From a virus, in IMG/VR virus record IMGVR_UViG_3300021364_000116, positions 1 to 30,309 of that record: a DNA stretch of 30,309 nt. One strand, written 5' to 3'. The notes under the pieces are model-generated. The model did not search any database, had not been told where the DNA came from, and saw only the letters and a list, made by a program, of their open reading frames with translations. Shown here one piece after another: positions 1-30,309 of this stretch; positions within the stretch are counted from its first letter, which is position 1, and every line of letters starts with the position of its first letter. Both the position numbers and the translations under genes were made by a program.

Positions 1-1
1 T

Positions 2-247
2 ATATGCGAATTTATATTTGGTGACAATACAGGGTTTTCAAATAAAATTTCATACCAAGTAAATGGTGGTGAAATTAAAGATAATACTTTAAGTGTTCCA
101 TTTAATTCTGATATTTTTAAAGATATACTAAACAATAATAAAGATATGGATAGTTGTTCTTTAAAATTATCAAATAATGGGATATTAAAAATAGATTTCG
201 AATCTGAAGGCATTAAAAGTGAATATTTTGTCGCAAGAAACGAATAA
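2..247 (+). CDS. Sliding clamp (gp45/PCNA-like), C-terminal part
   Basis: An open frame enters from the left edge and ends at a TAA at 245-247, giving the last 81 residues of a protein. The visible part alternates short beta strands, and its end (LKIDFESEGIKSEYFVARNE) resembles the last strands of PCNA and T4 gp45 folds, which carry a similar hydrophobic strand pair before the C-terminus. A sliding clamp rings DNA and tethers the polymerase. Context supports the call, because gp44-like and gp62-like clamp loader genes follow about 3 kb downstream, as in T4-type replication modules. The start and N-terminal domain are outside the window. Family assignment is inferred from a fragment plus neighbours. 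Confidence 0.55.
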   Translation: MCEFIFGDNTGFSNKISYQVNGGEIKDNTLSVPFNSDIFKDILNNNKDMDSCSLKLSNNGILKIDFESEGIKSEYFVARNE

Positions 248-273
248 ATTATATATGTATAATAAACAAACAT

Positions 274-301
274 TTGTAGCTAGGGCACATTGTTATGTTT
301 T
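274..301 (+). promoter_or_regulatory. Possible promoter upstream of hsp20
   Basis: In the 96-base gap before the Hsp20 gene, TTG at 274-276 is followed after 17 bases by TATGTTTT at 294-301, a loose match to the Bacteroidetes TTG/TAnnTTTG pattern. The spacer is shorter than the 20 bases at the better sites in this window. The gap also holds GCACATTGTT (285-294), repeated at 794-803 before the next gene. Weak call. Confidence 0.3.
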
Positions 302-343
302 TGTTTAACCGAGTTAGCTTAGGCGCTCACAAAATTTAATGAT

Positions 344-766
344 ATGAGTACATTAGAAATCTTTGAAAGGCAGATTAGTCCTTTCGACATTTTATTTAGA
401 AATCTTTTTAACGCTGAGTCGCAATTCGCACCAGCACTACAATCCAAACAACCACATCCCGTTAATATCTTTTATGATGATAAAGGACTTCATTTTGAAG
501 TTGCCTGTACAGGACTAACTAAAAAAGAAGTTGATATCAACATTGAAGGGGATATTTTGAAAATCTCTTATAAAAAACCCGAAACTGAAGAATTTCATGA
601 AGGTACAATTTATAATGGGTTATCAAAAAAATCATTTAATTTAGGATATAAGATAGCTCCTAAATTTGATTTAAGTGAAGCAACTGCTGAATTGGTAAAT
701 GGACTTTTAGCCATTTTTATCCCAATTGCTGAAGAAGCTAAACCAAAGTCTATCAAAATTAAGTAA
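344..766 (+). CDS. Hsp20/alpha-crystallin small heat shock protein
   Basis: A 140 aa protein with an alpha-crystallin domain from about residue 38 to 130. The strand pattern HPVNIFYDD opens it, and the family signature near its end appears as NGLLAIFIPI (residues 119-128). The C-terminal tail carries an I-x-I motif (IKI, 137-139), which in this family docks into neighbouring subunits and drives oligomer formation. Such proteins hold unfolding clients without using ATP and pass them to chaperonins. It sits just before GroES and GroEL genes, so a joint folding role is likely. T4-like phages of marine bacteria often carry an Hsp20 gene. The ATG at 344 is the first in frame after the intergenic region. 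Confidence 0.9.
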   Translation: MSTLEIFERQISPFDILFRNLFNAESQFAPALQSKQPHPVNIFYDDKGLHFEVACTGLTKKEVDINIEGDILKISYKKPETEEFHEGTIYNGLSKKSFNLGYKIAPKFDLSEATAELVNGLLAIFIPIAEEAKPKSIKIK

Positions 767-783
767 TAAGTTTTATTAAAAAT

Positions 784-816
784 ATGTGTCCTAGCACATT
801 GTTTTTCGTATATTTA
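784..816 (+). promoter_or_regulatory. Hairpin plus promoter between hsp20 and the groES operon
   Basis: A hairpin ATGTGT-CCTA-GCACAT (784-799) is followed by a T-rich run, so it can act as an intrinsic terminator for hsp20. Overlapping it is a promoter: TATATTTA at 809-816 inside TTCGTATATTTA (805-816), with GTG at 786-788 at the -33 position, one mismatch from TTG, 20 bases upstream. The leader then reads AAATTAAAGTTAT up to the ATG at 839. The layout matches the cassettes at 20.7, 24.0 and 24.2 kb. Confidence 0.6.
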
Positions 817-838
817 TGTTACACTAAATTAAAGTTAT

Positions 839-1159
839 ATGGCTAGAAAAGCAAAATCAATCACAACAATTTCCGACCCTTCAATGGAACCTTATTTCAT
901 TACTAGAGATGAAGTATGTTACACAGTAATGGAAAGGATTACTCCAAATGCTGATCATTTTAGATCCAAAGGTAAAGGAAAAGAATACACAAAACCACAG
1001 GGTTATTATCCTGAATTCAAACAAGCACTTCAAAAAGTCACTCAATGTAAACTACATACAAGAACAGATTATGATAATCTTAGTGAGTTTTTAAGTGAAT
1101 TTAAAACAATAGAATCTAATATTAAAAATTATACAGATGGCCTTAGAAGCACTATTTGA
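839..1159 (+). CDS. Conserved phage protein of unknown function, 106 aa
   Basis: I do not recognise a named domain. The protein is basic at the start (MARKAKS), has a Gly/Lys-rich patch FRSKGKGKEY near residue 42-51, and a mostly helical C-terminal half. It is the first gene of a transcription unit that runs into GroES and GroEL, and its last 23 bases overlap the GroES start, which suggests translational coupling. A promoter with a hairpin lies 23 bases upstream of the ATG. Its place at the head of a chaperonin operon might point to a client or cofactor, but nothing in the sequence shows that. Confidence 0.8.
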   Translation: MARKAKSITTISDPSMEPYFITRDEVCYTVMERITPNADHFRSKGKGKEYTKPQGYYPEFKQALQKVTQCKLHTRTDYDNLSEFLSEFKTIESNIKNYTDGLRSTI

Positions 1160-1499
1160 TGCGGTTATAGTTAAACCGATTGAAAACGAAGAAACAACTT
1201 ACGGTAATATCATTGTACCTGATTTAGGTAATGAAAAAAATGAAATGGGTGAAGTTATTGCTGTTGGACCTGGAAAACCTACTATTACAGGTGAATTTAT
1301 AAGTACTATTCTTCAAGTAGGAGATAAAGTAGTATTACCTACTATGGGATTTACTAAATTACCTTATAATGGAGATGAATATTATGTAGGTCCTGAAAAC
1401 CAAATATTAGCTAAAATTACACCTACAGTAAGTGTAGAAGATGTATTAGCTGAAACAAAAGTAAGTGAAGAAGAAAAAGAAATGTTAACAGATATTTAA
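1137..1499 (+). CDS. groES: GroES-like co-chaperonin
   Basis: A 120 aa protein whose first 94 residues match the GroES fold: the opening strand FDAVIVKPIENEE, a mobile loop with the hydrophobic clip NIIVP (residues 24-28) that would bind GroEL, then MGEVIAVGPGK (37-47), VGDKVVLP (61-68) and a final strand ILAKI. GroES caps the GroEL ring and closes the folding chamber. Compared with the usual 95-97 aa there is an extra acidic tail of about 26 residues (SVEDVLAETK onward) that I cannot assign. T4 uses its own co-chaperonin gp31 for capsid folding, but this protein looks like true GroES rather than gp31. GroEL starts two bases after its stop. Confidence 0.92.
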   Translation: MALEALFDAVIVKPIENEETTYGNIIVPDLGNEKNEMGEVIAVGPGKPTITGEFISTILQVGDKVVLPTMGFTKLPYNGDEYYVGPENQILAKITPTVSVEDVLAETKVSEEEKEMLTDI

Positions 1500-1500
1500 T

Positions 1501-3123
1501 ATGAGTAAACAAGTTATTTTAGGTTCTGAAGCAAGAACCAATTTAGTAAAAGGAATTGATATACTAGCAGATGCAGTAGTATCAACGTTAGGTCCTAATG
1601 GTAGAAACGTAGTAATAGCTAATGAAATGGGAGCTCCACAATCCACAAAAGATGGGGTTACAGTAGCTAAATCCATTTCATTATCAGACCCAAATCAAGA
1701 ATTAGGAGTTCAATTAGTAAAACAAGCTGCAGTTAAAACAGCTGAAAAAGCAGGAGATGGTACTACTACTTCTACTTTATTAGCTAGAGAAATGATTAAA
1801 TCAGGATTAACAGCTTTAAATAATAATGAAAATGCAGTTCAAATTAAAAGAGATATTGATGCTACAGTTAACCAAGTAGTAGATAACCTCAGAACTCAAA
1901 TAGCAGAAGATATTTCAGGTGAAGAGCAATTAGAACAAGTTGCTACTATTTCAGCAAATAATGATCCTGAAACTGGTAAACTCATTGCTACTGCTATTGA
2001 GAAAGTTGGAATGGAAGGGGTTGTTCATATTGAAGAGTCAAAGACAGGAGAAACCTATTTAGAAACTGTTGAAGGGTTGCAGTTTGATAGAGGTTACAAG
2101 TCGCCTTATTTTGTTACAAATAATAATACAATGACTTCAGTATTGGATAATCCCTTTATTCTTATTGCAGATCAAAAAATAACACAAGTAAAAGATCTAT
2201 TACCTATTCTAGAAGGTGTTTCATCCCAAGCACGTTCACTTTTAATTATTGCTGAAGATATTGATAATGAAGCATTAGCAACTCTTATTGTTAATAAAAT
2301 GAGAGGTACAATGAAGGTATGTGCTGTTAAAGCACCTGACTTTGGGGAGAGAAGAAAATTAGTTTTAGAAGATATCGCCATTACAACTGGTGGTGTAGTA
2401 TTTGACAAACAAAAAGGAATGAAGCTAGACAAATTCAGTTGGGAATGGTTTGGTGAAGCAAGAACAGTAACTGTAGGAAAAGAACAAACAACAATAGTAG
2501 ATGGAAAAGGAGGAGTTGAATCAATTGAAGCACGTATTGAAGAATTACAACAACAAATCGACAAAGCAACAACACCGTTCGAAACGGAAAAACTCCAAGA
2601 AAGGTTGGCAAAATTTGTCGGAGGAGTAGCTATTATTCATGTAGGTGGAAATACTGAAACTGAAATGAAAGAGAAAAAAGATAGGGTTGATGATGCATTA
2701 CATGCAACTAAAGCTGCTATTGAAGAAGGTATAATACCAGGAGGTGGGACAGCTTTATTGTATGCCTCATCTGGTTTAGAAGCTAAAACAACAGGAGCTC
2801 AAATTGTAGTTGAAGCATGTGCTAAACCATTTAATCAAATTTTAGTAAATGCTGGATGGGATGAAGTTGATGGTAGAATCATGGCTGATAATTTAGTTAA
2901 TTCTGGTAATGATGCTTGGACTGGATTTAATATTAAAACTGCTAAAAAAGTTAATATGAAAGAAGCAGGTATTATTGATCCAACTAAAGTAGCAAGAACA
3001 GCATTACAAAATGCAGCATCAGTAGCTGGTACAGTATTACTAACAGAATGTACTGTAGTAAATGAACCTAAAGAAGAATCAAATCAACCTCAAATGGATC
3101 CATCAATGATGGGGATGATGTAA
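1501..3123 (+). CDS. groEL: GroEL-like chaperonin, full length
   Basis: At 540 aa this is close to the bacterial length of about 545. The order is equatorial, intermediate, apical, intermediate, equatorial. Visible signatures are GPNGRNVV and TKDGVTVAK with the ATP-site Asp (D52 in E. coli), AGDGTTTSTLLARE, the apical stretch GLQFDRGYKSPYFVTN, and DDALHATKAAIEEGIIPGGG with the second catalytic Asp (D398 in E. coli). The tail ends MDPSMMGMM, like the Gly-Met repeats of host GroEL. All parts needed for an ATP-driven double ring appear intact. Phages usually borrow host GroEL, so a complete GroEL beside a phage GroES is notable. The coding sequence is AT-rich like its neighbours, which argues against very recent transfer. 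Confidence 0.97.
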   Translation: MSKQVILGSEARTNLVKGIDILADAVVSTLGPNGRNVVIANEMGAPQSTKDGVTVAKSISLSDPNQELGVQLVKQAAVKTAEKAGDGTTTSTLLAREMIKSGLTALNNNENAVQIKRDIDATVNQVVDNLRTQIAEDISGEEQLEQVATISANNDPETGKLIATAIEKVGMEGVVHIEESKTGETYLETVEGLQFDRGYKSPYFVTNNNTMTSVLDNPFILIADQKITQVKDLLPILEGVSSQARSLLIIAEDIDNEALATLIVNKMRGTMKVCAVKAPDFGERRKLVLEDIAITTGGVVFDKQKGMKLDKFSWEWFGEARTVTVGKEQTTIVDGKGGVESIEARIEELQQQIDKATTPFETEKLQERLAKFVGGVAIIHVGGNTETEMKEKKDRVDDALHATKAAIEEGIIPGGGTALLYASSGLEAKTTGAQIVVEACAKPFNQILVNAGWDEVDGRIMADNLVNSGNDAWTGFNIKTAKKVNMKEAGIIDPTKVARTALQNAASVAGTVLLTECTVVNEPKEESNQPQMDPSMMGMM

Positions 3124-3139
3124 AATAATTTCGTATATT

Positions 3140-3427
3140 ATGGCAGATAAAATTAAAACAGAATTATTAGAAGAAAATGTGCTAATTGCTAATCGTGTTC
3201 CACCAGGAGATAGATGGCAATTAGCAGATGAACCTAATGGTAAAATTCATACTAGTTTGACTGATACATTAGAAGCGTATATGAGAAAAACAGGGTTTGC
3301 TGGTCATTATAGATTAGAACCTTTAAGTAGTAAATTATATGCTATATCAGCTGAAGAAGTTGAAATTAAACCTGAACCAATTAAAACATATTCTATATAT
3401 GGTGAATACTCAGACCCAGACCAATAG
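3140..3427 (+). CDS. Unknown 95 aa protein
   Basis: No domain is recognised. The protein is acidic towards its C-terminus (EEVEIKPEP, YSDPDQ) and has a central stretch GDRWQLADEPNGK. It lies between GroEL and the clamp loader ATPase. Its 3' end overlaps the clamp loader start by 29 bases in another frame, so the two are probably coupled in translation. The sequence TTCGTATATTATG directly before and over its ATG resembles the -7 part of local promoters but has no -33 box. Confidence 0.7.
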   Translation: MADKIKTELLEENVLIANRVPPGDRWQLADEPNGKIHTSLTDTLEAYMRKTGFAGHYRLEPLSSKLYAISAEEVEIKPEPIKTYSIYGEYSDPDQ

Positions 3428-4319
3428 TTTATTAGTAGAAAAATATAGACCTAATAAATTAGAAAATTATGTAGGTAATGAGAATATTAAGAAGTCTATA
3501 TCTAAATATTTAGAACAGAATGATATTCAAAACCTAATATTTTATGGACCTGCTGGAACCGGAAAAACAACTCTTGCTAAACTCATTGTACAAAATCTTG
3601 ATTGTGACAGCATTTATATTAATGCTTCGGATGAAAGAGGTATTGAAACAATTAGAGATAAAGTACAAAGCTTTGCTAGTGTGGCTTCGTTTAAGCCACT
3701 TAAGATTGTTATTTTGGATGAGTCTGATTTTCTTACTATTCAAGCGCAAGCTTCGCTCCGTAATATCATTGAAACGTTTTCGCGAACTACTAGGTTTATC
3801 TTAACTTGTAATTATGTAGAACGTATTATTGATCCTTTACAATCTAGGTGCCAAGTACTTAAAATTGTACCTCCAACTAAAAAAGATGTTGCTAAACATC
3901 TAGCTTGGATTATGGATCAAGAAGGTATAGGATTCGAAATGAATGAATTAGGAGCTATTGTAACACAATATTATCCTGATTTAAGAAAATGTATTAATAC
4001 TATTCAACTATCTACTCAAGATAGTATGTTGAACTTAGATAAATCAGTACTAGTATCATCTAATTATATAGATAAAGTTATTGCCGAACTAAAAGATAAA
4101 GCTGATTTTAAAGCTATTCGACAAATTGTAGCTGATGCTAATGTAGATGACTTTGATGAACTATTTAAATCATTATATGAAAGAGTATCTGAATACCTTC
4201 CAGGTAAAGAAGGTACAGTTGCCATTCTAATAAATGATCATCAATATAAAGCAAATTTTCGTATTGATAAAGAAATCAATGCAATGAGTTTAATTTCAAA
4301 TTTAATAAATAATAAATAA
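3399..4319 (+). CDS. Clamp loader AAA+ ATPase subunit (gp44-like)
   Basis: With the start at 3399 the protein is 306 aa and begins MVNTQTQTNS followed by LLVEKYRPNKLENYVGN, the classic opening of RFC small subunits and T4 gp44. An ATG at 3339 would add 20 unlikely residues and a longer overlap, so I prefer 3399. Walker A is GPAGTGKTT (50-58), Walker B VILDESD (104-110), and the SRC arginine-finger motif is at 149-151 (LQSRCQ). The enzyme uses ATP to open the sliding clamp and load it on primer-template DNA. It would act with the gp62-like protein encoded at 4551 and the clamp whose end lies at the left edge. Confidence 0.92.
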   Translation: MVNTQTQTNSLLVEKYRPNKLENYVGNENIKKSISKYLEQNDIQNLIFYGPAGTGKTTLAKLIVQNLDCDSIYINASDERGIETIRDKVQSFASVASFKPLKIVILDESDFLTIQAQASLRNIIETFSRTTRFILTCNYVERIIDPLQSRCQVLKIVPPTKKDVAKHLAWIMDQEGIGFEMNELGAIVTQYYPDLRKCINTIQLSTQDSMLNLDKSVLVSSNYIDKVIAELKDKADFKAIRQIVADANVDDFDELFKSLYERVSEYLPGKEGTVAILINDHQYKANFRIDKEINAMSLISNLINNK

Positions 4320-4321
4320 CT

Positions 4322-4564
4322 ATGGAACAACAAGTTCAACAACCTCAGATTGATCTGAAAAACACTAATGAAGTAAAAAATAGTGAAGGAGGATCTATTT
4401 TTCAACAAGGAATACTCTTAAGAAGAGTTTCAAGATTTGTAACTGGTACTGATAGTGATGCATTACTACCAATACCTGTATTTTATGACCCAACAACTAA
4501 TAAAATTTTAAGCGATTCAGTTCCTAAAGAATTAAGAGAAGAATTAGCAGATGAGTTGCTCTAA
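4322..4564 (+). CDS. Unknown 80 aa protein between clamp loader genes
   Basis: A small Gln/Asn-rich start (MEQQVQQPQIDLKNTNEV) is followed by a basic segment LLRRVSRFVTG and a proline-containing strand region LLPIPVFYD, ending in an acidic helix EELADELL. I do not recognise it. It starts two bases after the clamp loader ATPase stop and overlaps the gp62-like gene by 14 bases, so it is made with both subunits and may be linked to replication. Confidence 0.75.
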   Translation: MEQQVQQPQIDLKNTNEVKNSEGGSIFQQGILLRRVSRFVTGTDSDALLPIPVFYDPTTNKILSDSVPKELREELADELL

Positions 4565-4970
4565 TATATTTGATTGGCTCAAACATATAAATCAATATAA
4601 AACACCCTCATCAGAATTTACAGATAAAGATTGGGATGTTTTTAATAGTTATATGATTCATAGGTTTATATCTATGGATAAAAGTTTAATTGAGGTAGTA
4701 AATTATGTTCAAGAATTTCCACCTCAAGAAAAAGTAATGATTTATAACATTTATAAGGAATTTATTCCTAAAAATAATAAATGGAATAAATATATTAAAT
4801 CAAAAACTAAACAGCCAAACAAAGATTTAGTAGAACATATTAAAAATTATTTTGAATGTTCTTCTAAAGAAGCTAGAGAATATATTAATATTTTGGGGAA
4901 CCAAGAAGTTAGTCGTATATTAAATCAAATAGGACTAGAAAAAAAAGAAATAAAACCATTATTAAAATGA
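4551..4970 (+). CDS. Clamp loader small subunit (gp62-like)
   Basis: A 139 aa all-helical protein. The part DWDVFNSYMIHRFISMD (residues 27-43) and the later KWNKYIKSK resemble gp62-type subunits of T4-like phages, where a stretch predicting N-terminal helices is followed by a conserved W-x-K-[YW] element. The last third, with SSKEAREYINILG, looks like the C-terminal collar helices. In T4 one gp62 joins four gp44 to form the loader. Identity is inferred from gene order directly after the gp44-like gene and from these weak similarities, since gp62 diverges quickly. Ends in an ATGA overlap with the next gene. Confidence 0.65.
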   Translation: MSCSNIFDWLKHINQYKTPSSEFTDKDWDVFNSYMIHRFISMDKSLIEVVNYVQEFPPQEKVMIYNIYKEFIPKNNKWNKYIKSKTKQPNKDLVEHIKNYFECSSKEAREYINILGNQEVSRILNQIGLEKKEIKPLLK

Positions 4971-5194
4971 CACTAGAATTATACAATATGTTAAAATCAT
5001 CTGCACAAGCAGATAAAGACAAAGCTTTATTATCATTAGAATTATTAGGCAACAAAGCCGTAGGAATTGGAGATCACTCAACTGAAGATTTTTATAAAAA
5101 TGCTGAGGAAGCTCTCGTTATGTTAGTAGACGCTGATGATAGATTATCCACACTTAAAAAATATTTTACAACTAAAGATGTAGTTAATGGGTGA
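4967..5194 (+). CDS. Unknown 75 aa helical protein
   Basis: No family is recognised. The sequence predicts mostly helix (LYNMLKSSAQADKDKALLSL, then EEALVMLVDADDRLSTLKKY) and has no Cys pairs or membrane segment. It overlaps its upstream neighbour by four bases (ATGA) and the following Nmad1 gene by eight bases, so it belongs to the same replication transcription unit. Confidence 0.75.
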   Translation: MTLELYNMLKSSAQADKDKALLSLELLGNKAVGIGDHSTEDFYKNAEEALVMLVDADDRLSTLKKYFTTKDVVNG

Positions 5195-5636
5195 TACAAT
5201 ATCTAAATGGCACGAATTACAAAATGAAAAAATTATGAGCGATAGAGAAATTATGAACGCTAAAAGAGGTATAGACAACTTTGAAGATTTTAAAGCCTAC
5301 AGTGATGTAGTAGCCCATTTTGAAGCTGAATACCCAGAATTATCTAAAGAGTTTAAAACAATTCAAAAAGAAATGTATGAAATGTTTGCTCGTAAGCATT
5401 TAGATTATGGATTAAATAATATTGCTTTAGGGGGTGATTTAACCAATCCAGAAGACAAAACATTCTCACTAACTGGATTATGTATTAGGTTAACTGATAA
5501 AATTAGTAGATTAAAAAATCTAATAATTAATGGTAAAAACTTTGTTAAAGGAGAAGGAATGGAAGACACGTTTATTGATATAGCTAATTATGGAATAATT
5601 GGTTTATTAGTGGGACGTGATAAATGGAAAAAATAA
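5187..5636 (+). CDS. DUF1599 / nucleotide modification associated domain 1 protein
   Basis: A 149 aa protein with the DUF1599 (Nmad1) pattern: HLDYGLNN near residue 71, LTGLCIRLTDKISRLKNL around 93-110, and GEGMEDTFIDIANYGIIG near the end. This all-helical family occurs in phages and in gene clusters for modified nucleotides; its reaction is not settled, though it has been linked to nucleotide handling. It lies between replication genes and a RecB-like nuclease, which agrees with a nucleotide or DNA role. I would not claim base modification in this phage from this gene alone. Confidence 0.75.
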   Translation: MGDTISKWHELQNEKIMSDREIMNAKRGIDNFEDFKAYSDVVAHFEAEYPELSKEFKTIQKEMYEMFARKHLDYGLNNIALGGDLTNPEDKTFSLTGLCIRLTDKISRLKNLIINGKNFVKGEGMEDTFIDIANYGIIGLLVGRDKWKK

Positions 5637-5639
5637 GTT

Positions 5640-6608
5640 TTGGCTAGAAAAATACCTAGAATAGTTAGGGAGATTAAAAGTAATCCTCCCCAAGAGATAA
5701 ATTTTGCTTATCAGAAAAATGTCTCTTATTCGCAAATGTCTATATTTCGCGGTTGTCCACATCGTTGGAAACTGCAATATAAAGACAAGATAAAGGTATT
5801 TACATCATCAATTCATACTGTATTTGGAACTGCTATACATGAAGTATTACAACATTATTTAGATGTAATGTTTGATACTAGTGCTGCAAACGCAGATAGA
5901 ATTAACTTAGAAGAATTATTTCAAGAGAAATTTATAGGTGAATATCAAAACCAATATAAAAAAAATAATAACCAACATTTTTCATCTGCTGAAGAAATGA
6001 GAGAATTTTTTGAAGATGGAGTTGGTATTTTAAATTGGTTTAAAAAGAAGCGAGCTAGGTATTTTTCAAGAAGAGGATGGCATTTAGTTGGATGCGAAAT
6101 CCCAATTGTTATTTCACCAAATAAAATGTATACCAACATAAAATATACAGGATTCCTTGATGTTGTATTATATAATGAAAATACACAAACATTTAAGATA
6201 ATAGACATTAAGACAAGTACTAAAGGTTGGAATGCTAGAGATAAGAAAAATGAAGATAAACAATATCAGTTACTTTTGTATAAACAGTTTTTTAGTGAGC
6301 AATATGGTATTCCTATTAGTAATGTAGATATTGAATTTTTCATTGTTAAAAGAAAAGTTTTAGATTGGAATGATGACAACATTATGTCACCACACCAAGC
6401 ATATAGAGTACAAACATTCAGCCCACCTAGTGGGAAAATTAAATTAGGACGAGCTAAAAAAGCTATAAATAATTTTATTAATGAATGTTTTAATTCAAAT
6501 GGAGAAATTAAAGATATTGAATATCCCAAATCTGTTTCAAAGTGGAATTGTATGTTCTGTCCATTTAAAGAAGATAAAGAAACGTGTGGAGAAGGGATAA
6601 TTTTTTAA
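5640..6608 (+). CDS. PD-(D/E)XK nuclease, RecB/Cas4-like with cysteine cluster
   Basis: A 322 aa nuclease-like protein. The N-terminal YSQMSIFRGCPHRWKLQY and FGTAIHEVLQHYL with H67 match motif I of RecB/AddB/Cas4 nucleases. The active site follows as GFLDVVLY (D174) and IIDIKTS (D189-I-K191), then QYQLLLY (Q210, Y214). Cysteines C39, C304, C307 and C316 are placed like the four ligands of the iron-sulphur cluster in AddB and Cas4-type nucleases. It would cut or trim DNA ends, in phage recombination or host DNA degradation. The only usable start is TTG at 5640, three bases after the previous stop; no in-frame ATG precedes the conserved N-terminus. Confidence 0.87.
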   Translation: MARKIPRIVREIKSNPPQEINFAYQKNVSYSQMSIFRGCPHRWKLQYKDKIKVFTSSIHTVFGTAIHEVLQHYLDVMFDTSAANADRINLEELFQEKFIGEYQNQYKKNNNQHFSSAEEMREFFEDGVGILNWFKKKRARYFSRRGWHLVGCEIPIVISPNKMYTNIKYTGFLDVVLYNENTQTFKIIDIKTSTKGWNARDKKNEDKQYQLLLYKQFFSEQYGIPISNVDIEFFIVKRKVLDWNDDNIMSPHQAYRVQTFSPPSGKIKLGRAKKAINNFINECFNSNGEIKDIEYPKSVSKWNCMFCPFKEDKETCGEGIIF

Positions 6609-6615
6609 TATCTCC

Positions 6616-6626
6616 ATATATTTATA
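6616..6626 (+). promoter_or_regulatory. Possible promoter before the glycan operon
   Basis: ATATATTTATA lies 28 bases before the ATG at 6655 and contains TATATTTA (6617-6624), the -7 form used at the better promoters here. No TTG is found 20 bases upstream (GGG at 6594-6596), so this is a weaker or different class. The same 11 bases occur at 22468-22478, also about 27 bases before a gene start. Confidence 0.4.
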
Positions 6627-6654
6627 GATAAATAATGTTATTAAAATAAAGATT

Positions 6655-6843
6655 ATGAACGCAAAAAAAGAAATGACACTTACCAGTGTAAAAATCAAAA
6701 GCGATTTATTCGAGAATTTTAAGATTGAATGTGTAAAGCGAAAGTTTTCATTCCAAAAGCTTGCCGATCGAGCAGTTTATTTGTACCTTACAGATGATGA
6801 ATTTCGTAAGCAAATTACCAATCAAACAAATCTTGACTTATAA
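6655..6843 (+). CDS. Small ribbon-helix-helix-like DNA-binding protein
   Basis: At 62 aa it has the Arc/MetJ-type layout: a short beta strand MTLTSVKIKSDLF, then a helix ENFKIECVKRKF, a turn, and a second helix FQKLADRAVYLYLTDDEF. Proteins of this fold bind operators as dimers through the strand pair. It is first in the operon that holds the glycosyltransferases, after a candidate promoter, so it may regulate that operon or phage gene timing. The family call is from the pattern only. Codon use matches the neighbours, apart from a somewhat higher G+C content at its start. Confidence 0.65.
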   Translation: MNAKKEMTLTSVKIKSDLFENFKIECVKRKFSFQKLADRAVYLYLTDDEFRKQITNQTNLDL

Positions 6844-6854
6844 ATTGTTATTAA

Positions 6855-8294
6855 ATGAATAAAAGTTTTAAACACATACCTAAAGACCAAAGAAAAAAGA
6901 TATTATTAATCTGTGATGATATTAGAGTACATTCTGGAGTAGCAACTATTGCTAAAGAAATTGTAATACATACAGCACATCATTTTAATTGGGTCAATAT
7001 TGCTGGAGCTATTAAACATCCAGATCTAGGGAAAAAAATTGACATTAGTAAAAGTACTAATGAAGTTGCTGGTATAGATGATGCTAGTACCTTTTTATAC
7101 CCAGTTAATGGATATGGGGATCCATTTTTATTAAGAAATATAATAAATCTAGAGAAACCTGATGCCATTATGTTAATTACTGATCCAAGATATTTTACTT
7201 GGGTATTTAATATGGAAGCTGAGATTAGAAAGAAAATCCCTATTGCTTACTTAAATATTTGGGATGATTATCCTGCTCCAATGTATAATAAAGCATATTA
7301 TGAAGCATGTGATTTATTAATGGGTATATCAAAACAAACAGTAAATATTAATGATATAGTATTAGGAGATAAAGCTAAAGATAGATTACTTAGGTATGTT
7401 CCTCATGGTTTAAACCCAGACATTTATAAACCAATTTCAGATGAGGATGAAGAATTAAAAAAATTCAAGAAAGATTTCTTTAATAATGATATTCCTGAAT
7501 TTGTAGCATTCTTTAATTCTAGAAACATTAGACGTAAACAAATCCCAGATACAATGATGGCTTTTAGGGTGTTTTTAGATGGTTTAGACAAAGAAAAAGC
7601 AGGCAAATGTAAATTAGTTTTACACACAGAAGCTGTTACAGATGCTGGAACTGACTTATATAAAGTAGCTGAATACTTATTTGGAGAAAGTTATCCAAAT
7701 GCTATTAAGTTTTCACATAATAAATTATCCCAACAACAATTAAATTGGCTTTATAATATAGCTGATGTTCAAATTCTTATTACTTCAAATGAAGGTTGGG
7801 GGTTAACTATCACAGAAGCAATATTAGCTGGGACACCTATTATATCTAATGTAACAGGTGGAATGCAAGATCAAATGAGATTCATTGACGAGAATGGAGA
7901 GTGGTTTACACCAAGTTCAGAAGTACCTTCTAATCACAGAGGTACTTACAAAGAACATGGTGAATGGGCATTTCCAGTTTACCCGACTTCAAGATCAATA
8001 CAAGGTTCTCCCCCAACCCCCTATATCTATGATGATAGATGTGCTTGGGAAGATGTAACTGAAAGATTATTTGAAGTTTATAACTTAGATAGAAAAACAA
8101 GAAAAAAAGCAGGTCTTAAAGGTAGAGAATGGGCTATGTCTGATGAAGCTGGATTTACAGCTCAACATCAAGCAAATAGAGTAATGGAAGCTTTTAATAC
8201 TTTATTCGATACTTGGAAACCTAGAGAAAAGTATGAAATCGTTAATGCCACTAAACATAAAGGTAACTTTTTAACCCATAAAATTATATATTAA
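6855..8294 (+). CDS. Glycosyltransferase, GT4-like (GT-B fold)
   Basis: A 479 aa protein with two Rossmann-like halves. The N-terminal half opens KKILLICDDIRVHSGVATIA, a Gly-containing acceptor-side loop. The C-terminal half has YVPHGLNPDIYKP and the signature NEGWGLTITEAILAGTPII, followed by SNVTGG, which is the donor-binding E-x7-E region of GT4 enzymes. These transfer a sugar from a nucleotide-sugar with retention. An insertion after EWFTPSSEV is rich in Pro and aromatic residues. It starts the series of glycosyltransferases in this operon. The donor and acceptor cannot be read from the sequence. Confidence 0.9.
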   Translation: MNKSFKHIPKDQRKKILLICDDIRVHSGVATIAKEIVIHTAHHFNWVNIAGAIKHPDLGKKIDISKSTNEVAGIDDASTFLYPVNGYGDPFLLRNIINLEKPDAIMLITDPRYFTWVFNMEAEIRKKIPIAYLNIWDDYPAPMYNKAYYEACDLLMGISKQTVNINDIVLGDKAKDRLLRYVPHGLNPDIYKPISDEDEELKKFKKDFFNNDIPEFVAFFNSRNIRRKQIPDTMMAFRVFLDGLDKEKAGKCKLVLHTEAVTDAGTDLYKVAEYLFGESYPNAIKFSHNKLSQQQLNWLYNIADVQILITSNEGWGLTITEAILAGTPIISNVTGGMQDQMRFIDENGEWFTPSSEVPSNHRGTYKEHGEWAFPVYPTSRSIQGSPPTPYIYDDRCAWEDVTERLFEVYNLDRKTRKKAGLKGREWAMSDEAGFTAQHQANRVMEAFNTLFDTWKPREKYEIVNATKHKGNFLTHKIIY

Positions 8295-9593
8295 ATGAGC
8301 AAACCAGTTTTTGTAATTAGTTGTCCTTTTGACACTTACTCAGGTTATGGAGCTAGATCTAGAGATTTAGTTAAAGCTATAATCGAATTAGATAAATATA
8401 ATGTAAAACTTTTACCTCAAAGATGGGGAAGTACCTCATGGGGATTTTGTAAAGATCACCCTGAATGGGAATTTTTATATAATCATTCTATTCAACCAAA
8501 TCAAATAAAACAACAACCTGAAATTTGGATGCAAATTACAATTCCAAATGAATTCCAACCTCAAGGCAAATTTAATATAGGTTGTACAGCAGGAATTGAA
8601 GCTACAGCATGTAAACAAGAATGGATTGAGGGATTAAATAGAATGAATGTAAACTGGGTTTCATCCTCATTTGCTAAAGGTATGTTTGAAAGTGTTAAGT
8701 ATGAAGTAAAAAATAAAAACACTAATCAAGTTCAAAGAATACTTAAAGTAGAAAAACCTATTGAAGTAGTGTTTGAAGGGGCTAATTTAGACATTTATAA
8801 ATCTATACCTTCTCAAGATATTAAAACATTTGATTTTAAAGATATTCCTGAATCATTTTGTTATTTAAATGTAGGACATTGGATGCAAGGTCATTTTGGA
8901 CATGATAGAAAAAATTTAGGAGTTTTAGTTAAATCTTTTTATGAAACATTTAAAGGACCTTTAATTAAAAATAAACCTGCTTTAATATTGAAAGTATCTC
9001 AAGGAGTTGCTTCATATATGAGTAGAGAAGCAGTATTAGATAAAATTAATAGTATAAAAAGTACTATAAATTCAACTTCATTGCCTAACATTTATTTAAT
9101 AAATGGAGAGTTTACAGATTCAGAAATGAATGAATTATATAACCACCCAAAAGTTAAAGCTATGATTAGTTTAACCAAAGGGGAAGGATATGGCAGACCA
9201 TTACTTGAATTTAGTTTAACAGGCAAACCTGTAATAGTTTCAGGTTGGTCAGGACACTTAGATTTTATTAAACCAGATATGAGCACATTATTAAATGGAA
9301 CTTTAGAAAATGTACATCCATCAGCTGCTAATAATTGGTTAATTCCTGAAGCTCAATGGTTTAAAGTAGATGAATCTAGTGTAGGAAGACATTTAAAGGA
9401 TTGTTATAAAAAATATAAAATTTATAGTACAAATTCTAAGAAACAGAAAAATTATAGCAAAAAACAATTTAGTTATGGGGAAATGAAAAATAGAATTGAT
9501 AATGTACTAAGTGCTTATGTACCTGATTTTCCAACTCAAGTAGAATTAAAACTACCAGAGATTGAATTACCTAAATTACAAAAAGTAGAATAA
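8295..9593 (+). CDS. Glycosyltransferase, GT4-like
   Basis: A 432 aa GT-B type protein. The start FVISCPFDTYSGYGARSRDL has the glycine-rich acceptor loop, and the C-terminal donor site reads LTKGEGYGRPLLEFSLTGKP followed by VIVSGWSGHLDF, matching the GT4 E-x7-E region. VFEGANLDIYK (near residue 157) corresponds to the linker seen in related enzymes. It starts directly after the previous glycosyltransferase stop and shares its last A with the next ATG, so the genes are cotranslated. It is probably paired with the preceding enzyme in extending one glycan. Confidence 0.87.
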   Translation: MSKPVFVISCPFDTYSGYGARSRDLVKAIIELDKYNVKLLPQRWGSTSWGFCKDHPEWEFLYNHSIQPNQIKQQPEIWMQITIPNEFQPQGKFNIGCTAGIEATACKQEWIEGLNRMNVNWVSSSFAKGMFESVKYEVKNKNTNQVQRILKVEKPIEVVFEGANLDIYKSIPSQDIKTFDFKDIPESFCYLNVGHWMQGHFGHDRKNLGVLVKSFYETFKGPLIKNKPALILKVSQGVASYMSREAVLDKINSIKSTINSTSLPNIYLINGEFTDSEMNELYNHPKVKAMISLTKGEGYGRPLLEFSLTGKPVIVSGWSGHLDFIKPDMSTLLNGTLENVHPSAANNWLIPEAQWFKVDESSVGRHLKDCYKKYKIYSTNSKKQKNYSKKQFSYGEMKNRIDNVLSAYVPDFPTQVELKLPEIELPKLQKVE

Positions 9594-10033
9594 TGAATTT
9601 TGATGAATTAAAAGAATGTTCTAGATGTGGTTCTGATGCTTGTTATAGTCAAGAAGTCACTGATGAAATTAAAATAGAATTATGTTATGGTTGTGGGTTC
9701 CAGTCTAATAGTCTTATGACTAAGGGTTCCGAATTTTTTAATGAACAATGGGAATTACTCCCAGAGTTGTATAAAGTGTTAATGGATGAAGAAGAAGACA
9801 CAGGGAAAATTTGGATGCCAACAACTATTAATATAAAAGATAAGGGAATGGTATTTGCTGATGGTAAATCTAGAAGTAACTGGAAATGGGCTGGAGTAAA
9901 AGCAGTTCCTGTTAATGAAGAAGAAAAAGATAAATTTAAAGATGAAAAATTTAGAGCAGACATGACTACACTAAAACATTTTGAAGAACGTGATTTTATG
10001 GATGCTCTTTCTTATATTGATGTAATACCATGA
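9593..10033 (+). CDS. Zinc-ribbon protein of unknown function
   Basis: 146 aa with a four-cysteine ribbon at the start: C9-x2-C12 and C31-x2-C34 (CSRCG and CYGCG). The rest is acidic and contains WELLPELYKVLMDEEED and KHFEERDFMDALSYI. I cannot name the family. The ribbon probably binds zinc for structure or nucleic acid contact. It lies between glycosyltransferase genes and overlaps both neighbours by one to four bases, so it is expressed with them even if its role differs. Confidence 0.75.
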   Translation: MNFDELKECSRCGSDACYSQEVTDEIKIELCYGCGFQSNSLMTKGSEFFNEQWELLPELYKVLMDEEEDTGKIWMPTTINIKDKGMVFADGKSRSNWKWAGVKAVPVNEEEKDKFKDEKFRADMTTLKHFEERDFMDALSYIDVIP

Positions 10034-10470
10034 AAGGATTAGGTGATTTAGTAGCAAAAGTAATCTCAGTTGTTACTTTAGGCCAAGGAAAAAGAATAGC
10101 TACTTATGTAGCTAAGTTAAGAGGTAAAGAAGATTGTGGTTGTAATAAAAGACAAGATTATTTAAATGAAAAATTTAGTTTTAAACCTAAAGAAATGAAA
10201 TTAACAGTTTTAGATTGGACTGAATCCTGGCATTTAGTCAGACAACAAGTATCCTGTTCTTGCCAGTTTGATTATGGTTATTTGGAAGTTAAAGATAAGG
10301 ATCATAAATTTATTGCTGAAGCAAAATTTGATGCTCCACCTATGTTAAATGGTCAATTAAAAAAATTAGAAATTGGTATTAATCCTTTAATGGATCCTAG
10401 TTATTTTGAAATTAGATTTCATAAAAAAGAAGGTGGGTATACCTTACCTATAAAAGTTGAAATTAAATGA
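10030..10470 (+). CDS. Unknown protein with CGC motif and beta-rich C-terminus
   Basis: 146 aa. The N-terminal 50 residues have a mildly hydrophobic helix GDLVAKVISVVTLG and the element EDCGCNKRQDYLNEKF, a pattern I associate with small conserved phage proteins. The C-terminal 90 residues are predicted beta strands (MKLTVLDW, FEIRFHKKEGGY) and include a second Cys pair CSC. This may be a short conserved N-terminal module fused to a beta sandwich. No function can be assigned. Confidence 0.7.
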   Translation: MKGLGDLVAKVISVVTLGQGKRIATYVAKLRGKEDCGCNKRQDYLNEKFSFKPKEMKLTVLDWTESWHLVRQQVSCSCQFDYGYLEVKDKDHKFIAEAKFDAPPMLNGQLKKLEIGINPLMDPSYFEIRFHKKEGGYTLPIKVEIK

Positions 10471-11090
10471 AAATAAGTTATGCAATTACTGTTTGTAATG
10501 AAAAGTTAGAAGTTAAACGTTTAGTTGACTTTTTACTAGCTAACAAACGCCAACAAGATGAAATTGTTGTACTTTATGACCAAAAAAATGGTGATGAAGA
10601 AGTAATTAATATGCTTACTAAATTAAATAAATTACCTAATTTTCAAGTATGGAGAGGATTTTTTGAAAATCATTTTGCTGATTGGAAAAATAAATTAACT
10701 GAATACTGTGACGGTGACTACATTTTTCAGATTGATGCTGATGAAATGGTTACGGAAGTTTTACTTGGTTACTTACCTTCTATATTAGAAAGTAATCCTG
10801 ATAATGAAGTTTATTTAGTACCTAGAGTAAATACAGTATCAGGTTTAACTCAAGAACATATTACTAAATGGAGGTGGAATGTAGATGATGAAGAGAGAAT
10901 AAATTGGCCTGACTATCAATGGCGTATTTGGCAAAACAAACCAGAAATTAAATGGGTAAATAAAGTACATGAAAAGCTAGAGGGATTTAAAACTTATGCT
11001 CCCCTCCCAGCTCATACTGAATTAGCTTTACAACACCCTAAAACAATAGAAAGACAAGTCAAACAAAACAATTATTATAGTACATTATGA
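10467..11090 (+). CDS. Glycosyltransferase family 2-like (GT-A)
   Basis: A 207 aa GT-A protein. The start ISYAITVCNEKLEVKRLVDF is the usual nucleotide-binding strand of GT2, and DYIFQIDADEM (residues about 85-95) carries the DxD metal site. The segment RIWQNKPEIKWVNKVHEKL resembles the acceptor-side region of WaaE-type lipopolysaccharide glycosyltransferases. It is short, so it is a minimal catalytic domain. It probably adds one sugar in the glycan built by this operon. ATGA overlaps both sides. Confidence 0.85.
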   Translation: MKISYAITVCNEKLEVKRLVDFLLANKRQQDEIVVLYDQKNGDEEVINMLTKLNKLPNFQVWRGFFENHFADWKNKLTEYCDGDYIFQIDADEMVTEVLLGYLPSILESNPDNEVYLVPRVNTVSGLTQEHITKWRWNVDDEERINWPDYQWRIWQNKPEIKWVNKVHEKLEGFKTYAPLPAHTELALQHPKTIERQVKQNNYYSTL

Positions 11091-11305
11091 AAAAGAAAAT
11101 GATAGCATTGGCATTAGTTAGTATTTTAATCTTTAGCTGTGGAGCTAAAAAACCATCTTGGGAATATAAAAAAGCACCAGATAGTTTATTTGAAGTAGTA
11201 AACATAAAAGATAACCCAAAGGTAACTCAAAACGATAAAACAATATTGGGAATATTATTCTCAGGTATGGTTTTATTTGTTTTACACACATTTACAACAA
11301 GATAA
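11087..11305 (+). CDS. Small predicted lipoprotein with C-terminal membrane segment
   Basis: 72 aa. The first 18 residues are a basic start plus hydrophobic stretch ending in the lipobox IFSC, so Cys18 could be lipidated. The mature part is short and polar, then a hydrophobic segment ILGILFSGMVLFVLHTF forms a possible transmembrane helix near the end. A lipoprotein that also spans a membrane is reminiscent of spanin-like or superinfection-exclusion proteins, but nothing here proves either. It sits within the glycosyltransferase operon, overlapping by four bases. Confidence 0.72.
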   Translation: MKKKMIALALVSILIFSCGAKKPSWEYKKAPDSLFEVVNIKDNPKVTQNDKTILGILFSGMVLFVLHTFTTR

Positions 11306-11308
11306 ATT

Positions 11309-11449
11309 ATGATAAAAAATCAAGATAACGGCAACAACCAACTCAATCAAATTCGTAATGAATTTAACGGAAGAGTTGAATCAAAAAAATATATGGGAAA
11401 TGCCCCAAGAGTAAAGTTTAACAATAAAAGAAGATATAGAACAATATGA
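11309..11449 (+). CDS. Small basic protein, 46 aa
   Basis: A short frame from ATG at 11309 to TGA at 11447-11449, overlapping the next start by four bases. The protein is rich in Asn, Lys and Arg (QDNGNNQLNQIRNEF, then NNKRRYRTI at the end) and has no hydrophobic core. It fills the gap between two well supported genes and keeps the ATGA coupling, which is the main support for it being real. Confidence 0.6.
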   Translation: MIKNQDNGNNQLNQIRNEFNGRVESKKYMGNAPRVKFNNKRRYRTI

Positions 11450-12588
11450 AAAAAGTATGGTATGCTCCTTATAAGCATGAAGCTTATGGTCAAGAAGAAA
11501 TTGATGCTGTAGTTGAATCTCTGAAATCAGGTTGGTTAGGAGGACAAGGTCCTAAATCAGTTGAATTTGAAGAAAAAATTGCTAAAACATTTGGTAAAAA
11601 ATATGGTGTATTTGTTAATTCGGGTTCATCAGCATGTTTATTAGCTATTGCTGCTTTAGATTTACCTAAGGGGACAAAAATTATTACCCCTGCTTGTACA
11701 TTTGCTACTACGTTAGCTCCTATTATTCAATTAGGATATGTGCCTGTATTTGTAGATGTAGATTTAACTACATATTGTGCAAATATAGACCAAGTTATAG
11801 CTAAAGTAACAGATGATACATCAGCAATTATGCTCCCAAATTTAATTGGTAATAAACCAGATTGGCCCAAACTTAAAAAAGCATTAGTTGATATGGGTAG
11901 AGAAGATATTTACCTAATTGAAGATTCAGCTGATACTTTAACTCAAACACCTGAAACAGATGTTGCTACTACCAGTTTTTATGCTTCACACGTTATTACA
12001 GCTGGTGGAGTAGGTGGAATGGTAATGTATAATGATAAAAAGCATGTTACTAAATGTTTACAATATAGAGACTGGGGTAGATTAGGTGATGATTCTGAAA
12101 TTATGGATGATAGATTTAATCATATAGTAGATGGGATCCCTTATGACCATAAATTTTTATACTCAGTATTAGGTTACCATATGAAAGCTAGTGAAATGAA
12201 TGCTGCATTTGGTATTGTACAATTAGAAAGATTTGGTGTTAATAGTAAAATTAGAAGAGATAATATTGAACGTTATCTTAAAAATTTACAAGGTGTGGGT
12301 GATTTAGTTTTACCTGATGATAGTATTAAACCAAATTGGCTAGCTATGCCTTTACAAACAGAAAAAAGATTTGAATTACTTCACTTCTTAGAAGATAATA
12401 ATATACAAACTAGAGTTACATTTGCTGGGAACGTTACTAGACACCCTGTTTATAGAGAGTATTTAGATGATTTTGAAAACTCAGATACTATCATGAAAAA
12501 TGGTTTCTTACTAGGGGCGCACCATGGAATGACAGTTGAAGATGTAGATTATGTTTGTGATAAAATAAAAGAATTTTTTAATCAATAA
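11446..12588 (+). CDS. DegT/DnrJ-fold PLP enzyme with His in place of the catalytic Lys (3-dehydratase-like)
   Basis: 380 aa with the full DegT/EryC1/StrS layout: SGWLGGQGPKSVEFEE, GVFVNSGSSACLLA (phosphate-binding Ser), ATTLAPIIQLG, and VDVDLTTYCANID. PLP is contacted by the Asp in LIEDSADTL. Aminotransferases of this fold have Lys in the sequence S-F-x-x-x-K; here it is TSFYASHVITAGG with His182 (codon 11989-11991). ColD and the E1 3-dehydrase, which remove the C3 hydroxyl of 4-keto-6-deoxy sugars, use His at this spot. So I infer dehydratase-type chemistry rather than aminotransfer. An RmlB-like 4,6-dehydratase downstream could supply the substrate. Confidence 0.85.
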   Translation: MKKVWYAPYKHEAYGQEEIDAVVESLKSGWLGGQGPKSVEFEEKIAKTFGKKYGVFVNSGSSACLLAIAALDLPKGTKIITPACTFATTLAPIIQLGYVPVFVDVDLTTYCANIDQVIAKVTDDTSAIMLPNLIGNKPDWPKLKKALVDMGREDIYLIEDSADTLTQTPETDVATTSFYASHVITAGGVGGMVMYNDKKHVTKCLQYRDWGRLGDDSEIMDDRFNHIVDGIPYDHKFLYSVLGYHMKASEMNAAFGIVQLERFGVNSKIRRDNIERYLKNLQGVGDLVLPDDSIKPNWLAMPLQTEKRFELLHFLEDNNIQTRVTFAGNVTRHPVYREYLDDFENSDTIMKNGFLLGAHHGMTVEDVDYVCDKIKEFFNQ

Positions 12589-12589
12589 T

Positions 12590-13216
12590 ATGGAATTTAT
12601 AAATTACGATACCGAGAAATACAATTTTAGAAAAATAATTGAAGATATTTTAGAAACAGATAATCTAGAAAAAATTCATTTAAAACAAAGTTACGAATTA
12701 TTTGTTAAAGGTACTGATCAATCAACAGTATGGCATAGAAGATACTATGATAACTTAGATAAATTTTTACCTTTATATAATGAATTTATTAATGAAGTTG
12801 TAAAACCAACATTTGGTGAGGATGTAGTGTACCAAAAAATACCTACATTTAGAACTCAATTAGTAAATAATTTAGGTGTATTTGAATTTCATAGAGATAG
12901 AGATTATTCTCATAATGAAGAAGAAAGAAATTTCTTCTTACCATTTACAGATGCTTATTCAACAAATACAATTTGGGTTGAATCAGAAGAAGATAAAGCA
13001 GATTATTCACCAATGAATACTCTTTATGGTCAAGTAGTAAAATGGAATGGTAATAGCTTAATGCATGGAAATAAACAAAATAATACTCTTAATACTAGAG
13101 TAAGTGTTGATTTTAGATGTATTCCTTTATCAAAATATAGTGAAGAAGAAGGTGCAGCTGCTATATACTCTAAAATGAAATTTAAAGTTGGAGATTATTA
13201 CGAAGTAACAAAATGA
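12590..13216 (+). CDS. 2-oxoglutarate/Fe(II) oxygenase, StrG-like
   Basis: 208 aa. The facial triad reads H101-x-D103 in FEFHRDRDYSH and a distal H159 in LMHGN, with R170 in NTRVSVDFR placed to hold 2-oxoglutarate. Together with IPTFRTQLVNNLGVFEF and LPFTDAYSTNTIWVESEE this resembles StrG-type proteins from aminoglycoside and glycan clusters. Such enzymes hydroxylate or desaturate small molecules or sugars. Its place between a sugar PLP enzyme and a sugar reductase suggests a nucleotide-sugar or glycan substrate. It overlaps the following gene by four bases. Confidence 0.82.
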   Translation: MEFINYDTEKYNFRKIIEDILETDNLEKIHLKQSYELFVKGTDQSTVWHRRYYDNLDKFLPLYNEFINEVVKPTFGEDVVYQKIPTFRTQLVNNLGVFEFHRDRDYSHNEEERNFFLPFTDAYSTNTIWVESEEDKADYSPMNTLYGQVVKWNGNSLMHGNKQNNTLNTRVSVDFRCIPLSKYSEEEGAAAIYSKMKFKVGDYYEVTK

Positions 13217-13890
13217 AAATATTAGTACTTGGAGATGGATTATTAGGAAATGAAATTATAAAACAAACTAAATGGGATATAGCTTCAAGAAAATTAGGTA
13301 ATTTACCCGATCTAGATGATTACGGTGGGTTAGCTAATTTAATCTACAAGTATGACGTAGTAATAAATTGCATTGCTCATACAGATACTTATTCGACTGA
13401 GAAAAAACCTCACTATGATATAAATTTTAAATTTGTAGCTTTATTAAGTGATGTTTGTGAAGACGAAGATATAAAATTAGTTCATATATCTACTGAGTTT
13501 GTTTATGCTAATAATAAAGGATTGCCTACTGAAGAAGATATCCCCGCCCCAGGAAATACCTGGTATGGTCTTACAAAATTATTAGCTGATGAATACATTC
13601 AATTATGTAATAGTAATTATTTAATTTGTAGAGAACTACATAAACCAAACCCATTCCCATATTCAGAAGTATGGGATGTTTATACTTCAGGAGATACAGT
13701 AAATAAAATAGCGGGACTAATTATAAAACTAATTAATAAAAATGCTAGTGGGGTTTTTAATGTAGGAACAGGCAGTAAAAATTTAAAGGAGTTAGCTCCA
13801 TTTAGTAAAGGTATTCCTGCTCCCCCTCATGTTCCAAAAGATACTAGAATGAATCTGGATAAACTAAATGAATTTTTAGGATGCAAATAA
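13213..13890 (+). CDS. RmlD-like NAD(P)-dependent sugar reductase/epimerase, short form
   Basis: 225 aa extended SDR fold. MKILVLGDGLLGNEI gives the G-x2-G-x2-G nucleotide loop, followed by VVINCIAHTDTYSTE, then the catalytic HISTEFVY and YGLTK (Tyr and Lys). It resembles dTDP-4-dehydrorhamnose reductases but is about 60 residues shorter, lacking part of the C-terminal substrate region. It may reduce a 4-keto sugar produced by the RmlB-like enzyme. The TEFVY in place of the more usual TDYVF is a conservative change. Confidence 0.82.
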   Translation: MKILVLGDGLLGNEIIKQTKWDIASRKLGNLPDLDDYGGLANLIYKYDVVINCIAHTDTYSTEKKPHYDINFKFVALLSDVCEDEDIKLVHISTEFVYANNKGLPTEEDIPAPGNTWYGLTKLLADEYIQLCNSNYLICRELHKPNPFPYSEVWDVYTSGDTVNKIAGLIIKLINKNASGVFNVGTGSKNLKELAPFSKGIPAPPHVPKDTRMNLDKLNEFLGCK

Positions 13891-14681
13891 AAGATTTAGT
13901 AAATAAAAGTTGGTATGGTACTACAGGACACATTAAGTCTGAAGATGATTTAATCCTTGTAGAAAGATATATTAAATATAATCTTATATTTTTAAAAAAG
14001 TTTAAAGGTATAATTACATCTATTAATTGTGATCCTAAAGATATAGATTTAAAATGTAAAAATATTGAAATATGGGAAAAATATTTTGATAATGTGGTTC
14101 AATTAGAATGTCCTGCTAATAGAGGATATAATTTCGGGGTAGCGGATTTAGATAACCTAATTATTGATTATTGTAAAGAAAATAATATTGATTGGGTCTG
14201 TAAATCAGATAATGATATGATATTAGATTTATCCTTTTTAGAGAAAGAAATTGATGATTCTGATTTTTATTATATAAATGGTGTTGGATTTGGGGGCCTT
14301 CAAGCATATGATTTTGATATTGAAAAAGTAATGGTTGAAGATTTTTTTCCTCAAACAAATTTTTATTTTTTAAATACCTCTAAAGTAGATTTTTTAAATG
14401 ATAAAAAGTATTTAGATAAAACTTATAAACAAGTAAGTGAAATAGAAAATTATAATGGAAAAGTTTGGGAATATATTGAAGATTGGACTTGTGAAAGATT
14501 TTTAGCTAATTGTGTAGAACGAAATAATTTAAAAAAATTCCATCTCATTAGTAAACCTAAATATAAAAAATTACTAGAACACATCTTTAATAGTAGAGTG
14601 ATAGACTGTAGTTATAAAAACATAATGATAGAAGGAGTATGTCATTATCATTTTGAAAATCAAACAATAACTTTAATATGA
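13881..14681 (+). CDS. Probable glycosyltransferase, GT-A type
   Basis: 266 aa. The middle part ANRGYNFGVADLDNLI (about residues 74-89) then NIDWVCKSDNDMIL is a GT2-like arrangement, where the N-R-G-x-N region contacts the donor and SDNDM is a DxD-like metal site. The C-terminal region ends with HFENQTITLI and is Lys/Asn-rich. The usual N-terminal strand with T-x-N is replaced by FKGIITSINCDP, so this belongs to a diverged group. It overlaps the previous gene by ten bases. Confidence 0.7.
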   Translation: MQIKDLVNKSWYGTTGHIKSEDDLILVERYIKYNLIFLKKFKGIITSINCDPKDIDLKCKNIEIWEKYFDNVVQLECPANRGYNFGVADLDNLIIDYCKENNIDWVCKSDNDMILDLSFLEKEIDDSDFYYINGVGFGGLQAYDFDIEKVMVEDFFPQTNFYFLNTSKVDFLNDKKYLDKTYKQVSEIENYNGKVWEYIEDWTCERFLANCVERNNLKKFHLISKPKYKKLLEHIFNSRVIDCSYKNIMIEGVCHYHFENQTITLI

Positions 14682-15571
14682 GAAACATAGTTTTTTTAGT
14701 ACAAGATGATAATTGTGGGGCTACTTTTATGTTAGGTAAAATGGTAAAACATGCTCTAGATCAATTTAATATAAAATCTGAAATTATTCATATCAATAAT
14801 TGGGAATTGGATTTTAGTGCATTAGATACGTTAAAAGACAGTTTAGTATTTATATATAAACATGTACCTCATAAAATAGTATTACAAAAATTAAAAGAAA
14901 ATAATAATAAATTAGTAATGGATGTAGTAGACGAATATGTTCGTCCTGGTACTACTCCTGAAAATTTGTACAGTTATGAATTTTTTGATGGTATAATCCT
15001 TAGAATGAGCCGAGTATTAAAAGAATATACTTTACCATCTCATTTAGAAATAAAAACCATTCCCCATCATTGGGATGTTAGATTACAAAATTTAGATACT
15101 ACAAATAAACCAAACCCTAAACCAGTAGTTACAATTAATGATGGTAGAGATATGCCTCATTTACAAGATTTAATTAAATTTAAAGATATAGAATTTTTAG
15201 GTAATTTTAGTTATTCTCAATTTTCAGAATTAACTGATAAATTAAATAGTTATGCTATTCATTATAATGTAAGAAATACAGATAGTGCTGCTTATAAATT
15301 TAAACCTGCTACTAAACTAGTTACTGCTGCTGCTTTAGATACTCCTTTAATTACTAATTATGATTGGGCTATTCAAGATTTAATTCCAAAGGATTATCCA
15401 TTCTTAACTGAAGGTAAAGATTATGGGGGGATTGCTAATCTTATTAATACATTCCCGGGACGAGGTTCTAAAGAACATAATTATGCTTTAGAAATTTTAA
15501 AAGAAGTTAAAGTAAAGACTGCTTTAGTAAATTTAATTCCTGAGTATTTGGAATTTTATAAACGATTTTAA
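14678..15571 (+). CDS. Probable GT-B glycosyltransferase-like protein
   Basis: 297 aa. The C-terminal half contains SAAYKFKPATKLVTAAALDT followed by PLITNYDWAIQDLI, where the KPATKLVTAAA segment is typical of the donor site of GT4-like proteins that read K-P-x-x-K-x-x-E-A in other families. The N-terminal half has LVFIYKHVPHK and MDVVDEYVRPG, matching a Rossmann-like acceptor domain. The family Glu at the donor site is not evident, so activity is uncertain. Coupled by four-base overlap to its upstream neighbour. Confidence 0.65.
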   Translation: MRNIVFLVQDDNCGATFMLGKMVKHALDQFNIKSEIIHINNWELDFSALDTLKDSLVFIYKHVPHKIVLQKLKENNNKLVMDVVDEYVRPGTTPENLYSYEFFDGIILRMSRVLKEYTLPSHLEIKTIPHHWDVRLQNLDTTNKPNPKPVVTINDGRDMPHLQDLIKFKDIEFLGNFSYSQFSELTDKLNSYAIHYNVRNTDSAAYKFKPATKLVTAAALDTPLITNYDWAIQDLIPKDYPFLTEGKDYGGIANLINTFPGRGSKEHNYALEILKEVKVKTALVNLIPEYLEFYKRF

Positions 15572-15572
15572 T

Positions 15573-16751
15573 ATGGAAAAAATAACATTTTGTATACCAA
15601 GTAAAAACAATTTAAGATACCTTAAAACATGTATTCCATCTATTAGAAAGAATGCTTTTAAAGATGATCACGATATTATAGTATTTGTTGATTCAGATTA
15701 TGATGGTACTGTTGAATGGTTAAACGAAAATAAAGATAAATATAATCTTAAATTTGAGGTTAATCCTGATTTAAATAATTCTTTATATGGTATAGGTAAA
15801 GCATATGATAAATGTATTGAATTAGCTGAAACAGATATAGTAATGATTTTTCATGCTGATATGATGTTAGGTAAAAATGCTGATTTAAATGCTTTTAATT
15901 TATTAGAACCTAAAACTGTAGTATGTGCTACCAGAATTGAACCACCTTTACACCCAAATGGAGGTGAAAAAATAATTCAAGACTTTGGTATTTGGCCTGA
16001 GGATTTTAAAGAAGAATTATTTGATGAATTTGTAAGTGGTCAATTAGGAGAAGAAAAAGTAACTGAAGGTATATTTGCTCCTTGGATGATTTATAAAGAT
16101 GAATTTTTATCCATAGGTGGACATGACCCCATTCTAAAATCAGCTAGAGAAGATTCTGATGTATTTAATAGATTAAGTTTAGATGGTTTTAAATTTAAAC
16201 AACCTTGGAATAGTTTAGTTTATCATTTAACAGGTAGAGGAGGACAATTCCAACATGGTGAAGTAGAAGGGCCTAAAGATGAAGAATGGCAAAAGTTAAT
16301 GAATAATTCTACTAAAGAATTTATTAGAAAATGGGGATCAGGAGTTAAACATACTCCATTAATGTTACCTATTATTTCCCCTAAATATGATATTGGAATT
16401 ATATTAAAAAATGGTAATGAAACTTTAGTTAGAGCATTAGAACCATGGTCTGATACACTTTATGTTGATGAAGGTAACATTCCTACTTTAATTAAAAATT
16501 ACATTGATAGTGAACAACCTAATACGGCATTTGATTTATTTGATAGGTTAAAACCTTATGATAATGAAAAAAATAATGAAATTTTAGTTGAAGTAGATGG
16601 AGCTAATTTTAATCAACAAGATTTTAGAATTATAACTCAATTATCTGATATAATTAAAGATAGTGGTAGCGTTGGGAAATTTAAATTAGGAAATATAAAT
16701 GTAGAGATTATTCAAATGAATGAATATCAAAATAAATTAATTAAATTATGA
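15573..16751 (+). CDS. Glycosyltransferase family 2 with extra C-terminal domain
   Basis: 392 aa. The first 230 residues form a GT2 domain: ITFCIPSKNNLRYLKTCIPS, FVDSDYDGTVEWLNE, and IVMIFHADMMLG with a D-x-D-like HADMM. GIFAPWMIYKDEFLSIGGHD and AREDSDVFNRL match the acceptor part with the catalytic E-D. After about residue 265 there is a 125-residue tail (YDIGIILKNGNETLVRALEP onward) with alternating strands and helices that I cannot assign; it could be a binding domain. It belongs to the same operon and starts one base after the previous stop. Confidence 0.85.
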   Translation: MEKITFCIPSKNNLRYLKTCIPSIRKNAFKDDHDIIVFVDSDYDGTVEWLNENKDKYNLKFEVNPDLNNSLYGIGKAYDKCIELAETDIVMIFHADMMLGKNADLNAFNLLEPKTVVCATRIEPPLHPNGGEKIIQDFGIWPEDFKEELFDEFVSGQLGEEKVTEGIFAPWMIYKDEFLSIGGHDPILKSAREDSDVFNRLSLDGFKFKQPWNSLVYHLTGRGGQFQHGEVEGPKDEEWQKLMNNSTKEFIRKWGSGVKHTPLMLPIISPKYDIGIILKNGNETLVRALEPWSDTLYVDEGNIPTLIKNYIDSEQPNTAFDLFDRLKPYDNEKNNEILVEVDGANFNQQDFRIITQLSDIIKDSGSVGKFKLGNINVEIIQMNEYQNKLIKL

Positions 16752-17194
16752 AAAAGTTTAAATTAGGATTTACAGCAGGTAACTTTGATTTATTACATCC
16801 AGGTTACATTTATACATTTGAAGAGGCAAAACGTCATTGTGAAAAATTTATTGTATTTTTACAAAATGATCCCTCATTACATAGAAAATCAAAATATAAA
16901 CCCGTAATTCCATCTTGGGATAGATATAAAGCATTAATGTCTATTAAACATATTGATGAAGTATTTATGTATCAAACTGAAGATGAATTACTAGATTTAA
17001 TTAGATTTTGGAAACCAGATTTAAGAATATTAGGTGAAGATTATATTGGTAAACCATTTACAGGTGATGATTTACCTATTCATGTTATTTATACTTCTAG
17101 ATCCCATGGATGGTCAACAACTAAATTAAAAGATTTAATTGCTAGACAAACTATAAAACAAAATCCAAAAGTATTAGATGGAATTAAATCATAA
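16748..17194 (+). CDS. TagD-like cytidylyltransferase (HxGH family, HPGY variant)
   Basis: 148 aa. The start LGFTAGNFDLLHPGYIYTFE matches the nucleotidyltransferase signature, with H17-P-G-Y20 where H-x-G-H is usual. The second motif is RSHGWSTTKLKDLI, as in TagD and the heptose adenylyltransferases (R-T-x-G-I-S-T-T). These enzymes join CTP or ATP to a phosphorylated polyol or sugar. It may make a CDP- or other activated unit for the glycan operon. Tyr for the second His is a visible departure, which may alter catalysis or reflect a phage subgroup. Length is normal for the family. Confidence 0.8.
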   Translation: MKKFKLGFTAGNFDLLHPGYIYTFEEAKRHCEKFIVFLQNDPSLHRKSKYKPVIPSWDRYKALMSIKHIDEVFMYQTEDELLDLIRFWKPDLRILGEDYIGKPFTGDDLPIHVIYTSRSHGWSTTKLKDLIARQTIKQNPKVLDGIKS

Positions 17195-17624
17195 ATCATT
17201 TTTAGACTCAAGAGGCAGTACTACAGTATTTGATTTAGCTGAAAAAAATTATAAGCAAGTACTTGTATCATACAACCAACATATTCATACATTTAGGGGA
17301 TTTCATTATCAAGAAAAACTTCAAAATAAATATGTAAAAGTAGTTAGTGGTCAAATTTTAGATTTATTATATAATTTAAAAACAGGTGAATTAAAAAGTT
17401 ACATTTTAGGAGATGAAAATGCTCTTTATATTGGAGATGATTATGCTCATGGTTATTTAACTTTACAACCAAATACTACATTGGTATATTTAATGGATGA
17501 ACATTTTGATAAAGATAGTTATAAAACAATCCCATATCAAAACATCCCAGGAGCAAGCGATTTAATAAAAAGTAAATCAATGCAATTAGAGAATTTAACA
17601 ATTTCAGAAAACGACAAATTATGA
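17178..17624 (+). CDS. RmlC-like dTDP-sugar epimerase (cupin)
   Basis: 148 aa in a double-stranded beta-helix. FRGFHYQ (residues 39-45) carries the catalytic His (H43, equivalent to His62 of RmlC), and YAHGYLTL (89-96) is the second family signature. In place of the T-D-Y-Y-x-P stretch that holds the catalytic Tyr there is MDEHFDKDSY, so the acid residue is not obviously present. The protein is also about 30 residues shorter than RmlC. It may be a single-site epimerase or isomerase acting on the product of the RmlB-like enzyme. Overlaps the previous gene by 17 bases and the next by four. Confidence 0.78.
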   Translation: MELNHKSFLDSRGSTTVFDLAEKNYKQVLVSYNQHIHTFRGFHYQEKLQNKYVKVVSGQILDLLYNLKTGELKSYILGDENALYIGDDYAHGYLTLQPNTTLVYLMDEHFDKDSYKTIPYQNIPGASDLIKSKSMQLENLTISENDKL

Positions 17625-18505
17625 GAATTATAATTACAGGTGGAGCAGGATTTATAGGATCTTCATTTACAAATTATTGTGTAAAATTAGGCCATGATGT
17701 TTTAGTAGTAGACAAATTAACATATGCTGCTAACACAGATAATATTCCAAAAGTATCTATTTTACAAATGGATATTTGTGATGTAACATCTGAAGATTTA
17801 GGACCATATGATGTTTTAGTTAATTTTGCAGCTGAAAGTCATGTTGATAATTCAATTAAAGATGGAAAACCATTTGTTAGAACAAATGTAGAAGGCACTT
17901 TTAATTTATTAGAGGTAGCTAGACAAAACCCTAAATTAAAGAAATTTGTACAAATATCAACTGATGAAGTATATGGTGATATGAATGATTATGATACACA
18001 AGTATTAGCTGATGAATCCTTCCCATTAATAGGTTCTTCTTACTATTCAGCTACTAAAGCATCATCTGATTTATTAGTACAAGCTGCTGGGCGTACTTAT
18101 GGATTACCATACTTAATTACTCGTACTTGTAATAATTATGGTAGTTTACAACATAATGAAAAATTATTACCTACAATGATTAATTGTGTCAAATCTGATA
18201 TTCCAATTCCTATTTATGGTGATGGTTTAAATGTTAGAGAATGGATCCATGTTCATGATAATACTTCATTTATATGGGATTTAATTGAAAAAGACGCTTC
18301 AGGTATCCATAATATAAGTTCAGGTGAACGTTATACTAATTTAGATATTGTAGAAATAATAGAGAATACTCTAAATAAAAAAGTTAAAATTAAGTTTGTT
18401 GAAGATAGAAAGGGCCATGATAGAAGATATGGTATTGTTTCAAAACATTCAATTATTAGAAAGTATACTTTACCACAATACTTAGCAGAATGCTTGGAGG
18501 AGTAA
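17621..18505 (+). CDS. rmlB: RmlB-like nucleotide-sugar 4,6-dehydratase
   Basis: 294 aa extended SDR. The cofactor loop is TGGAGFIGSSF (6-16), AAESHVDNSI (70-79) is typical of dTDP-glucose 4,6-dehydratases, and the catalytic set appears in STDEVYG (T114, D115, E116) and YSATK (Y142, K146). TRTCNNYGSLQHNEKLLP and IYGDGLNVREWIHVHD complete the substrate region. It forms 4-keto-6-deoxy sugars, the entry to deoxyhexose pathways. It is about 40 residues shorter than the bacterial enzyme, mostly between motifs. No RmlA thymidylyltransferase is seen, so the substrate must come from the host. It is last in the glycan operon; its 3' end contains the -33 box of the next promoter. Confidence 0.9.
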   Translation: MRIIITGGAGFIGSSFTNYCVKLGHDVLVVDKLTYAANTDNIPKVSILQMDICDVTSEDLGPYDVLVNFAAESHVDNSIKDGKPFVRTNVEGTFNLLEVARQNPKLKKFVQISTDEVYGDMNDYDTQVLADESFPLIGSSYYSATKASSDLLVQAAGRTYGLPYLITRTCNNYGSLQHNEKLLPTMINCVKSDIPIPIYGDGLNVREWIHVHDNTSFIWDLIEKDASGIHNISSGERYTNLDIVEIIENTLNKKVKIKFVEDRKGHDRRYGIVSKHSIIRKYTLPQYLAECLEE

Positions 18506-18524
18506 AATAGAGTTCGTATATTTA
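18494..18524 (+). promoter_or_regulatory. Promoter at the end of the glycan operon
   Basis: TTG at 18494-18496 lies exactly 20 bases before TATATTTA (18517-18524) within TTCGTATATTTA (18513-18524). This is a good match to the Bacteroidetes TTG/TAnnTTTG pattern. The -33 box is inside the last codons of the RmlB-like gene. Downstream the leader reads AAAATTAAAAGGTT, then ATA where similar leaders in this window have ATG; the next ATG is at 18561. Confidence 0.7.
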
Positions 18525-18560
18525 CCTAAGTTTTGTTAAAAATTAAAAGGTTATATATTT

Positions 18561-18923
18561 ATGCTACAGACTCTAAAAAAATCAAATATGAATTTAAAAA
18601 TGATTCCCTGTTCATCTTGCGGTGAACCAATGCCAGAATTAAGATTTACTGAATATAAATACAGTTATTGTGTTAAATGTTCGGAAGCTGGATTAGGTGT
18701 TGGAAGAAAACAAGGTATACCTGTATTAATGGGTGAAGGCGACCATACATGGGTTGAAACAGTGATCATGGATGCTGACCAATATGAACAATATGTTGCT
18801 CAGGAAAAAGCAGAGAAAAAATTAGATAAAACGGATACAGCTGAAAAGTTAGACTTTGAAAAAGAAGATAAGAAAAATCTACAAGGTCCGTTTCAAATAG
18901 TTAATACCGAAGAAGATGCCTAA
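18561..18923 (+). CDS. Zinc-finger protein with DksA/TraR-like C4 motif
   Basis: 120 aa from the ATG at 18561, or shorter from 18588 or 18600. The N-terminal core IPCSSCGEPMPELRF and YSYCVKC places four cysteines (C17, C20, C37, C40) as in the DksA/TraR zinc finger, where C-x2-C-G-x-x-I-x-x-x-R is typical. It lacks the long DksA coiled coil before the finger, and instead has an acidic and Lys-rich tail (EKAEKKLDKTDTAEKLDFEK). A transcription-linked role is possible. Overlaps the next gene by eight bases. Confidence 0.72.
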   Translation: MLQTLKKSNMNLKMIPCSSCGEPMPELRFTEYKYSYCVKCSEAGLGVGRKQGIPVLMGEGDHTWVETVIMDADQYEQYVAQEKAEKKLDKTDTAEKLDFEKEDKKNLQGPFQIVNTEEDA

Positions 18924-19533
18924 ACCCAAACCACTATCTAAAGAAATGATAGTGGCGGCCCAAGCAAATACTAAATCAAATATGGCTGCCGCCAGATATC
19001 TTCATGTTTCTTATCAACATTATAAGAGATATGCTAAGATGTATAAGTTATTTGATTCCCACAAAAATCAAAGTGGAAAAGGTATACCTAAATTCTTAAA
19101 AGGTAAAGGAAAAGAACCTGCTCTTCTGGATATAATTGAAGGAAGAGTATCAGCTGCTCATTTTACTCCTGCTAAAATAAAGTATCGTTTAATAGAAGCT
19201 GGATATTTATCAGAGCAATGCTCAATGTGTGGTTTCCAAGAACGTAGGGTATTAGATTATAAAATGCCCTTATTGTTGCACTTTAAAGACAATAATAAAT
19301 CTAATTATAGCAAAGAAAATATAGAATTATTATGTTACAATCATTATTTCCTTACAGTAGGAGATATTTTTACAGATAAAGATGTTAAGCAAATCGAATC
19401 CCATCAGGAACATAATAGTACAACTGATAAAGTAGAATGGGAAGTAGATGATTACCATCTTCAACGTTTAAGAGAATTAGGATTAAGCGATGAAGAGGAA
19501 GATGATGTTAACCAATATATTTCTAGAATATGA
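18916..19533 (+). CDS. HNH-like protein with N-terminal helix-turn-helix
   Basis: 205 aa. Residues 20-40 (NMAAARYLHVSYQHYKRYAK) look like a helix-turn-helix. The C-terminal half has a zinc-bound HNH-like unit: CSMCGFQERRVLDYKMPLLL, HFKDNNKSNYSKENIELLCY and NHYF. The first pair is C-x2-C, the later pair seems reduced to a single Cys before NH, so the second zinc ligand set is unclear. This pattern is shared with HNH nuclease-like proteins of large phages. It may bind or cut DNA, or act in transcription. Confidence 0.68.
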   Translation: MPKPKPLSKEMIVAAQANTKSNMAAARYLHVSYQHYKRYAKMYKLFDSHKNQSGKGIPKFLKGKGKEPALLDIIEGRVSAAHFTPAKIKYRLIEAGYLSEQCSMCGFQERRVLDYKMPLLLHFKDNNKSNYSKENIELLCYNHYFLTVGDIFTDKDVKQIESHQEHNSTTDKVEWEVDDYHLQRLRELGLSDEEEDDVNQYISRI

Positions 19534-19700
19534 GAAAAGGTAAATCATATATGAAAAAACATAATCGAATAGTTAAGGATTATGATAACCAAAAATCTAA
19601 GCATTTAGAAAAACTTACAGATAAAATGCTTAAAAACGATGAAAAAGCTAACCAGCTAAAATCGAAGCCAATTAAAGGCGATTTTCTTAAAAACTTTTAA
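19530..19700 (+). CDS. Small lysine-rich protein, 56 aa
   Basis: Starts with ATG at 19530 in an ATGA overlap with the upstream stop and ends at TAA 19698-19700, two bases before the next ATG. The protein is strongly basic and helical (KSYMKKHNRIVKDYDNQKSK, then LEKLTDKMLKNDEKANQLK). No family is recognised. Spacing and overlaps make it a likely real gene. Confidence 0.62.
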   Translation: MRKGKSYMKKHNRIVKDYDNQKSKHLEKLTDKMLKNDEKANQLKSKPIKGDFLKNF

Positions 19701-19702
19701 TC

Positions 19703-20284
19703 ATGAAAAAACTTATTACAATTGTTATATGTGGGGTTATTCTGCCATTAATAATGGCTTTTACTACCTATAAACAAATAAAACAAGTTAAAGTATTAAA
19801 ATTAGAAACTAAACCAATAGTTCCTTTAGAAATTTCAACTGAAATAGAATTAGTAAATATTGAAATTAAAGGACATAATGAATTTCTAAATGCTATTGGT
19901 CATAGAGAAAGTGGTAATAGATATGAAATAGTAAATAAATTTGGATACATGGGCAAATACCAATTTGGTAAATCAACCCTTAAAGGATTAGGATTTAAAG
20001 TAACCCAAGATGAATTTTTAAATAGTCCTTATATTCAAGAAAAAGCAATGCAGTCTTTATTAGAGCATAACCATAAAAAATTAAAAAAACAAATTAATAA
20101 ATACTGTGGTCAATACTACCAAGAAATTTATATCACAGAATCAGGAATACTAGCAGCAGCTCATTTGGCTGGGGCAGGAAATGTTCGTAGATTTTTTAGA
20201 AAAGGATATGAATTTAAAGATGGATTTGGGACAACAATGACAAGTTATATGATACAATTCAGCGGTTATAATCTAGACTTATAA
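19703..20284 (+). CDS. Lytic transglycosylase-like muramidase with N-terminal membrane anchor
   Basis: 193 aa. The N-terminus is a signal anchor (KKLITIVICGVILPLIMAF). From about residue 60 the SLT-like domain follows: FLNAIGHRESGNRYEI with the catalytic Glu, then GYMGKYQFGKSTLKGLG, as in lysozyme-like G-x-x-G-x-x-Q-F, and LAAAHLAGAGNVRRFF near the end, a common element of this family. It would cleave peptidoglycan, either in infection or lysis. As it is not beside holin or tail genes in this window, its timing is uncertain. Confidence 0.85.
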   Translation: MKKLITIVICGVILPLIMAFTTYKQIKQVKVLKLETKPIVPLEISTEIELVNIEIKGHNEFLNAIGHRESGNRYEIVNKFGYMGKYQFGKSTLKGLGFKVTQDEFLNSPYIQEKAMQSLLEHNHKKLKKQINKYCGQYYQEIYITESGILAAAHLAGAGNVRRFFRKGYEFKDGFGTTMTSYMIQFSGYNLDL

Positions 20285-20305
20285 TATGTATAAGTAAAAT
20301 AGATT

Positions 20306-20443
20306 ATGGCAAAAAAAGGTATATTTAGTAGTTTTACATCAAAACCCAGAAGAAAAAGACCTGGGGTTCATGCAAAAACAAAATCATCAAAATTGAAAGG
20401 AAGTAAAAATTATGTCAAACTTTATAGAGGACAAGGAAAATAA
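20306..20443 (+). CDS. Small basic conserved phage protein, 45 aa
   Basis: MAKKGIFSSF is followed by KPRRKRPGVHAKTKSSK and a tail ending YRGQGK. It is highly basic and without hydrophobic core, which suits nucleic acid or virion packing. I have the impression of similar tiny proteins in other large phages, but the role is unknown. It starts at 20306 after AAAATAGATT and ends one base before another ATG. Confidence 0.72.
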   Translation: MAKKGIFSSFTSKPRRKRPGVHAKTKSSKLKGSKNYVKLYRGQGK

Positions 20444-20444
20444 A

Positions 20445-20591
20445 ATGCAAGTAAGAGCAATAACATTATTTAATAATATGACAGATGAAGACTTTATGTA
20501 TGTTCATGAAGCAGGTCAATTAAAAAGATTGTGTATGGCTCTTAGCTTGGATTTAAATTCTAAAATCAAATCTGATGAAGCGGAATGTTAA
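20445..20591 (+). CDS. Unknown 48 aa protein
   Basis: Starts with ATG at 20445, one base after the previous stop. An in-frame ATG at 20412 would add 11 residues and overlap the previous gene. The sequence MQVRAITLFNNMTDEDFMYV then EAGQLKRLCMAL is helical; no family is recognised. Its 3' end overlaps the next small gene by 17 bases. Confidence 0.55.
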   Translation: MQVRAITLFNNMTDEDFMYVHEAGQLKRLCMALSLDLNSKIKSDEAEC

Positions 20592-20754
20592 ATTAAAACA
20601 AGTTGTATTAACACAACATGAATGGCAGGATGCCTTAAAAGTCCCTAAACCTTACAGGGATAGGAGTAAATACTATAGAAAAGAAAAACATAAGAAAAGT
20701 GGGAGCAAATTTGGCTCCCACAATTATTCTTCGTATATTTACAGGGTAAAATAA
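20575..20754 (+). CDS. Small basic protein whose 3' end runs through a hairpin and promoter
   Basis: 59 aa from ATG 20575 to TAA 20752-20754. The first 40 residues (KLKQVVLTQHEWQDALKVPK, then PYRDRSKYYRKEKHKK) are basic and look like a real small protein. The last 19 are encoded by the hairpin at 20699-20721 and the TTCGTATATTTA promoter at 20730-20741, so they are probably read-through of regulatory DNA rather than selected protein. Either the C-terminus is incidental or an earlier stop was lost. Confidence 0.55.
   Translation: MKRNVKLKQVVLTQHEWQDALKVPKPYRDRSKYYRKEKHKKSGSKFGSHNYSSYIYRVK
20699..20741 (+). promoter_or_regulatory. Hairpin plus promoter cassette
   Basis: A perfect 8-bp stem GTGGGAGC / GCTCCCAC with a 7-base loop (20699-20721) is followed by an AT-rich run, like a terminator. 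The -33 TTG (20711-20713) is inside its loop, and TATATTTA (20734-20741) lies 20 bases further, within TTCGTATATTTA (20730-20741). Downstream is the leader CAGGGTAAAATAAAGGTT and ATG at 20760. Best example of the shared layout in this window. Confidence 0.75.
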
Positions 20755-20762
20755 AGGTTATG
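20734..20762 (+). repeat. Promoter-leader repeat, copy 1 of 2
   Basis: These 29 bases, from TATATTTA through the leader to the ATG, match 24032-24060 with one mismatch (A/T at 20753 versus 24051). The two copies are 3.3 kb apart and each precedes a small gene. Confidence 0.85.
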
Positions 20763-20924
20763 CAAGTATTAAGATTTTTCAAAGACGAGTTAAGTGGTGA
20801 TGAATGTGCTATTGTATGGAATGGTACAGAAGAAATTTGTGTTACAGCTGATGAAGCTTGGGACATAGAGGCTAAAGCGCAAGCTAAACAAGATGCGTAT
20901 GAGTTAATGTGTGAAATAGGTTAA
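20760..20924 (+). CDS. Small acidic protein, 54 aa
   Basis: Starts at the end of a conserved AAGGTTATG leader. The sequence starts MQVLRFFKDELSGDECAIVW and continues with NGTEEICVTADEAWDIEAKA; it is acidic, with three Cys spread along it. No family is recognised. It is first in a unit that runs through the SWIM and nuclease genes, and its own promoter with hairpin lies directly upstream. Confidence 0.75.
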   Translation: MQVLRFFKDELSGDECAIVWNGTEEICVTADEAWDIEAKAQAKQDAYELMCEIG

Positions 20925-20933
20925 ATAAAGGTT

Positions 20934-21182
20934 ATGAGTAAAAAAATAGAAAATTTTAAAGTAGGAGATGAATTCATGGTTGATGGATTAGCTCCAAATG
21001 GTGATTTTGTTAAAACAAAAGCTAAATTAATTTCATATAATGGTATGAATAAGTACATTATTGAAAGTGATGGAATTACAGTTTTATCTGATGGTAATGA
21101 TAATGCTTATGAAATCATAGATGATATGGTTTATGAAAATGAAATTGAAGAGTGGGTTGATATAAATGAATACAAGCATTAG
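20934..21182 (+). CDS. Unknown acidic 82 aa protein
   Basis: Preceded by TAAATAAAGGTT, a copy of the short leader but without a promoter box. The protein reads IENFKVGDEFMVDGLAPNGD then KLISYNGMNKYIIESDGITV and is mostly beta with an acidic tail. The opening resembles small beta-barrel folds but cannot be assigned. Its end overlaps the next gene by 17 bases if that gene starts at 21166. Confidence 0.72.
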   Translation: MSKKIENFKVGDEFMVDGLAPNGDFVKTKAKLISYNGMNKYIIESDGITVLSDGNDNAYEIIDDMVYENEIEEWVDINEYKH

Positions 21183-21627
21183 TATGGCACTTTGGCACTT
21201 TACAAATTTAAATAAATATGGAAATCCTAGAAGTAGGATATTCCATAGACCAGATGGTGAAGCATTTAGCTTTAATCCAAATGGTTTTGGTTCGTTTGTA
21301 GCGGTAAGAAGGTATAAGTATGATTATGAGCATCCTGTTTTACCTCCTACTATATTAGAATTAAATGGTAAAACTTATTTAATGCCATTATGGAAAGAAG
21401 TAGTTGAGGGCACTACTGTAAATGATATTAATTGGGTTAAACCAAAACCAAAAAGAACAGAACCAACAATTGAAATGCATACTAGTAGTAGTAACGCTGA
21501 TATAGAATATAAAACAGCATACTACCCAGATTCAGGTAAATACTATTGTAGTTGTCCTGGTAGGTGGAGAGCATTTGATGGTAAATGCAAACATATAAAA
21601 GCGTTAGAAAAAAAAGTAAATAAATAG
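21166..21627 (+). CDS. SWIM zinc-finger protein
   Basis: 153 aa from ATG 21166; ATG 21184, one base after the previous stop, is an equally good start. The C-terminus carries the SWIM signature C-x-C-xn-C-x-H in YYCSCPGRWRAFDGKCKHI (C128, C130, C141, H143). The N-terminal part NPRSRIFHRPDGEAFSFN and PTILELNGKTYLMPLW is unassigned. SWIM domains bind DNA or proteins and occur in recombination-linked factors. It is next to a PD-(D/E)XK protein, so a DNA-processing pair is possible. Confidence 0.75.
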   Translation: MNTSISMALWHFTNLNKYGNPRSRIFHRPDGEAFSFNPNGFGSFVAVRRYKYDYEHPVLPPTILELNGKTYLMPLWKEVVEGTTVNDINWVKPKPKRTEPTIEMHTSSSNADIEYKTAYYPDSGKYYCSCPGRWRAFDGKCKHIKALEKKVNK

Positions 21628-21629
21628 TT

Positions 21630-22088
21630 ATGACACCAACAAGAAATAAATTAACAAATTATATTCACTTATTATTAAAAAGTGGAGATAAAAACCAAAT
21701 TGCAAGTGCAATTGGGGCAGTAGGTGAAACTTTAGTATGTAATTATTTTAATTGGGAAAATATTGATGCTGATGGATATGATGCAGTTGATGCTCAGGGT
21801 AAACTTTATGAAATAAAAACAATGTCATATGAAACAAATTCAGTATATGTTGCTTATAGACATAAGAAAAAAGTAAATAGATATGACTATTTAGTTATAA
21901 TGCATTTTGACGAAGAGCGTTTATCAATTATTCCCCATGATGAGATAGATAATTATGTTAAAACTATTTCACCAACATTACGTTTAAATTTTAATGAATC
22001 AATTTTAACAACATTGGGTAAACAAAGACAAAGTGCTAGGTTTCAAGCATTATTTTGCAAGTATGAAGTAGAATCATTTACATTTTAA
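21630..22088 (+). CDS. PD-(D/E)XK endonuclease-like protein
   Basis: 152 aa. IGAVGETLVCNYFNWENIDA supplies the helix Glu (E33), GYDAVDA the first metal Asp (D51) and LYEIKTMS the E61-x-K63, an arrangement seen in Holliday junction resolvase and restriction-like nucleases. The rest is alpha/beta with no extra domain. It likely cuts phage intermediates or host DNA; specificity is unknown. It begins two bases after the SWIM gene stop. Confidence 0.72.
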   Translation: MTPTRNKLTNYIHLLLKSGDKNQIASAIGAVGETLVCNYFNWENIDADGYDAVDAQGKLYEIKTMSYETNSVYVAYRHKKKVNRYDYLVIMHFDEERLSIIPHDEIDNYVKTISPTLRLNFNESILTTLGKQRQSARFQALFCKYEVESFTF

Positions 22089-22090
22089 TT

Positions 22091-22462
22091 ATGAATAGAG
22101 GTAGACCAAGTGAAAATGTAGTTAAACCTACTAAATGGGTTTTAGAAACAGGTGATATGAGTTATTACTATGATCAAAATAAAAACCCTAATGGGTGTTG
22201 GAAAGTAGTAAACCATGATACTACCAAATACCCTAAGCCTAAGATTGACCAAAGAATGTATGGTAAATCACCTGTTGTAATGGTATTTAAAACATCAAAT
22301 CGTTCTAATGCTAAAACAAAAATGAAGGTATTTAGAAAAAATATTGATTATGTTTTAACAGCTAAAAAACTACCAGGTGTACCAGAAATAGCTGAAATAT
22401 TAGAAGTAGGTGTTGGTAAAGCATTCATTGATCAATGGACAAAAAAATATAATTTAGCTTAG
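22091..22462 (+). CDS. Unknown 123 aa protein
   Basis: No family is recognised. It opens MNRGRPSENVVKPTKWVLET and includes CWKVVNHDTTKYPKPKIDQR and a C-terminal segment EILEVGVGKAFIDQWTKKYN that could form a small helical DNA-binding unit. The start follows the nuclease stop by two bases, so it shares that transcript. A possible promoter begins just after its end. Confidence 0.7.
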   Translation: MNRGRPSENVVKPTKWVLETGDMSYYYDQNKNPNGCWKVVNHDTTKYPKPKIDQRMYGKSPVVMVFKTSNRSNAKTKMKVFRKNIDYVLTAKKLPGVPEIAEILEVGVGKAFIDQWTKKYNLA

Positions 22463-22467
22463 TCTTT

Positions 22468-22478
22468 ATATATTTATA
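22468..22478 (+). promoter_or_regulatory. Possible promoter before the membrane-anchored protein
   Basis: ATATATTTATA here is identical to 6616-6626 and contains TATATTTA (22469-22476). No TTG is found 20 bases upstream. The remaining 26 bases before ATG 22505 are A/T only with repeated ATTAATTA. A weak or different promoter class. Confidence 0.35.
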
Positions 22479-22504
22479 ACAAAATATTAATTAATTAATT
22501 TATT

Positions 22505-22801
22505 ATGGACACAATTTTAGTTATTTTAGGGTTATTAGTAGCTGCAGCAGCAGTTTATTACTTCGGATTTTATAAAAAAGGAAAAATCAATGATAGAGAT
22601 GGTGATTTTATTCCTGATGAAGTTGAAGATGCTGTTGAAGATGTAAAAGAAGCAGCTAAAGAAGTTAAGCGTAGAGCTAAACGAGTAAAAGAAGAAATTA
22701 AAGACGTAGTTGAAGAAGCTAAAGATGTAGCTGAACAAGTTAAAGACGTAGTTGATGCTGCTAAAGGTAAACCAAGAAGAGGCAGAAAACCTAAAAAATA
22801 A
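22505..22801 (+). CDS. Membrane-anchored helical repeat protein
   Basis: 98 aa. Residues 3-22 form a transmembrane helix (TILVILGLLVAAAAVYYFGF), followed by DRDGDFIPDEVEDA, which fits a calcium-binding D-x-D-x-D type loop as in thrombospondin type 3 or dockerin repeats. The rest is a long charged helix with repeats of VKEAAKEVKR, VVEEAKDVAEQ and VKDVVDAAKG, ending in the basic tail PRRGRKPKK. It resembles LEA-like or YtxH-like proteins. It might stand out from the membrane like a rod. No known phage counterpart can be named. Confidence 0.75.
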   Translation: MDTILVILGLLVAAAAVYYFGFYKKGKINDRDGDFIPDEVEDAVEDVKEAAKEVKRRAKRVKEEIKDVVEEAKDVAEQVKDVVDAAKGKPRRGRKPKK

Positions 22802-22804
22802 AAC

Positions 22805-23707
22805 ATGAGTAAATATCAATTAGAAGATTTATTAAACGAAATCACTGGCACAGGTAGAATTGGTACCTATATAGACACTTATAGAGGATTAGTCAATAAA
22901 ATAGATGACCTAAAAGAAAAAGGCATTAGAGTAAAAGAACTTGGAATGTCAGGTGATGGTAAAACAGCATTTGAATTTGAAGTTTACCCAGGTGATAAAG
23001 ACGAAGCATTCTCAGTTTATCCTTATAAATTTGATCCTAGAGATGAAGATGATATGGAAATCTTTAGATTCAGTATTGGAGGAAAACCAGTAGCAATTAG
23101 AGCAGCTAAAGAATTATTAGGTGATGGTGCTTATTCTAATGCAGAAATAAAAGATGGATTAGATCAACTTGATGATGCTGGGGATGATACTTCTGATTTT
23201 GATGACTTAAGAGAAAAAGATGATATGAAAAAAGAATTACCTAAATCTATTGCTGATAAAGAAAAAGCTGAAATTGAAAAAGATGCTAAAAAAGCTAAAG
23301 GTATGATGAAAGAAGAAGAAGGTTTTACTGAAGTAAGTGAAAAGGAAGTTAGATTCCATTTAGATGCTTATAGAGCAGGAACTATTGATGGTGATGATTT
23401 AGCTCAAGCAATTGAAGAAATTGTATTTGGTGATATAGTAGCCCCAGGAATGAATGAAGATGAATCAGTAAATGAAGAATTAGCTCCTACTGGAATTGCA
23501 ATATCGCAAAAACAACTTGATAACCTTAAAAAACTTGGAGCCATTTCAGGATTAGAGGTTTATGTTCAAGACAAAGATGGATCAAACGTAAGAAAAGTAG
23601 ATTATACTTTAACTAATACAGACTTTGAAAAAGGTGATGATGATTATGATTATCTAGAAGAAGGTCTAAAAGAACATTTTGGTCGTTTCATGAAAGATTA
23701 TCAATAA
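22805..23707 (+). CDS. Acidic 300 aa protein of unknown function
   Basis: A large acidic protein. The N-terminal 100 residues (YQLEDLLNEITGTGRIGTYI, FEFEVYPGDKDEAFSVYPYK) look folded, then comes a long Asp/Glu/Lys-rich stretch from 125 to 175 (DDTSDFDDLREKDDMKKEL, KAEIEKDAKKAKGMMK), then a second folded part ending EHFGRFMKDYQ. The layout suggests two domains joined by a charged linker. Such acidic proteins can be prohead cores or DNA mimics, but nothing specific shows that. It is followed by a terminator, so it ends its operon. Confidence 0.75.
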   Translation: MSKYQLEDLLNEITGTGRIGTYIDTYRGLVNKIDDLKEKGIRVKELGMSGDGKTAFEFEVYPGDKDEAFSVYPYKFDPRDEDDMEIFRFSIGGKPVAIRAAKELLGDGAYSNAEIKDGLDQLDDAGDDTSDFDDLREKDDMKKELPKSIADKEKAEIEKDAKKAKGMMKEEEGFTEVSEKEVRFHLDAYRAGTIDGDDLAQAIEEIVFGDIVAPGMNEDESVNEELAPTGIAISQKQLDNLKKLGAISGLEVYVQDKDGSNVRKVDYTLTNTDFEKGDDDYDYLEEGLKEHFGRFMKDYQ

Positions 23708-23733
23708 GACAGGTACACATTTTAAAATAAAAA

Positions 23734-23754
23734 AAGGAGCTTAATTAGCTCCTT
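23734..23754. terminator. Bidirectional intrinsic terminator
   Basis: Perfect 8-bp stem AAGGAGCT / AGCTCCTT with loop TAATT. A T-run follows on the + strand (23756-23762), and the A-run on the other side (23724-23735) gives a T-run for the minus strand. It separates the acidic protein gene from the convergent minus-strand gene, and its right arm also codes for the last residues of that gene. Confidence 0.88.
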
Positions 23755-23968
23755 CTTTTTTTCTAAGTTTATTTAAATTTTTTTGCCACAGTTTTTGGGC
23801 TTCTTCTAAGGTAATTGAACCTTCTTCGAGTTTAGCTTTAATTTCGTAATATTTAGCTTTTTTAAGATACTCGATTTGTTTCGATTTTTCATCCGTAATT
23901 GGATCATTCGTATTGGCTTGTGCACTCATCCCGAATAACAACAAACCTATTGTTATTGCTCTCTTCAT
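23741..23968 (-). CDS. Small secreted or periplasmic protein, only minus-strand gene
   Basis: 75 aa. The N-terminus is a signal peptide MKRAITIGLLLFGMSAQA ending in an A-x-A cleavage site, so the mature protein is about 57 aa. It is helical and charged (DEKSKQIEYLKKAKYYEIKA, then KLEEGSITLEEAQKLWQKNL). The G-S-I-T-x-E-E-A stretch recalls short SHOCT-type helical motifs, but the link is weak. It has its own terminator and a dyad with promoter-like sites upstream, hence an independently controlled insert (a moron). It may protect or modify the host envelope; no family name can be given. Confidence 0.75.
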   Translation of the reverse strand: MKRAITIGLLLFGMSAQANTNDPITDEKSKQIEYLKKAKYYEIKAKLEEGSITLEEAQKLWQKNLNKLRKKEGAN

Positions 23969-23994
23969 ATCGGTTATACATATGTCACATTTTA

Positions 23995-24039
23995 GTCATA
24001 TTAACGTCATCAATATGACGCCTTCTTTTATTATATTTA
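23995..24039. promoter_or_regulatory. Dyad and promoter in the divergent region
   Basis: GTCATATT (23995-24002) and AATATGAC (24012-24019) form a perfect 8-bp inverted repeat with a 9-base spacer. TATATTTA at 24032-24039 belongs to the 29-bp cassette repeat and lies 13 bases after the dyad. The -33 position (24009-24011) falls inside the dyad but is not TTG. The dyad could be an operator shared with the minus-strand gene, or an RNA hairpin. Confidence 0.6.
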
Positions 24040-24060
24040 CAGGGTAAAATTAAGGTTATG
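24032..24060 (+). repeat. Promoter-leader repeat, copy 2 of 2
   Basis: Second copy of the 29-base element at 20734-20762, with one mismatch, ending at the ATG of the next gene. Sequence upstream of the -7 box differs between copies. Confidence 0.85.
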
Positions 24061-24207
24061 ATTCAAGCAACTATGCATTCACATTCAGTATTAGAAGAAG
24101 TTATTTATCAATTACAATCTAAAGGCGCCATCGTCGATCCTTGTATTGTAGATGATTTAATCACGTGTATAAAAACACATAAAAAATTTGAATTTTCCCG
24201 CGATTAA
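24058..24207 (+). CDS. Small unknown protein, 49 aa
   Basis: Starts directly after the leader TAAAATTAAGGTT. MIQATMHSHSVLEEVIYQLQ then SKGAIVDPCIVDDLI gives a mixed helical protein with no known family. It is a single-gene unit: its stop at 24205-24207 is followed at once by the next hairpin and promoter. Confidence 0.68.
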   Translation: MIQATMHSHSVLEEVIYQLQSKGAIVDPCIVDDLITCIKTHKKFEFSRD

Positions 24208-24240
24208 ATTTGGCTACCCCAAATAAAGTTCGTATATTTA
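24208..24240 (+). promoter_or_regulatory. Hairpin plus promoter cassette
   Basis: A short stem ATTTGG / CCAAAT with loop CTACC (24208-24224) begins right after the upstream stop codon. TTG (24210-24212) is in the stem, and TATATTTA (24233-24240) is exactly 20 bases further on, within TTCGTATATTTA (24229-24240). It shares AAATTTGGCT with the cassette at 20.7 kb at the same distance from the -7 box. Confidence 0.75.
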
Positions 24241-24261
24241 GGTAAATAAATAATTAAGGTT

Positions 24262-24384
24262 ATGTTTAAAAAGTTCAGAAACAAGTACACACAAGAAATA
24301 GATACTGTAGTATCATTTTTGTTTATTGCATTAGTATTTTATATGTTATATTTTTCACTTTGGATATTTTGTCCTTGTGGTTAA
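24262..24384 (+). CDS. Small single-span membrane protein, 40 aa
   Basis: Starts after AATAATTAAGGTT. A basic start MFKKFRNKYTQEID precedes one hydrophobic helix SFLFIALVFYMLYFSLWIF (18-36), and the protein ends CPCG. A short membrane peptide from an early phage promoter may interact with host membrane proteins; identity unknown. Confidence 0.7.
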   Translation: MFKKFRNKYTQEIDTVVSFLFIALVFYMLYFSLWIFCPCG

Positions 24385-24396
24385 TAAATTAAGGTT

Positions 24397-24636
24397 ATGA
24401 TTAGAAAAAAGAAAGATTTATCCCCAAATAATCCTATGATTATTGATTTAACAGGTCCTGATGGAAATGCTTTTGTATTATTAGGTTATGCTAAAAATTT
24501 CTGTAAACAATTAGATTCTAATAATGAGATAGGTTTATGGGATAAAGTTCAATCTGAAATGACCTCAGGTGATTATGAAAATTTACTTGAAGTATTTGAT
24601 GGTTATTTTGGTTCATTTGTTATATTAGAAAGATAA
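24397..24636 (+). CDS. Unknown 79 aa protein
   Basis: Preceded by ATAAATTAAGGTT, again the short leader without its own promoter. The protein (MIDLTGPDGNAFVLLGYAKN at about residue 14, then SNNEIGLWDKVQSEMTSGDY) appears alpha/beta and folds to GSFVILER at the end. I do not recognise it with certainty; its compact size and position fit host-takeover genes. Confidence 0.72.
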   Translation: MIRKKKDLSPNNPMIIDLTGPDGNAFVLLGYAKNFCKQLDSNNEIGLWDKVQSEMTSGDYENLLEVFDGYFGSFVILER

Positions 24637-24641
24637 AAGTT

Positions 24642-24833
24642 ATGTTTAAAGATTCAGTATTCGCAAAATCAGATTTTGATGGTAAAGCCAGAGGTGGTAT
24701 TTACTTTAGATCATTTGACTTATCTAAGTTTCTAGAAAAAGTAGAAGCTAGTGATGAGGAAGTAGTTGGCCTTAGATTTGAGGGCAATAATTTAGAAGTA
24801 TTAGTTAACGCAAATAAAAGGATGAAGTTATGA
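24642..24833 (+). CDS. Unknown 63 aa protein
   Basis: A small acidic/beta protein (FAKSDFDGKARGGIYFRSFD, then VGLRFEGNNLEVLVNANK). Starts after GATAAAAGTT, a diverged copy of the leader. ATGA overlap with the next gene. No family is recognised. Confidence 0.7.
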   Translation: MFKDSVFAKSDFDGKARGGIYFRSFDLSKFLEKVEASDEEVVGLRFEGNNLEVLVNANKRMKL

Positions 24834-25141
24834 CACCAACATTTAGAAATTTAAAATTTAGACCTAAAAAATACGATAAAAAATGTATTGGAGCTAGTAT
24901 GGAATTAAAACCAGGTGTGTTTATTTCTGTAGTAGGAGGTCCTGGAATGTATAGTTCTCCAGGTGGGCTTTCACTTGATAGAGAAAAATGTGATGATTAC
25001 CCTGATTCAAACGAATTTGTTTCATTTGAAGTTGCTATTATAGATGAAAATCTACCTGATGATCAACAAGAATGGGACGTCAAAGGATGGCAAACCAGAG
25101 ATGATATTAATAAATTAATTAGAGAAAATTATGAAGGATAA
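24830..25141 (+). CDS. Unknown 103 aa protein
   Basis: Contains GVFISVVGGPGMYSSPGGLS and SFEVAIIDENLPDDQQEWDV, a beta-rich small protein with a Gly-rich loop. No family is recognised. It overlaps its neighbours by four and eleven bases. Confidence 0.72.
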   Translation: MTPTFRNLKFRPKKYDKKCIGASMELKPGVFISVVGGPGMYSSPGGLSLDREKCDDYPDSNEFVSFEVAIIDENLPDDQQEWDVKGWQTRDDINKLIRENYEG

Positions 25142-25364
25142 AAGGTACGTAGTTACATTTGAAGCATATGTTTATGCTCCTAATGATTATATGGCTAGAA
25201 AACGAAGCCATGCAGTTAATGATTCAATTAATGCAATTATGAATGTTCAGGATTCTGAAATAACAGATATAGTTGAACAACCATTTGGTACCCTTGGTAA
25301 TAGAAAATTAGATGATATTTCTAAGCCAACATCTAAAGATAAGGATGAACCATTACCATTTTAA
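25131..25364 (+). CDS. Small protein with SSB-like acidic tail
   Basis: 77 aa. The N-terminal YVVTFEAYVYAPNDYMARKR is a compact alpha/beta core of unknown family. The C-terminus ends KDKDEPLPF, which resembles the single-stranded DNA-binding protein tail (D-D-D-I-P-F) used to recruit repair and replication proteins. The final P-F with acidic residues before it fits, but the rest does not look like an OB fold. If exposed, the tail might bind host proteins that recognise SSB. Confidence 0.7.
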   Translation: MKDKRYVVTFEAYVYAPNDYMARKRSHAVNDSINAIMNVQDSEITDIVEQPFGTLGNRKLDDISKPTSKDKDEPLPF

Positions 25365-25365
25365 T

Positions 25366-25524
25366 ATGATTAAGCAAGGTGATTGGGTTATAGTTGATGG
25401 TTATCAACGTAAAAAATGTTTTGGTATGACAAAAAGAGGCAACTACCTTATCAAAATGTATAATAAATTAATGCAAGTGCCTCCAAATAGAGTTAAAAAA
25501 GCAAATTATGGAATACAGAAATAG
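25366..25524 (+). CDS. Small basic protein, 52 aa
   Basis: I place the start at ATG 25366, one base after the upstream stop, giving MIKQGDWVIVDGYQRKKCFG and a basic C-terminus NRVKKANYGIQK. An upstream ATG at 25312 would add 18 residues from inside the previous gene. The pattern GDWVIVDG suggests a small beta barrel. No family is recognised. Confidence 0.68.
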   Translation: MIKQGDWVIVDGYQRKKCFGMTKRGNYLIKMYNKLMQVPPNRVKKANYGIQK

Positions 25525-25849
25525 GTACGGAGACGTTTATACATTCACTAAACAAGAAGATGGTAATGTATTATGGGAAGGTAAATTTGAATATGTAAGA
25601 ACAGGAGGTGACCCTAATAAGATTACTATGGTTGATCCCTCAGGAGGACCTTTTATTTCAGAAGGGCAAATGTTATCTCATATTATATATGGAGATGAAA
25701 TGAATGTAATAGTAGAATCATTTGAGAGTGTTGAGGGTGGTTATCTTATTAAGTGTAAAGAACATGAATATGATCCAAATGATATGAGTCATTTAGAGGA
25801 TTTAGAAATAATAGGTGGAATAATTAATAGTACAAAAAACAAATTATGA
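25508..25849 (+). CDS. Unknown 113 aa protein
   Basis: MEYRNRYGDVYTFTKQEDGN then VDPSGGPFISEGQMLSHI; probably beta-rich with a Gly-Pro loop. No family is recognised. It overlaps the previous gene by 17 bases and the next by four. Confidence 0.7.
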   Translation: MEYRNRYGDVYTFTKQEDGNVLWEGKFEYVRTGGDPNKITMVDPSGGPFISEGQMLSHIIYGDEMNVIVESFESVEGGYLIKCKEHEYDPNDMSHLEDLEIIGGIINSTKNKL

Positions 25850-26073
25850 AAATAGAAAAACAAGTTTTACATCATTGCTTGGATAAGGCAAAAGAATTTT
25901 ATAAATTGGGGGAACGAGATAAAGCTAGAGACTATTGTGATATGGGAATAGCTTACGTTGCAGGTAAGAAAGAAAATGGTATGGAAGGTAATGAGTTACT
26001 TGAAGATGTTAAAATTAATTTATGGTTAGAACGTTTCTGGATGTTTCTAGAAAATAAACAATTAATGTTATGA
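25846..26073 (+). CDS. Unknown helical 75 aa protein
   Basis: Helix-rich (VLHHCLDKAKEFYKLGERDK and ARDYCDMGIAYVAGKKEN), with a pattern that could be a single TPR-like helix pair: the spacing of Ala/Tyr/Gly residues is similar, but it is too short to be sure. The C-terminal NLWLERFWMFLENK is aromatic. ATGA overlaps at both ends. Confidence 0.68.
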   Translation: MKIEKQVLHHCLDKAKEFYKLGERDKARDYCDMGIAYVAGKKENGMEGNELLEDVKINLWLERFWMFLENKQLML

Positions 26074-26270
26074 TAAAAATTCAAAAAAACAAATCAAACT
26101 ATTTAATTATAGAACAAAGAGAATATGAGGGTCATCCCTTCATAGACGTAAGAGAGTTCTATGATAATGAGGAAGGTAAATCTATGCCTACCAAAAGAGG
26201 AATTACATTTAACCCAAAATTAGCTGAGCAAGTAGCTGAAGCACTTTTAAATACAATTAAAAATGATTAG
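26070..26270 (+). CDS. PC4/p15 transcriptional coactivator-like ssDNA-binding protein
   Basis: 66 aa matching the PC4 (Sub1/p15) fold: four strands then a helix. The signature is HPFIDVREFYDNEEGK (22-37) followed by MPTKRGITFNPKLAEQVAE (39-57), which fits the family pattern F-I-D-I-R-E-[FY] and P-[TG]-[KR]-[KR]-G-I. PC4 dimers bind single-stranded DNA and melted promoters. In phages they are tied to recombination, replication or transcription. Size equals the minimal PC4 domain. It is one of the better assigned genes in this small-gene run. Confidence 0.87.
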   Translation: MIKIQKNKSNYLIIEQREYEGHPFIDVREFYDNEEGKSMPTKRGITFNPKLAEQVAEALLNTIKND

Positions 26271-26469
26271 ATTTGATAGCGATAAAGATAGTAGTTGGTG
26301 GGAATTAGCTGTAGCTTGGAAATGGCCTCATCAAGGTTTTACCATTGGATATGATTTAATCATTCCAAGTGAACAACCTGATAATGGTATGTTTTACCAT
26401 TCAGTTTTACTTTATTTAGGACCATTAAGTATAATCTATAATTTTGGAAATCACGATTACGATAACTAA
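26263..26469 (+). CDS. Unknown aromatic-rich 68 aa protein
   Basis: Rich in Trp and Tyr (SSWWELAVAWKWPHQGFTIG, then YHSVLLYLGPLSIIYNF). Could be a small beta protein with possible membrane contact. No family is recognised. Overlaps its neighbours by eight bases and one base. Confidence 0.65.
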   Translation: MIRFDSDKDSSWWELAVAWKWPHQGFTIGYDLIIPSEQPDNGMFYHSVLLYLGPLSIIYNFGNHDYDN

Positions 26470-26819
26470 TGGATTACAGTAAATTATTATTAGGAATATT
26501 TTGGTTTACCTTGGGTCACATAGCTGTATTTTTTCAGCTTAATGGACAATTTAAATGGGATTGGTTTAAACAAAATGAGTTTATTTTAGCTTGTTTTGGT
26601 TTAGTTATTTCATTTTTTTATATTTGGGGTACAAAATATGTTGTAGAAGGTTTTGGTGGATTATTATGGCCAACTAGATTTGTTGGCTTTGCAATTGGAA
26701 TCTCTACGTATGCTATTGGTGTTAGTTATTTCTTTAAAGAAGGTATAACAGCAAAAACATCAGTTAGTTTAGCATTATGTTTATTATTAATAGCAATTCA
26801 AGTATTATGGAAAAATTAA
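26469..26819 (+). CDS. Four-span membrane protein, unknown
   Basis: 116 aa with about four hydrophobic helices (residues 4-22, 37-56, 67-88 and 96-113), and a loop LNGQFKWDWFKQNE between the first two. No known transporter motif is visible. It overlaps the next small membrane protein gene by 13 bases. Size and number of spans would also fit a holin or envelope-modifying protein, but no evidence singles one out. Confidence 0.72.
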   Translation: MDYSKLLLGIFWFTLGHIAVFFQLNGQFKWDWFKQNEFILACFGLVISFFYIWGTKYVVEGFGGLLWPTRFVGFAIGISTYAIGVSYFFKEGITAKTSVSLALCLLLIAIQVLWKN

Positions 26820-26950
26820 AAAAAAATAGACAGTATAGGTCTAATCAAGGACGAAGTCCTAAACAAATAGAAACCAACAATAAATTATTATTTATATCAG
26901 TTATTGGGTTAATTATTACATTCGTATTTATACTTTTAACAACACATTAA
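26807..26950 (+). CDS. Small single-span membrane protein, 47 aa
   Basis: From ATG 26807 to TAA 26948-26950. The basic N-terminus (KNRQYRSNQGRSPKQIE) is followed by one hydrophobic helix LLFISVIGLIITFVFILL (27-44). Short membrane proteins with this layout occur among holins and superinfection proteins. It shares the last A of its stop with the next ATG, which supports it being real. Confidence 0.68.
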   Translation: MEKLKKNRQYRSNQGRSPKQIETNNKLLFISVIGLIITFVFILLTTH

Positions 26951-27294
26951 TGAAAGCAGGAAAAATTTGGGGTAAAACAGAAATGGTACACAAAAATGGT
27001 GTATTAGAATTTCACAGAATTGAATTTAATGCAGGGTATAAATGTTCAGAACATGAACATAAATTTAAATGGAATGGGTTTTTTGTTGAATCAGGTAAAA
27101 TGATTGTTCGTGTATGGCAAGATGATCAAGGTTTAGTTGATGAAACAATATTAGAGGCAGGTGATTTTACAATGGTTAAACCAGGTAAATTTCATCAATT
27201 TGAAGGATTAGAAGATGGGGTAGCATTTGAATTATATTGGGCTGAATTTAACCATGACGATATAAACCGTAGAACATCAGGAACTAAATCTTAA
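26950..27294 (+). CDS. Cupin-fold protein
   Basis: 114 aa. The first cupin motif is CSEHEHKFKWNGFFVESG (H35, H37 and E47) and the second GDFTMVKPGKFHQF (H82). These could bind a metal. The family includes sugar isomerases, oxygenases and binding proteins, so the exact reaction is open. It begins the KDO-linked gene run, so a sugar substrate is plausible. Starts at the final A of the previous stop. Confidence 0.82.
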   Translation: MKAGKIWGKTEMVHKNGVLEFHRIEFNAGYKCSEHEHKFKWNGFFVESGKMIVRVWQDDQGLVDETILEAGDFTMVKPGKFHQFEGLEDGVAFELYWAEFNHDDINRRTSGTKS

Positions 27295-27296
27295 TT

Positions 27297-27839
27297 ATGG
27301 AATCATTTATTTTACAAGACTATATAGACCCATCAATATGCGATAAAATTGTTGATGGATTTGAAAACAACTCAACTAAACCTAGGTTTGATGAAGTAAG
27401 AGGATATTGGAGGTTAACTGATGGTAATTTTGATAAAAAAGTAATAAGGGAATATAACAGGGCTTTAAATGATGTTGAGAAAAAATATAGAAAAAAATAC
27501 AAGTACATTAACCAAGTAGGAGATTTTGCAGCAATGAGTCCATATAATATTCAAAAATACGAACCAGGATATGCTTATAATCCTATTCATATTGAAGGGG
27601 GAGGACCTCAACCTAATAAGTTACAAAGAATATTAGCATTTACTACTTATTTAAATGATATTGAAGTTGATGGGGAAACAGAATTTATTCATCAACAAAT
27701 GAAAGTACAACCTAGAAAAGGACTTACAATCATATGGCCAGCAGGATGGACTCACCCACATAGAGGAATACCTGCCCCAAATGAAACAAAATATATAGCT
27801 ACAGGATGGTTTTGTTGGACTTTTAGACCAAAAGGATGA
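27297..27839 (+). CDS. 2OG-Fe(II) oxygenase, prolyl 4-hydroxylase-like
   Basis: 180 aa. The core follows the P4H alpha pattern: NPIHIEGGG with H98-x-E100 (Glu in place of the usual Asp), TTYLNDIEVDGETEF (116-130), then WPAGWTHPHRG with the distal His (H155) and the YIATGWFCW strand. Related enzymes occur in many large phages. The substrate could be a protein, sugar or nucleic acid. Second 2OG oxygenase in the window, here next to the KDO genes. Overlaps the next gene by four bases. Confidence 0.85.
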   Translation: MESFILQDYIDPSICDKIVDGFENNSTKPRFDEVRGYWRLTDGNFDKKVIREYNRALNDVEKKYRKKYKYINQVGDFAAMSPYNIQKYEPGYAYNPIHIEGGGPQPNKLQRILAFTTYLNDIEVDGETEFIHQQMKVQPRKGLTIIWPAGWTHPHRGIPAPNETKYIATGWFCWTFRPKG

Positions 27840-28465
27840 TGAAAATAGCAATAGCAATACCCGCTAGATTAAATAGTAGCAGATTAAAAGAAAAAATGTT
27901 ACTAAAATTTGATGGTAAGCCTTTAATTCAAAATGTATTTGAAAAAGTATCTAAATTTGGATTTGATACATTTGTTTTAACTGATAGTAAAAAGATTGCT
28001 AAATATATACCTGAAGAGAATGTTATAATAACAGGTAAAGAAGAAAATGGTACTGCAAGAATTTGTAGCCAGAAAATGAAGTTTTTTGATTATGATTATA
28101 TCATTAATGTTCAAGGAGACATGTTAGATATAACGTATGAAACTATAGAACCTATAATTAAAACTATGGGTGCCCATAGAAATGTAATTACAGCCTACAC
28201 TAAAGGATATAATCCAAATGGAGTTAAAATTATTCATCAAGGTAATTTTGCTTGTTGGTTTACTAGATCAGATATAGGATATGGTGATTCACATTTAGGA
28301 ATATATGCTTACCCCTGGATATTTTTAGACAGATATCATTCATTTCCTGAAAATTATCCTAGTGAGAATTTAGAACAAAATAGAATTTTGGGTTCTCATT
28401 ATAGAGTAATGGCTGTAGAAGTAGAATATAATGGAAGAGAAATTAATACTAAAGATGACTTATGA
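27836..28465 (+). CDS. kdsB: CMP-KDO synthetase-like cytidylyltransferase
   Basis: 209 aa (or 208 from 27839). IAIPARLNSSRLKEKML (7-22) is the CTP-binding loop, NGTARIC (71-77) replaces S-G-T-D-R-V, and NVQGDMLDI (91-99) holds the Mg-binding Asp95. HLGIYAYPWIFLDRY (153-167) and SENLEQNRIL (176-185) match KdsB substrate regions. It would make CMP-KDO from KDO and CTP. The final motif V-D-T-P-E-D-L appears as INTKDDL with Asn204 where E. coli has a metal-binding Asp, and the protein stops there, about 40 residues shorter overall. Activity is likely but altered. Confidence 0.85.
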   Translation: MMKIAIAIPARLNSSRLKEKMLLKFDGKPLIQNVFEKVSKFGFDTFVLTDSKKIAKYIPEENVIITGKEENGTARICSQKMKFFDYDYIINVQGDMLDITYETIEPIIKTMGAHRNVITAYTKGYNPNGVKIIHQGNFACWFTRSDIGYGDSHLGIYAYPWIFLDRYHSFPENYPSENLEQNRILGSHYRVMAVEVEYNGREINTKDDL

Positions 28466-29175
28466 ATAGACCGATTGTTATAGCTGGCCCTTGCCAACAT
28501 GAAAGTTATGAACATAGCTATAAATTAGCTAAACAATGTAAAGAAGTTTGTGACTTATTTGGTATAGAATATTATTTTAAAGCTAGTTTTGATAAAGCAA
28601 ATAGAACATTTAATAATTCACCTAGAGGATTAGGTTTAAATGCTTGCTTTAGTGATTTTGATAAATTAAGAAAGGAATTTAAAATAACTACTGATTTTCA
28701 TGAAACGCATCAAATAGATAAATTAGCAGTTGATGTATATCAAATCCCAGCATTTTTATCTAAACAAACAGATTTACTTCAAAAAGCGGCTTCTAAAAAT
28801 AAAATTGTTAATGTTAAAAAAGGACAATTTATGCCACCTGGGGGAGTAAGTGGTATTATAGATAAAATTGGTGATAAAAATGTTTGGATTACAGAACGTG
28901 GTTCATCATTTGGTTATGGAAGAATGATTATTGATTTTGAAGGTATTAAATATATGAAAGATAATTATAATGTACCTATTTTTCTAGATATTACTCATAG
29001 TATTAGTGAAAGAAAATATGCTAAAACAATGGCTGGATTAGCTGGAAATATGGGGCTAAATTTATTTGTTGAGGTACATGATGACCCTGATTATGCCCCT
29101 TCAGATGGTAAAAAAATGATTAATATAGATCAATTCGAAAATATAATTAAACATTATTATACAAGTTTTAAATGA
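28462..29175 (+). CDS. kdsA: KDO-8-phosphate synthase-like enzyme, metal-dependent type
   Basis: 237 aa. AGPCQHES (8-15), YFKASFDKANR (38-48), VYQIPAFLSKQTDLL (92-106), VNVKKGQFMPPGG (116-128) and ITERGSSFGYG (143-152) are family motifs for condensing phosphoenolpyruvate with arabinose-5-phosphate. Metal ligands of the class II enzymes are all present: C11, H179 (DITHS), E204 (VEVHDD) and D215 (SDGKK). Length is about 40 residues below the bacterial enzyme. With kdsB directly before it, two steps of CMP-KDO synthesis are encoded together. KdsC phosphatase and arabinose-5-phosphate isomerase are not seen. Confidence 0.9.
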   Translation: MNRPIVIAGPCQHESYEHSYKLAKQCKEVCDLFGIEYYFKASFDKANRTFNNSPRGLGLNACFSDFDKLRKEFKITTDFHETHQIDKLAVDVYQIPAFLSKQTDLLQKAASKNKIVNVKKGQFMPPGGVSGIIDKIGDKNVWITERGSSFGYGRMIIDFEGIKYMKDNYNVPIFLDITHSISERKYAKTMAGLAGNMGLNLFVEVHDDPDYAPSDGKKMINIDQFENIIKHYYTSFK

Positions 29176-29552
29176 AAATAGCATTAATAGCACACGATAA
29201 TAAAAAAGCAGATATGGTTGCTTTTGTATCCAAACGATTACCATTTTTTAATCGTGAAGATGTTACTATTGTAACAACAGGTACAACAGGTAAACATGTA
29301 AAACATGCTGGGATTAAAAATATAGTAAGTGTACTATCAGGCCCATTAGGTGGAGATGCTCAAATAGCAGCAATGGTATCTGAAGGTGAAATTGATTTAG
29401 TTATATTTTTGAGAGATCCACTTGGAAAACATCCACATGATGTTGACATTAGTATGTTGATGAGATTAGCTGATGTACATGAAGTACCTTTGGCTACAAA
29501 TTATAGAACCGCTAGTTACTTGATTAAATACTTTAAAAGTAAATCTAAATGA
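29172..29552 (+). CDS. mgsA: Methylglyoxal synthase
   Basis: 126 aa. IALIAHDNKK (H8), TTGTTGKHV (phosphate loop), SGPLGGDAQIAA (D62) and DPLGKHPHDVDISML (H89, D92) reproduce the active site of MgsA, which turns dihydroxyacetone phosphate into methylglyoxal and phosphate. TNYRTASYL near the end is also typical. The fold is shared with the regulatory domain of carbamoyl phosphate synthase, but the catalytic residues argue for the enzyme. An odd gene for a phage; effects on glycolysis, phosphate release or a toxic aldehyde are all possible. Coupled to kdsA by a four-base overlap. Confidence 0.92.
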   Translation: MKIALIAHDNKKADMVAFVSKRLPFFNREDVTIVTTGTTGKHVKHAGIKNIVSVLSGPLGGDAQIAAMVSEGEIDLVIFLRDPLGKHPHDVDISMLMRLADVHEVPLATNYRTASYLIKYFKSKSK

Positions 29553-29905
29553 AAAAATGTAACGTCTGTAAATATAATAAACCTGATTTTAGGTATAAGA
29601 AAAAATCAGATGGTACAAGAAAAAAAACATGTAAATCATGTGAACGAACTTGGACTAATAGTATCTTAAGATTAATGGTTAGGGATAGACGTTTAACACC
29701 TATGGAACGTTTATCTAGTAGAGTTGGTTATATGGGTGTAGCATTTTTAATTAGTGGTCAATGGACTGTTGAACCAATATTATTTATGATTGGGTTTTGT
29801 TGTGTATTAATTCAAGTTGCAGTTAGAAGACAATGGAACTTAGTTATATTACAACTAAATGGTTTAATAGCTTGGACTATACATTTTATAAATTCATTAT
29901 CATGA
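29549..29905 (+). CDS. Zinc-ribbon membrane protein
   Basis: 118 aa. C4-x2-C7 and C28-x2-C31 form an N-terminal zinc ribbon (KKCNVCKYN, TCKSCERTW), followed by a basic linker MVRDRRLTPMERLSSR and about three hydrophobic helices. The strand WNLVILQLNGLIAWTIHF is unusually amphipathic and may be a conserved phage feature. A zinc ribbon of transcription-factor type joined to membrane helices suggests a membrane-tethered regulator or structural protein, but no family is known to me. Confidence 0.7.
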   Translation: MKKCNVCKYNKPDFRYKKKSDGTRKKTCKSCERTWTNSILRLMVRDRRLTPMERLSSRVGYMGVAFLISGQWTVEPILFMIGFCCVLIQVAVRRQWNLVILQLNGLIAWTIHFINSLS

Positions 29906-30039
29906 CAAACGAAGAAAGAAAGGAAAAGATAAAACAATTGCATGAGCAAATTGTACATTTAAAATTCACAGATAAAAGTGTGCAAACTAAATTGACAATT
30001 CAAAAATTACAACAAGAATTAAGTGATTTAACTAGATGA
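29902..30039 (+). CDS. Small coiled-coil protein, 45 aa
   Basis: I place the start at ATG 29902, in the ATGA overlap with the upstream stop; an upstream ATG at 29833 would lie deep inside that gene. The protein is a single charged helix (NEERKEKIKQLHEQIVHLKF, then TIQKLQQELSDLTR) with heptad-like spacing of Leu/Ile. No known family. Confidence 0.68.
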   Translation: MTNEERKEKIKQLHEQIVHLKFTDKSVQTKLTIQKLQQELSDLTR

Positions 30040-30275
30040 CTCATACAATAGATTTACATGGTTTAACTCATAAAGAGGCAATTAGTAAAGTTGAAAGTGA
30101 ACTAATTGGAATATCAATGTCTAGTTATTGGGAAGTAGAAATTATAACAGGTAAATCAGGTGATATGAGAAAAAGAATATGTAAAGAAGTGCTTGACCCA
30201 TTTAATTTCTTTTATTATATTCCGAGTGATAACCCAGGTGTAATTATAGTGATACAAGATGCCTTCCATAGCTAG
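30036..30275 (+). CDS. Smr-domain protein
   Basis: 79 aa. IDLHGLTHKEAISKVE (5-20) and VEIITGKSGDMRKRI (34-48) are the two core motifs of the Smr domain found at the end of MutS2 and in stand-alone proteins, where it can nick DNA or cut RNA. The TGKSG replaces the usual T-G-x-G. The protein is a minimal Smr domain with no other parts. It could act in host transcript decay or DNA branch processing. Overlaps the previous gene by four bases. Confidence 0.85.
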   Translation: MTHTIDLHGLTHKEAISKVESELIGISMSSYWEVEIITGKSGDMRKRICKEVLDPFNFFYYIPSDNPGVIIVIQDAFHS

Positions 30276-30309
30276 AAATATAGTTTATAAAAATAATATT
30301 GCATATAAA
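30259..30309 (+). CDS. Start of an unidentified gene at the right edge
   Basis: ATG at 30259, 17 bases before the Smr stop, opens a frame that runs to the window end: MPSIARNIVYKNNIAYK. It is too short to identify. The overlap style matches the rest of the window, so it is likely the next gene. Confidence 0.45.
   Translation, partial: MPSIARNIVYKNNIAYK

Follow-up and report, generated by a model that had tools for sequence, protein, structure and literature searches.

A glycosyltransferase locus with a constant frame and an exchangeable interior in relatives of Flavobacterium phage immuto, with a predicted 3,6-dideoxyhexose pathway

The window analysed here, a stretch of 30,309 nucleotides, is a 30-kb contig fragment from a phage akin to Flavobacterium phage immuto, and its source is a large marine phage whose host is probably a flavobacterium. 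Between positions 6855 and 18505 it holds a run of genes that all lie on the plus strand (Table 1). Adjoining ORFs mostly overlap by 1–17 bases or abut, and the sole real gap measures 140 bases (11306–11445), which bears out the preliminary description of a strand-consistent, overlap-coupled run. The ORFs are placed as in that description, which had omitted three of them: g9593, g10030 and the lipoprotein-like ORF. The last of these does not belong to the shared locus and has no match in loci L004 and L005. Replication genes (clamp loader, PD-(D/E)XK nuclease) are found in the vicinity, and a further sugar cluster is located beyond the run, at 26950–29552. A promoter scan returned fewer sites than shuffled sequence (75 versus 89) and no terminator-like site marks either end of the operon, so neither result delimits transcription units. 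Neither an Rfam search nor a near-identity search of the operon among isolate phages gave a match.

Table 1. Genes of the run and its flanks, with the evidence for each assignment.
Feature	Position	Strand	Evidence
PD-(D/E)XK nuclease gene; constant upstream neighbour of locus	5640..6608	+	PF12705; same position in ~80 loci and immuto
GT4a, framework glycosyltransferase family 4	6855..8294	+	PF00534 32.3 bits, over cut-off
GT4b, framework glycosyltransferase	8295..9593	+	Below Pfam cut-off; phrog_2170 glycosyltransferase E 2e-13; 15/15 loci
g9593, framework protein, CxxC pairs, no family match	9593..10033	+	15/15 loci
g10030, accessory	10030..10470	+	4/15 loci
GT2a, framework glycosyltransferase family 2	10467..11090	+	PF00535 over cut-off; 15/15 loci; homologues in Mel-JY01, RM378
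Small lipoprotein-like ORF	11087..11305	+	Lipobox-like N-terminus in sequence
DegT family, predicted NDP-4-keto-6-deoxyhexose 3-dehydratase, E1/ColD type without Fe-S cysteines	11446..12588	+	Best PDB 3bcx/3bb8 E 1e-58
Putative 2OG-Fe(II) oxygenase	12590..13216	+	TIGR04324 35 bits, below cut-off; HRD...H in sequence
RmlD-like reductase, short	13213..13890	+	PF04321 over cut-off; TIGR01214 below cut-off
GT-A fold protein, probable glycosyltransferase	13881..14681	+	AlphaFold2 pLDDT 71; VIA-align best Z 12.6 to GT-A enzymes
Orphan protein, glycosyltransferase call unsupported	14678..15571	+	Model pLDDT 40
GT2b glycosyltransferase, often last or near-last glycosyltransferase of cassette	15573..16751	+	PF00535 over cut-off; 6/15 loci including immuto
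TagD/HldE-C-like nucleotidyltransferase, candidate sugar-1-phosphate activator	16748..17194	+	PF01467; phrog_7878 E 5e-31; TIGR02199 67 bits, below cut-off
RmlC-like epimerase	17178..17624	+	PF00908 62 bits, over cut-off
RmlB-like NDP-hexose 4,6-dehydratase, C-terminally short	17621..18505	+	STDE and YSATK motifs in sequence
g18561, constant distal flank	18561..18923	+	15/15 loci
g18916, HNH/homing-endonuclease-like, constant distal flank	18916..19533	+	phrog_14736 HNH; PADLOC HEase

Six glycosyltransferases had been claimed for the run. Sequence supports four of these (GT4a, GT4b, GT2a and GT2b). The fifth, encoded at 13881, has no family match and owes its assignment to the predicted fold. 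The sixth, at 14678, is left unsupported: its product matches nothing in Pfam, PHROGs or PDB, and when homologues were sought only two records were retrieved, both near copies of the window, so that its structure was modelled without an alignment and the model is of no use. The E-x7-E motif of GT4a reads EGWGLTITE, kept in 13 close relatives, and EGFGIASLE in Rhodothermus phage RM378. A role of GT4a as a defence protein was considered on account of a weak match to PF20706 (GT4-conflict) and rejected; PADLOC gave nothing for the glycosyltransferases.

Relatives of GT4a were found in 313 viral stretches from hundreds of contigs, and the gene order is kept in about 80 loci; the run is thus not a chance arrangement. 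Fifteen loci, including that of immuto, were compared in detail and comprise 99 gene families. Five families are present in all 15 loci, GT4a by construction, as the loci were gathered with it as the query, and for g18916 the count is 13 complete plus two cut by contig ends. The constant part consists of GT4a-GT4b-g9593-GT2a and the distal pair g18561-g18916, whereas 75 of the 99 families are restricted to one locus each. Furthermore, g18916 is up to 96% identical between loci with different cassettes. At the level of gene sequences, the comparison shows that the frame stays put while the interior, with its predicted sugar-activating genes and outer glycosyltransferases, is exchanged almost in full from phage to phage.

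The isolate immuto has the framework genes in identical order, as part of a shared syntenic backbone (GroES-GroEL, PD-(D/E)XK, glycosyltransferase frame, HNH-like gene); the clamp loader had no match within the immuto stretch examined. The order GT4a-GT4b-GT2a-GT2b recurs in Microcystis phage Mel-JY01, and RM378 encodes homologues of GT4a and GT2a. A GT4b homologue in RM378, at 11 bits, was not supported. The preliminary description had read the run as making a specific, phage-made glycan, and had proposed that interruption of the operon in relatives would speak against this. Taken literally the operon is interrupted, its interior being replaced, but the framework glycosyltransferases stay, and this counts in favour of the glycan reading, not against it; that reading is well supported.

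Where such a glycan is assembled may be judged from what accompanies the glycosyltransferases. Polyprenyl-phosphate transferase (PF02397) and flippase (PF01943) domains were absent from 27 records, with positive controls, and multi-pass membrane proteins were not found, each cassette protein having at most one hydrophobic segment by simple hydropathy. This makes cytosolic assembly probable, and the whole process would take place in the cytoplasm. The lack of membrane machinery for export tips the balance somewhat towards an acceptor in the cytosol, and the occurrence of related framework glycosyltransferases in phages of three host lineages would fit an acceptor that the phage itself encodes. 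The most likely candidate is a virion protein, in which case the cassette would set the variable sugar coat of the particle. Chloroviruses, the group to which the best PDB match of the GT4a profile (glycosyltransferase B736L) belongs, glycosylate their own capsid (PMC4691112), although this similarity may instead reflect the general GT4 fold.

The main rival, a serious possibility if not a likely one, is that, in the course of infection, the glycan is added to the LPS core or outer chain of the host envelope, where it would mask receptors and keep out competing phages. The hypervariable glycosyltransferase islands of pelagimyophages and cyanomyophages have been interpreted likewise (PMC7029224), and homologues of KdsA and KdsB, for the LPS sugar Kdo, are present in the window. 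LPS-core glycosyltransferases also work in the cytoplasm without requiring a flippase, and the argument from membrane proteins therefore leaves room for this acceptor, even as the absence of lipid-carrier transferase and flippase in the 27 records counts against it. Also against it, the framework glycosyltransferases are common to phages that infect Flavobacterium, Microcystis and, for some of these enzymes, Rhodothermus, hosts whose envelopes differ. If the phage is strictly lytic, moreover, the cell would die too soon for changes to its envelope to bring much return.

The sugar itself can be predicted from the interior. The gene at 11446 had been described as a PLP enzyme, and the DegT family assignment holds. 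An aminotransferase is unlikely, as the sequence SFYASH places a histidine, aligned to H220 of E1, at the site of the aminotransferase lysine; this histidine is that of PMP-dependent 3-dehydratases. Every close relative with an ORF that spans this position has it, two cellular ones among them, while the DegT proteins of immuto and locus L042 retain the lysine. The same substitution divides E1, ColD and SpnQ from the aminotransferases (PMC8987622), and the product is probably a PMP-dependent sugar 3-dehydratase of the E1/ColD kind. The four-cysteine [2Fe-2S] motif of the E1/SpnQ branch is absent and the CxC loop missing, the Fe-S loop of E1, RDWGRDCYCAPGCDNTC, being aligned to RDWGRLGDDSEIMDD.

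Family matches agree with the identities given earlier to the RmlD-, TagD/HldE-, RmlC- and RmlB-like proteins, and the suspected lack of RmlA is well supported: PF00483 was found in 0 of 29 related records, among them the complete genomes of immuto, Mel-JY01 and RM378, and not in the phage's own record, a fragment. The oxygenase assignment is based on a below-cut-off family match and the HRD...H pattern read in the sequence. NDP-glucose could come from the host or be made by the TagD/HldE-like enzyme. The RmlB-like enzyme would convert it to the 4-keto-6-deoxy sugar, from which the 3-dehydratase would remove the 3-hydroxyl, and epimerisation by the RmlC-like and reduction by the RmlD-like enzyme would yield an NDP-3,6-dideoxyhexose. 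Other relatives carry a GDP-colitose-like gene set.

Because the DegT gene looks like a His-type 3-dehydratase, the Rml-like genes more likely serve this predicted product than rhamnose. It is rather improbable that they make ordinary dTDP-L-rhamnose by way of a host RmlA, with the DegT gene unrelated to them. Homologues of RmlB, RmlC and RmlD are all there, the RmlB-like protein scores best against the dTDP-glucose model (TIGR01181, 297 bits versus 55 bits for the CDP-glucose model), and relatives carry DegT-RmlD and TagD-RmlC-RmlB as separate modules. However, all three proteins miss their equivalog cut-offs (RmlB 297/365, RmlC 46/156, RmlD 55/224 bits), and the His-type 3-dehydratase is conserved, its nearest cellular homologues lying directly beside RmlD and RmlB in L097 and beside an RmlC-RmlD fusion in L098.

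It is very doubtful that the glycosyltransferases modify DNA bases against restriction, as those of T4 do, or those of the 5hmC-dependent clusters of Pyle and colleagues (as cited in PMC12619734). Such a role accords with a frequent use of phage glycosyltransferases and with the nearby replication genes. Against it, cytosine methylase (PF00145) is absent from the records searched except Mel-JY01, the thymidylate synthase homologue of immuto falls within the family of that name, the annotation of immuto has instead a 7-deazaguanine pathway with DpdA, and five glycosyltransferases with a dedicated deoxysugar pathway seem, in our judgement, beyond the needs of base modification. A Tet_JBP (PF12851) search was silent, as were its controls, and carries no weight either way.

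Taken together, we favour, as a reading that falls just short of probable, a phage glycan-assembly locus of constant frame and swapped interior, here specifying a 3,6-dideoxyhexose, with cytosolic assembly on a virion protein. The framework glycosyltransferases would build a core, to which the outer ones would add the NDP-activated dideoxyhexose. It is a less likely speculation that the locus is the counterpart of a serotype locus, where a conserved virion core glycan is capped by swapped cassette sugars through flank recombination, possibly driven by g18916, resulting in antigenic-style variation of the coat.

Were the virion the carrier of the glycan, this widespread lineage of marine phages would have a modular, exchangeable sugar coat. 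Such a coat would matter for adsorption, for host defence and for the decay of particles, and the cultured relative immuto makes it testable. Even without a virion glycan, the locus is a clear example of how phages carry deoxysugar pathways and shuffle them, with two different predicted routes of 3,6-dideoxyhexose type and a predicted, likely Fe-S-free E1-like dehydratase.

Bacterial O-antigen and capsule loci are also built of constant flanks and a variable, sugar-specific interior, and contain 3,6-dideoxyhexose genes. The phage locus differs from them in that no flippase or initiating lipid transferase was found. With the E1/ColD pathways (PMC8987622) it shares the set of 4,6-dehydratase, His-type 3-dehydratase, epimerase and reductase, whereas the phage 3-dehydratase is E1-like overall without the Fe-S cysteines, nothing in the operon was recognised as an E3-like reductase, and the RmlB homologue is of the dTDP type. 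Autonomous glycosylation in chloroviruses likewise uses virus-encoded nucleotide-sugar enzymes and glycosyltransferases; there the major capsid protein was shown experimentally to be the acceptor (PMC4691112), while here a virion protein is the candidate. The locus of Flavobacterium phage vB_FspM_immuto (NC_055915, 49–62 kb) has the same framework order, with 45–71% identity for the glycosyltransferase frame, and the same distal flank genes; it differs inside, with a Lys-type DegT aminotransferase, an acetyltransferase-like gene and others. Phage glycan islands are already known from pelagimyophages and cyanophages, and the present locus is a variant on them. In pelagimyophages and cyanomyophages, the hypervariable islands for host recognition (PMC7029224) also belong to large T4-like marine phages with a conserved backbone and are rich in glycosyltransferases and deoxysugar enzymes; they are located in the structural region with the tail fibres, whereas the island described here is bounded by the PD-(D/E)XK nuclease gene on one side and the HNH-like gene on the other, next to replication genes, and has three invariant framework glycosyltransferases.

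Open reading frames were found at every position named in the preliminary description of an 11.6-kb glycan operon, all on the plus strand, and the same-strand, coupled gene run is confirmed. Most adjacent frames overlap by a few bases, with one gap, and three frames had been omitted (9593, 10030 and 11087). The window is one viral record of 30,309 bases at full length and covers only part of a genome. Of the six glycosyltransferases claimed, family searches back four (6855, 8295, 10467 and 15573). The product of 13881 is only a likely glycosyltransferase, since its AlphaFold2 model (5 sequences, pLDDT 71) matches GT-A enzymes (Z up to 12.6) but also nucleotidyltransferases. For 14678, nothing supporting the call was found.

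Features of the window (start, end, feature, remark)
344	3123	Hsp20, GroES-like and GroEL genes	near one another; phage-encoded, kept across the lineage
6855	18505	coupled gene run	plus strand
6855	8294	GT4a	glycosyltransferase
8295	9593	GT4b	glycosyltransferase
9593	10033	g9593	146 aa, CxxC pairs; between GT4b and GT2a
10467	11090	GT2a	glycosyltransferase
10680	10929	difference cluster	within GT2a
11306	11445	gap	sole gap in run
11446	12588	DegT-family gene
13213		RmlD-like gene
15573	16751	GT2b	glycosyltransferase
16748		TagD/HldE-C-like gene
17178		RmlC-like gene
17621		RmlB-like gene
18561	18923	g18561	distal flank
18916	19533	g18916	HNH/homing-endonuclease-like; distal edge of variable cassette
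26950	29552	second sugar cluster	cupin, 2OG-Fe(II) oxygenase, KdsB-like, KdsA-like, MGS-domain genes
27836	29175	KdsB/KdsA pair

A gene-by-gene comparison of 15 loci, 13 that cover GT4a through g18916 and two truncated distally, revealed a constant frame around a variable interior. Only five of 99 gene families (GT4a, GT4b, g9593, GT2a and g18561) occur in all 15 loci, which for GT4a, the search query, holds by construction but for the others does not. The g18916 gene is found in 13, the remaining two (L074 and L090) being cut by contig ends, and reaches 96% identity among loci whose cassettes differ. A family search with g9593 gave zero matches. Seventy-five of the 99 families are confined to a single locus, and the flank-to-flank span varies from 8.1 to 16.5 kb. 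Among the interior genes are those for nucleotide-sugar dehydratases and epimerases, GT2-type glycosyltransferases, methyltransferases, DegT enzymes and UDP-sugar dehydrogenases. The nearest relative sharing part of the cassette, L004, is a nucleotide mosaic (250-base bins at 72% to 100% identity), a pattern that fits recombination. The cluster within GT2a is 94% identical to L003 and L081, which elsewhere match at 99–100%; it reflects either local gene conversion or an assembly artefact.

Relatives of GT4a were found in 313 stretches, on hundreds of viral contigs. The nearest isolate relatives of GT4a (56% identity) and GT2b (45%) are in Flavobacterium phage immuto, a 160-kb phage of a Baltic Flavobacterium with T4-like gp20 and gp23 genes. 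Its 40–62 kb region has the backbone of the window: GroES-GroEL, a PD-(D/E)XK nuclease, GT4a, GT4b, a hypothetical gene and GT2a, followed by variable genes, GT2b and g18561- and g18916-like genes. Genes for 7-deazaguanine DNA modification (FolE, QueD, QueE, QueC, QueF and DpdA) are annotated in immuto, in the stretches L094 (18607–36000) and L083 (1–1016).

Against the PDB, the best match of the DegT-family protein is E1, the CDP-6-deoxy-hexulose 3-dehydrase (E 1e-58), followed by ColD; aminotransferases all score lower. It carries His at the site mutated to Lys in 3bb8, a mark of 3-dehydratases (PMC8987622), and the motif SFYASHVITAGG is retained by every close relative covering the site; the DegT proteins of immuto and L042 keep Lys. 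In the alignment the protein lacks E1's four-cysteine Fe-S loop. E1 and SpnQ have the cluster and ColD does not (PMC8987622), so by sequence the protein resembles E1, whereas its expected chemistry is closer to that of ColD. Its nearest cellular homologues, from an archaeal (71% identity) and a Bacteroidetes MAG (61%), have as neighbours genes resembling RmlD and RmlB, or a gene in which RmlC and RmlD are fused. The archaeal one (L097, 6001–7149; Pacearchaeota) lies in a polysaccharide cluster including a flippase-like gene, and suggests that the Fe-S-free, E1-like enzyme has been widely transferred. Most likely, the RmlB, DegT, RmlC and RmlD homologues form one predicted pathway to an NDP-3,6-dideoxyhexose. 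An independent, GDP-colitose-like set occurs in L087, where genes for a GDP-mannose 4,6-dehydratase and a GDP-fucose-synthase-like protein accompany a ColD homologue (E 2e-58).

The reported lack of RmlA holds: PF00483 was found in 0 of 29 related records, including three complete phage genomes, and in 14/14 control genomes. The simple answer is supply by the host. Alternatively, the TagD/HldE-C-like protein might activate hexose-1-phosphate; its gene directly precedes RmlC-RmlB in the window as well as in L073 and L074, and in four Synechococcus phages a TagD homologue adjoins an RmlB homologue.

Searches of 27 records for a polyprenyl-phosphate sugar transferase or a flippase found none (controls positive), and simple hydropathy gives each cassette protein at most one hydrophobic segment; assembly of the glycan is therefore probably cytoplasmic. 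Microcystis phage Mel-JY01 also has the framework glycosyltransferases, and Rhodothermus phage RM378 has some of them; since the hosts differ in envelope, this favours a phage-borne acceptor. The best solved relative of the GT4a profile is chlorovirus B736L. Evidence of this sort is no more than suggestive; the glycan may instead modify the host LPS core, and the KdsB/KdsA pair can be read for either acceptor; DNA is an unlikely one. The proposal of a phage-specific glycan on virion or host surface is partly supported and refined. The KdsB-KdsA pair recurs in viral contig L100, where its neighbours are an FkbM methyltransferase and a weak match to GT10.

A search of the open-access literature with a few terms found no earlier description of the locus or of a phage-encoded 3,6-dideoxyhexose pathway. 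Hypervariable glycosyltransferase-bearing islands are known from marine T4-like pelagimyophages and cyanomyophages, where they were interpreted as modifying the host O-chain (PMC7029224), and a large aquatic phage lineage has core glycosyltransferases (PMC12619734). What sets the present locus apart from these is a fixed glycosyltransferase frame bounded by defined flanks, an interior that turns over almost completely, a soluble-only make-up and the 3,6-dideoxyhexose-type routes.
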